From Neoarius graeffei (lineage: Eukaryota; Chordata; Actinopteri; Siluriformes; Ariidae): a stretch of DNA of 64,000 nt. This document shows positions 1 through 64,000 of the stretch, in pieces; positions within the stretch are counted from its first letter, which is position 1; every line of letters starts with the position of its first letter. Location of the stretch: positions 20,126,257-20,190,256 of the forward strand of contig NC_083583.1 in NCBI RefSeq assembly GCF_027579695.1, given 5' to 3'. Under the pieces are notes generated by a model. It worked only from the letters and a program-made list of their open reading frames with translations, did not search any database and was not told the DNA's origin. The position numbers and the translations under genes are program-made.

Positions 1-690
1 TTCACATCACACATGAATCGATCCTGATAGTGTTCAATAACTTATAGATTATTCCTCAGTGCTCACACTAATCTCTCACATCTCATTTTCATTAACACAG
101 ATTGGCTTTTTTATACTATTGAATTGTTATATTGATCTTATTTTTGTTTGATATAGTTATAAATAGATATTGCCTGATGTTATTTAGGTTTTCTTGAAAT
201 ATACGTCAAAGATTTTTAAAGTTTTGGAAATATTCATTTGTATGGAAATATTTTCGAATAAATGGAGTATTAGAATAAGATATTGTTTTGTTATAATTAT
301 GCAGTAAACTGTAATTAATTTAGGACTTGTTTAATTTTATTATTATTAGATGATTGATTTATACATGATGATTATACATAATTTGTAAATATAGCTACAA
401 ATTGATATCAATCTGTTTCTAAATAGTTATATTGTAATATCTACATGTAACTCTCTGTTCCATCCATGATCTGCATGATTAGTTTCATTTCATTTTTCAT
501 TCTATGCAATAGAATGTAATTAATTAATTAATTAATTAATTAATTAATTAATTAATTATTGCTGATCTGGAACAGTATATGAGGGTTCACATGCCTCTGG
601 GCAACAGGAAATGACATTACTTTTGGAAACCAGAATTGTTCTGTCATGTTGTAATGTCCACTTTGTTTTCTTCTCTGTGATGCATGCATT
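1..690. other. AT-rich non-coding sequence with AATT microsatellite
   Basis: No gene is supported here. The stretch is strongly AT-rich, with a run of about ten AATT units near 516-557 and no open frame with recognisable protein features. Confidence 0.6.
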
Positions 691-711
691 GTCTATGCAT
701 TTTCTATTTGA

Positions 712-712
<1 letters not shown>

Positions 713-758
<46 letters not shown>
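713..758. repeat. AAT trinucleotide microsatellite
   Basis: A pure AAT/TAA run directly abuts the head of a tRNA-derived SINE. Read on the other strand it encodes a meaningless poly-leucine tract. Confidence 0.9.
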
Positions 759-951
759 GGGTGGCACAGTGGTGTAGTGGTTAGACCGTAGGTGTGAATG
801 GTTGTTTGTCTCTGTGCCAGCCCTGCAATGACCTGGCGACTTGTCCAGGGTGTACCCTGTCTCTCGCCCATAGTCAGCTGGGATAGGCTCCAGCTTGCCT
901 GCGACCCTGTAGAACAAGATAAGTGGCTACAGATAATGGATGGATGGATGG
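759..951 (+). mobile_element. tRNA-derived SINE, internally deleted copy
   Basis: The copy begins with the family head, including the A-box-like motif TGGTGTAGTGGTTAG. It then jumps straight to the body segment beginning accgtaggtgtgaatgg, so the B box and about 150 bp of body are missing. It ends in the family 3' end (ggataagctggctac-like) followed by ATGG repeats. Full-length relatives lie at 7456, 11424 and 58613. Confidence 0.85.
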
Positions 952-1002
952 ATACTGTACATCATGATTAAAACACAAACACCCCCGCAAAAATTAAACA
1001 TT

Positions 1003-1030
1003 CATACACACACACACACACACACACACA
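1003..1030. repeat. CA dinucleotide microsatellite
   Basis: A short pure AC run next to the truncated left part of a Tc1-like element. Confidence 0.85.
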
Positions 1031-1212
1031 GTAAACTGTCAATAAAAAAAGAATGTGACAATTAGCAAGTCATGGAGAACCTATATTTCGTTAAAAATAG
1101 TACAAAGACAACATTTCAACTGTTGAAACAAAAAATTTTTTATTGTTTTTTGAAAAATATATGCTCATTTTGAATTTGATGTCAGCAACACAAAAGTTGG
1201 GACAAGGGCATG

Positions 1213-2469
1213 AATCTCTGTGCTCTTGCGGAAGGTGGTCGCACTCTCTCCCTTCCTTTATCTTTCCTTCTTCTGCTTCTGTCTCGTCTGTCTAGTGTCT
1301 ATATTTCTGAGAGACTCTCTCCGCATTGCTCTCCAAACTAAAAACCATGGAATTGATAAACTGGTCTCTTCATGCAATTGACACAATCTTCTCGACGAGA
1401 AGCCTGGGTTCAGGGGAACCAGCCTGTCCTGCTGGAACGTTTGCAGCTGGCTACACGATGGATGCATGGGAGAAGTGGCGGGTCGTGTTTCTGGCGGTTC
1501 TTTCTGTGGAGGACATTGAAGACATCTACCTATTCAGAACCATGATTACAGGACTTTTGCTGATTGGATTAGGCATTGCCCTGGTTTATCGAGGAAATCA
1601 GAAAATGGTGACAGCTGTTCAAAGTCCCATAAAGCTGCCCGACATGATTGAAGCGGTGGGCAGAGCTGTCGGCACTCAGACTGTGGCTATTCAGAACTTG
1701 AACCGCAACGTGGATAATATCTTGGAGAAGCTTTTGGCCTTGCAATGGAAATTAGATCATTTTGGAGACCAAGATGGACATAGTGGACATGCGGCGTAGG
1801 CAAGCAAAAGAATGCGTCTGCTCGCTAAGACCAAACAAATTCCAATCTTCTCTATTTCGGCTCCCTAGCCAGCACTGGCCTTGGCCAAGGTCATTGCTGG
1901 GACAACAGTTCCCCTGGAGAACACTGCTGTTAGACTCTCTCTCGTATTCCTTCCCCCACTTCCCACGGTCGGCACTTTCACCCCCAGTGCGACAAGCGGG
2001 TGCGTGACCAGCGCCCTCATGGCTGCAGGAGCGGACGGCTGCTTGCTTGCGCTGGGTTACCTCTACCTCCCCCCCACCCCCCTTACCACCCCTGATCATC
2101 CCCCCCTTTTCCCCCCCTTCCCCCCTCCAAGTCCCGTGTTTTCATGTTGTAATGTGTACTTGTGTTATTTTGTGCTTATGTGGTTTTCATGTTGTAAAGT
2201 ATACTTGTGGTTTGTTTTGGGCTTATGTGCTGAGGTTTTTTTAATGCTCCCACTCTGTACTCCTCACAGAAGCATAGGGTGGGGGTGCTTTTTTCTCCTC
2301 TCCTTTCCTTTTGTTACTCTGTAATTTTCTTTTTTCCCTGTCTTCCTGTCCTGTCTACTCCCCCTCTGTCAATTATGTGTATGTATGTAAGGACAGGTTG
2401 ATGGTCAATTTCACTGGTACAGTGATAATAAAGGGTTCATTCATTCATTCATTCATTCATTCATTCATT
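1213..2469 (+). mobile_element. ATTC-tailed retroposon inserted in the Tc1-like element
   Basis: Comparison with the Tc1 relative at 11252-13188 shows that the sequence between 'gggcatg' (about 1212) and 'tttgccactgtg' (about 2474) is extra. A possible short duplication (catg) flanks it. The 3' end has an AATAAA-type signal near 2428 followed by about nine ATTC units, the usual tail style of L2/CR1-mobilised retroposons. It starts with a pyrimidine-rich stretch and contains a 157-codon ORF (separate entry) followed by a C-rich region. I cannot assign it to a named family. Confidence 0.65.
1326..1799 (+). CDS. small putative single-pass membrane protein ORF in a retroposon
   Basis: This is a 157-codon uninterrupted frame inside the ATTC-tailed insertion. 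A second in-frame ATG eight codons in (MELINW...) sits in a reasonable context and may be the real start. A hydrophobic stretch (TMITGLLLIGLGIALVYRG, about residues 73-91) is a good single membrane span. It is followed by a basic stop-transfer region and a heptad-like segment (about residues 105-145) that could form a coiled coil. No catalytic motif is visible and I do not recognise the family. An ORF of this length surviving in a mobile sequence suggests it was coding when inserted. It could be the ORF of an uncharacterised non-autonomous retroposon or part of a captured host transcript. Confidence 0.5.
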   Translation: MLSKLKTMELINWSLHAIDTIFSTRSLGSGEPACPAGTFAAGYTMDAWEKWRVVFLAVLSVEDIEDIYLFRTMITGLLLIGLGIALVYRGNQKMVTAVQSPIKLPDMIEAVGRAVGTQTVAIQNLNRNVDNILEKLLALQWKLDHFGDQDGHSGHAA

Positions 2470-3849
2470 CATGTTTGCCACTGTGTTGGTTCGCCCCTAC
2501 TTTAAACAAAACTCTGTAAATGTCTGGGAACTGAGGAGACTGATTGCTATAGTTTTGAAAGAGAAATGTTGTCCCATTCTTGCCTCATATACAATTTCAG
2601 TTGCTCAACAGTTTGGGGTCTCCTTTGTTGTATTTTGCGTTTCATAATGTGCCAACTGTTTTAAATGAGAGACAGGTCTGGACTGCAGGCAGGCCAGTTT
2701 AGCACCTGGACTCTTTTACTATGGAGCCATGCAGTTTTAATATGTGCAGAAAGCGGTTCGGCATTGTCTTGCTGAAAGAAGGAAGGCCTTCCCTGAAAAA
2801 GATTTTGTCTGGATGGCCATATCGCTCTGAAATGTGTAGATATCATTCAGCATTAATGACGCCTTCCCAGATGTACAAGCTACCCATGTCATGTGCACCA
2901 ATGCACCCTCATACCATTACAGTTACTGGCTTTTGAACTGTGCACGGATAACAAGCTGGACGGTCCCTCTTCTCTTGAGCCTGGAGGATGTGATGTACAT
3001 GATTTCTAAAAATAATTTCTACTTTTGATTTGTCAGACCTCAAGAGAGTTTTCCACTTCACCTCAGTCCATCATGAAAGAGCTCGGGCCCAGAGAAGGTG
3101 GCGATGTTTCTGGATATTGTTTATATCTGGTTTTCACTTGCATTTGTGGATGCAGTAATGAACTGTTTTCCCAGACAATGGGTTTCTGAAGTGTTCCTGA
3201 GCCCATGCAGTGGTTTCCACTACAGACACATGTCTGCTTTTAATGCAGTGTCGCCTGAGAGCCTGAAGATCACAAGCATCCAATGTCAGTTTTCAGTCTT
3301 GTCTCTTGCACACAGAGATTTCTCCAGATTCTCTGAACCTTTTAATGATATTATGTACCACAGATGATGTGATCCCCAATTATTATTATTATTTTTTGCA
3401 ATTTTACCTTGAGGAATGTTATTCTTAAATTGTTGCACTGTTTGCCCATGCAGTCTTTCACAGAGCGGTGAACCCCTCCCCATCTTTACTTCGGAGAGAC
3501 TCCGCCTCTCTGGGATCCTCTTTTTATACCAAATTATGTTACTGACCTGTTGCCAATTAATCAAATTTTATTATTTTTTTAGCATTACACAACTTTTTCA
3601 GTCTTTTGTTACCCCGGCACAACTTTTCTGAAATGTGTTGCTGACATCAAATTCAAAGTGAGCATATATTTTTCAAAAAACAATAAAATTTCTCAGTTTC
3701 AACATTTGATATGTTATATTTGTACTATTTTCAATTAAATATAGGGTTTCCATGATTTGCAAATCTTCACAGTCTGTTATTATTTATGTTTTACACAGTG
3801 TCCCAACTTTTTTGGAATTGGGGTTCTAAATTATCCCTCTTTCACCAGC

Positions 3850-4890
3850 AGATATTGGAAAGTTACTGTATATTGGAAACTTTTGTATAATCATAATTTC
3901 ATGTCTCATAACACACCAATGTGGAACAATAGTTATATTACTGTGAAAAGGAAATCACTGTTTAACAAGGACTGGGTGGAGAAAGGCATTTGTTCAGTGT
4001 TTCACTTAGTTGATATAAGTGGCTGTATCTTTTGGTATGAAAATTTTTGCCTTAAATATGGCACAATCTGCAATTATAATACTTTCAAATACCATCCCCA
4101 ATTTTATTATACGTTTAATTAGAGGGAACTTGGCATATTCTCCCCTTATCACTTCTTGTCTCCTACAACTTTTCACTGGAGGCTTAGTCTTTAATGAAGT
4201 TAAACTCCCAAACAAAACCATTAGAAATGTGTTTAACAGCGTGTTATACCCCATAACGTCTTATAGAAATTCAGTCTTAGAAATTTCCTCAAAAAGAATG
4301 GTTCGTATTTTACGAACGTATTTACAAATCCCAAAGCCAAAGAAATACATTTTAAAACCCTAAATCGAGTGTACCCATCCAGTGAATTGTTGTGACAGTG
4401 ATTTGATATTGAAACCAGTAATTGTGTGTTTTGTGAAAACAATGAAACCTCTGATCATTTATTTTTCCAGTGTATGTATGCAGAAGCTTTATGGCTTGAT
4501 GTACATGACTGACTTCACACTAAGGTTTTTCAACGGGAAAACTTTACTGAAAAGGACATTGTTGATGGACTGGTGATGGACAACAGTAAAGGTGACTTTT
4601 TAGTGAATGTCATTATTGTCCTCTGTAAGTTCTATAGACATAAATCCAAGTATATGAAGGGGAAACCTTCTTTCTTACGCTAAAGCCCTTAAGGTCATGA
4701 AAACAAAAAATGAAATTAAACTTTTAAATATAATCGAAGAGTATAGTTTACAAGAAAAGCCCTAGCCTCTTAAATGTGTTTTTCTTTTTTTTTTTATTGC
4801 CAACAGATATGCATCTGTTGCTTATGATGTGAAGGAAATGTTAGTGCCAAGCTGTTCATTTATGCAATCTTTGAAAAAAAAAAAACATCA
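3850..4890 (+). mobile_element. L1-type LINE ORF2 3' fragment
   Basis: In shifting frames the sequence reads the C-terminal end of a fish L1-like ORF2. NNSYITVKRKSLFNKDWVEK starts near 3930. A zinc-binding CxxC...H...C motif at 4416-4475 (CVFCENNETSDHLFFQC) is the domain that follows the reverse transcriptase in L1-type LINEs. Frameshifts occur near 4010 and between 4350 and 4400. An A-rich run near 4877 may be the poly(A) tail. This is a 5'-truncated dead copy. Confidence 0.75.
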
Positions 4891-4949
4891 AACCATAATC
4901 CTCCTGTAACAGCCCTCTTAAAACTACACAGCACATTTTACAAGTATCA

Positions 4950-5130
4950 CAAAACTGTCTGAGAAAATTTTGACTCAAACACTGACTAAAAATAAACTAC
5001 AATTGAACTAAAAACTTTGCTCCACTGACTAAATCTTGACTAAAACAAAACAGAAAAGACTAAAATGTGACTAAAATATAACTACAATTTTCAGCAAGCA
5101 ACTAAGACTAAAACTAAATTTTAAGTTCTT
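4950..5130. repeat. degenerate GACTAAAA-type repeat
   Basis: Many spaced copies of gactaaaa/aactaaaact occur in this low-complexity stretch. It resembles the internal repeats of some fish MITEs, but no termini can be defined. Confidence 0.45.
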
Positions 5131-5300
5131 GTCAAACTGAATATCACAGGAAAATGATTAAAAAATAATGTGACATTTGTCCTACATTATTTAATATCCC
5201 TATGACATTTATATCCCTATTTATATGTGAGTAAAAAACATAAAGCAAAAAATTCGGTGTGTTTCACTTTTTCTTACTGTCTCACATTTGTTTATTATGG

Positions 5301-6004
5301 CATACTTGCCAACCCTCAGAGGATGAAAATCAGAGATCAGATTGTACAACTTAGGGGGGTCCGGGGGTATGCTCCCCTGGAAAATTTTGAAAACAAACAA
5401 ACAAACAAACAAACAAACAAACAAACAAACAAACAAACAAACAAACAAAAATTCTCCTGCATTCTGAGTGCCACATTTGGAGAAAATTGATTGGGAAATT
5501 GGACTGACATACTTCACAAAATGCATGCTTCTCACATTGCCTTGATGCTTTGATGTATGGATGATATGACAACCAAGTCACCTTGAACTTGTTGTCATAG
5601 CAAATCTTTTTTTTCTTCTGAGTTTTCATTGTTTGCGATCACCAGAGCATATTTGTTTTTTTTACAAATACTGGCACGATTTGTTTTAACATATGAGCTC
5701 ATTCCCGATTGGCTAGAACCATAACAAGAACCAGTGGAATGGCATGATAGAGTGATACAATTTAGATTCAACATCATTATTGCATTGTTACATTGGCTGT
5801 CAGCTTCACTTAAGATGACTATTTGGCACTATATACTTGTATTCCCTGTGCTGAAAATAGCCGAAGCAAAGTGAGAAGAGTGAATCCAACATTGTTCACT
5901 GATTATCTTGTAATGCAGTGTTTTTTAGAACTAAAAGCGGTAGGCGGTATTTACCTGTCAAAAGCAGTAGACTACTGTGTGAATCGGTAGGGTTGGCAAG
6001 TCTG
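5301..6004. mobile_element. MITE with CATACTTGCCAACCCT terminal repeats
   Basis: The left end catacttgccaaccct (5301) is the inverted complement of the right end agggttggcaagtctg (ending 6004), with one mismatch. Flanks ttatgg and tgatgg could be a diverged 6-bp target duplication. The interior holds a long AAAC microsatellite (5393-5449) and no transposase. The 4.2-kb element at 50370-54541 has the same terminal sequence. Confidence 0.7.
5393..5449. repeat. AAAC tetranucleotide microsatellite
   Basis: About fourteen AAAC units inside the MITE. The periodic open frames on both strands are artefacts of the repeat. Confidence 0.9.
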
Positions 6005-6191
6005 TGATGGAGACGGGTGAACATCCTGTCCAGAAGAGAACAGATAAAAGCTGAGGAATTCTCCAAATTATGCAAAAGACAAGTGGATATTATTTGCCAA
6101 TCACATGAATTTTTCCAGAGACATGGACATAACTTTAACCATCTAAAAATCAAATAAATTAATAACCATACATATTTCTATTGTTCCATAG

Positions 6192-9100
6192 TTTTCACCA
6201 CAAATAAGATGAGGACAATGGAGAAGATGTTGAAAAACCCTGATGTTCATACACCCCATCCTCACAGAAAACCTCATTCAAGCAAGCTAGGTAGGAGACA
6301 CACACATACAATGTCTTGCAAAAGTATTCATCCCCCAAATGTTTGTCCTGTTTTGTCACATTAAAAGCTGGAATTAAAATGGATTTTTGGAGGTTTAGCA
6401 CCATTTGATTTAAACAACATGCCTACAGCTTTTAAGGTGCAAATTGTTGTTTTATTGTGACACAAACAATAATTAAAATGAAAAAACAGAAATCTGGAGT
6501 GTGCATAGGTATTAAACCATCGCAAACACCCCCAATCATACACCCCCCCCCCCCCCCCCCAAAAAAAAAGTCAATACTTTGTAGAGCCACCTTTTGCTGC
6601 AATTACAGCTGCAGATCTTTTGGTGTATGTCTCTATTAGCTTAGCACATCTAGCCTCTGGGATATTTGCCCATTCCTCAAGGCAAAACTGCTCCAACTCC
6701 TTCAAGTTAGATTGGTTGAGTTGGTGTACAGCAATCTTCAAGTGATGCCACAGATTCTCAGTTGGATTGAGGTCTGGGCTTTGATTAGGCCATTCCAAGA
6801 CATTTAAATGTTTCCCTTTAAACCACTCCAGTGTAGCTTTAGCAGTACGTTTAGGGTCATTGTCCTGCTGGAACGTGAACCTTCATCCCAGTCTCAAACC
6901 TCTGGCTGACTCAAACAGGTCTTCCTCCAGAATTGCCCTGTATTTAGTGCCATCCATCTTTCCTTCAGTCCTGACCAGCTTTCCTGTCCCTGCAGATGAA
7001 AAATGTCCCCACAGCATGATGCTGCCACCACCATGCTTCACTGTAGGAATGGTATTCTCAGGGTGTTGGGTTTGCGCCACACGTGGCATTTCCTGTGATG
7101 GCCAAAAAGATCAATTTTAGTCTCATTTGACCAGAGAATCTTCTTCCATGTGTTTGGAGAGTCTACCACATGCTGTTGGGCAAACTCCAAATGTGTTTTC
7201 TTAAGCAATGACTTTTTTCTGTCCACTCTTCCATAAAGCCTTGCTCTGTGGAGTGTACAGCTTAAAGTGGTCCTATGGACAGATACTCCCATCTCCACTG
7301 TGGATCTTTGCAGCTCCTTCAGTGTTATCAGTCTTTGTTGCATCTCTGATTAATGCCCTCCTTGCCCGGTCTGTGAGTTTTGGTGGGCAGCCTTCTCTTG
7401 TCAGGTTTGTAGTGCTGAGATATTCTTTCCATTTTGCTATAAGGGATTTATTGGTGGGTGGCACGGTGGTGTAGTGGTTAGCACTGTTGCCTCACAGCAA
7501 GAAGGTCCTGGGTTCAAGCCCAGCAGCCAATGAGGGCCTTTCTGTGTGGAGTTTGCATGTTCTCCCCGTGTCTGTGTGGGTTTCCTCTACAGTCCAAAGA
7601 CATGCAGGTTAGGTTAACTGGTGACTCTAAATTGACCGTAGGTATGAATGTGAGTGTGAATGGTTGTCTGTGTCTATGTGTCAGCCCTGTGATGACCTGG
7701 TGACTTGTCCAGGGTGTACCCCGCCTCTTGCCCATAGTCAGCTGGGATAGGCTCCAGCTTGCCTGCGACCCTGTACAGGATAAGCGGCTACAGATAATGG
7801 ATGGATTTAATGGTGCTCCCTGGGCTATTCAAAGTTTGGGATATTTTTTTTATAACCCAACCTTGATCCATACTTCTTCACAACTTTGTCTCTGACCTGT
7901 TTGGAGTGCTTCTTGGTTTTCATGTTGCTTTCTTAGTAGTGTTGCAGAGTCAGGGTCCTTCCAGAACAGGTTGATTTATACAGACATCATGTGACAGATC
8001 ATATATGACAGTTTGATTGCACACAGGTGAATCTTCATCAACTAATTATGTGACTGATGAAGTGAATTGGTTGGACCAGCTCTTATTTAGGGGTTTCATA
8101 TGAAAGGGGGTGAATACCTATGCACATTCCAGATTTCTGTTTTTTTCATCTTAATTATTGTTTGTGTCACAATAAAACAACAATTTGCACCTTTACAGTG
8201 GTAGGCATGTTGTGTACATCAAATGGTGCTACCCCTCCCCCCCCCAAAAAAAATCCATTTTAATTCCAGCTTTTAATGCGACAAACCAGGACAAACACCA
8301 AGGGGGATGAATACTTTTGCAAGACACTGTACACATACCCCCAAAGTTATAGCATTTATATGAGCCAGGTTCTTACTCTGTAGCCTTACTAGCTGAGATT
8401 TTACTCCAGGAGATGGCAGGAACTCTCACGGTGACGGCAATTACCTGCCTGATGGGTACGACATGTCTTTTCCTGGCCCTTTGATGAGGTGAGGCCTTCT
8501 TTCTCCTCTCATATACTACACACAAACTGAACATTAAATATGCAGGCTGTTTCAGCAGTAATGTTTGGAAACACATCACCAGGTTATCAAAGTGTATGTG
8601 CAGTAATCCATATTGACCTGTTGCAGCAAAACTATGAAGGTGAAAGGCTTGCTTCATTTTATCCAGACCAAATCCCAGCAGTGTCTTCAACATTTGGATG
8701 AACCTAACCAAAAGGAGGCCTATTTCTTTTGGAAGATTATGGAGCTTATGTGCAATAAAAATGGAGTAAGTGTTGTAGTTTTTTATGCGGCGATTGTTTA
8801 AGCACAATTACTTACAATAAATGTATCAAGTTGTTTTATCTGCAAGAAGGCAAAATTTTTCTGAATTGTAAGTGCATAAATGAATAAATTTACCTACAGT
8901 AAATGTGTAAGTTAAAGATGTTTCTTTTACAGAATGTATTGCTGGCTGAAGTCGCTACAGTCCTCTTCAAAGGTTACATACCTCTGAGGAACAAGGTATC
9001 AAATGTTTGTTTAATAACACATCAGCATCACCTGATGTGTCTGTATTGTATATTGCAACTGTGTATTTTTTGTGTTTTTTTATTTTTTACATGACAATTC

Positions 9101-10976
9101 CTGCTACAGCTAAGGGGTGGGAAGAACCAGGATGACTGGTGTCTTCCTCTGGCGCAACTGTTGTGCTTGGCTGATCCAGAAGATGACATCTTGAATGCTG
9201 TGGTTAAAATGGGAGAAACGCTTGGTATGGATCAGTAACAGTACTTTTTGACCTTCAGTTGTTGTCATCATATCATTAACTGTTAACTGTTTGACTGACC
9301 CAGATGTTTGATCTTTCATCTGCAGACTCCAAAGGACTGACCTATGCAGCACATATTTGCTATGTGGTGGCGCTGGAGGTGCTGGAACCATATCAAGGAT
9401 TCAGCTTTGAGCTCATTGGCTGTGACAGGTATTTTTTTTTGTGTGTGTGTGTGTGTGTGTGGGTGTGTGGGTGGGTGGGTGGGTAAGAGAGAGATTGTGC
9501 TTGGCTGATCCAGAAGATGACATCTTGTTGACTTGCTCTTTGTACCAGTTTGCCCGTCAGCCAATCAGCTGTGAGGGAAGCCATTGAGCGAACTGAGGTG
9601 TATGAATACTTCTGCTTCCTGACCTCAGGATTCGCTCAGCCAAACTTCCAGGTTGGACTTTCTCTTTCCTTCTTTTTAATATTGATGGGCTGAATTTAAG
9701 TATGAATCATTATACTAAGGCCCTGTCCACACGGCAACGGATTCAGGTGAATCTGATAAAATTGTTTATCATTTCAGCCTGTCGTCCACACAGCACTGGT
9801 GTTTTGGGTGCCCCAAAATGAAATCTTTTGAGAACGGGTTCCAGAGTGGAAAAATCTGGCAATGGCGCCGTTGTGAAGTCGTCTGGATGAGTAGAACGGA
9901 TTTGTTTATGATGACATCACAACCACATGACTGTCAGTGCTTCACGCCGGGTAGAAGTGTAATGAACTCGATGCGAGTTGTCAACAAATCCTATAACTTG
10001 GTTCATGAAACGCGCTTACAAAATATTTTCACTGCTTTCCAAAAACAAAAACAATCCCGCCAGCAAAAATAGGGGAAAAAAAAGGAGCGATCTCACCTCT
10101 TCAGATGTTGGTTTAAGTCCGACAATACATTCCTCAAAAAGAGCGTAGAAGAACAAAGTAATCCATCAACATGTAGCATTCAATTTATTCTGGACCATTA
10201 AAGAATTCTGGAGGATATCAGAATGTTGGCGTACTGGCTTCCATCTACCCCCATTCATTCCTCTTTCCGCGTCTTTCGTTTTACGCTACTGATTAATAAT
10301 CAAAACTTTATGTGGCTGATGCTACAGAAGAAGGGGTTTATGCGCATGTGTCTACTTCTTCTATTGTTCTGGTGTCTCCGATGGGACCGTCTTACAGTGC
10401 ACGTAGAGGTGTGGCATGTGTATTGCATCGTTTTCAGCAAGCGTTGCGTTGCCATATGTACCTGATATTTTACTGATCCGTTGCCCATGTGGACGTGAAA
10501 AAAAATCTCGTTGCCGTTGTCGTGTGGATGTAGCCTAAGATTGAATGACTGTCTGTCTTAGATCTACAAATACTATCACGCCAGCAGGCTCGCAGAGTCT
10601 GGCCTTGTTGATCAAGCCTTTGACTACTGCAAGACCATCGCTAGAGCAATTGCTACTTTCCCACATGAAATCACAAAGACCACGATGGAACTGACCATTG
10701 CGGTAAATATCAAACAAATTATCAATAGTTGTGAAACACTTTCAAGGTTTTAAATGCAAAATATTGTCTTTATCACCAATTTACTTGCCCTGTCTGTCTT
10801 GTAGCTGTCTGAGAGACTACACCAAGGGAAGGGAAAGGAACCCGAGTGGCTGATAAATCTTCGTCAGCTGCATGCAAATGATGTGTTTAAGATGAAAGAC
10901 TCAGAAAGTGGCCTTTTGACTACTGAGATGTTCCATCTCCTACGTCCATGTATGAAATTCCACATTACACCATGGG
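6192..10976 (+). CDS. Sec16-like central domain module (nine exons)
   Basis: The nine exons give about 336 residues resembling the conserved central domain of Sec16A/Sec16B, the scaffold of ER exit sites that binds Sec13 and Sec23. Diagnostic matches, in order: SFPGPL (about residues 51-56) followed by a helix ending [23 protein letters not shown]; a DDW...LAQLL segment; [54 protein letters not shown]; and [20 protein letters not shown] near the end. This order matches the helical ACE1/Sec23-binding region. The long N- and C-terminal disordered regions of full Sec16 are absent. The last exon ends in phase 1 after FHITPW, and its donor joins the first kinase exon in frame. The 6192-6290 exon is tentative. 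Confidence 0.72.
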
Positions 10977-13900
10977 GTATGTTAGAATCCACCATGTGCA
11001 CAAAAAAACTGTAATGAACATTTATGAATCAAAGAAAGTTTGTGAACTGATAACTCCTTAAAAATGAGTTGTAGAGAGAGACATGTTGGTGGTATGCTGT
11101 GTTTAAGAGGATGATGGGAGCCCAAAACTACACTGAAATCTAAGAATGTGTTTTTTTTCCCCCAGATAATTAATAATGATTTGTCAGCACAGATCTGTCA
11201 GCTCTTTAACAATTTACATTACAAAAAAGTCGAATCGTTTAGATTTATATACAACCCCAATTCCATACATTTGGGACACTGTGTAAAAGGTAAATAAAAA
11301 ACAGAATATGATGATTTGCAAATATCGGAAACCCTATATATCATTGAAAATAGTACAAAGACAACAGATCAAATGTTGAAACTGAGAAATGTTGTTGTTT
11401 TTTGAAAAATATATGCTCATTTTGGGCGGTACTGTGGTGTAGTGGTTAGCACTGTTGCCTAACAGCAAGAAGGTTCTGGGTTCAAGCCCAGTGCCTTTCT
11501 GTGTGGAGTTTGCATGTTCTCCCCATGTCTGCATGGGTTTCCTCCAGGTGCTTCGGTCTCTCCCACAGTCTAAAGACATACAGGTTAGGCTAATTGGTAG
11601 CTTGAAATTGACCGTAGGTGTGAATGGTTGTTTGTCTCCATATGTTGGCCCTGCAATGACCTGGCGACTTGTCCAGGGTGTACACTGCCTCTCACCCATA
11701 GTCAGCTGGGATAAGCTCCAGCTTGCCTGTGACCTGGTACAGGATAAGTGGCTACAGATAATGGATGGATGGATGCTCATTTTGAATTTGATGTCAGCAA
11801 CACATTTCAAAAAAGTTGGGACAAGTGCATGTTTACCACTGTGCTGCTTCGTCTCTACTTTTAACAACACTCTGTAAATGTTTGGGAACTATGGAGACCA
11901 ATTGCTGTAGTTTTGAAAGAGAAACATTGTCCTAATTTCAGTTGCTGAACAGTTTGCGGGTCACCTTTGTCATATTTTGTGCTTCATAATGCATCAATTG
12001 TTTTAAATGGGAGACAGGTCTGGACTGCAGGCAGGCCAGTTTAGCGCCTGGACTCTTTTACTATGGAGCCATGCAGTTTTAATATGTGCAGAAAGTGGTT
12101 TGGCATTGTTGTGCTGAAAGAAGGAAGGCTTTCTCTGAAAAAGATTTTGTCTGGATGGCAGCATATTGCTCTGAAATATGTATATATCATTCAGCATTAA
12201 TGATGCCTTCCTAGATGTACGAGTTACCAATGTCATGTACAGTGTCGTGTGCACCCTCATACCATCACAGATGCTGGCTTTTGAACTGTGCACTGATAAC
12301 AAGCCGGATGGTCCCTCTCCTCCTTAGCCTGGAGGACACGGTGTCCATGATTTCTAAAAAGAATTTCTACTTTTGATTCATCAGAGCTCGGGACAATTTT
12401 CCACTTCGCCTCAGTCCACCGTAAAAGAGCTCGGGCCCAGAGAAAGTGGCAGTGTTTCTGGATATTGTTTATATCTGGTTTTCACTTGCATTTGTGGATG
12501 CAGTAATGAACTGTTTTCCCAGACGATGGTTTTCTGAAGTGTTCTTGAGCCCATACAGTGATTTCCACTACAGACACGCATCTGCTTTTAATGCAGTGTC
12601 GCCTGAGGGCCTGAAGATCACAAGCATCCAATATCAGTTTTCATTCTTGTCTCTTGCATACAGAGATTTCTCCAGATTCTCTGAATCTTTTAATGATATT
12701 ATGTACCATAGATGATGTGATCCCCAAATTCTTTGCAAGTTTACATTGAGGAACATTATTCTTAAATTGTTGCATTGTTTGCCCATGCAGTCTTTCACAG
12801 AGCGGTGAACCCCTCCCCATCTTTACTTCTGAGAGACTGAGTCTCTCTGGGATGCTCTTTTTATACCCAATCATGTTATTGACCTGTTGCCAATTAGCCA
12901 AATTAGGATTTATTTTTTATTTTTTATTTTTAGCATTACATAACTTGTTCAGTCTTAACTGAACTTAACTGAACTGAAAAGTCCTAACTTTTCTGAAATG
13001 TGTTGCTGACATCAAATTCAAAATGATCATATATTTTTCAAAAAAACAATAACAAAAAATTATCAGCTTCAACATGTGATATGTTGTCTTTGTACTATTT
13101 GCAATGAAATATGGGGCTTGCAAATCATCATATTCTGTTTTTTTATCGACATTTTACACAATGTCCCACATTTTTGGAACTGGAATTGTATTTGCACCAA
13201 TTAAATTTTATTAAAATTTTATAAGCTTATCGGATCATATTTACCTACAGCATACATTCATTTTCTGGGTAAAAGACAGAAAGGATCAGAGCTTAGCTAG
13301 GTGGAAAGATGATTTCGGATTGATTTTTCAAAAATACTGCAAAGTGTAGAGACACTGAACATGCAGAGTGTGTAAGGTGAACATTTATTCATTGAAAGTT
13401 CTCTTGTTAAGACAACTGATTCACCTGATCGATTATAAAGTGGGTAGAAAATATGTGTACCTTTCACTCCCTTTCTGATTACTTTTTGTGTTAAAAATGT
13501 ACTGATTTTAGCAGGTACTCATGTTCAAGGTAGCTGAGACATTGACAACACATGTCTCATTCATTACTGTCTTCTGCAAGAGAAGACAAAGAACATGAAG
13601 CACTTTCATTCTTAGTTCAGTTTCACTTCATTGAATGATTGTCTGTTTGTTTAACAGAGGTGTTTGACTCACTGTACACTCCGGGAGAGATGCTGGGAGA
13701 AGGAGGTTTTGGGACTGTCTGCGAAGGAGTCCGTAATGCAGATGGCAAACAGGTAATAGGACTCCACATCTACAGTTAATTTGCACTGAACAACACAATG
13801 CATTACAACTTATGGACTGTATATTCCCTACTGAGGTTTTATATAAGAATGTAATTGTGTTATATGTGTGAAAAGGTTGCCATGAAATATTTAGACAAGG

Positions 13901-16900
13901 ATCAGCATGACAAGTTCATCACCATTGTAAGTAAACGTTACTTCTGAGATACTCCAGAGAAGCCATGGTGTAAATTTACTTGTTTGTGCCAACATAGTCA
14001 TAAACAATTCACCTCCCAATCATGATTTAGACCCAGATTTTATTATGGATCATCCATAATAGATTTCTGAGTCAGTACCAGTCCAAGCCTTTGTGTTTTA
14101 AAATCTCTGCTTACCATAGTTTTGGCCTATTCACTCTAAACCCATGCTAACTATATCTGTTCGTGTTTCAGCCTGGACAGACACAGCGCTTCCCTCGGGA
14201 GGTAGCTTTAATGCAAATGGTATCCAAGCCGTATCGCTGTGAGAATGTGCTGGAGCTGATAGAATGGTTCGAGATGTCCGATGGCTATGTCTTGATCTTG
14301 GAGCGACCCAGCCCCTGCATGGACCTCTATCAGTTCCAAAAAAGTTACAAATGTCGACTGTCAGAACCACTGGCTCAAATAATCATGCGTCAGGTGGTTC
14401 AGGCCGCACGCCATTGCTGTGACTGTGGTGTCCTTCACCGTGACATCAAGGCAGAGAATCTTCTCGTCAACACTGACACACTGGTAGTGAAGCTGATTGA
14501 CTTTGGCTGTGGTGATTTGCTGAAGGACACCCCCTACACGAGTTATGAAGGTAAAAGCATGTAGTATGGCTCCGACATGGGAGGAATACTGAAGCATGGA
14601 CGTGCGGGAAACGGTGTCAACACAGGCTTTATTTTAACTATTTTTGTTGCTTTTCAGCTTTACTAAACTTATTCACACACACACACAACATCAATTGACA
14701 ACAGGTGTAATGACTTTGCCACTCACCTTCCCTGGCCCTGCTCGATTCACAAACTGATGCTTGACCACGCCCAAGCTGCCACAGGGTATAACAGGTGTTT
14801 GGACAGGATAAAAAACGTGACATTTTTGTGACATTGCTGATCTCTCTTTTTCACTCAGGCACTTGGTCTTTCTTCCCTCCTGAGTGGATATGTGAGCGAG
14901 AGTATTTGGGTCGTCCTGCCACCATCTGGAGTCTGGGTGTTCTCCTGTTCAGCTTGGTGTGTGGATACTTGCCCTTTAATTACTTGGATGACATTGTTGA
15001 ACAAAAAATGCACGTGGCTCCTGATCTGTCTAGAGGTGAGAAAATGTGAAAGCATCACATTTAGACCTGGATAGTAAAGTTGGAAAACCTGCCTTACAGA
15101 ATTAATTAAACAGATCCATTCATTCTCAGAATTATTCATTGAACTGTAATTTCTATCTAAACATCTCTCATCACTACAAACAGGTTGCCGTGATCTGATA
15201 TTTTGGTGTCTGGAGCGAGACCCTCACTCTCGGCCAACGTTCAAGGAAATCCTCAGACATGAATGGTTAACGGAACCTCAGAACAAAGTCAAGGTTAGAC
15301 AGTGAGAAGAGAATAAACCTAATTATAAAGAGTGAAAACATGCTATACTAGTAACAGAGATTGTATTGAGACACTATTGAGATTGCGGGATAAGTATTGA
15401 GATAATCAATCTGTAAAAATAAAAACCCATTAACAGACAAAGTAATCTATGACTATATAAATATTAAGCTGAAAGTAATGTACCCAAACATGTCTAACAT
15501 GTTAATTTAAAGTGCCATTCCACCATTGGATATATTTTTTTGGCATAAAATACAATATATTTTATGACAACATGACTAGACAGAGAAATCTTTTAGCTTC
15601 AAAATGATATATCAAACATAATTTTTTGACAACGACAAGTATATTAATTTTGCGACCAAAGTCACCTACCCTTTTAATTTCCGCGCGGTAGTGAAACGTG
15701 ATGTCATCGGCAGGTTCCCCTTCTTGTGTACCATGTCACGTGTGACATGGCACAGATTATTAGCAATGGCGGATAGAACGCGATTGTCAGCTTCGGAAAA
15801 GAAGCGAAGGAAAATAGCAAGTGATGCCCAAAGGAGACGGTCGATGGTGAATATCGGCACAGCAATCAACAAGTGGAAATCGCGTTCTATCCACCATTGC
15901 TGATAATCTGTGCCACGTCACACGTGACGTCGTACACAAGAAGGGGAACCTGCTGATGACATCACGCGCGGAAATTAAAAGGGTAGGTGACTTTGGTCGC
16001 AAAATTAATATACTTGTCGTTGTCAAAAAATAATGTTTGATATATCATTTTGAAGCTAAAAGATTTCTCTGTCTAGTCATGTTGTCATAAAATATATTGT
16101 ATTTTATGCCAAAGAATACATCCAATGGTGGAATGGCACTTTAAGACTTGCAGACCTTTCTTGCAGTATCTAAACTAAACTAAAAGGTGTTTAAATTTAC
16201 TTTCCGAAGTTGTAATCTATTAGCAATCAAGTACTTGCATTACATGTAGTCAAATATTAGGCATTTCCAATATGATACTAAATCATATTTATGACACATG
16301 AATTCATGATGTACAATCCTTTTTTCTGTACAGGACCTAATGAAAATTCAGAAACCGGCTCTTCATCTTCCCCCTCTGGAGAGCCACATTACACGATGGG
16401 GTATGTTAGAATCCACCATTTTCCCTCCAAGAATATATTGAACATTTTTGATTCACACAGCAAGGAATGTACAGTAATGTGTAGTTAGCGAATTCATAAA
16501 GCAGTCAAAAGGTACTGTGGAGATTCCTACTTAATTGAATGATTGTCTGTTTGTTTAACAGAGGTGTTTGAGTCACTGTACACTCCAGGAGACATGCTGG
16601 GAGAAGGAGTTTTTGGGACTGTCTGCGCAGGAGTCCGTAATGCAGATGGCAAACAGGTAATAGGACTCCACATCTACAGTTAATTTGCACTGATCAGCAC
16701 AATGTATTACATCTTACAGACTGTATATTTCCTACTGAGGTTTTACATCAGAACATAATTATGTGCTATGTGTGTGAAAAGGTTGCCATGAAATATGTGG
16801 CCAAGCATGAACATGACAAGTTCATCACCATTGTAAGTAAACTTTACTTCTGAGATACTCCAGAAAAACCATAATGTAAATGTACAGTACTTGTTTGTGC

Positions 16901-19900
16901 TAACGTAGTTATAAACAATTGACCTCCCAATCATGTTTTCAACTCAGATATTATAATATATCTTCCATAATAGAGTCCCGAATCAGTACCAGTCCAAACC
17001 TTTGTGTTATTTCAAATATCTGCTTACCATAGTTTAGACCTATTCACTCCACACCCATGCTAACCATATCTGTTCGTGTTTCAGCCTGGAGAGACAAAGT
17101 GCCGTCCTCTGGAGGTAGCATTAATGGAAATGGTATCCAAGCCGTTTCGTTGTGAGAATGTGCTGGAGCTGATAGAATGGTTTGAGATGTCAGATGGCTA
17201 CGTCTTGATCTTGGAGCGACCCAGCCCCTGCATGGACCTCCATCAGTTCCGAAAAAGTCAAGAAGGTCGACTGTCAGAACCACTGGCTCAAATAATCATG
17301 CGTCAGGTGGTTCAGGCTGCACATCATTGCTGTGACTGTGGTGTCCTTCACCGTGATATTAAGGCAGAGAATCTTCTCATCAACCCTGACACACTGGAAG
17401 TGAAGCTGTTCAACTTTGGCTGCGGCGATTTGCTGAAGGACACCCCCTACACGAGTTATGAAGGTAAGGGCGTAATAGGTGTTGGGACATGTAACCCTGG
17501 TTACACTGTTAATAAATTTACATGACTCAATATGAACCAGTATCAGATGATTTTAAGAACACCTAGGAGCCCTACAGATGAATAGCAATATTAAGAGTTA
17601 CACACAGGAATGAATTTGAATAAACGTGTATTATTTCACAGTAACAACAACAACTTGTCTATTAGCCAAAATAAATAATAAACAAATAAAAATAATAAAG
17701 TGCGCACAAAAGGGGAAAAAAAAACTTTTGGCCCCTTAGTCTTTGAGCTTTAGTTTCAGTTTTATCATTGGGGCCCAGTAAATTTGTGTCAATGTCAGTG
17801 TTGTCCTATGACACCACGGAGCAAGGGAAGGAAAGGAAATCCAACTTCCGATAAATTAGTCTGACTCGCCATCCAGCAAATTGGAATTTCCTCTTCACAA
17901 AACCTTTATACTGTTGTGGACTCTGAGGATCTATGCTGAACTTCTACTTCAGTGGACTGGTGAAGATGCCTTCTTGGTATCAAACTCGACAGCAGACCAG
18001 CTATAAGACCCTTTTCAGTCACGTGACCTTCGTAAACGTGACCGCCATTTTGGACATGTAGTGGACTTCGGCTCGAATCGGTTTGAATGCGAGGAAGGCG
18101 ACAAACATAAAAGAAAAAGGAGCGAGATGCAGAAAACTGTATTTACTAGTTTACTGTAATTATGATCTGGCAGCTATTTACACCGGATCCAGTGTAAATA
18201 GCTGCCGGAGCCAACGTCCGAGCTTGCCGGAGCGCGCTCCGGCCGGCCGCGAGCTAGCGCGCTCCGGAACCTCGGACGTTGGCTCCGGCAGCTATTTACA
18301 CTGGATCCGGTGTAAATAGCTGCCAGATCATAATTACAGTAAACTAGAATGGAATGTTAACAGCAATGTAATGCTTTTTCTGGCTAATTTTATTTGTCTT
18401 ACCTCCAACAAAGTGGTCACTACACAAGTGTTGGTATGCCGCTATCCGTCTTCTCCGTCGGTCAGCATCTATGGGGATCCGATAAAATGATAACCCTTGC
18501 CTTGTTTGTTGATGGTTACTACATCCAGGTGCACAACAATATAGTGGCATGATGGAAGTCTTGCTGAAAATAAACACTTTCTTTGCTGCCGTTCCTCAAT
18601 GTTGGCTGTGGTAAACTACTGGTAGTACATGTCCAAAATGGCGGCCGCGTTTGTCGTGACGTCACGTGAAAAGGGTCCATACCTTAAAAAAAAAAAAAAA
18701 AACCTGACCGCTGAGCAGACCAAATTAGCCCGTCACTCATTGAACCTTGCACATCCAATTTCCAAGATCTTTAGACACTTTTGTACCTTTCAGGCAGTAG
18801 AAAAAGTTTGAACCAGTGTAGCTTCTTCGGTGTATTGTTTCTAGCAAAATGGCGCTCTCTCTTCAGAGCTCTCTTCGGATGATAGGTCTCTCTGGACAGA
18901 ATAAAAAATGTGACATTTTTGTGACATTGCTGATGGTTCTTCTCTCTTTTTCACTCAGGCACTTGGTCTTTCTTCCCTCCTGAGTGGATATGTGAGCGAG
19001 AGTATTTGGGTCGTCCTGCCACCATCTGGAGTCTGGGTGTTCTCCTGTTCAGCTTGGTGTGTGGATACTTGCCCTTTAATTACTTGGACGACATTGTTGA
19101 ACAAAAAATGCACATCGCTTCTGATCTGTCTAGAGGTGAGAAAATGTGAAAGCATCACATTTAGACCTGGATAGTAAAGTTGGAAAACCTGCCTTACAGA
19201 ATTAATTAAACAGATCCATTCATTCTCAATTAATCTTTGAACAATAATTTCTATCTAAACGTCTCTCTCATCACTACAAACAGGTTGCCGTGATCTGATA
19301 TTTTGGTGTCTGGAGCGAGACCCTCACTCTCGGCCAGCGTTCAAGGAAATCCTCAGACATGAATGGTTAACGGAACCTCAGAACAATGGCAAGGTTAGAC
19401 AGTGAGAAGAGAATAAACCTAATTATAAAGAGTGAAAACATGCTATACTAGTAACAGAGATTGTATTGAGATACTGTATTGAGATTGAGGGATAAGTATT
19501 GAGATAATCCATTTGTAAAAATAAAAACCCATTAACAGACAAAGTACACTGTACACTGGCTAGATGGCTTTATCAATGTTAAGCTGAAAATAATGTTAAC
19601 AAATATGTCTAACGTGTTTAAAAAACCATTAACAAAGTACACTGTACACTGTCTATTGAACAATTGTTCCACAAAATCGAGTCATATACGAGCTGATAGC
19701 CAACAAGACACATAGCACCGAGTTGGCTATAAGCCATATACAACGAGATTGATTAGAATAACTGTTTTATTATATCCACATTCACTGGATTTTGAGAAAC
19801 AGAGCACTTTTATTTTTATTGTTGGAAATTCGATAAATAAAAACTTTATACAAATGTCCGACAAAATCATTTCCACTTAGAATGTAAACAAAAGATATGT

Positions 19901-22900
19901 TCTTACCATCAAATACTTTTATTCCAGATTTTGTTGCTTTTTTGCATTTGTTGGGTTTTTGTTTTCGAGTAGAGTGTTTATTTCATCCTTGCTTGGTTGA
20001 GCAACACGCTCTGGCATTTTGTTTTTCTCTACTCACGGTATATGACCTGATAGCCTAGTAGTAGAGTAGCCAATCAGAGCGCGCAATTGCTCATACCCAG
20101 TCAACGTGGATAGAATAAATGGCTATATAAATATTAAGCTGAAAATAATGTTAACAGTTATGTCTGACATGTTAGTTTAAGACTTGCAGACCTTTCTTGC
20201 AGTATCTAAACTAAAGTAAAAGCTGTTCATATTTACTTTCTGAAGTTGTACAACCCCGATTCCAAAAAAGTTGGGACAAAGTACAAATTGAAAATAAAAA
20301 CGGAATGCAATAATTTACAAATCTCAAAAACTGATATTGTATTCACAATAGAACATAGACAACATATCAAATGTCGAAAGTGAGACATTTTGAAATTTCA
20401 TGCCAAATATTGGCTCATTTGAAATTTCATGACAGCAACACATCTCAAAAAAGTTGGGACAAATAGTGGAGCAATATCAGAAAGGAGTTCGACAGTGTAA
20501 AATTGCAAAGAGTTTGAACATATCATCATCTACAGTGCATAATATCATCAAAAGATTCAGAGAATCTGGAAGAATCTCTGTGCGTAAGGGTCAGGGCTGG
20601 AAAACCATACTGGGTGCCCGTGATCTTTGGGCCCTTAGACGGCACTGCATCACGTACAGGCATGCTTCTGTATTGGAAATCACAAAATGGGCTCAGGAAT
20701 ATTTCCAGAGAACATTATCTGTGAACACAATTCACTGTGCCATCTGCCGTTGCCAACTAAAACTCTATAGTTCAAAGAAGAAGCCGTATCTAAACATGAT
20801 CCAGAAGCGCAGACGTCTTCTCTGGGCCAAGGCTCATTTAAAATGGACTGTGGCAAAGTGGAAAACTGTTCTGTGGTCAGACGAATCAAAATTTGAAATT
20901 CTTTATGGAAATCAGAGACGCCGTGTCATTCGGACTAAAGAGGAGAAGGACGACCCAAGTTGTTATCAGCGCTCAGTTCAGAAGCCTGCATCTCTGATGG
21001 TATGGGGTTGCATTAGTGTGTGTGGCATGGGCAGCTTACACATCTGGAAAGACACCATCAATGCTGAAAGGTATATCCAGGTTCTAGAGCAACATATGCT
21101 CCCATCCAGACGACGTCTCTTTCAGGGAAGACCTTGCATTTTCCAACATGACAATGCCAAACCACATACTGCATCAATTACAGCATCATGGCTGCGTAGA
21201 AGAAGGGTCCGGGTACTGAACTGGCCAGCCTGCAGTCCAGATCTTTCACCCATAGAAAACATTTGGTGCATTATAAAACGGAAGATACGACAAAAAAGAC
21301 CTAAGACAGTTGAGCAACTAGAATCCTACATTAGACAAGAATGAATTAACATTCCTATCCCTAAACTTGAGCAACTTGTCTCCTCAGTCCCCAGACGTTT
21401 ACAGACTGTTGTAAAGAGAAAAGGGGATGTCTCACAGTGGTAAACATGGCCTTGTCCCAACTTTTTTGAGATGTGTTGTCATGAAATTTAAAATCACCTA
21501 ATTTTTCTCTTTAAATGATACATTTTCTCAGTTTCAACATTTGACATGTCATCTATGTTCTATTCTGAATAAAATATGGAATTTTGAAACTCCCACATCA
21601 TTGCATTCCGTTTTTATTTACAATTTGTTCTTTGTCCCAACTTTTTTGGAATCGGGGTTGTAATCTATTAGCCATCAAGTGCTTGCATTACTTGTACTCA
21701 AATATTAGGCATTTCCAATATGATACTAAATCCTATTTGTGCCACTTGAAATACGATGTACAATCCTTTTTTCTGTACAGAACCCAAAGAAAAGTGAGAA
21801 ACCTGCTCATCAACTAACTCCTCCGGAGAGCCATATTACACAATGGGGTATGTCAGAATCCACCATCTTCCCAAAAATATATATATTGAACATTTGATTA
21901 ATATATTTCATGAATCATATAAATATACATATTTATATTCATATATATTTGATTCAGCAAGGAATGTACAGTAATGTGTAGTTAGCGAATTCATAAAGCA
22001 GTCAAAAGGTACTGTGGAGATTCCTACTTAATTGAATGATTGTCTGTTTGTTTAACAGAGGTGTTTGAGTCACTGTACACTCTGGGAGAGATGCTGGGAG
22101 AAGGAGGTTTTGGGACTGCCTGCGCAGGAGTCCGTAATGCAGATGGCAAACAGGTAATAGGACTCCGCATCGACAGTTAATTTGCATTAATCAACACAAT
22201 GTATTACAATTTATGGACTGTATATTTCACACTGAGGTTTTATATTAGAACATAATTATGTGTTATGTGTTTTAAAAGGTTGTCATGAAATATGTGGCCA
22301 AGCATCAACATGACAAGTTCATCACCATTGTAAGTAAACTTTACTTCTGAGATACTCCAGAGAAGCCATCATGTAAATGTATTTGTTTGTGCTAATATAG
22401 TCATAAACATTCACCTCCCAATCATGTTTTTGACTCAGATTTAATTATGTATCATCCATAATAGATTTCCGAATCAGTACCAGTCTAAACCTTTGTGTTT
22501 TAAAATCTCTGCTTACCATAGACCTATTCACTCCAAACCCATGCTAACCATATCTGTTCGTGTTTCAGCCTGGAGAGACACAGTGCCGTCCTCTGGAGGT
22601 AGCATTAATGGAAATGGTATCCAAGCCATTTCGTTGTGAGAATGTGCTGGAGCTGATAGAATGGTTTGAGATGTCAGATGGCTACGTCTTGATCTTGGAG
22701 CGACCCAGCCCCTGCATGGACCTCCATCAGTTCCGAAAAAGTCAAGAAGGTCGACTGTCAGAACCACTGGCTCAAATAATCATGCGTCAGGTGGTTCAGG
22801 CTGCACATCATTGCTGTGACTGTGGTGTCCTTCACCGTGACATTAAGGCAGAGAATCTTCTCATCAACCCTGACACACTGGAAGTGAAGCTGATCGACTT

Positions 22901-25900
22901 TGGCTGTGGCGATTTGCTGAAGGACACCCCCTACATGAGTTATGAAGGTAAGGGCATAATAGGTGTTTGGGCAGGATAAAAAAATGTGACATTTTTATGA
23001 CATTGCTGATGGTTCTTCAATCTTTTTCACTCAGGCACTTGGTCTTTCTTCCCTCCTGAGTGGATATGTGAGCGAGAGTATTTGGGTCGTCCTGCCACCA
23101 TCTGGAGTCTGGGTGTTCTCCTGTTCAACTTGGTGTGTGGATACTTGCCCTTTAATTACTTGGACGACATTGTTGAACAAAAAATGCACGTGGCTCCTGA
23201 TCTGTCTAGAGGTGAGAAAATGTGAAAGCATCACATTTAGACCTGGATAGTAAAGTTGGAAAACCTGCCTTACAGAATTAATTAAACAGATCCATTCATT
23301 CTCAGAATTATTCATTGAACTGTAATTTCTATCTAAACATCTCTCATCACTACAAACAGGTTGCCGTGATCTGATATTTTGGTGCCTGGAGCGAGACCCT
23401 CACTCTCGGCCAACGTTCAAGGAAATCCTCAGACATGAATGGTTAACGGAACCTCAGAACAAAGTCAAGGTTAGACAGTGAGAAGAGAATAAACCTAATT
23501 ATAAAGAGTGAAAACATGCTATACTAGTAACAAAGATTGTATTGAGATACTGTATTGAGATTGCAGGATAAGTATTGAGATAATCAATTTGTAAAAATAA
23601 AAACCCATTAACAAAGTAATCTATGGCTATATAAATATTAAGCTGAAAATAATGTACCCAAACATGTCTAACACATTAATTTAAGACCTGCAGACCTTTC
23701 TTGCAGTATCTAAACTAAAGTAAAACTGTTTATTTTTACTTTCTGAAGTTGTAATCTGTTATCCATCACATGCTTGCATTACTTGTAGTCAAATATTAGG
23801 CATTTCCAATATGATACTAAGTCATATTTATGACACATGAAATATGATGTACAATCCTTTTTTCTATACAGTACCCAATGAAAAGTGGGAAACCTGCTCA
23901 TCAGCTTCCTCCTCCGGAGAGCCACATTACACGATGGCGTATGTTAGAATCCACAATTTTCCCAAAAAATATATATATTGAATGAACATTTTTGATTCAC
24001 CCAGGAAGGAATGTTGAGTAATGTGTAGCTAGCGAATTCATAAAGCAGTCAAAAGGTACTGTGGAGATTCCAACTTAGTTGAATGTTTGTTTAATAGAGG
24101 AGTTTGAGTCACTGTACACTCCGAGAAAGTTGCTGAGAGAAAGAGGCTTCGGGACTGCCTGCACAGGAGTCCGTATCGCAGATGGCAAACAGGTAATAGG
24201 ACTCCATATCTACAGTTAATTTGCACTGATCAACAAAATGCAGGATTTGTTCAGCATTACAAATTATGGAAGTCCCTGAGATACAAGCACAGGGTTTGAC
24301 AACAACACTTGCCCGACTGCCCGGGACAAGTAAAATGCTACGTTGGGACAGCAGAATGAAAATCATGTTTTTGGTAGGGACCTGTTTAGTATCTGAACAA
24401 TGTAATTGACACCAATTCAATTCATTTGAATGTTTAACCTCTGGAAAATTTGGTCTAATTTATTTGTGTGTCCAGTCAAAATAAAGAAATTCCACTATTT
24501 GTTGCCAGTCACCTGCAAAGTGAGGCTTGCAGCAAAATGTTGGCGAAATTAGGAGTATGGGGCTAAACGAGTATGATTTCCTAATGGAAAATGTTTCACA
24601 GGGTTGCTCAAACTAACAGTGTCAATAACAATCACTGACATGAATTAAATCAGCAACCTTTTGATCAACAATGTCAAATTGGAGCTGTATAAAAATTATG
24701 GACTGCATATTTTCTGCTGAAGTTTTACAATAAAAATGTAATTATGTTTTGTATTTGTGAACAGGTTGCAATTAAATATCTGAAAAAGAGACAGAACACC
24801 AAATTCATCACCACTGTAAGTAAACTTCTGCTTCTGAGATACTACAGAGACGACATAAGGTCAAAAGAACAACCACTTTATAGACCAAATTATATGTCCA
24901 TTTACTCATTCCTGGTAAAATAATCAAAAACAATTTGCCTTCAAGTCATGTTTCAGATTCAGATTTTATTCCCTATCATCCATAATAGAGTTCCAAGTCA
25001 GTACCAGTCCAAGCCTTTGTGTTTTAACATTGCTGCTTGCCATAGTTTTGATGTATTCACTCCACACCCACGCTAACCATATCTGTTCGTGTTTCAGCCT
25101 GGAGAGACACTGTGCCGTCCTCTGGAGGTAGCATTAATGGAAATGGTATCCAAGCCATTTCGCTGTGAGAATGTGCTGGAGCTGATAGAATGGTTCGAGA
25201 TGTCAGATGGCTATGTCTTGATCTTGGAGCTACCCAGCCCCTGCATGGATCTGCAGAAATTCCTCAAACATCACAAAGGTCGATTGTCAGAAGCACTGGC
25301 TCAGGTAATCATGCGTCAGGTGATTCAGGCTGTTCGTCACTGCTGTGACTGTGGTGTCCTTCAACATGACATCAAGTTAGAGAATCTTCTCATCAACCCT
25401 GACACACTGGTAGTGAAGCTGATCAGCTTTGGCTGTGGCGATTTGCTGAAGGACACCCCCTACACGAGTTATGAAGGTAAGGGCATAATAGTTATGAGAC
25501 AAAATAAAAAACAATACAGTGGAGAATCATTTTTTGCAACATTGCTGATGATGCACCTTCTCTCTTTTTGCTCAGGCACTTGGCCTTGCGTCCCGCCTGA
25601 GTGGGTATGTGAAAGAGAGTATTTGGGTCGCCCTGCTACCATGTGGAATCTGGGCGTTCTCCTGTTCAACTTGGTATGCGGATACTTGCCCTTTCATAAT
25701 GAGGACGGCACTGTTGATCAGAAGATGCACTTCTTTTCTGGCCTGTCTGCAAGTGAGAAAATATCGAAGCATCACCATTTAGACCCGTTGAAGTTGTAAA
25801 CCCGGCATGACAAAATGAATTGATTTTTTTTAAAAAACAATACTTAACGTACTGTCTAAAATATCTTATCACGGCACACACAGGTTGCTACAATCTGATA

Positions 25901-25987
25901 TGGTGGTGTCTGGACCTGGACCCTGACTCTCGGCCAACCTTTGAGGAAATCCTCAGCCATGAATGGTTTAAAATGCTTCAAAACTAA
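6209..25987 (+). CDS. Sec16-like domain fused to four tandem PIM-like kinase domains
   Basis: Multi-exon gene model. Exons: 6209-6290, 8398-8488, 8627-8765, 8933-8995, 9110-9224, 9326-9428, 9549-9651, 10562-10702, 10805-10976 (Sec16-like); 13658-13752, 13876-13926, 14172-14550, 14859-15035, 15184-15293, 16334-16400 (kinase 1); 16562-16656, 16782-16832, 17085-17463, 18959-19135, 19284-19393, 21781-21847 (kinase 2); 22059-22153, 22279-22329, 22569-22947, 23035-23211, 23360-23469, 23872-23938 (kinase 3); 24098-24192, 24765-24815, 25098-25476, 25576-25752, 25884-25987 (kinase 4, stop TAA). Introns follow GT-AG, all phases agree, and exon lengths sum to 4,452 nt (1,483 codons plus stop). The first two exons and the ATG at 6209 are the weakest part: an in-frame TAA lies at 6155 and no promoter is recognised. 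I infer one fused transcript. The alternative is several genes whose separate ends I cannot see. Confidence 0.7.
6571..7464 (-). pseudogene. Tc1-like transposase pseudogene
   Basis: A broken DDE-type transposase of the Tc1 group, which would cut and paste the surrounding element at TA sites. The order on the minus strand is normal: an N-terminal DNA-binding region (7273-7464), the first catalytic block (7038-7343), the SIMLWG block (6883-7089) and the C-terminal [10 protein letters not shown] block (6571-6798). Neighbouring blocks lie in different frames, and a SINE follows at the N-terminal edge. Confidence 0.85.
7456..7802 (+). mobile_element. tRNA-derived SINE, near full length
   Basis: Has the A-box-like TGGTGTAGTGGTTAG, the B-box-like GGGTTCAAGCCC, the long body, and a 3' end ggataagcggctacagataa followed by ATGG units. 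A 12-bp target duplication with one mismatch flanks it (ggatttattggt at 7444, ggatttaatggt at 7803), showing retroposition into the Tc1-like element. Confidence 0.92.
9440..9484. repeat. GT/GGGT microsatellite
   Basis: A GT run grading into GGGT just downstream of the donor of the 9326-9428 exon. It explains the histidine-rich frames on the opposite strand. Confidence 0.85.
9720..10534. mobile_element. hAT-like MITE in a Sec16-module intron
   Basis: Inverted ends (gccctgtccacacggcaacg at 9720; cgttgccgttgtcgtgtgga then tgtagc ending 10534) are bounded by ctaag repeats at 9715-9719 and 10535-10539. No transposase is seen. The CACACGGCAACG-type terminus recalls common fish non-autonomous hAT elements, but only 5 bp of flanking duplication is clear. 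Confidence 0.6.
11252..13188 (-). mobile_element. decayed Tc1/mariner-like element before kinase 1
   Basis: Flanked by TA on both sides, with termini caaccccaattcc (left) and ggaactggaattg (right). Minus-strand transposase remnants are a helix-turn-helix block (12641-12901, [17 protein letters not shown]) and a HNNAKPL...[12 protein letters not shown] block (12003-12302). Stops and frameshifts inactivate it. A SINE at 11424-11772 is nested in it. Confidence 0.88.
11424..11772 (+). mobile_element. tRNA-derived SINE nested in the Tc1-like element
   Basis: Complete copy with A- and B-box-like motifs and ATGG tail. A perfect 11-bp duplication atgctcatttt (11413-11423 and 11773-11783) shows it retroposed into the Tc1-like element after that element had inserted. 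Confidence 0.93.
13658..16400 (+). CDS. PIM-like kinase unit 1 (six exons, catalytically intact)
   Basis: Serine/threonine kinase domain of PIM type, 293 residues. Visible motifs: glycine loop LGEGGFGTV (exon 13658), VAMK lysine (exon 13876), REVALM for the helix-C glutamate, PIM-style hinge [12 protein letters not shown], catalytic loop [22 protein letters not shown] (the DFG metal site), PPEW in place of the usual [20 protein letters not shown], and [13 protein letters not shown] near the C-terminus. All key residues are present. A sixth exon (16334-16400) adds a linker ending SHITRW instead of a stop, and splices in phase 1 to unit 2. PIM kinases are small, constitutively active growth and survival kinases. 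The substrate here is unknown. Confidence 0.85.
14560..14790. other. extra sequence in kinase 1 intron 3
   Basis: The matching intron of unit 3 (22948-23034) is only 87 bp, so about 230 bp here is an insertion or was lost from the other copies. It includes a short CA run near 14675. No terminal repeats are evident. Confidence 0.5.
15511..16140. mobile_element. foldback MITE with TTAA target duplication
   Basis: Nearly the entire element is an inverted repeat. It opens agtgccattccaccattgga and closes with the complement, and the two arms of about 270 bp match with few differences. TTAA lies on both sides (15507-15510, 16141-16144). The homologous intron of kinase 3 reads ttaatttaag with no insert, which proves the empty site and the 4-bp duplication. 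TTAA targeting fits piggyBac- or Kolobok-mobilised MITEs. No coding capacity is seen. Confidence 0.85.
16562..21847 (+). CDS. PIM-like kinase unit 2 (six exons; DFG changed to NFG)
   Basis: Second 293-residue kinase unit with the same exon structure and lengths as unit 1 (95, 51, 379, 177, 110, 67 nt). The glycine loop is LGEGVFGTV, the lysine VAMK is kept, and the catalytic loop [10 protein letters not shown] is intact. The metal-binding DFG has become NFG (KLFNFGCGD, exon 17085-17463), which normally impairs catalysis, so this may be a pseudokinase or a weak enzyme. Two introns are enlarged by mobile sequence (17489-18890, and 19550-20160 plus the Tc1 at 20251-21660), yet the exons stay open. 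The last exon ends SHITQW in phase 1 and joins unit 3. Confidence 0.83.
18145..18348. repeat. near-perfect 200-bp palindrome
   Basis: The left arm starts gtttactgtaattatgatct and the right arm ends with its complement agatcataattacagtaaac. Between them each arm carries cagctatttacaccggatcc-type sequence and a very GC-rich core around 18220-18260. It would extrude as a long hairpin. Confidence 0.85.
18344..18550 (-). pseudogene. THAP zinc-finger fragment of a transposase
   Basis: Reading from 18550 downward gives [15 protein letters not shown], then GLSFYRIP, then after a shortened middle [11 protein letters not shown]. This is the C2CH pattern of a THAP domain (CxxC near the start, CxxH near the end) with roughly a dozen central residues missing, and no transposase core follows. 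The element is non-autonomous. Confidence 0.7.
19656..20105. other. unclassified insertion plus local duplication in kinase 2 intron 5
   Basis: Relative to units 1 and 3, this intron has a repeated copy of 'ttaagctgaaaataatg' with the neighbouring 'aacaaagtacactgtacact' motif, and about 450 bp of extra AT-rich sequence containing tatatgacctgatagcc-type motifs. No ORF and no clear termini were found. Confidence 0.5.
20251..21660 (+). mobile_element. Tc1/mariner-like transposon, nearly intact
   Basis: TA-flanked 1.41-kb element with inverted ends caaccccgattccaaaaaag and its complement ending 21660. The homologous introns of kinase units 1 and 3 read gaagttgtaatct without it, giving the empty site directly. 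It lies in the sense orientation relative to the host gene. Confidence 0.95.
20454..21433 (+). pseudogene. Tc1-like transposase with one premature stop
   Basis: A 296-codon open frame is followed by TGA at 21342-21344, and the same frame then continues to a natural end (KGDVSQW, stop near 21443). One nonsense change, at a position usually tryptophan, removes only the C-terminal tail. Visible: N-terminal helix-turn-helix ([16 protein letters not shown]), first catalytic Asp in LWSDESKFE, second in FQHDNAKPH, and Glu in [11 protein letters not shown], giving the DD34E layout. No ATG lies at the expected start; the frame opens at TTG in TTGGGACAA. Confidence 0.85.
22059..23938 (+). CDS. PIM-like kinase unit 3 (six exons, compact copy)
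   Basis: Third 293-residue unit, with introns free of large insertions, so it shows the ancestral spacing. Glycine loop LGEGGFGTA; the lysine block is VVMK rather than VAMK; catalytic loop [10 protein letters not shown] and LIDFGCGD are intact; PPEW and SRPTFKEIL are present. It should be catalytically competent unless the alanine-to-valine change matters. Exon 22569-22947 is almost identical in sequence to 17085-17463 of unit 2. The linker exon (23872-23938) ends SHITRW plus C, giving glutamine rather than glutamate at the junction to unit 4. Confidence 0.85.
24098..25987 (+). CDS. PIM-like kinase unit 4 (five exons, pseudokinase, carries the stop)
   Basis: Most diverged unit, 268 residues, ending at TAA (25985-25987). 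The glycine loop is eroded (LRERGFGTA). The lysine is kept (VAIK). The catalytic loop reads [11 protein letters not shown], so HRD is QHD, although the aspartate and following lysine remain. DFG has become SFG (KLISFGCGD), removing the metal-binding aspartate. PPEW and SRPTFEEIL are retained. It is probably a pseudokinase. The stop arises at the codon aligned to AAC-AAA in units 1-3, just before the donor that in them leads to the linker exon, so the chain ends here. Intron 1 holds an unclassified insertion of about 450 bp. Confidence 0.82.
24240..24700. other. extra sequence in kinase 4 intron 1
   Basis: The matching introns of units 1-3 are about 125 bp; here it is 572 bp. The extra segment contains a 'cccgactgcccgggacaagt' motif and no ORF. 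No termini are defined. Confidence 0.5.
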
Positions 25988-26360
25988 GTCCAGGTGAGAC
26001 AGCAAGAAAAACAGTCCTTATTAAAAAGGAGACATACATGCTATAATACTTTAGATTATACTGTGATCAAAATTTATACCCCTTTAAATCACAATAGGAT
26101 AAGAACATACCTAATTCTCTCTCTCTCTTGCCCTCTTTCTTCAGGTTGCTGCTTGCTGTGGATGGACCCACATGGATACCTTAAACATTGCTCTTACCAA
26201 AATAGTTTATGTCCAAATTTCACCCTCGATTGTCCAATTCATCTGCACAGTCATGACTTGATGATAAAAACTTTCTCTATAATCACAAGAGACTCTGATG
26301 CTTGTACTGTGGATTCTCACTAGTGTTGAGTAATGACTTTTAGTCCTACTATTCTTTGTA
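25988..26360 (+). other. putative 3' untranslated region of the fusion gene
   Basis: Non-coding after the TAA. A GTGAGA at 25993 could be a donor and a pyrimidine-rich cag at 26145 an acceptor, which would give a spliced 3' UTR, but no AATAAA signal is obvious. Confidence 0.3.
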
Positions 26361-26364
26361 GTAA

Positions 26365-26560
26365 GGGGAAGCCATGGCCAAATGGTTAGCAGAACAGCTT
26401 TGGGACCAAAAGGTCACTGGTTTGATTCCCTGAACCAGCAGTACTGGCTCAACTGCCCTTGAGCAAGGCACCTAATCCCCAGCTGCTGCAGCAAGTGTGG
26501 TGGTGTACCTTGTGTCTGATTAGCCAAAGAAAATGATGCGATTATCAGTTCAGGCAGGAA
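26365..26560 (+). mobile_element. second tRNA-derived SINE family copy
   Basis: A tRNA-like head with A-box-like tggccaaatggttagc and B-box-like ggtttgattccc is followed by the body cccttgagcaaggcacctaa, which is common in fish SINEs. Its body is unlike the GATGA/ATGG-tailed family. Confidence 0.7.
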
Positions 26561-29401
26561 CCTGGCTGTAACTATTCTTCGTGTGCAACCACGTGACAAA
26601 ATAGTTTAAAGTATACATCCAATATATAAATCCAAAATGCTGTCTTGCGCGAACGATAGCTGTAATGCATCTCCGACTTTCTCGAAATATTATGATTCTC
26701 TTGAATCCTCTGCCAAGTTAAGATTCAGAGAAAAATTTTAAATTTGTAGCTTTGACCAGTATATGTTAAAGCCGTCTGATTATACAGAGGATTTAGCCTC
26801 ATTACCAGCAATTGAATACCCTGATATTCTGAACTATCTCATTCTACAAACCTCGTGTACAACCAACGCACAGATGATGGCTTATAAGAGCCTAGATGCT
26901 TACAATTTCTTTGTGTCTGGCTGGGTCGGTAGTCTTCTCACCAAACGATTAAAAGATGACAGGGTGCCTGTTCATGCTCATATAAACCAACCTCAATGAT
27001 CTCGAGAAACACCGCTCAAACCATGGTTTGTGTGCAAGAAGAATGGCGATGTTATCCTCGCACATTGTGATTGTATGCCATCAGATGTTAACCAAAGCAT
27101 GTTCCCACACTGGCACTTTGCTTTTTGTGATTGTCCGTGTGGTGGGCGGATTGCGAATACCCTCAACATATACTATGTGTGTCGTAAAAGGTGACTAAAA
27201 TGGTTAAGGGAAGGCAAACCCGATTAAAAACCCTTCACTTTGGGCCAACAACCCACTTGAAGTATACTTTGCTACAGAATCTGACACAATGAGACTACAA
27301 GACATTTCTTCTGTCAGTGACCTCGCTGCTTTACAAGCTAGAACAATGACGACTAATGGTGAAAACTTGTCCCAAGGAGCTATTAGTCTGACCAGGGGTG
27401 GCAAACGGAAGAACCTGAAGATCATTAAAAGGCCAATGAGACTAGACCTTTGGAACACTAGAACACTTCACAAGACAGGGAATAAAATATTCTTGGTGAG
27501 AGAGATGGAGAAGTATAACACTGACGTGTGTGGGATTTGTGAGACCCATCTTACTGGCTCGAACATCGAGATGATTGAAGGCTGGTTACTTGTTAACTCA
27601 GGTATGGACGACATACATAGGCAAGGTGTTGGTTTGCTGCGCTCTCCTAGAACTAGAGCAAGCCTTATGCCATACGAAAGTGTCAGCGAAAGGATTTTGA
27701 AAGCAAGGCTTTATACAAAACAAGCAAAAATCTCAATCATTGTAGCTTACACTCCAACCGAGGATGCAGAGGATGATACAAAAGAGACTTTCTACGAGAC
27801 CCTACAAAGTATCACTGATGACGTACCAAGACATGATTTCAAATTGGTGATCGGTGACTTTAATGCAAAGGTGGGTAGTAACATCGGACACTGGCAAAGA
27901 ATACTTGGTCACCATGGCATCGGTGATATGAACAACAATGGGTTGCGACTTGTTGAGTTCTGTGCTGAAAACGACATGGTCGTTGGTGGAACCTTATTCC
28001 AGCACAAAACCATCCACAAAACTACCTGGACATCACCTGATGGTAATAATCACAACCAAATTGACCATGTATTGATAAACGGTAAATGGAGAAAGTCTCT
28101 GCTGGACGTCCGAGCTTTCAGGGGTGCTGATATAGGGAGTGACCATGAGCTCGTCATTGCCAAGATCCAACTCAAGCTGGCTGCCCAGGGAAAGAAGACA
28201 AAAAACCCAAAGCTTATGGATAGAGATCTGCTTCTCCCCCATCTGGCAAGAGACTATCAGATAAAGATAGCCAATCGCTTTGACGCGTTATCAGATCTAT
28301 CATCTGAACCAGATGTGGACCTCGAATGGAACACCTTTTGTGATGCAGTCTACACTGCAGCAGAAAAGACCGTAGGTTACCAAACCAGTCAATACAAGTG
28401 CTGGATAAGCCCAGGAACGCGTGAACTCATTGAACATCGTAGAAATGCTAAGAAAGCCAAAGACCAGCTCCAAACAGAAGAAAGCAAGAAGAAGTATAAA
28501 GAACTAAACAAGAAAGTCAAAAACAATGCCGAGCAAGACTGGAAGAACTGGATCGACACACAAGCGTCGGCGCTTGAAGAAGCAGCAAGTAAAAAGAGTC
28601 AGAGAGAAGTCTACCAGAAAGTACAAACTTTGACTGGCAAAAAGACCCAAAATACATCAGTGGTGAAAGACAAAGATGGCAAAGTAATTGACTGTAAGGA
28701 AAAAAAACTGGAAAGATGGGCAGAGCATTTCAGAGAGCTCCTAAATGTAGAACCACCTGATATTGCTCTGGAGGACATAACCACCGAATTTGATGAGTTG
28801 GAAATTGATCTGAGTCCCCCAACTAAAGATGAAGTCAACCGAGCAGTTGGAAGGCTTAAAAACAACAAGGCCGCAGGATATGTTAAAATCACAAGGGAGA
28901 TGCTGAAAGCTGCAGGCGGCAAACTGATTGATTGGTTACTATGAATATGTATCGTAGTGTGGACTCGCAAAAACATACCAGAAGACTGGAAGAGGGGGGT
29001 CATTGTCAAAATTCCAAAAAAAGGTGATATTACAATCTGTTCTAATAATCGCGGCATCACTTTATTAAGCATAGCTGGAAAGGTATTTTGCACCCTGGTG
29101 CTGCTACACGTTCAGGATGCTATCGACGAACGCCTCAGAGAAAACCAAGCTGGATTTCGAAAGGGATGATCTTGCTCCGACCAATGTTTTGCCCTACGCC
29201 AACTTGTGGAAAAATGCCTTGAATTTCAGATACCTGTTAAGATCAATTTCATTGACTTCAAGGCTGCTTTCGACAGCATCCAGAGAGATTCGCTCTGGAA
29301 GATAGTCAAGTCGTATGGACTTCCAAGGAAATTAATCAACATCATGAAGAACACCTACGATGGCTCAATATGCTGCATGGAAGTAGATGGTGAAAAGACA
29401 G

Positions 29402-30054
29402 TTTAGCTGCCCCTAACGCTTTTCTTCGGGTCAGAATTAAGCCACGCATCGACTGATGCTTGATGAGAGTGATGTTTTTATTATCTTCAAGAATCTTTAA
29501 TGTCTCCAAACACCAAGCACCGTGAAAAACTGAAATGAAATAAATATTACATTCTTAACATTGTCACATCTTCCCAACCAATGAATATCTTAGGCCAATA
29601 TCTTTTACAGTCCATGAGTGTCCATGTGGCCTTCATGAAACTTTAACATAAAATCTTAAGGAAACTTAAACACATGAAATATACATAGAATGCACAAGAA
29701 ATACAATTTTCATACCGTGTGCGCCTTCTGACCGGAAAATCAGGAGCTGCTAAGGCTTACGGACAAACTGTTACACACATCTTGCTCCATGAGCATCGCA
29801 GGTCCCAAAGACTGAACGCATGATTTCCCAGCTACTCATTGCGTTAGTCACATGACTACCTGTGCACGTCATTACGTCATTATTGCAGCTCAAAATTACA
29901 ATTCACATTTTTTCCCAATTATATAAGAAATATAGAAAGAATAAGAATATAAAAATATCTTAAAACAAAAATATTGTATAAAAATAATATACAAAAATAT
30001 TAAATGCAACAAAGAAATTGGCACACTTTTCAGCGCCAGCTACACTGCCACCAA
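29402..30054 (-). repeat. BEL/Pao 3' LTR
   Basis: In minus orientation it opens TGTAGCTGGCGCTG and ends GGGGCAGCTAAA. It is almost identical to the LTR at 44176-44810, apart from a handful of substitutions and an 11-bp insertion near 29872 (acgtcattacgtcatt versus acatcattattac), implying a recent insertion. Confidence 0.92.
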
Positions 30055-30170
30055 AATTTCAGAGATTTGTTACCTGTATTTGAACCATGGAAATAAATAT
30101 TGGAATTTTCCCAAAATAAGAAACAACTTTCACACCTATTCTTGTGTAAAATCTGAAACTTTAAAGATCA
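30055..30170 (-). other. BEL element sequence between 3' LTR and nested element
   Basis: Short non-coding remainder of the BEL element. On the minus strand it ends with ttggtggcag just before the LTR; no convincing purine tract is seen. Confidence 0.5.
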
Positions 30171-30264
30171 GCCTTAAGTGCTTTCGATTACGTTCATTAT
30201 GTCTTATATTAAATATAGTTAGTTTTTTTTTCTTTTTTATCAGACATCTAGTTTTTAGGTTTGT

Positions 30265-30311
30265 TTACCTGACATGTTTCGACGTACGACTGTCGTCTTC
30301 CTCAGAGTGTC
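30265..30311 (-). ncRNA. candidate hammerhead ribozyme motif in the left pseudo-LTR
   Basis: On the minus strand the core CTGAGGA is followed 18 nt later by GAAA, with a stem-forming GACG...CGTC between, and then ATGTC where the cleavage triplet GTC is expected. Penelope-like pseudo-LTRs are known to carry hammerhead ribozymes. Stem I pairing here is only partly convincing. Confidence 0.5.
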
Positions 30312-31272
30312 AACGGATGTTATTGGTGACGCATCTTTTATCAGCTGATGTTTCCGAAGGCGTGGCCTTCCTGTCTGGTTTGACAGGTCGGTCACGCCTT
30401 CTACTGTCTGTTCGTCCCCTGCAAGATGGCACTCCAGGTATGGGAGAGCATGTATGCTCCCTCATCCCGGTTGATGGTCCTCGGGCTTCGCTTACGGATC
30501 TCCATGGCGTCCCTGATCCAGCGCTGATGTTTATTATCTTCTGTGCGGATGACTCTGGCATTCCCCCAGTCCATAATATGATTTTCCTTTTTGCAGTGAT
30601 CTGTTATAGCTGACGTATAATTTTCCTGTTGTGCCTTTTCTTTTATTGTTCAGGTTTGTCTTGTAGCTGTCTCCTTTTCGCACTCTTTCTTATGTTCATT
30701 TTTTCTTGTGTTGAAGCTCCTTCCTGTCTCCCCGATGTAAGTTTTATTGCATAATTGACATGGAATCTCATATATGGTGTTGCATCTGTTGTCTGGATGT
30801 ATTCTGTCTTTGGGATGAACCAGGATCTGACGGAGTGTTGTGTGTGGTTTGACAGGTGTGTTAATGTTGTGTTTCCTCATTGCTCTTTGAATGCGTTCAG
30901 TTGTTCCCCTAATGTATGGTAATGTAACTACTCCCCTGTGTTCTTGTTTGTTGGTTTGTTTTTTCTCTTTCTTCTGTGTTTTGTTGTTCTTAACCTGTTC
31001 CACCCCTTTGGATATTGCCCATTGTGGATATTGACATGCCTTCAGTGCGTGTTGTATATGTTGTTCCTCCTGTTCTTTGTCCTGTGGATCTGTAATTATT
31101 GCTGTGCGTTCATGTAATGTTCTGACTACTGATATTTTGTGCATTATGGGGTGTTCGGAAGTCCAGTTTAAATATTGGTCGGTGTGTGTGGGTTTTCTGT
31201 GTACTTTTATTTTGATGTCCCCATTCCCATTATTTTGATGTGTGAATTTTATATTACCGGTATTGTCTATGG

Positions 31273-32738
31273 CAGGGGTTTTCAAAGTGTGGGAGAGTCA
31301 GCCCCCCCTCGGAGAGCAAATAAACAACAGCGCCCCCCCTTACAATTTTTGTTGTTGCTATACTTAATGTTCCATTCGTATTTTTTTTAAAAATGGTTGT
31401 TGTACACATTATTTTTTTCTTTTTCAAATTTTAAACATCTGTGCTTTTTAAAACATCTTGTTTTACACATTTTAAACATCCCATAGCATCGTTAGCTAAC
31501 ATCTCTTGGCAGACAACACACTGTGGCAGTGGAGCATCTTCAGATCCAGTCCATGAAAATCCAAACTTTAAATAATCGTGGTCATACCTCCTTCTTTTTC
31601 CAGTCCCCCAGGATTTCGCGGGCCTTTTCTGTGATTGTTGCGGGCTAAAATGTCTGATGTTGCGGGGGTTTTCCAAAAAAATTGCGATGAAAGTTGCGGT
31701 GTTTTTTAGGTTTTTGTTGCGATTACATTGCGGGAGGAAGTGAAAGTTGCGAGAAATTGTTGCGATTTTCTCTTTTTGTGATTAAAATTGAGTGATATGT
31801 TAAATATTAAGTTATTACTGAAAAACTATTGATTAAAAAAACAAAGAGAAATGGTCCTATAAACAACTTTACCAATATAAAAGATTACCAGGACTACAAA
31901 AATGCAGAAAAATAGGCTTTACTTATCCAAATGCACCTGTTGGTTCAAAAGTTAAAGTGCATAGAACCTCACAGCACAACATGAAGTTACCTTAAAATAT
32001 AATATAAATGCCTCAGCTTTCATGTAAGAAAAAAAAACTATTAATACTAGTACTGTGTGCAGGCAGTCTCTCCTGAAGACTAAATTAAACAATAATTATA
32101 AACTAATTAAATAAATGGCTCAGGCTTCATAGAAGAAAAAAACAATTTGAACAGAATCTCACAGTATGATGCTGAAGCTGCCTAAACAATGGAAAATAAA
32201 ATACCATTTTGGCAAAAATGTTGGCATCCATTAACTTCTTGTATTAAGTAAAAAAAAAATAAAGTGCACACAGTCCTTCACTGTAAACATAACACACTTT
32301 CAGTGTTGCCAGATACTGCTGACGTTTTCCAATCCAAAATATGTTCAAAACCCGCCAAAATGCACTTGAAATCGTCCAATCTGGCAACACAACGCGCATG
32401 CTGCTTCTCTTGAACACACGGAAGTAAGGCGGAAGGTAGTTTGTCGACGTCACCTCAAGACGATGCCAACGATTGGTCAAATTTGCGGGAAAGTTGGGGT
32501 GATTGGATATAATTGCAACACCGCCCTGAATTCGCGGGGATTGGTTGAATTTGCGCTGAAGTTGCAAATCACAACATCCTGGAGGCTCTGGTTTTTTTGC
32601 TTGGCCCAGACTTTGTCTCCCCACTCACTGTAGCTTTAGATACTAAAAACCGATCCATTTTGTCTCTTACGTTGCGCCCCCCCTGAAGAAGTCTGGCGCC
32701 CCCCAGGGGGGGCGCGCCCCACACTTTGAAAAGCCCTG
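31273..32738 (-). mobile_element. hAT transposon remnant in the Penelope-like element
   Basis: Ends caggggttttcaaagtgtgg and ccacactttgaaaagccctg are inverted repeats. A perfect 8-bp duplication gtctatgg (31265-31272, 32739-32746) proves a hAT-type insertion. Inside, minus-strand 31431-31676 encodes DYLKFGFSWTGSEDAPLPQC followed by VCQEML, the BED-finger-adjacent N-terminus of a hAT/ZBED-type transposase. The catalytic domain is deleted. Confidence 0.92.
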
Positions 32739-32984
32739 GTCTATGGTGTTGAGATGGTCGGTGAGTTGTTGAGTGTGTCCCCTCTTCACTTTTCCTAGTA
32801 TGTCATCCACGTAACGCAGGGGTCACCAAACTTTTTTCTCTGGGGGCCACATTGTCGTTCCTGACTGTGATGGGGGGCCGGGGTCGGGTCAGCTATATCA
32901 CATAGAATTGTATGACCCAGACAAATATGACCACCAGCAGGCCTCATTGTGTAGTAGAGATTACTAGCCTGGCACGGCCATCCC

Positions 32985-33462
32985 CACTACTATATCCCCA
33001 CTACTATACCCACACTACTATACCCACACTACTATATCCACACTACTATATCCACACTACTATATCCCCACTACTATACCCACACTACTATACCCACAGT
33101 ACTATATCCCCACACTACTATATCCCCACTACTATATCCCCACTACTATATCCCCACTACTATACCCACACTACTATACCCACAGTACTATATCCCCACA
33201 CTACTATATCCCCACTACTATATCCACACTACTATATCCCCACTACTATACCCACACTACTATACCCACAGTACTATATCCCCACACTACTATATCCCCA
33301 CTACTATATCCCCACTACTATACCCACACTACTATACCCACAGTACTATATCCCCACACTACTATATCCCCACTACTATATCCCCACTACTATACCCACA
33401 CTACTATATCAACACTACTATATCCCCACTACTATATCCCCCACTACTATATCAACACTTGA
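32985..33462 (+). repeat. CACTACTATA(T/C)CC minisatellite
   Basis: About forty copies of an 11-13-bp unit (ccccactactatat and variants) lie inside the second hAT element. Longer-period groups repeat too, which shows expansion in steps. The long tyrosine-rich frame across it is a repeat artefact. Confidence 0.92.
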
Positions 33463-34643
33463 TTCCTGGCACATATTTGTTTATCTTTACTAGTGGTTTG
33501 CAAAAGTAGTAATTGAGTCTTCACACTTTGTTTTAATTTGAAATACCACAGATATTCCATTTATTTGTTTTCTAATAAAAATAACATCAAAGCTGTCAAG
33601 GTAAGAAACATCTGCCTATTTGAGGTGATTGACACTGGCAAAGATGAGTGGAAAATTATAAATTGTAGGTAGGCCTGTTGATATTATTAATAATATAATA
33701 ATTGTATGCAGCACTTAATAAAGGTCAAATAAATAGGCCTATAAAATAAATAAATTTTAAAAAACAGTGAAATTATAATAATATGAGCAATAGATCACAG
33801 CAGTTGTGCTGTGTCCTGCACGTCATTGCTCTCATCCATGGCCAAAGCAAAAAACTCGAATTCTGACGCTTTCTCATTCAGCTGGTCATACACGGTGTCC
33901 CCCAAATCTTCGGTTCGCCTGGTCATAGTAGGTGCGGAGAGACTCACCGCGTTGAGCGCATCCTTCTTGTCGGAACACACCTCCTCGGCCACAGCAAGCA
34001 TGCATACTTTAACAAAGTCCCCATCAGTAAACGGCTTTCCATGGGTAGCTAGTAGGTGAGCTACCTTATAGCTAGCTCAGACAGCAGCCTGGTTGATCTG
34101 GGTTTGGCGAAGGAATACATTCTGTTGTGCAGCCAGTCCGCATTTCATCCTCCGAATCCTGTCTTCTCTTGTTTGCCCTCGCAAACTAGCATACTCTTTG
34201 TGGCGGGTTTCGTAGTGATGACGCAGATTATATTCTTTGAAAACCGACACACTTTCTTTACATACAAGACAAACTGCACGGTCCTTACACTCATAGTTCG
34301 AATTACGTGGGAGCCAATGGGAGCTGAGCTCCCATTCCCTCAGGCTCCCATGAAAGAAGCAAACTTAATTTTCTGTGGAAGTCTCTCAAATACGTCATAT
34401 ATCACCATAATAAGCTTGAATAGCCTATATCACCATATAAATATAAATAAAACTCATTTCATTTCCGATCACCATGCAGCCATAACTTTGTATTGAACGT
34501 GTTATTAAACCGCAACATGTACGGCTGTACTTCACCACCACACCACTATGCGCGCAAACTGAAATTTGCAGCCTGCGAAATCGAATGTGAAGTTAAGTCC
34601 GAAGAAGACTTGTCCTCTATCTCACAACGATCTTCCTTTGTTT

Positions 34644-34648
<5 letters not shown>

Positions 34649-34708
<60 letters not shown>

Positions 34709-34728
34709 ATATATATATATAATTTGTT

Positions 34729-34762
<34 letters not shown>
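34649..34762. repeat. AT dinucleotide microsatellite (two runs)
   Basis: Two TA runs separated by about 30 bp and followed by a GT/GC-rich stretch, inside the second hAT element. Confidence 0.9.
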
Positions 34763-34767
<5 letters not shown>

Positions 34768-36892
34768 AACACTGTGTGTGTGTGCGTGCGTGCATGCGCA
34801 CGCCTGTGTGTGAAAGCTGTGCACTGCAGTGCGCAAAAGTGCGCTGGTCCAGGAGAGCAAGTATGCATTGCTTTTTTTTTTTTAAATAGAGACCCCCATA
34901 GGGTCAAATTTATAATTCGAACCCTGCTTACACCGAACGAAAAAATATTCGGTGGTCCACTGTTCTTTAAAAACTCTGCACTCTCTGTCAGCTTTTCGCT
35001 GACCGCTAGCCATTTTGCTGTCCTGAACACTGACAGTTCTCTGCGCGTGCGCTGCCTGTCACTGCTTGATTGCGAGCATATGACGAAAATTCGGAAAATA
35101 TGAAGTTCATTTTATAACTAATTATCAATTTAATTGATAAAATCAACAAAATACAAGATGCAGACATGTTATTATTTGCCAAAAAGCAATTTAAAAAAAT
35201 AGGCCATGACCACTTTTGGGGATTGCCTCATAGGGCCGGTTCAAGTGATGGGGGGCAGAGGGGCTGGGGGGCCGGTCAAAGGGGGGTGGCGGGCCGGATC
35301 TGGCCCGCGGGCCGTAGTTTGGTGACCCCTGACGTAACGTTTCCAGAGTGTTGGCCTGTATTCTGCTGGTATTGTAGTGAGTGCTTTCTGCTCCAGATCT
35401 TCCATGAAAAAGCCGCACATGATGGCTGATAGTGGGTCTCCCATGGCAAAACCTTCCTTCTGTCTGTAAATTGTATTCCTGAACTGAAAGTATGTGGATG
35501 TGGCGATGAATTGAAGGAGCTGAGTGATGTCTTGTACAGTGAGGTTTGTGCGTTTCTTGAGCGTCCTGTCTGTTTTTAATTTTTCTTGTACTATCTGTAT
35601 GGTGGCTTCCGTGGGTGTTCTGGTGAAAAGAGATATGACGTCGTGTGATATGAAAACTTCGTCTTGCTGCATTTTGATGTTTTTTTAGTTCTTCTGCCAG
35701 TTCTTTTGAGTTTTTGCAGTGTTGGTCTGTGAGTCCTAGTAATGGTTTAATTATTTCGGTGAGTGCTTTTGATAAGTTGTATGTCACTGAACCAATGCTA
35801 TCTACTATGGGGCGTAATGGTGTTCCTGGTTTGTATCTTTGGTGTGCCGTAAATCCTGGGGATGACGTTGGCTGTGGGTACTAAATGATTGTATGCCTGC
35901 TTATCTATTTTATTTTCATCGAGTAGTGGTTTGAGTAGTGCTTTAAGTTTCTTTTTCTTGTCTTCTGTTGGGTCTTTTCTTAATATTTCAAATGCGTTGT
36001 CACTGAGTAATTCAATCATTTTCCGTTCATATTCATCAGTGTCCATAATAACTGTTGTCCTGCCTTTATCTGCTGGGAGGATTGTGATGTCTTTATTTTT
36101 TGCTAATTTTTTCATAGCTTTGGCTTACTGTTTTGTGATGTTACTGGGTGGTGGTTTGGCCGTTTTCAATATACCAGCTATTGCGTTTCTTAGTGCTGCT
36201 TTTTGTCCCTGATCCTGTATTTTCTCACATGCTAATTCAGTTGCCAGTATGAATTCCTCGTGTGGTATGTTGTTCGGTGTGACAGCGTAGTTGAGTCCTT
36301 TTGCTAATATACTGCGTTCTGCTTGTGAGAGTTTGTACCTTGATATGTTATGAATCCATTTGTCGTTGATGTGTGCGTGCTCCGGTTCTGCCTTCTTTTT
36401 CTGTGCAATGAGTCTGTCCAGTTTTCGGATTTGTCGGGTTTTTGTCTTGGTGAATTCCTGCTCGTGTATGTCTGCCAAGTGTCCGTGTATTGCTAATTCC
36501 ATTTCCTTGTTCTGGGGAAACCGGCGTTTGAAAGTTTCCGTCTCCCTATGTAGTTCGCTGTTGATATTATTTAGTTTGTCAGTTGTGCACCGTATCCGTT
36601 CTTTTACCAGAGTCATCCGCACTTTCCTGATCATCTTCTCCGCGTTTCTGGTTGGAATCGGGTTCTTGATGTTCAGGCTGGCCGGTACGACTTCCTCATC
36701 CCGGCAGCGCAGATTGAATCTCAGGTGGTTCCTGTAGCGTGCCCGTTTTCGTGTCAATCACTCTAGGCGGCGAAACTCCTTGATGCTTTCATCTCCGTAA
36801 CTTATTCTTAATCTTTCGATTACGTTCATTATGTCTTATATTAAATATAGTTAGTTTTTTTTTCTTTTTTATCAGACATCTAGTTTTTAGGT

Positions 36893-36943
36893 TTGTTTAC
36901 CTGACATGTTTCGACGTACGACTGTCGTCTTCCTCAGAGTGTC
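36893..36943 (-). ncRNA. candidate hammerhead ribozyme motif in the right pseudo-LTR
   Basis: Same core as in the left pseudo-LTR (CTGAGGA ... GAAA ... GTC read on the minus strand), with one difference just upstream of the core. Confidence 0.5.
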
Positions 36944-37091
36944 ACCGGATGTTATTGGTGACGCATCTTTTATCAGCTGATGTTTCCGAAGGCATGGCCT
37001 TCCTGTCTGGTTTGACAGGTCGGTCACGCCTTCTACTGTCTACTGTCGGAAACATCAGCTGATAAAAGATGCGTCACCAATAACATCCGGT

Positions 37092-37140
37092 GACACTCTG
37101 AGGAAGACGACAGTCGTACGTCGAAACATGTCAGGTAAAC
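37092..37140 (+). ncRNA. candidate hammerhead motif, inverted partial pseudo-LTR
   Basis: The inverted cap of the Penelope-like element repeats the core on the plus strand: CTGAGGA at 37098-37104, GAAA at 37123-37126, GTC at 37130-37132. Confidence 0.45.
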
Positions 37141-37213
37141 AAACCTAAAAACTAGATGTCTGATAAAAAAGAAAAAAAAACCTAACTAGCCTTAAGTGCT
37201 GTTTGATACTTGT

Positions 37214-40200
37214 CTATGGATTCTGTTCCACTAGCACAACTAATTTTTGAACTGGTCTTTCAAGAAAGGTTGGTTGAGTTAAGCGTTCACCTCGCTTTCC
37301 TAATTTACTTTGTCCTATCTGGATTTTAACCTTGCGCACCAGACCATCATCCTCCTGTCTTGCTTCCACAACTCTGGCAAGTCTCCATTCATTTCTGGGA
37401 ATATTATCCTCCTTTCGCCACCTACTCCAGAATTGCTCTGTTAAGTATTGCACTCTCCGCCACCTTTTCCTGGCATATAAGTCTTCTCTCTTAAAACTGC
37501 CTGGTGGTGGGAGTGGCACAACAGTCTTCATGGTGAGCAACTGATTCGGAGTTAGAGGTTCAAGACTCTTCGGATCACTGATGGTATTCGTGGTGAGCGG
37601 ACGACTGTTTACGATTGACATAGCCTCATAGAAAAATGTCCTCAATGAGGTGTCATCAAGTCTTCCCTTGGCTTGTGCCAAAACAGTGCTCATGACGCTC
37701 CTGACAGTCCGAATTTGGCGTTCCCAAATCCCACCCATGTGGCTTGCCTCGGGAACGTTCATGAGGAAATCACACTGCTTTCTAGCAAGGTAAGTTGCAA
37801 TCCTCTCTTTGTCTGGATCCTTCAGATCCTTCTCCAATTCGTTCTTAGCTCCGAGGAAATTTGTCCCCTGGTCGGAGCGGATCTGTCTTACTGCTCCTCT
37901 AAGAGCTATGAAGCACCTCAAAGCATTCAAGAATGCGTCTGTTGAGAGATCCTCCAACATTTCTATGTGGATGGCTCTGGAGCTCAAACATGTAAACAAT
38001 AGACCGTATCTCTTGAATTCTTTACTACCCTGTTTGGTGTAAAAAGGGCCGAAGCAATCAATCCCAGTGTATGAGAACGGAGGCGAGGGATCGACTCGGT
38101 CACTGGGTAGGTCTGCCATACGTTGTTGCTCTGTCGGACCGCGTACCTTTCTGCACGTGACACAGTTTTTAATATGCTTGGCCACTAACTTGCTAGCACC
38201 TAATATCCAATAACCATTGGCCCTGAGCTCATTCAAAGTCTGACCTCGGCCTTGGTGCTGCATCTTCTTGTGACAGTGGTCAAGAATGAGCTGGGTGACA
38301 ATGCCCTCTTTAGGTAAGATCACTGGATGCTTCAACTCTAGAGATGCAGAAGACATTCTTAATCTGCCTCCTACCCTAAGCAATCCATCTTCAAATATTG
38401 GATCAAGTTGATGCATCTTGTGAGTCTTTGGCAATTTTGTGGACCCTTAGCTGAACCATTTGAGTTCTTCTTTAAAGGCCTCTCTCTGTGCTGCTCTGAC
38501 TAGCACAAGACCAGCTTCTCTTCGTTCTTCAACACTGATGGGATCGGTTCTTTCTTTATGTGCCAGTCTTTGGATTCGCACAATGACATTGAGGGCTGTG
38601 TTCCAATCCGAGAATCTTGAGAGCCTTTTCAGGAAGCTGTCTGGTTCAACTGCATCAGTTCTCAAGACCTTTACCTCGGGGTCGCCCACAAGAAGTTCTG
38701 GTGTTCTTTGGTCTGTGACAATTTCTTGTTGCCACAAGAAATCTGATCCTCTCAGCCAACTTGAGTCTAGCAGCTCTGCCACCTTGAGACCCCGTGATGC
38801 ATGGTCTGCTGGATTCTGACCCGTCTCAACATAGAACCATTGACTAGGATCAGTTGTGTCTCTTATTTTCTACAAATACATGGAAGCGCCTGGCTTCATT
38901 CTTTATGTACCCAAGCACTACCTGTGAATCGGTCCAGAAAAACTCTTGATCTATTTCCAGCTCCAGCTCTTCTCAGAGGGTGTTACTAACAGCAGCAGAG
39001 ACTGTTGCTGCTGTGAGCTCAAGGCAGGGAATGCTGGTAACTCTTATTGGTGCCACTCTGGCCTTACCCATGACTAATGCACAGTGCACTTTCTCATCTG
39101 CAACAACCCTAATGTACGAGCATTGGCCATATCCATTAGTGCTGGCATCTGAGAAATGATGCAGCTCAATTTTTCTGACTGCGCCGAGGGTTTCAGGGAT
39201 GAAGCATCTTGGAAATTAAATTTTTTGAAGACCTTCTAAGTCCTGGAGCCATGCTTCCCATTTTGGCTTCAGTTCAGGGGGAATGGGTTCATCCCATCCC
39301 ACGCCCTGTCTGCACATCTCTTGCAGCACTCTTTTACTGTTCAAGAGGTAGGGAGCTAGAAATCCCAGTGGGTCGTAAACACTGGCGACTGTTGATAGGA
39401 TTCCCCTCCGTGTGGCTGCCTTTTCTGTGAGGACAACATTGAATGCAAATGCATCCCGCTCAATGTTCCATCTTATGCCAAGTACACTCTGCGTCAGAAG
39501 CTCACTGTAATTCAGGTCTACATCTTGGACAGCACTGGCACGTTCACTCTCTGGTATTGCATCCAAAACTTCTCTGTTGTTGGAGATTAATTTATGTAAA
39601 TGCAGCTGTCCCTTGCTGCAGACCTGTCGTGCTTCACTGACAAGCTGGTTGGCCTTTCTAACAGAATTGACGCTGACCAGCCCATCATCCACATAACAAT
39701 TCTTGCGAAGGAAGGTCGCTGCCAGTGGGAAGTCCTCCTCATATTCAGTGGCAAGGTGTTTCATGCCATAGTTAGCACATCCTGGTGATGATGCAGCGCC
39801 AAATATGTGGACACGCATGTGGTATTCCTTAGGCTCGCTTTCTGTATTTCCATTGTCCCACCAAAGAAATCGCATGTAATCACGATCCTCTGGGCTGACG
39901 TGGAAGCGATGAAACATTTTTTCCACATCGCAATTGATTGCGAGCTTGTGTTGGCGAAATCTGCACAGGACTCCAGTCAGAGTGTTCGTTAAGTCTGGGC
40001 CTGTGAGCAGATGGTCGTTCAGGGAAGTGCCTTCAAATTTGGCAGAGCAGTCAAATACGACCCTAATTTTTTCAGGCTTCCTAGGGTGATACACCCCATG
40101 GTGCAGAATGTACCATGTGTTGCCTTCTTTGGAGTCCGCACTTGCCTCTTCTGCATCCCCATCTTTAAACACACCGTCCATGAACTTGATGTAATCCTCT

Positions 40201-43105
40201 TTGTATTTAGGATTCTTCCCCATTTTTCTCCTTAAATGTTTCAGGCACACTGTAGCAAGCTGCCTATTGTTTGGCAACTGCGGACGTGCCCTAAATGGTA
40301 GCGGCATCTCCAGATGTCCTGCTTCATTGTGCCTGACTTTGTCATTCAACAGGTGTAGAAACTGAATGTCTTCCTGTGATATTGTTTTTTCTTTTGGGTT
40401 CGTGTCGAGAAAATCAGTCTCCAGTGCCTTAATAACAGAGGTGGGTGTGATGGGCGGAAGTTCTTTCACAGACACACGGTGGCAGAATCTGGTCTCATTG
40501 CTTGTGCTAGAGTAAGGCACAGTGGCTCCTACTATACTCCAGCCTAATGCTGTCTTGACCGCATAGGGTTCATGTTCTTCCCCAGATACCACTTCCTGTG
40601 GTTTCAGAGCCCTTGCACAGTCATAGCCAATCAGGAGTCCGACTGGACAGTTCAACAAACTTGGCATCTCTTCAGCCACGCTATGAAGATGGGTCCACCT
40701 CTTTGCTGTTTCACTTGTTGGAATACTATTTTCCTCCAATGGAATGTATTCCTGTGTATACGTTGGTGGTAGCTCAATGCTCTCTTGTGAGCTATACCCT
40801 CTCACCCTCAGTCCAACAGCTCTGTGGCAATTCACTATAGAACTCTTGTCAGTCATTGTTGACAGTTTCAATTTCACAGGTTCTGTGTGAGCTTGAATTT
40901 TTTTGCAGACATCTTGGTCTATGAAGGTACTGCTGCTTTGTGTGTCCAATAATGCATAGACTAAGAGTTCTGGGCTATTCTTTGTCACACTGGAAAGCCA
41001 AACTGGGACAATCATGGAAGTACGGTCACCGCTGTCCATTCTCACATTGCACAAGTTTGTGGAAGTACTTTCATTTTGCAGTGGCACTTCTGGCTTTTCA
41101 CCTTGAGGAAGATCCTCGTGGAGTGGAGATGGGTGATTCCGCTTGCAGATGTTACAAGTGGCTCTCTTTCGGCATTTTTTGGCAACATGGCCGACTCTGA
41201 GACACCCAAAGCACATGTTGTTGCTTATCATGAATTTTTTCTTGTCTTCAAGAGGCATTGCTGCGAATTTCTCACACTTGTAGATGAAATGATTTTCTTT
41301 GCAGAAGACACATTCTAAGGGCTTTTTTGGTTGAGTGACAGGCAGGCTGGCAGTAAAACCCTCTGTTGAGTTTGAGTTTTCCTTTGGCATCTTTGCTGTC
41401 ATCACCAATGCGTTGGCCTTAGGACGCTTCTGCTCTTTAGCAGCTTTCTCATCCATGTGTTTCAGTGCATGAAGGGATGAGACTGGGTTGCACGCGATGC
41501 GTGCTTCTTCTGCCACAAAGCTTGAAAACTCCTCGAAGTTAGGATATGGTTTTCCTTCATCCAATGCTTTAGTTACAAGCCGGTTCCAGCGGGTAGTTAA
41601 CCAGTCAGGCAGCTTTTGTAGCAATTTCTGGTTTTCTTCACAATCATCTAACACCGTCAGACCAGCTACATGTGGCATTGCGTTCTTGCAAGAGATGAGG
41701 AAATCACTAAATTCTCACAACTTCAGAGACTCCTTGGGTCCAATTTTAGGCCAGCTGTTCAGCTTGCCCCGGAATGCTCTTTGAATAACGGAGGGATGGC
41801 CGTAATGTTTATTCAGGGCTTCCCATGCCTGGGCGTAAGCTTCTTCGTCACTCCTATAGAATGTGCCTTCCAATACACAAAGTGCTTCTCTACTAATGTA
41901 TTTTTTTCAAATAAAAGAGCCTGTGCGCTGAATTTGTGCAACTTGTTTCAATTAGCGCCTTGAAACTAGTGCGCCACTCTAAATTTGAGTGGGTCTCCTG
42001 TAAACGTGAATGGCACTGGCGCTGGTAGTCTAGTCATTACCAGGGACTGTTTTAAGGCTTCAACCAGCAAGGTTTCATTGGAAATTGGTGCTACTTTGCT
42101 TTCAGCGCTAGGCAGGCCTGAGAGATTTTGGGGCGCCTGAATGGGTGGAATGCTGTCATGCTGTATTGGAAGCTGACGTGGAGACAATGTGATCATTTCT
42201 CTTTCTCCTTTTTCAGCATTTAACTTTGATTCCTCTTCAGCATATACATTGTATTCAGCCTCCATAGCCTCAATATCCCTCTGATCTTCCATCATTTTTA
42301 ACCTCTCTTGTTGGGCTAACACCTCTTTCCTTTGTGCAGATATTTCTTTTTCCCTGGTAATTGCAGCACGCTTCGAAGCCAATCGCGCTGCCACCTCTGC
42401 CTTCTTTTGTGACACATGGCTACCTTGCAGACTGCCCCCTGCAGCTCTTGACACTGTCGAACCATATATTGACCTGGCGTCATCTCTTTCGAGCAATTTC
42501 GAGAGTGATTCTTTCACTGTCTCGGGGTCAAACTCTTTATCTGCTTCTGTGTAGCGTGTTTTTTGAAGTGTGACTACTTCTGTTGTCACTGAAGAGCAGC
42601 TATCCATTCTTCTGCTAATGTCTGGAGATGGTGTGGTCATGGTGCGCAAGCTCTCATATTCTTGCTTTAATATTTGCTCATATACACCTAAGGATTGAAA
42701 CATGTCGCCTAGTTCCTTTTTAGTGCATTCTTGCTTTAATTTGGTCCTAATGAACTGAACCTCAGCCTTAAAGTTTACATAAGCATACATGAACTTCTTT
42801 TCCTTTTTGGAACTCTCCTCTTTTATGTACTGAATTCCCTTTTCAGTAGGATGCTTCTCTCTTTCAGATCGCCTCAATACTGTCTGAGGTGTTGGCTTGA
42901 GCCCTATTTTATGAATTTGAAGATCTGCATTAATTTCAGCTATGCGCTCTTCAATTTCCTGTCTTTCTGACTCTTCAAGTTCAGTGTCTAATTTTGCCTC
43001 TAACTCTGTCTTCTCTTTTACCAGAGCTTCAATTACTCCTTCTAGGACACTTGTATCTGGTTTGCCCTCTGCCATTTTGCTCAACATTTTTAGCACGCAA
43101 CACAA
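37214..43105 (-). pseudogene. BEL/Pao gag-pol
   Basis: Minus-strand blocks in order. Gag: 41966-43105, coiled-coil-rich (EKTELEAKLDTELEE), ending in the GDPLKF motif that opens BEL capsid regions, then a frameshifted 41679-41965. 39216-41678: the capsid end; zinc knuckles (CVFC...C, CFGCLRVGHVAKKC, CNIC...H); an aspartic protease with LLDTQSSSTFID (where D-T/S-G is usual); and reverse transcriptase with CYVDDGLVSV. RNase H-like region, frameshifted, 38783-39215 (HHFSDASTNGYGQCSY). 38447-38782 links to integrase 37214-38434 (HHCC zinc region; GIDCFGPF; RSDQGTNFLGAKNELE, holding catalytic aspartates and glutamate). Several frameshifts interrupt it, so this copy cannot make the polyprotein. Confidence 0.9.
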
Positions 43106-44175
43106 TGCAAATATTAAATCTTTAAATGTAATGCAAACTGTAGAACCATAACTATAGAACTGTCATGAAAAGACAAATAAACAAATATAAAGAAGTTACA
43201 TAATTCTGTTCAATTTACAAATTGTCAAAATGCAACATTTTCTTTTCTTTTTTTTTCTTTCACCAACAAATGAGCAAGAAATATTCAGTTCAATTCTGTC
43301 CAGTTGAATGAACGAAAATCTCATCTCCCATCTCATTATCTCTAGCTGCTTTATCCTGTTCTACAGGGTCGCAGGCAAGCTGGAGCCTATCCCAGCTGAC
43401 TACGGGCGAAAGGCGGGGTACACCCTGGACAAGTCGCCAGGTCATCACAGGGCTGACACATAGACACAGACAACCATTCACACTCACATTCACACCTACG
43501 GTCAATTTAGAGTCACCAGTTAACCTAACCTGCATGTCTTTGGACTGTGGGGGAAACCGGAGCACCCGGAGGAAACCCACGCGGACACGGGGAGAACATG
43601 CAAACTCTGCACAGAAAGGCCCTCGCCGGCCACGGGGCTCGAACCCGGACCTTCTTGCTGTGAGGCGACAGCGCTAACCACTACACCACCGTGCCGCCTG
43701 AATGAAAATCAAATTGGAAAATATACAGTCTGACCTGTTATCCGTTGCAATAGTAGGCTTATTCGTCAGCTGAATTGTCCCTGTGCACCGTCTTCTTCTT
43801 GCACTGTGCCCTTTTCCCGCGCTGGTTTGCAGCTCGCGCTGCCTTGCTGAACAGATTCCAAAGCGAGTAGGCAGGTCCTTGCGCAGGCCTACAATGCCAA
43901 GCCAACGCTCCGGAGATGCAGGCGCTCGGATTTTCACAGGAAAGCTGGCGCAGCTCGTTCTCTCTCCCGACAGCCGTTGTTCCCTCTCGCGGGTGGCGAC
44001 GCCGTCCTCCTTCCATCGATGGTCTCGCGAGCGTTTCTGCAGTGCCCGCTCTCGTCAGGTGGATGCTGCGTTTCACTTGGTCGAGACACATTTCCCTCGT
44101 CGACACATTCTTCACTTTATCCACTTTCTGCTTGGACAACCTGTTTCCACTCCCCTCGGAGGACACGTTTTTCAC
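43106..44175 (-). other. BEL element leader region with nested SINE
   Basis: Lies between the gag start and the 5' LTR. Open frames here overlap the LTR and show no domain. A SINE occupies 43321-43698. Confidence 0.6.
43321..43698 (-). mobile_element. tRNA-derived SINE in the BEL leader
   Basis: Full-length minus-strand copy, with head at 43698 and GATGA-type tail at 43321-43340. Imperfect duplication tgaatgaacgaaaatc/tgaatgaaaatc on the two sides. Confidence 0.9.
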
Positions 44176-44810
44176 TTTAGCTGCCCCTAACGCTTTTCTT
44201 CGGGTCAGAATTAAGCCACGCATCGACTGATGCTTGATGAGAGTGATGTTTTTATTATCTTGAAGAATCTTTAATGTCTCCAAACACCAAGCACCGTGAA
44301 AAACTGAAATGAAATAAATATTACATTCTTAACATTGTTACATCTTCCCAACCAATGAATATCTTAGGCCAATATCTTTTACAGTCCGTGAGTGTCCATG
44401 TGGCCTTCATGAAACTTTAACATAAAATCTTAAGGAAACTTAAACACATGAAATAAACATAGAATGCACAAGAAATACAATTTTCATACCGTGTGCGCCT
44501 TCTGACCGGAAAATCAGGAGCTGCTAAGGCTTACGGACAAACTGTTACACACATCTTGCTCCATGAGCATCGCAGGTCCCAAAGACTGAACGCATGATTT
44601 CCCAGCTACTCATTGCGTTAGTCACATGACTACCTGTGCACATCATTATTACAGCTCAAAATTACAATTCACATTTTTTCCCAATTATATAAGAAATATA
44701 GAAAGAATAAGAATATAAAAATATCTTAAAACAAAAATATTGTATAAAAATAATATGCAAAAATATTAAATGTAACAAAGAAATTGGCACACTTTTCAGC
44801 GCCAGCTACA
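44176..44810 (-). repeat. BEL/Pao 5' LTR
   Basis: Partner of 29402-30054 in the same orientation. Flanked on the right by the gacag duplication. Few differences from the 3' LTR. Confidence 0.92.
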
Positions 44811-46004
44811 GACAGACTGGTTTGAAGTGACAACAGGAGTTAGACAGGGTTGTGTTTGGTCCCCGCTACTGTTTGGTATCGTCATTGATTGGGTCCTTAA
44901 GAATGCCTTGGATAAGAATGACCTAGGGATTGTACTTGAAAGACGAAGGAGTTCTCGCTACCAACAACAACGATTGTCCGACCTTGATTTTGCGGATGAC
45001 ATAGCTTTGATCGATGAGACAGAACAAAGACTACAATATGCAACATCTAAAGTAGAAGAGAAGGGAAGAATGGTTGGACTCAGCATTAACTCAAAGAAGA
45101 CCAAAATCATGGACGTGGCAAAGGAAAGAAATGATATCACAATCACTCTGAGCAACCAAAACGTCAACAAGTTTGTCTATCTGGGAAGCACAATAACACA
45201 AAATGGAGATCTTACACCTGAACTAGATAACCGGATTGGAAAAGCAACGAACGCTTTTAACAGACTGCTACCTGTCATGCGCCATAAATCCATCAAGATG
45301 CCCATAAAAATGCCTATTTATCAAGCTGTAGTTCTGTCAACCCTATTGTATAGTTCAGAAAGTTGGAATACCACCATCCAGGAAGAGAAAAGACTTGCAG
45401 CTTTTCACACCAGATGCCTGAGAAGAATTCTTGGTGTTTTGTGGCGAGACCATGTGCCCAATGAAATGATCTTCAAGAGAACCAGCCAAACATCGCTCAT
45501 TAACATCTTGCGACATAAACAATTCACATGGCTCGGGCATGTCACCCGCATGCAGCGAACACGCTTGCCCCGCCACCTGCTCTACTGGGAACCAAGAAGA
45601 CGCCATCGCCCAGGCAGACAACGAATGCGATGGAGAGATACAGTGGCAAGAGATCTGCAAGACACTGGTCTCCCCTTCCATGAGGCGACGGTGGCGGCGG
45701 GGGACTGCAAGGAGTGGAGATCTTTTGTGTTGGTGCTATGTGGGCTCGGCCCACAGCAGCAATCCTGATCCTGATCCTTTTTGTGACTGAAGCCAGGTAC
45801 AGGATCGGGAATTCAAGAATGTGTACTGAAGAGAAAAGCAAATGGCTTCCAGCACATGTGAAGAAAGTGCCATATTTGCCAATCAGTGATTGGCGATTTC
45901 ACTTCTGCCAAAAAAGACAAAACACTTTGCTGTGGAGAAAATGACAGCAAAAAACCAAGTCAGACCAGAAAAAAAAGTTCTTCCCACGCCATAGGGCAGC
46001 ACCG

Positions 46005-46240
46005 ATCTCCGTTTCCATAGCCCTCGGTCTCTCTCCTATTACATAGCTAGGGTTACAATGGGGGGCTAATCCTCTGGTAACCATGAGAGTATGACTCCCC
46101 ATTCACATCTGTATTGCAGCGTGCCTTGCCAGATGGCAGTAGGCACCATTTTAATGATGGTCTTTGGTATGACCCGACTGTGAGTAGAACTCACGATCTC
46201 CCGATTGAGAGGTGGACACGCTAACTACTAGGAAGGTCTC
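46005..46240 (-). mobile_element. third SINE family (tRNA-derived)
   Basis: On the minus strand it opens with a tRNA-like region (gttagcgtgtccacctctca; gagatcgtgagttctactca), followed by the body 'gccatctggcaaggcacgct' and 'gccccccattgtaaccctag'. It separates two coding segments of the YqaJ-type gene. Confidence 0.65.
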
Positions 46241-46966
46241 AAACGAAGCTGGTGACTGCTTCTGAGGAGGAGATACTGGGCTTTTATTCTAATATTGCTG
46301 CTTCTGATGCCAAATCTGCTGTACTATGTCTTGTTGCGTCCTACAATGAGGACCAAAAGAGAGAGAAAACATCCTTAAGCCATTGATCATTCTTCACTGC
46401 GAAGAATTCATGGCAATGAATTATGTCAACCTATTAAATGTCTGTGAGAAAGTAACTCTTTCAATCACAGAACAAGAATGTGAAGGTATAGAAAAGGAAA
46501 CCAGACAGCAAGCGCAGCTGAAAGTTTGGTTCGCTCAGCGTACTGGAAGAATCAAAGCTTCAAAGTTGAGAGCAGCCTGCCACACAGACCCAGCTAAACC
46601 CTCAAGGAGTTTAATTAAGAGTATCTGCTATCCAGAGGCCCACAGGTTCACAACATCAGCAACCAGGTTTGTGGTTGTCATTAAAAATAAATAGTTGTTT
46701 ACCACAAGTATTTTCTCCCCTCAAATTAAAATTAATTTCTGAGATTATATCACTTATTTGCAGTGGTCGAGTTGTAAAATCAAACCAGGGGGGATGGTGA
46801 AATTTTTAGTCGCGTGTCGACCCATCGGTCGGTCCGTCGGTGGGAAACTGGTTTGCTTTTAGGAGGGTTTGCACACAACGTAGGTCTGTGGACCTTGTTC
46901 ATTTACCAGACATACAGTATTTTGTGCTGATAAAGTGTGTAGTACGCACTGAGTACCCTTTTTATT

Positions 46967-47343
46967 CATCTCATCTCATTATCTCTAGCCGCTTTATCCT
47001 TCTACAGGGTCGCAGGCAAGCTGGAGCCTATCCCAGCTGACTACGGGCGAAAGGCGGGGTACACCCTGGACAAGTCGCCAGGTCATCACAGGGCTGACAC
47101 ATAGACACAGACAACCATTCACACTCACATTCATACCTACGGTCAATTTAGAGTCACCAGTTAACCTAACCTGCATGTCTTTGGACTGTGGGGGAAACCG
47201 GAGCACCCGGAGGAAACCCACGCGGACACGGGGAGAACATGCAAACTCCACACAGAAAGGCCCTCGCCGGCCCCGGGGCTCGAACCCAGGACCTTCTTGC
47301 TGTGAGGCGACAGCGCTAACCACTACACCACCGTGCCGCCCAC
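46967..47343 (-). mobile_element. tRNA-derived SINE
   Basis: Full-length minus-strand copy with 12-bp duplication accctttttatt on both sides. Confidence 0.93.
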
Positions 47344-48048
47344 CCTTTTTATTGTTGTAAAAAACATAATACACTGGTATTTTACTGTAAAACATGCACA
47401 GTGTGGATGTCATGTGTCATATTTAGTCAGTCTCCTGGCTGACATACCTACCCGTACCACATTCTCCATATTAGGGTGAAATGCAGATGACAAATTTGAA
47501 GTGTAACTTCATAGTCATGGTAGGCTCCTTTTAAATCGTTTGGTAAATAATTTATTAAAACCTCAGCAGGCAATGTAAATGAACAACTGAATCTTTTCAT
47601 ATCAAGTCAATAGAATTTTTATTCAAAGCTGAACATTGGGAACATTGAGTTAAATACAGAGGTAGGTAGGGAACCAATAAGCTAAAACAAGCAATAGTAT
47701 ATTGTAAATCAGCCTTACATGTTGTGACCGGCTCTCTAATGAGGCAATGAAGCCTTCAAAACTGCTAGTGTCGTTTATTTTAGCCTTTCTGTCTTGAATA
47801 GCACTTTTTGTTGCCTGAAGAATAACAAACGAACGTCCAGGCTGATTAAATTAATGGCCTTATACAAGAAATCAAAGCTAACATGAACCTGAGTAAGCTA
47901 TCGATAGCTGGCTAGACTCCAAACTAATATTCATTATGATAGCTGTGTTGTTATCCGCCGCCCACAAATTAGGCTCCATATCGGGAACTTTACAGCATGA
48001 CAGTGGGCTCACAGAAAGTGGGACTGATATTCGTAACTCTTGACTTAC

Positions 48049-48122
48049 CTCCTGAAATGTTTTTTCTTGCGATCTTAAATCCGAACTTGCTTAGGTCTTG
48101 CTGTCCACTCCGCTTGGCCATG
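48049..48122 (-). pseudogene. first exon of a hAT transposase remnant
   Basis: Reads MAKRSGQQDLSKFGFKIARK and a few more residues, then a good donor (ggag then GTAAGT) on the minus strand. Short basic N-termini of this type start fish hAT transposases. No further exons remain in the outer hAT element. Confidence 0.5.
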
Positions 48123-48417
48123 ATGCTGCAATCCGCTGCTGTCACTGACGCCGAATGAAATCAAAAATAACGGAACCCCAACTGAATGTCACCTCCTCAA
48201 ACGCTTCGCTTGCGCGCGCCCTCTCTCGCGGTAGCTTATTGTATGCTCAGTTTCAGCAGAGCTACGTGGAATGGCATTTCTAATTCCAATGTTAAATAGA
48301 AGTAATGTCCACATTTATTGATAAAATTGCTCAAGGGAATGGAGGGGGGATGCCCGTTTTAGAGGGGGGATGATTTTGACCATTTTTTGTTCCAGGGGGG
48401 ATGGCATCCCCCCTCAT

Positions 48418-49840
48418 CACAGGCGCAGATAGAGGGGGGGACGGGGGGGATTCGTCCCACCCAGATTTAAATTCACCTCGTTCGGTCCCCCCCACTTATA
48501 GGGAGGAAAAAACGTCTATGCTGTCTTTCTTTGCATAAGGCAAACCTCACGGAAAAATCAAAAGACTAATTACCATTCGGTTTATTGAGGTGCACAGCAG
48601 TGTATACAGTTGCAACTGCACAGACTGCACAGGTTGCGAGCTCGAGCTTGGTTGCTATGGTTACCCACAAGTTTGACAGGCATATCGGGGACAGCGCCTC
48701 CTAGTTCAGGACCCCAACACGGCATGATGAAGGGTGCCAAAAGGCAGAAAACGATTGCATCGTTTCGTTTTTTCAAAAAAAAAAAAAAAAAAAACGACTG
48801 TAAGTAAACTGTGCCTTACTTTATCATATCACCTTGCAATTTTTTGATAGTCTGTTCAAAGTAATGTCGTAGTGAAAGTAAAATCGTACGGAGTAGAGAA
48901 GCCTTTCTGGTAGCCTCCTTCTTTCGGTGGTAGCCTGTAGATACAGTGCTCAGAAGGCAGTTTTAATGTTTAATCTGGCGTTCCCTGCCATAATTTCAGC
49001 GAGCATATTGTTTCATAAGGAAACTTTGCGAAGAGTTGTTGACTGACTGCCGCTCACGCAACACACAGGCATAGTTAGAAAGTCAGGATGCACTGGTTTA
49101 CACTTTACACACACACACGTAGCCCAGCCTCTCGCTATGGTTAACAGTTGGAACTTAGCGGTTTTAAAACTAGTTTTGCAGTTTTGCAATTTCTGTGCGT
49201 GATGATAATGTGTAAACTTTGGATTTCCATAGGCTATGTTAAAATGTTATCATTGTCCTGGCCTGCAGGTAGTTCCTGGTGATGGCAGTGAGGGAGGTGA
49301 AATAACATGTATACACACTACCGTTCAAAAGTTTGGGGTCACCCAGACAATTTTGTGTTTTCCATGAAAAGTCACACTTTTATTTACCACCATAAGTTGT
49401 AAAATGAATAGAAAATATAGTCGAGACATTTTTCTGGCCATTTTGAGCATTTAATCGACCCCACAAATGTGATGCTCCAGAAACTCAATCTGCTCAAAGG
49501 AAGGTCAGTTTTATAGCTTCTCTAAAGAGCTCAACTGTTTTCAGCTGTGCTAACATGATTGTACAAGGGTTTTCTAATCATCCATTAGCCTTCTGAGGCA
49601 ATGAGCAAACACATTGTACCATTAGAACACTGGAGTGAGAGTTGCTGGAAATGGGCCTCTATACACCTATGGAGATATTGCACCAAAAACCAGACATTTG
49701 CAGCTAGAATAGTCATTTACCACATTAGCAATGTATAGAGTGGATTTCTGATTAGTTTAAAGTGATCTTCATTGAAAAGAACAGTGCTTTTCTTTCAAAA
49801 ATAAGGACATTTCAAAGTGACCCCAAACTTTTGAATGATA

Positions 49841-49885
<45 letters not shown>

Positions 49886-49947
49886 AAATGGAATAATTTG
49901 CTGACAGCTCAGTCCCCCCCAGTTCAAAAATCCTATCTGCGACCCTG
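48418..49947 (+). mobile_element. inner hAT element
   Basis: Ends cacaggcgcagatag and ctatctgcgaccctg are imperfect inverted repeats. The 8-bp duplication cccctcat lies at 48410-48417 and 49948-49955. A short plus-strand start (MMKGAKRQKTIASFRFF, 48724) before an A-run looks like a hAT transposase N-terminus. Confidence 0.82.
49315..49845. mobile_element. Tc1/mariner-type MITE
   Basis: Inverted ends cactaccgttcaaaagtttg and its near-complement close to 49845; no ORF. A second, reverse-oriented copy is at 57420-57948. Confidence 0.88.
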
Positions 49948-50847
49948 CCCCTCATCCCCCCTCAACTCGAGTACTGCTTATTTGCATCTGAACAAACCTT
50001 TACCTGATACTGTATTATCACCAGATCAAAAATGATTTTTGAAATTGATTTGTTTAACTGGAGATGGGGTTGTACACATGAAAAAGCAACAAGAGAGACC
50101 TATGAAAGAATGATGTATGGAGTCCATGAACATTTTGTGGTGTCAGGCAGTAATCTGAAGGTAAATCCCCAGTGGCCTTATCTAGGTGCTTCATCTGATG
50201 GCATTGTAAATTGTGACTGCTGTGGTAAAGGTTGCTGTGAAATCAAATGCCCATTTTGTTGTAAACAATCTACAATACAAGAAGTGAAAAAAGTACCTGC
50301 TTGACAGAGATTGACAGTAATATCTCACTAGATCACCAACAAATCTACTATTATCAAGTACAGGCCCAGCATACTTGCCAACTTTTCAAAATTCTCATGG
50401 GGGAGAAAAATGCGTGAACGACATTTTCAATTGGACGAGGGTATGATGCACGGTTGAAACGATAAAAACAGTGGATCCCAATTCATTGCAAACCATTTGA
50501 AATTTATACAATTAAAGAGTTTTTGAATTGATCTTGTTCTATCAATTACTATAGGTTATGGGATTCATGTATCAGGCATGAGAGAGCTCCAAGTGAAAAA
50601 TCTGAACTAATACTCTTGTCTTGAATTTTAATATCATAACAATGAAAGGGAAGTCTTAAATCAGATTTTTAGCTGAAAAATCTCATGCCTGAATATTGTC
50701 TACATACAGAGACCCACAGAAAATAACACAAGTGATGCTTTAGACTTAATGTTTATCATTTCTTAAAATAGTCACAGTGAATGAAAGTATTATTGGATTG
50801 CATCAAATGTGTTTTCCTTCTGTAAGCTCATGTAAAGATACAGAGAA

Positions 50848-51232
50848 CTATAATCTCATCTCATCTCATTATCTCTAGCCGCTTTATCCTGTTCTACAGG
50901 GTCGCAGGCAAGCTGGAGCCTATCCCAGCTGACTACGGGCGAAAGGCGGGGTACACCCTGGACAAGTCGCCAGGTCATCACAGGGCTGACACATAGACAC
51001 AGACAACCATTCACACTCACATTCACACCTACGGTCAATTTAGAGTCACCAGTTAACCTAACCTGCATGTCTTTGGACTGTGGGGGAAACCGGAGCACCC
51101 GGAGGAAACCCACGCGGACACGGGGAGAACATGCAAACTCCACACAGAAAGGCCCTCGCCAGCCACGGGGCTCGAACCCGGACCTTCTTGCTGTGAGGCG
51201 ACAGCGCTAACCACTACACCACCGTGCCGCCC
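50848..51232 (-). mobile_element. tRNA-derived SINE
   Basis: Full-length minus-strand copy with aactataat duplicated on both sides. Confidence 0.93.
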
Positions 51233-52184
51233 AACTATAATATCATGTATATAAATTAAATAAAATTTTAATAAGATTTAACTAAAATAGTAACAACTCA
51301 GTTAAATAAATACTGCACTGTCTTAGTACTACTAAAATGCATCTCTCTCACTTAACACTTTCCAACAGAATTTTTAAAAAGCACTAGAAATACTATCAAA
51401 AGCCTATCGGAATGCATCAAAGGAATTTGCTCATTTGCAAACTTTGACTGAAAGTTTTCAAACAAAATTTTAAAATGGCACTATAAATGCTACCATACTA
51501 TCAAAATATACTCCGCAAAGAAATTCACTTGAATGCAAAATTTTAGTACAACCAAAATACACTCACTAGTAATCTTTCACTTAAAACCTCAAAACTCGAT
51601 CAAAATCAATCACTTTCCAGATAATTCACTTGCAAACTTTCACTTAAAACTTTCAAACATAAATTCAAAATAGCACTAATACACCACCACACTCTTCAAA
51701 TACACCCATCAAACAAATTCTCTGTCATTCAAAATTTCACTAAACACTTTAGAAGTTGTACAGTTTGTTTCTGAAATGGTACGGAAGACTAGTTTAATTT
51801 CACACTCAAATGTCCATTATATTCTGAGTTAAGGTATCTTTACCTTAAAATGTGTAACTGGCTGGTCGAACATTTGCTTATCCATGGAAATTCATTCTCC
51901 CATGCAACCTGGTACAGACGTGATTGCTTAATTGCATAAGCTTGGTGCAAGATCATTTTATGCAATTAAGTGATCTATGCAATTAAGAGATCAGGCTACT
52001 TCGAGGATAGTTTAAGCCCAGTTGTGTGATTTGCATTGTCGTGTAATGTGTTTTGCTTGATACATTTCTGCATGGTATACAATAAATATTTGTGTAACAT
52101 TAGAAATTTACTTAAAATAATCAACTATTAACAAACGTGATTATTGTTCCAATGTTTATTTAACATTATAAATTTACTTAAAAT
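51233..52184. other. AT-rich sequence without recognisable gene
   Basis: Repeated short motifs (aaaatttcact, cttaaaac-type) but no ORF or termini. Part of the 4.2-kb element. Confidence 0.5.
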
Positions 52185-52340
52185 GGGCGGCACGGTGGTG
52201 TAGTGGTTAGCGCTGTCGCCTCACAGCAAGAAGGTCCTGGGTTCGAGCCCCGGGGCCGGCGAGGGCCTTTCTGTGTGGAGTTTGCATGTTCTCCCCGTGT
52301 CCGCGTGGGTTTCCTCCGGGTGCTCCGGTTTCCCCCACAG
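52185..52340 (+). mobile_element. tRNA-derived SINE, 3'-truncated
   Basis: Has the head and first third of the body with both promoter boxes, and stops abruptly at 'cccccacagtc'. Truncation at the 3' end is unusual for a retroposon and implies a later deletion. Confidence 0.88.
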
Positions 52341-53159
52341 TCAAATCTTCCCCGTAAACCAATGCAAGTAAATGGACTGAACTTCATAAAGCCCCTTTCT
52401 ACAATAATATTTAACTCGATGCCTTTTATTCACCCATTAACACACACACGTATATATTTCGGAAACAAACAGGCATCAAAACAACACATAACTTTTAATG
52501 TGATGGTTATAAATAGTGTGCGAAATACCCTGTACACTGCAAACTAGCGACAGATACGCGATAGATAGCTCAGGTAAGCTAATCAGTCAGCATACCGTCG
52601 CAAGCTACCAAAACCTGAGGCCACAATAACCAACCTACAAGACTGAATATGATAAATGATGGAAATAGTGGAAAAACTGGAAAAAGTGAATGAAAATAAA
52701 AATTTACTGTTTTATTTATTGAGTCACCACACAGACCTACTCTCGTTGAATAAAGTGAGCTGAATGACCGCCAAACTGAGTTTGGCCAGGTTCTAACGTC
52801 ATACCAAAACAAAATACATCACTGATTCCTTCACATTCAGAAAGGTTAAAAACATTCATCATACGTTCAAAAACGTTCATCATAGTGTGGCACTGTATTA
52901 TCTAATTCTCACTGCTTATAACTCTACACCTACCCGGTGAAATGTAACTGAATTGTCTTGGCCAGCCCTAAGGGTCCCATCTGCATCTCATCATTGCTGA
53001 GGAGTGTGCTCCCATCACCCAATCAAGCATCCAGCCAGAGCAGGTCATGATATATTTTACCATATTAACATGCCATTGTTGTGTGTTATGCCTGATGTAA
53101 AGACTCTCGTCTCTGCGAGCCTACCACACAGATTTAATACTTGTCATTTTTAGGGCATA

Positions 53160-53633
53160 CCTAACAACGTGTTTTCTTTCTCTCTCTCTCCCCCCCCCCA
53201 ATCTGTTCCTCTGAGTTACATGTTGATCCTGGGATTAAGATGCTGGCCTCTTCTGCCCCTCGGACCTGCTTGATCCATCCTGGTGCCCTGTGTCTGGTCG
53301 GAGTTTTATCGCACCGCTCCTGTGAAGGACGGCCCCATGAGGACAGTTGAGGGTTATACCTGTTAAAACTGTTAATATTATAGTCAGGCTGTCTGTTGTT
53401 GCCCAAATGAGGATGGGTTCCCTTTTGAGTCTGGTTCCTCTCGAGGTTTCTTCCTCATGTCGTCTGAGGGAGTTTTTCCTTGCCACCGTCGCCACAGGCT
53501 TGCTCATTGGGGATAGATTAGGGATAAAATTAGCTCATGTTTTAAGTCGTTCAAATTCTGTAAAGCTGCTTTGCGACAATGTTTATTGTTAAAAGCGCTA
53601 TACAAATAAACTTGATTTGATTTGATTTGATTT
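53160..53633 (+). mobile_element. L2-type LINE 3' UTR fragment
   Basis: Matches, in opposite orientation, the 3' end of the LINE at 60384-64000: shared ggttcctctcgaggtttctt, tttgcgacaatgtttattgt and caaataaacttgattt, then TGATT-type repeats. It is a heavily 5'-truncated insertion with no coding. Confidence 0.85.
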
Positions 53634-54883
53634 GGAGATGAGCTGGGAAACTGAAGACTGAAGGAACAGTATTGAAAAGCATTTTTCCAGTCTCACCTGT
53701 GAAAGGTAATCCCATGTGATCTCGTTTGGACGGTAAACCTGTTGGTACAGTTAAACGCAGCACATGAATGAGGCATCTTTATTCTCGGCTACTGTCTAGA
53801 CGCTATACCAGAGACGGCTGAAGAATCTCCACTTTGCCACATCCAATATGGCGGCGAGGATGACGTATGATTCTATGCAGAATGCGGCGTCTATGTTTAT
53901 ATGTCTATGGTCCTCTCAGTATTCACAAAAGTAGGTGATGACGCTACACTGACGTCATAACCGGAGATTCCATGGAATCTCGTGTGCTCTGCGCATGTGC
54001 AGAAGATGATTGATGGGAAAATACCCTGTATTGTTATGCGATAAACCGATCAGTTGGAAGGTTTTTGCCATGAATTTTTATGCATATAAGCAATATATGC
54101 AATTAACCGATCAAATTTGTATATGAATAATGGGGAATGGTTTGTGGTTTTCTACTTCTTATGCAAATAAGCGATTTATGCGATTAACCGATATGCAATT
54201 AAGTGATATGATCTGTATTTGCATTCATAGTTTTGCCGTTTGGTATTGGGTTTAGTGGCCATGATGAATGACTGCTTGTAAAAAATGTCGGACAGCCTGG
54301 GTGAATCCTGCATTACGGAAGTGACTGTCGTTCTGTTCGTTAATTGGTTAAAAATCAGTTGACGTCAGCAGTGTTTCTCATACGATTCTGATCGGACATA
54401 ATCGGGAGTATTTTTAACTTGGCGGTAGGGATTTCCCCAAACCGGGAGATTATCCAGTTTTTAACAAATACGATTAGGAGGCGGGAGACGGAGGCTAAAA
54501 TTGGGAGCCTCCCACCGAAATCGGGAGGGTTGGCAAGTATGGCCCAGATATTCATTGCTGATGTAGAATATTGTGATTTTGTTGTTTGGATTGAACACAT
54601 CTATGAAGATAATGTTTTCTGGGAGGAAGCGGTAGCGAAATTTCACTCCGCTGGGATACTGCCCGAACTATTAGGAAAGTGGTATACCAGGCCTGTGAGA
54701 GTTAGTTTACAAGAAGAGACAGAGGAAGAATCAGATGGTGAAAGTAGGACCTGGTGTTATTGCAGAGAAGAAATTGAACAGGGGTGGGTTTCTCAAAAGC
54801 ATCGTAGCACAAAATCATCATTAAATGGTAGAGTGAGCAGCACATTGAACACCTCTCTTCTAGTTAAGATGCTCTAGCATTAA

Positions 54884-56349
54884 CCCTTTGATGCAAAACA
54901 TGGGTCAAAAGTTTTTATCTTCTATATCTTTGCAATAAATTAATTACATCATTCAGTATTCAAGGTATTCCTCAATTAACTTGTTTTTGATCATCATCCA
55001 TCCTTATTTTATTTTTTCCTTTCTTACTTTTTGAATAAAAACCCTTTTTGTATCACTACCCTTCTAATGCACAACATGGGTCAAAAACGACCTGCATTCA
55101 TTTTCCAGGTTATTTCATGTATGGCTGAGTGTTTCTATGATATACTTTTGAAATAAATTCATTTTGTCATTTACTTTTCCAAATATGCAGTAAATATCTT
55201 GTTTTTGTTTAGCACAAATCATCATTTTTATTTTTCCTTTCTTAAGTTATGAACAAGCACAGCTTTTGTAATTCTACATCAAGTTTACACACATGGGTCA
55301 GAAACGACCCGCATGCATTTACTCCAGCGTTTGGTGGGAACTGTGAATTGTGCTTGTGTCAGACATTTCACAGCACAGCACAGCGCCCTTTGCCCATCTC
55401 ATACATGGAAGTGATGTTTTTCAATTGTTCTAACATTACCTTAGAAAAAAATTGATTATGTTTAGGTTCCCTTGAGAGTGAGTAGATTACTTGTCAGAAA
55501 GTTACAAGTAATTACTATTAGCTACCGAGCTGTTGACATATTCTACTTTAGTTAGCTAATTTTATTGTAGTTGGTTTAGCTAACTACATAGTCTCATCTC
55601 ATCTCATTCTCATCTCATCTCATTATCTCTAGCCGCTTTATCCTTCTACAGGGTCGCAGGCAAGCTGGAGCCTATCCCAGCTGACTACGGGCGAAAGGCG
55701 GGGTACACCCTGGACAAGTCGCCAGCTCATCACAGGGCTGACACATAGACACAGACAACCATTCACACTCACATTCATACCTACGGTCAATTTAGAGTCA
55801 CCAGTTAACCTAACCTGCATGTCTTTGGACTGTGGGGGAAACCGGAGCACTCGGAGGAAACCCACGCAGACACGGGGAGAACATGCAAACTCCACACAGA
55901 AAGGCCCTCGCCGGCCCCGGGGCTCGAACCCAGGACCTTCTTGCTGTGAGGCGACAGCGCTAACCACTACACCACCGTGCCGCCTAACTACATAGTTAAT
56001 AAATAAATAACTGGCCCCATTCACTGCTAAAGTAATTACTTGAAACAAATTATTATTATAGTATTAAGACATTTAATTTTAAATCACACTTGGATGACCC
56101 ATGTGTAGTAATATAAAAAGTATTTTTGTTCATAAAGTAGGAAAGAAAAAATTAAATTAATGATTTGTGGTAATTAAAAACAAGATATTTAAAGAATACT
56201 TGGAATATTCAATCATAAAATAAATTGATTTCAAAAGATAGAGCAAAGGAAAACTCAGTCAGCATGAAATAACCTGGAAAATGAATGCGGGTCATTTTTG
56301 ACCCATGTTGTGCATTAGAAGGGGTGCGCATATGTTTTGCATCAAAGGG
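54884..56349. mobile_element. piggyBac-like non-autonomous element
   Basis: Ends ccctttgatgcaaaacatgg and tttgcatcaaaggg lie between TTAA copies (54880-54883, 56350-56353). CCY termini with TTAA targets are the piggyBac signature. The interior has repeated catgggtcaaaaacgacc motifs and a SINE at 55590-55985; no transposase. Confidence 0.8.
55590..55985 (-). mobile_element. tRNA-derived SINE
   Basis: Full-length minus-strand copy with a long CTCATCTCAT tail. The 12-bp duplication ctaactacatag lies on both sides. Confidence 0.93.
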
Positions 56350-56489
56350 TTAAGAGGCTTTTGGGAAACCCACCACAGATTCGTTTGAATGAAGATTGTA
56401 AAATTGTGTGGTTTCACATGAAATGTCTCCAAATTGATCAAGCCCTATCTGGACAATGGTTCTGCCCATCCTGTCAGGCAACTCAATAA

Positions 56490-56663
56490 TTCATGCAAGG
56501 ACATGTACATAAGTAGTATATTTTATTAACATTTTGATATTCTTGTTTTTATATTATTAACCCAACAAACCTTTACATTTCAAACGAGGAAGAGCTTTGA
56601 CAAAATAGAGTACAAACACAGTCTAAAAGCATACAAAAAACATCACTTAACATCAGTTAAATC
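56490..56663. other. sequence downstream of the YqaJ-gene stop
   Basis: Possible 3' UTR of the dead gene. AT-rich; no polyadenylation signal stands out. Confidence 0.4.
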
Positions 56664-56947
56664 ATCTCATCTCATCATCTCTAGCCACTTTATCCTGTTC
56701 TACAGGGTCGCAGGCAAGCTGGAGCCTATCCCAGCTGACTACGGGCGAAAGGCGGGGTACACCCTGGACAAGTCGCCAGGTCATCACAGGGCTGACACAT
56801 AGACACAGACAACCATTCACACTCACATTCACACCTACGGTCAATTTAGAGCCACCAGTTAACCTAACCTGCATGTCTTTGGACTGTGGGGGAAACCGGA
56901 GCACCTGGACACGGTGAGAACATGCAAACTCCACACAGAAAGGCCCT
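56664..56947 (-). mobile_element. tRNA-derived SINE, 5'-truncated with internal deletion
   Basis: Minus-strand copy with tail and body. It lacks the promoter head and a short body segment near 56906. Confidence 0.9.
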
Positions 56948-57417
56948 TAAACGGAATAATGTGTTTACCTATTCAATGCAAAAACAAAAAATTCCTAAAG
57001 AAAAGAAGAATCTGCTTACATCATTGATTTATATCATTATATGGTTGGATCTGGAAGAAAAGAGAATGGGGTGGTACACGAGGAAGCCTTTCCCTCTCAT
57101 AGCTCCAGGGCCCTGGGTTTGATGCTGACATCGGGCTACTGTCTGTGTTCTGTTTGAGTTATTACAAAGGAAGAAAATATACTTTTATTTACTGTACTGA
57201 TTTACTAATACTTTTCATGTAAATATGACGGTCATAACTTATGACTTAGAGATAAGACAGAGCAGTATAGGCATGACTTAAGCCTGGACTAAATATGAAC
57301 TGCACTTTTTTGTCTTTCCACATGGTCACACAGAGTGTGATTCCAGACACATTTGTTCATTGGTTTGATAATCTCTTGCTAATTTTCTCATTGTTATGAC
57401 CTCATTTCCCTGAAATA
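56948..57417. other. non-coding sequence
   Basis: No ORF, repeat termini or RNA gene recognised. Confidence 0.5.
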
Positions 57418-57419
57418 TA

Positions 57420-57948
57420 CACTACCGTTCAAAAGTTTGGGGTCACTTTGAAATGTCCTTATTTTTTGAAAGAAAAGCACTGTTCTTTTCAATGAAGATC
57501 ACTTTAAACTAATCAGAAATCCACTCTATACATTGCTAATGTGGTAAATGACTATTCTAGCTGCAAATGTCTGGTTTTTGGTGCAATATCTCCATAGGTG
57601 TATAGAGGCCCATTTCCAGCAACTCTCACTCCAGTGTTCTAATGGTACAATGTGTTTGCTCATTGCCTCAGAAGGCTAATGGATGATTAGAAAACCCTTG
57701 TACAATCATGTTAGCACAGCTGAAAACAGTTTAGCTCTTTAGAGAAGCTATAAAACTGACCTTCCTTTGAGCAGATTGAGTTTCTGGAGCATCACATTTG
57801 TGGGGTCGATTAAATGCTCAAAATGGCCAGAAAAACGTCTTGACTATATTTTCTATTCATTTTACAACTTATGGTGGGAAATAAAAGTGTGACTTTTCAT
57901 GGAAAACACAAAATTGTCTGGGTGACCCCAAACTTTTGAACGGTAGTG
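57420..57948. mobile_element. Tc1/mariner-type MITE
   Basis: TA-flanked, with perfect inverted ends cactaccgttcaaaagtttg and complement. Reverse orientation of the copy at 49315-49845, with high similarity throughout. Confidence 0.92.
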
Positions 57949-57989
57949 TACCATGAATGCTCTCACAGCATTTAAGTATTGAAATATTC

Positions 57990-58170
57990 ACATATAATGG
58001 TTGTCTATGTGTCAGCCCTGTGATGGCCTGGCGACTTGTCCAGGGTGTACCCCGCCTTTCGCCCGTAGTCAGCTGGGATAGGCTCCAGCTTGCCTGCGAC
58101 CCTGTAGAAGGATAAAGCGGCTAGAGATAATGAGATGAGATGAGATGAGATGAGATGAGATGAGATGAAT
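57990..58170 (+). mobile_element. tRNA-derived SINE, 5'-truncated
   Basis: The 3' third of the family, ending in about seven GATGA-type units. Confidence 0.9.
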
Positions 58171-58189
58171 ATTCACATATACTTTGAAA

Positions 58190-58255
58190 GGGCGGCACGG
58201 TGGTGCAGTGGTTAGCACTGTCACCTCACAGCAAGAAGGCTCTGGGTCATGTGAC
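58190..58255 (+). mobile_element. tRNA-derived SINE head fragment
   Basis: Only the first ~65 bp (gggcggcacggtggtgcagt onward) before unrelated sequence. Confidence 0.8.
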
Positions 58256-58612
58256 AGGAGCATAACAAATCAGGGCAAGCTACATCATGACTGATAAGAC
58301 TCACCCAGGAAGTGAATGGGGGTGTCTGCGTCATCATTTCCAAATGTTTCCGTGTTAACCGTCTACACTGAAATGCTACCCCGGAGTGTTTATAAAACTC
58401 TTCGATTTTGAAGCTCGAAAACTCCAGAGTAGTGTGGATTCTAGGCATAAATGATAAATGTAGCAAAAGTGATGTGTTTTAATACCACAATGTATTAGTG
58501 TGGTGATAGCCTTTAAGGGGTGAACCAACCCAGGTCACAGTAGTGTAGCCTGGGTGGTATGGTGTGACCCAGTCTCTTATACAAAAATTTAAGAATCACA
58601 TTTTTGCTAGAG
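58256..58612. other. non-coding sequence
   Basis: Nothing recognisable. Short ORFs on both strands have no family features. Confidence 0.5.
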
Positions 58613-58978
58613 GGTGGTATGATGGTGTAGTGGTTAGCACTGTTGCCTCACAGCAAGAAGGTCTGGGTTCGAGCCCAGTGGCCGACAAGGGCCTTTCTGT
58701 GCGGAGTTTGCATGTTCTCCCCGTGTCTGTGTGGGTTTCCTCCGGGTGCTCCGGTTTCCTCCACAGTCCAAAGGCATGCAGGTTAGGCTAATTGGTGACT
58801 CTAAATTGACCGTAGGTGTGAATGTGAGCGTGAATGGTTGTCTATGTGTCAGCCCTGCGATGACCTGGCGACTTGTCCAGGGTGTGCCCTGCCTCTTGCC
58901 CATAGTCAGCTGGGATAGGCTCCAGCTTGCCTGTGACCCTGTAGGACAGGATAAGCGGCTACAGATAATGGATGGATG
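58613..58978 (+). mobile_element. tRNA-derived SINE
   Basis: Full-length plus-strand copy with ATGG tail. tttttgctaga is duplicated on both sides. Confidence 0.93.
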
Positions 58979-59110
58979 GATTTTTTGCTAGAACAATGCC
59001 GTATAAACATAGAAAATTCTGCATAATGTGAATATTCCCATTAACCCCAAAAGTAGATATTTTCAAGGTTTTTTTTTTCTTCACAGCAATATACATGGAA
59101 CACATGATCC

Positions 59111-59855
59111 TACGACGGAGCATTAGGGCCATTCATGAAGGAGAAGATATTTTTTTATATGACGAGATTAAAGTCAACATGTCGGCATGTCGACATGAAA
59201 CTCAAAATTCCGAGAATAAAGTTGAAATTGGATGTCGACTTTAATCTTGATGGGTCGACTTTAAACTCGACATGTCGACATTAAACTTGGAAATGTCGAG
59301 AATAAAGTTGATGTCGAGTTTAAAGTCGACCCATCAAGATTAAAGTCGACATCCAATTTCAACTTTCTCATTCTCATCTCATTATCTCTAGCCGCTTTAT
59401 CCTTCTACAGGGTCGCAGGCAAGCTGGAGCCTATCCCAGCTGACTACGGGCGAGAGGCGGGGTACACCCTGGACAAGTCGCCAGCTCATCACAGGGCTGA
59501 CATATAGACACAGACAACCATTCACACTCACATTCACACCTACGGTCAATTTAGAGTCACCAGTTAACCTAACCTGCATGTCTTTGGACTGTGGGGGAAA
59601 CCGGAGCACCCGGAGGAAACCCACGCGGACACGGGGAGAACATGCAAACTCCACACAGAAAGGCCCTCGCCGGCCCCGGGGCTCGAACCCAGGACCTTCT
59701 TGCTGTGAGGCGACAGCGCTAACCACTACACCACCGTGCCGCCCAATTTCAACTTTATTCTCGGAATTTCGAGTTTAATGTCGACATGTTGACTTTAATC
59801 TCGTCATATCAAAAAATATCTTCTCCTTCATGAATGGCCCTAATGCTCCGTCGTA
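59111..59855. mobile_element. foldback element rich in GTCGAC motifs
   Basis: Ends tacgacggagcattagggcc and its complement, with tgatcc on both sides (59105-59110, 59856-59861). The interior repeats gtcgacttta and cgacatgtcgac in both orientations and is itself palindromic. A SINE is inserted at 59360-59744. No ORF. Confidence 0.82.
59360..59744 (-). mobile_element. tRNA-derived SINE in the foldback element
   Basis: Full-length minus-strand copy with caatttcaacttt duplicated on both sides. Confidence 0.93.
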
Positions 59856-60177
59856 TGATCCAAATACAGTCATTTCTTCTGCTTCTTCTTTTAAAGTCAT
59901 GAACATTTAATAAAGCAGTTTATGAGAAACAAAGGTTTGCTCTTATTATTAGTATATAGTTGAGATGCACGATTATGAATTCCAAAATACAATAAATGAT
60001 GCAATGCTTTGACAATCACTCTATAGTACACTGGCCAGCCAAAAAAAAAAAAAAATCAGCATTTGGATTTAAATATGCAAATACATAAGAGTCTTTGACA
60101 GGATAATTACTGCAGTGATTAATGTGTTTCAGCTGGCAACAATTATTTTAACCCTAACCGATGCAGTGAATAGCTTC

Positions 60178-60383
60178 TCATTTCTTAAACAAACATGTCA
60201 GAGGACATATCCTGTGTGCATGAAATTGTGGTTTTGGTGGAAGATGTTTTTCCACTGAGTCACTGATGATGGAAGTGATCTTTTCTAACTCTAACTCGCT
60301 TGAAAGAGATGTAAAGCGGTTACTGAGTTCTAATTGGAATGAGTCTTTGATGTTATCTTTCGGGTTATCTAGATCATATTTTT
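60178..60383 (-). other. possible LINE coding remnant
   Basis: A short open minus-strand frame (SNRFTSLSSELELEKITSII) resembles linker regions between endonuclease and reverse transcriptase in some LINEs. It is too short to assign and may be chance. Confidence 0.25.
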
Positions 60384-63300
60384 GAGTCAAGTCAAGTTTA
60401 TTTGTATAGCGCTTTTAACAATAAACATTGTCACAAAGCAGCTTTACAGAATTTGAATGACTTAAAACACGAGCTAATTTTATCCCTAATCTATCCCCAA
60501 TGAGCAAGCCTGTGGCGACGGTGGCAAGGAAAAACTCCCTCAGACGACACGAGGAAGAAACCTCAAGAGGAACCAGACTCAAAAGGGAACCCATCCTCAT
60601 TTGGGCAACAACAGACAACATGACTATAACATTAACAGTCCTAACATAAAGTCAGCTTCATTGATGCTATAAACCCCCCACTGACGGAAACCTGAGTGCA
60701 AAACCGTTCATGACAACTGCAGTCCCAAAGTCAGCAAGTCAACTGCAGTCCTCAGCCACAAAAGCACCACTGCAAGAGTCCAGAGCATCCTCCAGGCACG
60801 ACCCCCAACTGTCCACGTGGGGCCGCCCTCCACAGGAGCGATGCGATGAGACTCCAACCAGACACAGGGCACCAGGATGGATCAGGCAGGACCGAGGAGC
60901 AGAAGAGGTCAGCATCTCGATCCCAGGACCGACATGTAACTCAGAGGGACAGATTTGGGGAGAGAGAGAGAGAAAACACAGGAAGGTATGCCCAATGTCA
61001 CCTGAATAAGTAGGAACAGTATACATATTGCACTGAGTACAAGCAAGGACTCCGGCAACTAACTATGACAGCATAACTAAAAGGGGAGAGCCAGAAGGTA
61101 ACACAGGCATGAGGGAGCCCCGGGACAGAAAACAGCAGCCACTACACTGTCAACAAACTGGAGTGAGCAAGCGAGTGGGGACTGACAGCATCCATACATC
61201 CCAGTTTACCAAAACACTCTATGTCTGAGGACCCCCCCAGATCTACACCTTTACCTCATAAACACCTTTAACAAAAGGTTTGACTAAACAGATATGTTTT
61301 CAGCCTAGACTTAAACACTGAGACTGTGTCTGATTCCTGAACATTACTTGGAAGGCTGTTCCATAACTGTGGGGCTTTGTAAGAAAAGGCTCTGCCCCCT
61401 GATGTAGCCTTCACTATACGAGGTACCAGCAGATAGCCTGCACCTTTTGATTTAAGTAGGTGTGGCGGGTCATAGAGGACCAGAAGTTCACTCAGGTACT
61501 GTGGTGTGAGACCATTCAGTGCTTTAAAAGGTCAATAGTAGTATTTTATAATCAATACAAAATTTGATTGGGAGCCAGTGCAGTGTGGATAAGACAGGGG
61601 TGATGTGGTCATATTTTCCAGTTCTAATAAGGACTCTTGCTGCTGCATTTTGAACTAACTGGAGCTTGTTTATGCACTTATTGGAACATCCAGACAGTAA
61701 GGCATTACAATAATCCAACCTGAAGGTAACGAAAGCATGAACTAGTTTTTCTGCGTGATGTAGTGACATTAAATTTCTTATCTTAGCAATATTTATGAGA
61801 TGAAAGAAAGCTATCCGGGTGATGTTATCAATGTGAGTTTCGAATGAAAGACTGGGGTCAATAATCACCCCGAGGTCTTTTACTGCTGCACGTGAAGAAA
61901 CAGAAAGGCCATCCAGAGTTACTGTGTAATCAGAAAACTTACTTCTAGCTGCATGTGGTCCTAGTACAAGTACTTCAGTCTTGTCAGAGTTAAGCAGAAG
62001 GAAATTAATAAGCATCCAGTGTCTAATGTCCTTTACACATTCCTCAATTCTATTAAGCTGGTGTCTCTCATCAGGTTTTGCAGAAACATACAACTGTGTG
62101 TCATCAGCATAACAGTGGAAACTAATACAATGTTTATGAATAATATCACCCAGAGGTAACATATATAAAGAAAAAAGCAGTGGACCCAAGACAGAACCTT
62201 GTGGAACACCAAACTTTACCTCAGTATGTCTAGAAATATTACCATTTACATCAACATACTGATAGCGATTAGTTAAATAAGACCTGAGCCAGGAGAGGGC
62301 CATTCCCTTAACTCCCACAACATTTTCTAGTCTATCCAGAAGAATGGAATGATCAATGGTATCAAATGCTGCACTAAGGTCAAGCAACACAAGCAGCGAG
62401 ACACAGCCCTGATCAGACGCCAACAGTAGTAGGTCATTTACTACTTTAACCAGAGCTGTCTCTGTGCTATGATGAGGTCTAAATCCTGACTGATACATTT
62501 CATGGATGTTATTCCGATGTAAATATGAGCATAACTGCTGTGCCACAGCTTTTTCAAGGATCTTGGAGATAAAGGGGAGGTTTGATATTGGCCGATAATT
62601 GGACAGCTGACAGGGATCAATGTCAGGTTTTTAAATCAGGGGTTTGATAACTGCTAGTTTAAAGGATTTGGGTACATAGCCAATCGTAAGAGAAGAATTT
62701 ATTATTTTTAGAAGCGGTTCAATTACTTCAGGTATTATCTGTTTGAATAGACGTGTAGGTAAGGGATCTAGTACACAAGTTGAGGCTTTTGATGCGGAAA
62801 TTAATGAAAGTAATTCAGTTTCTTTTAGGGGAGTAAAACATTCTAATTGATGACCTGATAGTTATATTGTTAACTACAGGGTAACTTACATTGTCTGACC
62901 TTAAATTAGTTTGAATTTTTTGTCAGATATTCTCAATTTTGTCATTAAAAAAATTCAGGAAGTCGTTGCTACTACATACTGCAGGTGTGCATGTGTCTAT
63001 AGTGGACTTATTCCTGGTTAATTTTGCTACAGTATTAAACAGAAATCTGGGATTATTTTTATCATCTTCTATTAGGGAGGAGAGATATGTTGATCTAGCA
63101 GCACTAAGAGCTTTTCTATACTTCAGGAAGCTCTCCTTCCATGCTAATTTGAACACTACCAATTTTGTTTGATGTCATTTACTTTCCAATTTTTGAGTGG
63201 TCTGTTTTAAAGTGAGAGTGTCATCATTATACCAGGGTGCTAATGTTTTGTCTCTGACCATTTTCCTTTTAAGAGGAGCTACATTACCTAAGGTTTGGCG

Positions 63301-64000
63301 GAATGTTGACTCTAAGTATTCAGTTGCCTCATCGAGTTCTGCAGGGGCTGACAGTGACCCAATCAAAGTTGATAACTCTGGGAGATCATTTATAAAGCTC
63401 TGTGCAGTAGTTGACGTGAATGTACATTTAATACAGTAGCATGGTGAGGTGCATATATTATTACTCAGACATATTTTGAATGAGATGAGATAATGATCTG
63501 AGATAACTTCAGACTGTGGAAGTGTGACTATATTTTCTACGTTTAACCCAAATGTTAGTATTAGATCGAGGGTGTGACCACCATTATGGGTTGATCCTAT
63601 GACATTCTGATTAATCCCTACTGAATCTAAAATGGACACAAACGCTGTTTTCAAAGGGTCTTCTGGGTTATCGAAGTGAATATTAAAATCTCCGACAACT
63701 AAAGCTTTGTCTAAGGAAATAACCAGGTCTGAGATAAAATCTGCAAATTCAGAAAGAAACTCAGAATATGGCCCCGGGGGCCTGTAAATAATAAGTAACG
63801 TAATTAACTGGGTAGACCTATTTTTCGAGGCTACATACATTATATTAGTATGAAGAACTTTAAATGTATTAAATTTATAACCAGGTTTTTGTGTTACACC
63901 TAGATAATCATTATAAATAACCGCAACGCCTCCTCCTCTACCAGTTAGACGAGGCTGGTGTATATAATTGTATCCAGGAGGACTCGCTTCATTTAATGCT
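60384..64000 (-). mobile_element. L2-type LINE, 5' end beyond the window
   Basis: The 3' end at 60384 is tcaagtcaagtttatttgta, the complement of the usual caaataaacttga tail. The 3' UTR is about 1.1 kb and is followed on the minus strand by reverse transcriptase and endonuclease. The same 3' UTR occurs alone at 53160-53633. Confidence 0.9.
61524..63840 (-). pseudogene. L2-type LINE endonuclease-reverse transcriptase (partial)
   Basis: 63175-63840: C-terminal half of the apurinic-type endonuclease (LLIIYRPPGPYSEF; VVGDFNIHFD; final EVISDHYLISF). 62923-63162: linker (LSSLIEDDKNNPRFLFNTVA). 61524-62546: reverse transcriptase with [42 protein letters not shown], active site [10 protein letters not shown] and C-terminal YCNALLSG. 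These are L2/CR1-group signatures. Stops or frameshifts near 62547-62922 and 63163 break it. The N-terminus lies past 64000. Confidence 0.9.

Follow-up and report, generated by a model that had tools for sequence, protein, structure and literature searches.

The 64,000-nucleotide stretch of Neoarius graeffei DNA analysed here (the window) probably holds one gene of a catfish family of fusion kinases, in which a helical solenoid related to the Sec16 central domain precedes an array of up to four PIM-type kinases. Judged by its sequence, the gene is a member of this Sec16-PIM family and not a single oddity: the in-frame fusion of a Sec16-like part with PIM kinases, as read in the initial annotation, recurs in predicted proteins of 14 catfish species and in a transcript-like contig (P0025; relatives are given here by such numbers). 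We regard the joining of the Sec16-like part to at least one kinase as very likely and a message carrying two or more kinases as likely, and would give even chances to a single message that encodes all four. In this family, found here only in catfish, a coat-protein solenoid has been recruited as the N-terminal module of expanding PIM-type kinases, and its one locus in the window illustrates how a kinase array can grow.

Gene model, kinase units and linker exons

Rebuilt from the exons of the window, the model comprises 32 exons on the plus strand between positions 6209 and 25987, giving a coding sequence of 4440 nt and a protein of 1479 residues with a single terminal stop. GT...AG borders are found at 31 of 31 introns and phases agree across the gene, in keeping with the continuous frame originally described for this locus. 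The phase-1 join of the Sec16-like part to the first kinase exon, part of the same description, holds when the last Sec16-like exon ends at 10976, while ending it instead at 10975 loses the frame and introduces 57 stops. The ATG at 6209 looks like a plausible true start, the nearest in-frame stop upstream being at 6155, and exon 1 (6209–6290), which supplies the start codon and a disordered N-terminus, is weakly similar to the N-termini of P0001 (E 0.1) and P0008 (E 0.03). The Sec16-like part continues with exon 2 (8410–8488, ending in SFPGPLM and aligned to yeast Sec16 3mzk_B), exons 3 (8627–8765) and 4 (8933–8995), exons 5 (9110–9224, where the PF12931 match starts), 6 (9326–9428), 7 (9549–9651) and 8 (10562–10702), for all four of which Pfam joins the rebuilt model as evidence, and exon 9 (10805–10976), whose tail (HITPW, phase 1) and donor are common to the linkers described below. 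A chance reading frame for the whole gene is ruled out by its 1479 open codons and the relatives in 14 named species, and the predicted relatives from these species also rule out an assembly artefact of one genome. Elsewhere in the window, a 162-aa open frame with a hydrophobic stretch lies upstream of the Sec16-like exons (1311–1799) and has no Pfam match at E 0.01, and an Rfam search of the window gave no match at gathering thresholds.

Pfam finds four Pkinase matches in the 1479-residue protein. PIM1–3 are single-domain kinases of about 300 residues, and this single-kinase architecture is not matched by the window frame, with its Sec16-like part and four kinase domains. When unit 3, the only unit searched singly, was compared by sequence with the PDB, human PIM-1 was the best match (E=4e-73), followed by PIM-2 with others far lower, and the family profile likewise ranked PIM-1 and then PIM-2 at the top, others again far lower. 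The model of relative P0004 has PIM1 as its top fold match (46% identity), with only PIM1 entries in the best 50 Foldseek matches, a result that is uninformative on the solenoid. The PPE(W) segment is retained in the kinase units.

All four units lie on the plus strand and consist of five exons each. Unit 1 (13658–15293; exons 13658–13752, 13876–13926, 14172–14550, 14859–15035 and 15184–15293) and unit 3 (22059–23469; exons 22059–22153, 22279–22329, 22569–22947, 23035–23211 and 23360–23469) keep the G-loop, catalytic Lys, HRD and DFG. In unit 2 (16562–19393; exons 16562–16656, 16782–16832, 17085–17463, 18959–19135 and 19284–19393) DFG has become NFG, and unit 4 (24098–25987; exons 24098–24192, 24765–24815, 25098–25476, 25576–25752 and 25884–25987, the stop lying inside this last exon) has a broken G-loop, QHD for HRD and SFG for DFG; by these motifs units 2 and 4 look like pseudokinases. 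A count of catalytic residues in 74 chosen relatives, with 19 incomplete domains dropped and 73 complete enough to be scored, found Lys, HRD-Asp and DFG-Asp kept in 70 of the 73. The HRD arginine is lost in 14 of these domains and the DFG Asp in one (the first kinase of P0011), as against two of the four window units, so that the catalytic losses in units 2 and 4 are unusual for the family. A leucine at the catalytic Lys of the second P0001 kinase was attributed to an apparently mis-modelled exon and not counted as inactivity. The losses in units 2 and 4 would fit regulatory pseudokinases or decay alike, and the dN/dS of 0.46–0.74 between units does not decide. Units 1–3 have a mutual dS of 0.03–0.11, and unit 4 a dN/dS of about 0.5 at a dS of about 0.3. 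The introns of units 1–3, at 87–100% identity, resemble one another about as closely as the exons do, and units 1 and 3 share an identical last intron over 148 bases; together with the dN/dS range, this likeness of introns and exons means that any constraint on the copies is slight or of too recent origin to be visible.

Linker exons of 22 residues follow unit 1 (16334–16400), unit 2 (21781–21847) and unit 3 (23872–23938), all on the plus strand; linkers 1 and 3 contain an in-frame ATG, in place of which linker 2 has AAG. Each linker exon ends in a near copy of the final 17 nt of the last Sec16 exon (1, 2 and 2 mismatches in linkers 1, 2 and 3), about 50 nt of the intron after that exon recur after the linkers, and at the peptide level the linkers can be aligned with the tail of the Sec16 exon, both in the window and in relatives. 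Linker end and intron are thus a copy of the end of the last Sec16 exon, which implies that the array grew by repeating a cassette; on sequence grounds this cassette is composed of the Sec16-exon tail, donor, intron and five kinase exons. With the tail and donor of the exon before it included in the cassette, each new copy stays in frame. By chance, about 35% of 22-codon linkers would be open, and the three in this gene are copies of one another, so the window alone offers moderate support for the array, to which the linkers of relatives add more. The junction between units 3 and 4 is the weakest, its donor (GGC/GTATGT) scoring 2.1 and its acceptor 1.3 where the other two junctions reach 6.4 and 6.4, on a rough scale with approximate weights.

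Catfish relatives and tandem kinases

A search with the Sec16-like part plus unit 1 found 586 proteins, and PF12931 and PF00069 occur together in 70 of the best 120 according to precomputed Pfam assignments, an affirmative outcome for the proteome search for Sec16 domain plus Pkinase proposed in the initial annotation. The two-domain relatives bearing a species name among these best 120 are all catfish, of 14 species: two Hemibagrus, three Tachysurus, two Ictalurus, Ameiurus, two Clarias, Silurus, Pangasius, Pangasianodon and Neoarius. Neoarius belongs to the Siluroidei, and the other eight genera we take to be siluroid catfish. With the Sec16-like part alone as query, in a search restricted to proteins of 331–1055 residues and relatives sharing exact words, 53 matches were obtained, all catfish by name and 49 with both domains, the exceptions being P0231, P0232 and P0233 (without PF00069) and P0234 (without PF12931). 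Canonical Sec16 was not among these 53 matches, and the source of the solenoid is thus not shown by the search. As in these relatives, PF12931 and Pkinase stand in one open frame with an ITPW-type junction in the window protein. P0025, a protein of 611 aa with PF12931 and Pkinase in a contig of 2397 bases, probably represents a spliced transcript, since the contig is too short for an intron-bearing gene and the Sec16-like part with unit 1 spans 9 kb here; an intron-less retrocopy is possible. The family is hidden by the annotation names of its members, which include aurora kinase-like, akt-1, MARK-A, FGF receptor-like and PAS kinase-like. No published description of a Sec16-PIM fusion was found by title and abstract, nor any for Sec16 with PIM kinase in fish or Sec16 with a kinase in catfish, in a literature search that took in broader topics in part and left subscription papers mostly outside; this agrees with the earlier impression of an architecture not known to be described. 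The sequences are already public as predictions under misleading names, and as far as these searches show the family seems undescribed.

Tandem kinases also extend beyond the window. A kinase-linker-kinase junction is found in predicted proteins of H. wyckioides (P0001, P0006, P0010), H. guttatus (P0002, P0003, P0014), T. fulvidraco (P0005, P0015), T. vachellii (P0043) and C. magur (P0128), the second kinase being present only in its first part in P0005, P0006, P0010, P0015, P0043 and P0128. The linkers of P0001, P0002, P0005, P0014 and P0043 are without Met and hence are not start exons; that of P0128 has one. Predicted proteins of Hemibagrus, Tachysurus and Clarias, with their tandem kinases and common linker, give the array of the initial annotation a counterpart; that one transcript spans all four kinases is less well supported, given the KVRQ-stop and AATAAA after units 1–3. 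A tree built on 49 kinase domains places all four units of the window in one group with P0072 and the second kinases of Hemibagrus (support 98/92), and first kinases form a separate, weakly supported group (87/42). This grouping indicates that tandem kinases are probably older than the lineage split, and we read the sequences as two tandem kinases before the lineages split, followed by copying and conversion in Neoarius graeffei. Unit 1 adjoins the Sec16-like part yet groups with second and not first kinases, for which conversion or loss is needed.

The tandem models of relatives are gene predictions, some of them plainly chimeric: P0127 includes a Tc1-like transposase, P0128 a phosphatase and NAD kinase, and P0006 an unrelated tail. 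Clarias P0011 and P0013 are predicted in the order kinase-Sec16-kinase, which is either real or a merger of neighbouring genes. A hydrophobic N-terminal module (LACAAGMLALTxAGYCAYRWLKR) stands ahead of Sec16-PIM in P0009 and of a single PIM kinase in P0072 (H. wyckioides), and could be another exchangeable 5' module or a product of gene-model mixing. Among the best 120 matches, five of the nine Trichomycterus rows have a PH domain on a PIM-like kinase (confirmed for P0090), and some predicted Brachyhypopomus proteins combine HEAT/CLASP-type repeats with such a kinase. These proteins share with the window gene a PIM-like kinase with an extra N-terminal domain, but their partner differs from Sec16 and their bearers are a loricarioid catfish (Trichomycterus) and a knifefish (Brachyhypopomus). 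The domain assignments suggest that N-terminal modules may have been captured repeatedly in otophysan fish. Vertebrate PIM1–3 and fish PIM-related (pimr) kinases have kinase sequence and fold in common with the catfish units, and Danio P0077 and P0130 contain two PIM-type kinases each, like the catfish tandem arrangement; the Danio proteins among the matches listed have no PF12931, whereas the catfish gene places a Sec16 solenoid before up to four kinases.

The Sec16-like part and ER exit sites

PF12931 (Sec16 Sec23-binding / TPR_Sec16) matches residues 129–290 (E=1.5e-21; 77.9 bits against a curated cut-off of 22) over profile positions 99–274 of 298, and the closest solved structure by sequence is yeast Sec16 (3mzk_B, E=5e-6). 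Within the first 332 residues PF12932 is marginal (E=0.00064, 20.6 bits, under the cut-off of 23) and its match begins only at profile position 53 of 119. Twelve Sec16-PIM-type proteins were scanned for this domain. The match starts at 43–51 in P0004, P0005, P0032, P0037, P0025 and P0231 and at 22 in P0018, so that seven of the eight matching proteins, the window protein included, begin at position 43 or later, and four more (P0019, P0022, P0053, P0058) have no match at E 0.01. We assume that the N-terminal half of PF12932 corresponds to the blade inserted into Sec13. AlphaFold models of P0004 (mean pLDDT 82.3) and P0001 (78.7) consist of about 40 disordered residues and 11 helices, then the kinase or kinases, with no strand ahead of the solenoid; the relative domain placement in these models, with pTM of 0.50 and 0.40, respectively, was not used.

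On this combined sequence and model evidence the Sec13-binding blade appears to be missing from the catfish fusion, although P0018 may keep part of it. According to a figure legend, the Sec16A central domain binds Sec13 via a beta-blade, and the same source assigns Sec23 binding to the C-terminal region (PMC7619307); the window protein has neither this region nor the remaining parts of Sec16A. The catfish protein thus has in common with SEC16A and SEC16B a PF12931 domain, a weak PF12932 and a helical N-terminal part in models, but is apparently without the Sec13-binding blade and other Sec16 regions, and is fused to kinases. Docking of the kinase array on ER exit sites via Sec16-Sec13 or Sec16-Sec23 contacts is accordingly an improbable reading, and the tethering to COPII exit sites that had been envisaged for this protein lacks support. 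Both the strength of the PF12931 and yeast Sec16 matches and the early start of the P0018 match speak for such docking, as does SEC16B, which has no more than the central domain in common with SEC16A yet binds SEC13 (PMC13226660). Against it stand the late or missing PF12932 matches, the lack of a modelled strand before the solenoid, and the absence here of the Sec13 beta-blade and C-terminal Sec23-binding region as these are described for Sec16A in PMC7619307, and COPII docking is not the default reading.

Transcript form, decay and possible role

Exon E, the last kinase exon of each unit, bears on how many messages the array produces. If exon E of units 1–3 is left unspliced, it reaches KVRQ-stop, with an AATAAA from 7 nt past the stop codon: in unit 1 the read-through TGA is at 15303–15305 and AATAAA at 15312–15317 (together 15303–15317), in unit 2 the stop is at 19403 and AATAAA at 19412, and in unit 3 these are at 23479 and 23488, all on the plus strand. 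The spaces of 161, 211 and 159 bp originally taken as gaps between units are introns after the linker exons, and the distances from exon E to the linker are 1040, 2387 and 402 bp for units 1, 2 and 3; since the unspliced exon reaches the stop and AATAAA, the argument that there was little room for a polyadenylation site fails. The exon runs on in units 1–3 and contains a stop in unit 4, a pattern shared with Hemibagrus first versus second kinases. P0008 is predicted to end in KVRQ, and P0004, P0007 and P0012 go from exon E into other short tails.

These ends are an argument for a rival view, in which a Sec16-PIM gene with one kinase ends at the KVRQ-stop after unit 1 and is followed by separate single PIM genes, each starting at an ATG in its ‘linker’ exon. 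The predicted end of P0008, the in-frame ATG of linkers 1 and 3, the single kinase predicted in most relatives with counted kinase domains, and P0072, a single kinase joined by a linker to a different N-terminus, all agree with separate genes. This explanation is nevertheless rather unlikely, since the ATG is replaced by AAG in linker 2, the five Met-free linkers of relatives could not serve as starts, the end of the linker is the copied end of an internal Sec16 exon, and only unit 4 has its stop within exon E. As some relatives' models are chimeric, predictions alone cannot settle the choice between one message and several. A different challenge is posed by decay, in which recent tandem copies are drifting to pseudogenes with no function past the first kinase. 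The excess of DFG Asp losses over the relatives' domains, the dN/dS values along with introns of units 1–3 about as alike as exons, the mobile-element insertions in introns and the weak splice pair between units 3 and 4 would all be expected of such an array, but 1479 codons without stop or frameshift, the dN/dS of unit 4 at its greater dS, and the tandem kinases also predicted in Hemibagrus count against it, and we consider it unlikely.

The preferred reading, a Sec16-PIM fusion with an array of up to four kinases, suggests the following picture. The N-terminal 11-helix piece would be a shortened form of the Sec16 central domain (ancestral coatomer element 1, ACE1), removed from its COPII context, probably a protein-binding or self-associating scaffold that may group constitutively active PIM-type kinases. 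The kinase part would have expanded by tandem copying of the cassette described above. Phosphorylation would be expected of units 1 and 3, and for units 2 and 4, with the DFG aspartate lost, partner binding or regulation is the probable function. The read-through stop and AATAAA may cut some of the messages short behind any of units 1–3, which would yield products with one to four kinases; if translated whole, the array would be a natural multi-kinase chain of active and probably inactive members.

By analogy with induced fish PIM kinases, the cellular role would most likely be stress or infection-related signalling. A review describes sixteen PIM kinases as raised in zebrafish kidney after SVCV infection, and three pan-PIM inhibitors as blocking viral entry (PMC8138431); the 2020 paper by Pereiro that it cites states in its title that PIM kinases promote viral entry, and PMC11139271 merely cites the SVCV-PIM paper. 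Taken from another fish, these results are a lead that would speak for a link to infection, not to defence. Another study names seven pimr genes whose promoters are targeted by methylation remodelling in zebrafish embryos (PMC6624265), a result that would accord instead with a role in the germline or in early development. Zebrafish pim1, pim2 and pim3 are treated in PMC3530609, and the words pim and moloney are absent from PMC4535885. Far more speculative, and very improbable in our estimate, is a siluroid animal counterpart of the plant tandem kinase-pseudokinase immune proteins, in which a coat-released ACE1 solenoid would scaffold active and dead PIM kinases, multiplied by exon-cassette duplication, to sense, or serve as decoys for, pathogen factors directed at the secretory pathway or at PIM kinases, with parallel PH or HEAT versions in other fish lineages. 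The plant proteins (such as WTK1/Yr15) would have in common with the window gene, if its units form one chain, tandem kinases of which some by their motifs are catalytically impaired, a likeness of arrangement only, and they belong to other kinase families than the PIM-type catfish units; 92 of them are described in PMC6170490 as having no additional conserved domains.

Mobile and repeated sequences were also noted in and around the gene. Tc1-like transposase fragments, recognised by eye, lie on the minus strand in intron 1 of the Sec16-like part (6571–7491), MITE-like nested inverted repeats with arms of 34, 152 and 89 nt in the intron that leads from unit 1 to linker 1 (15507–16144), and an inverted repeat with 114-nt arms within a unit 2 intron (18112–18381). 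A Tc1-like element (20249–21662) sits in the intron separating unit 2 from linker 2; its inverted ends measure 189 nt (81% complementary), and it contains an open transposase-like frame of 303 aa. Beyond the gene, a minisatellite of about 34 copies of a 14-bp unit (ATCCACACTACTAT) occupies 32980–33459, and minus-strand frames of 410 and 832 aa at 37214–41714 resemble, by eye, a Pao/BEL-type retroelement.
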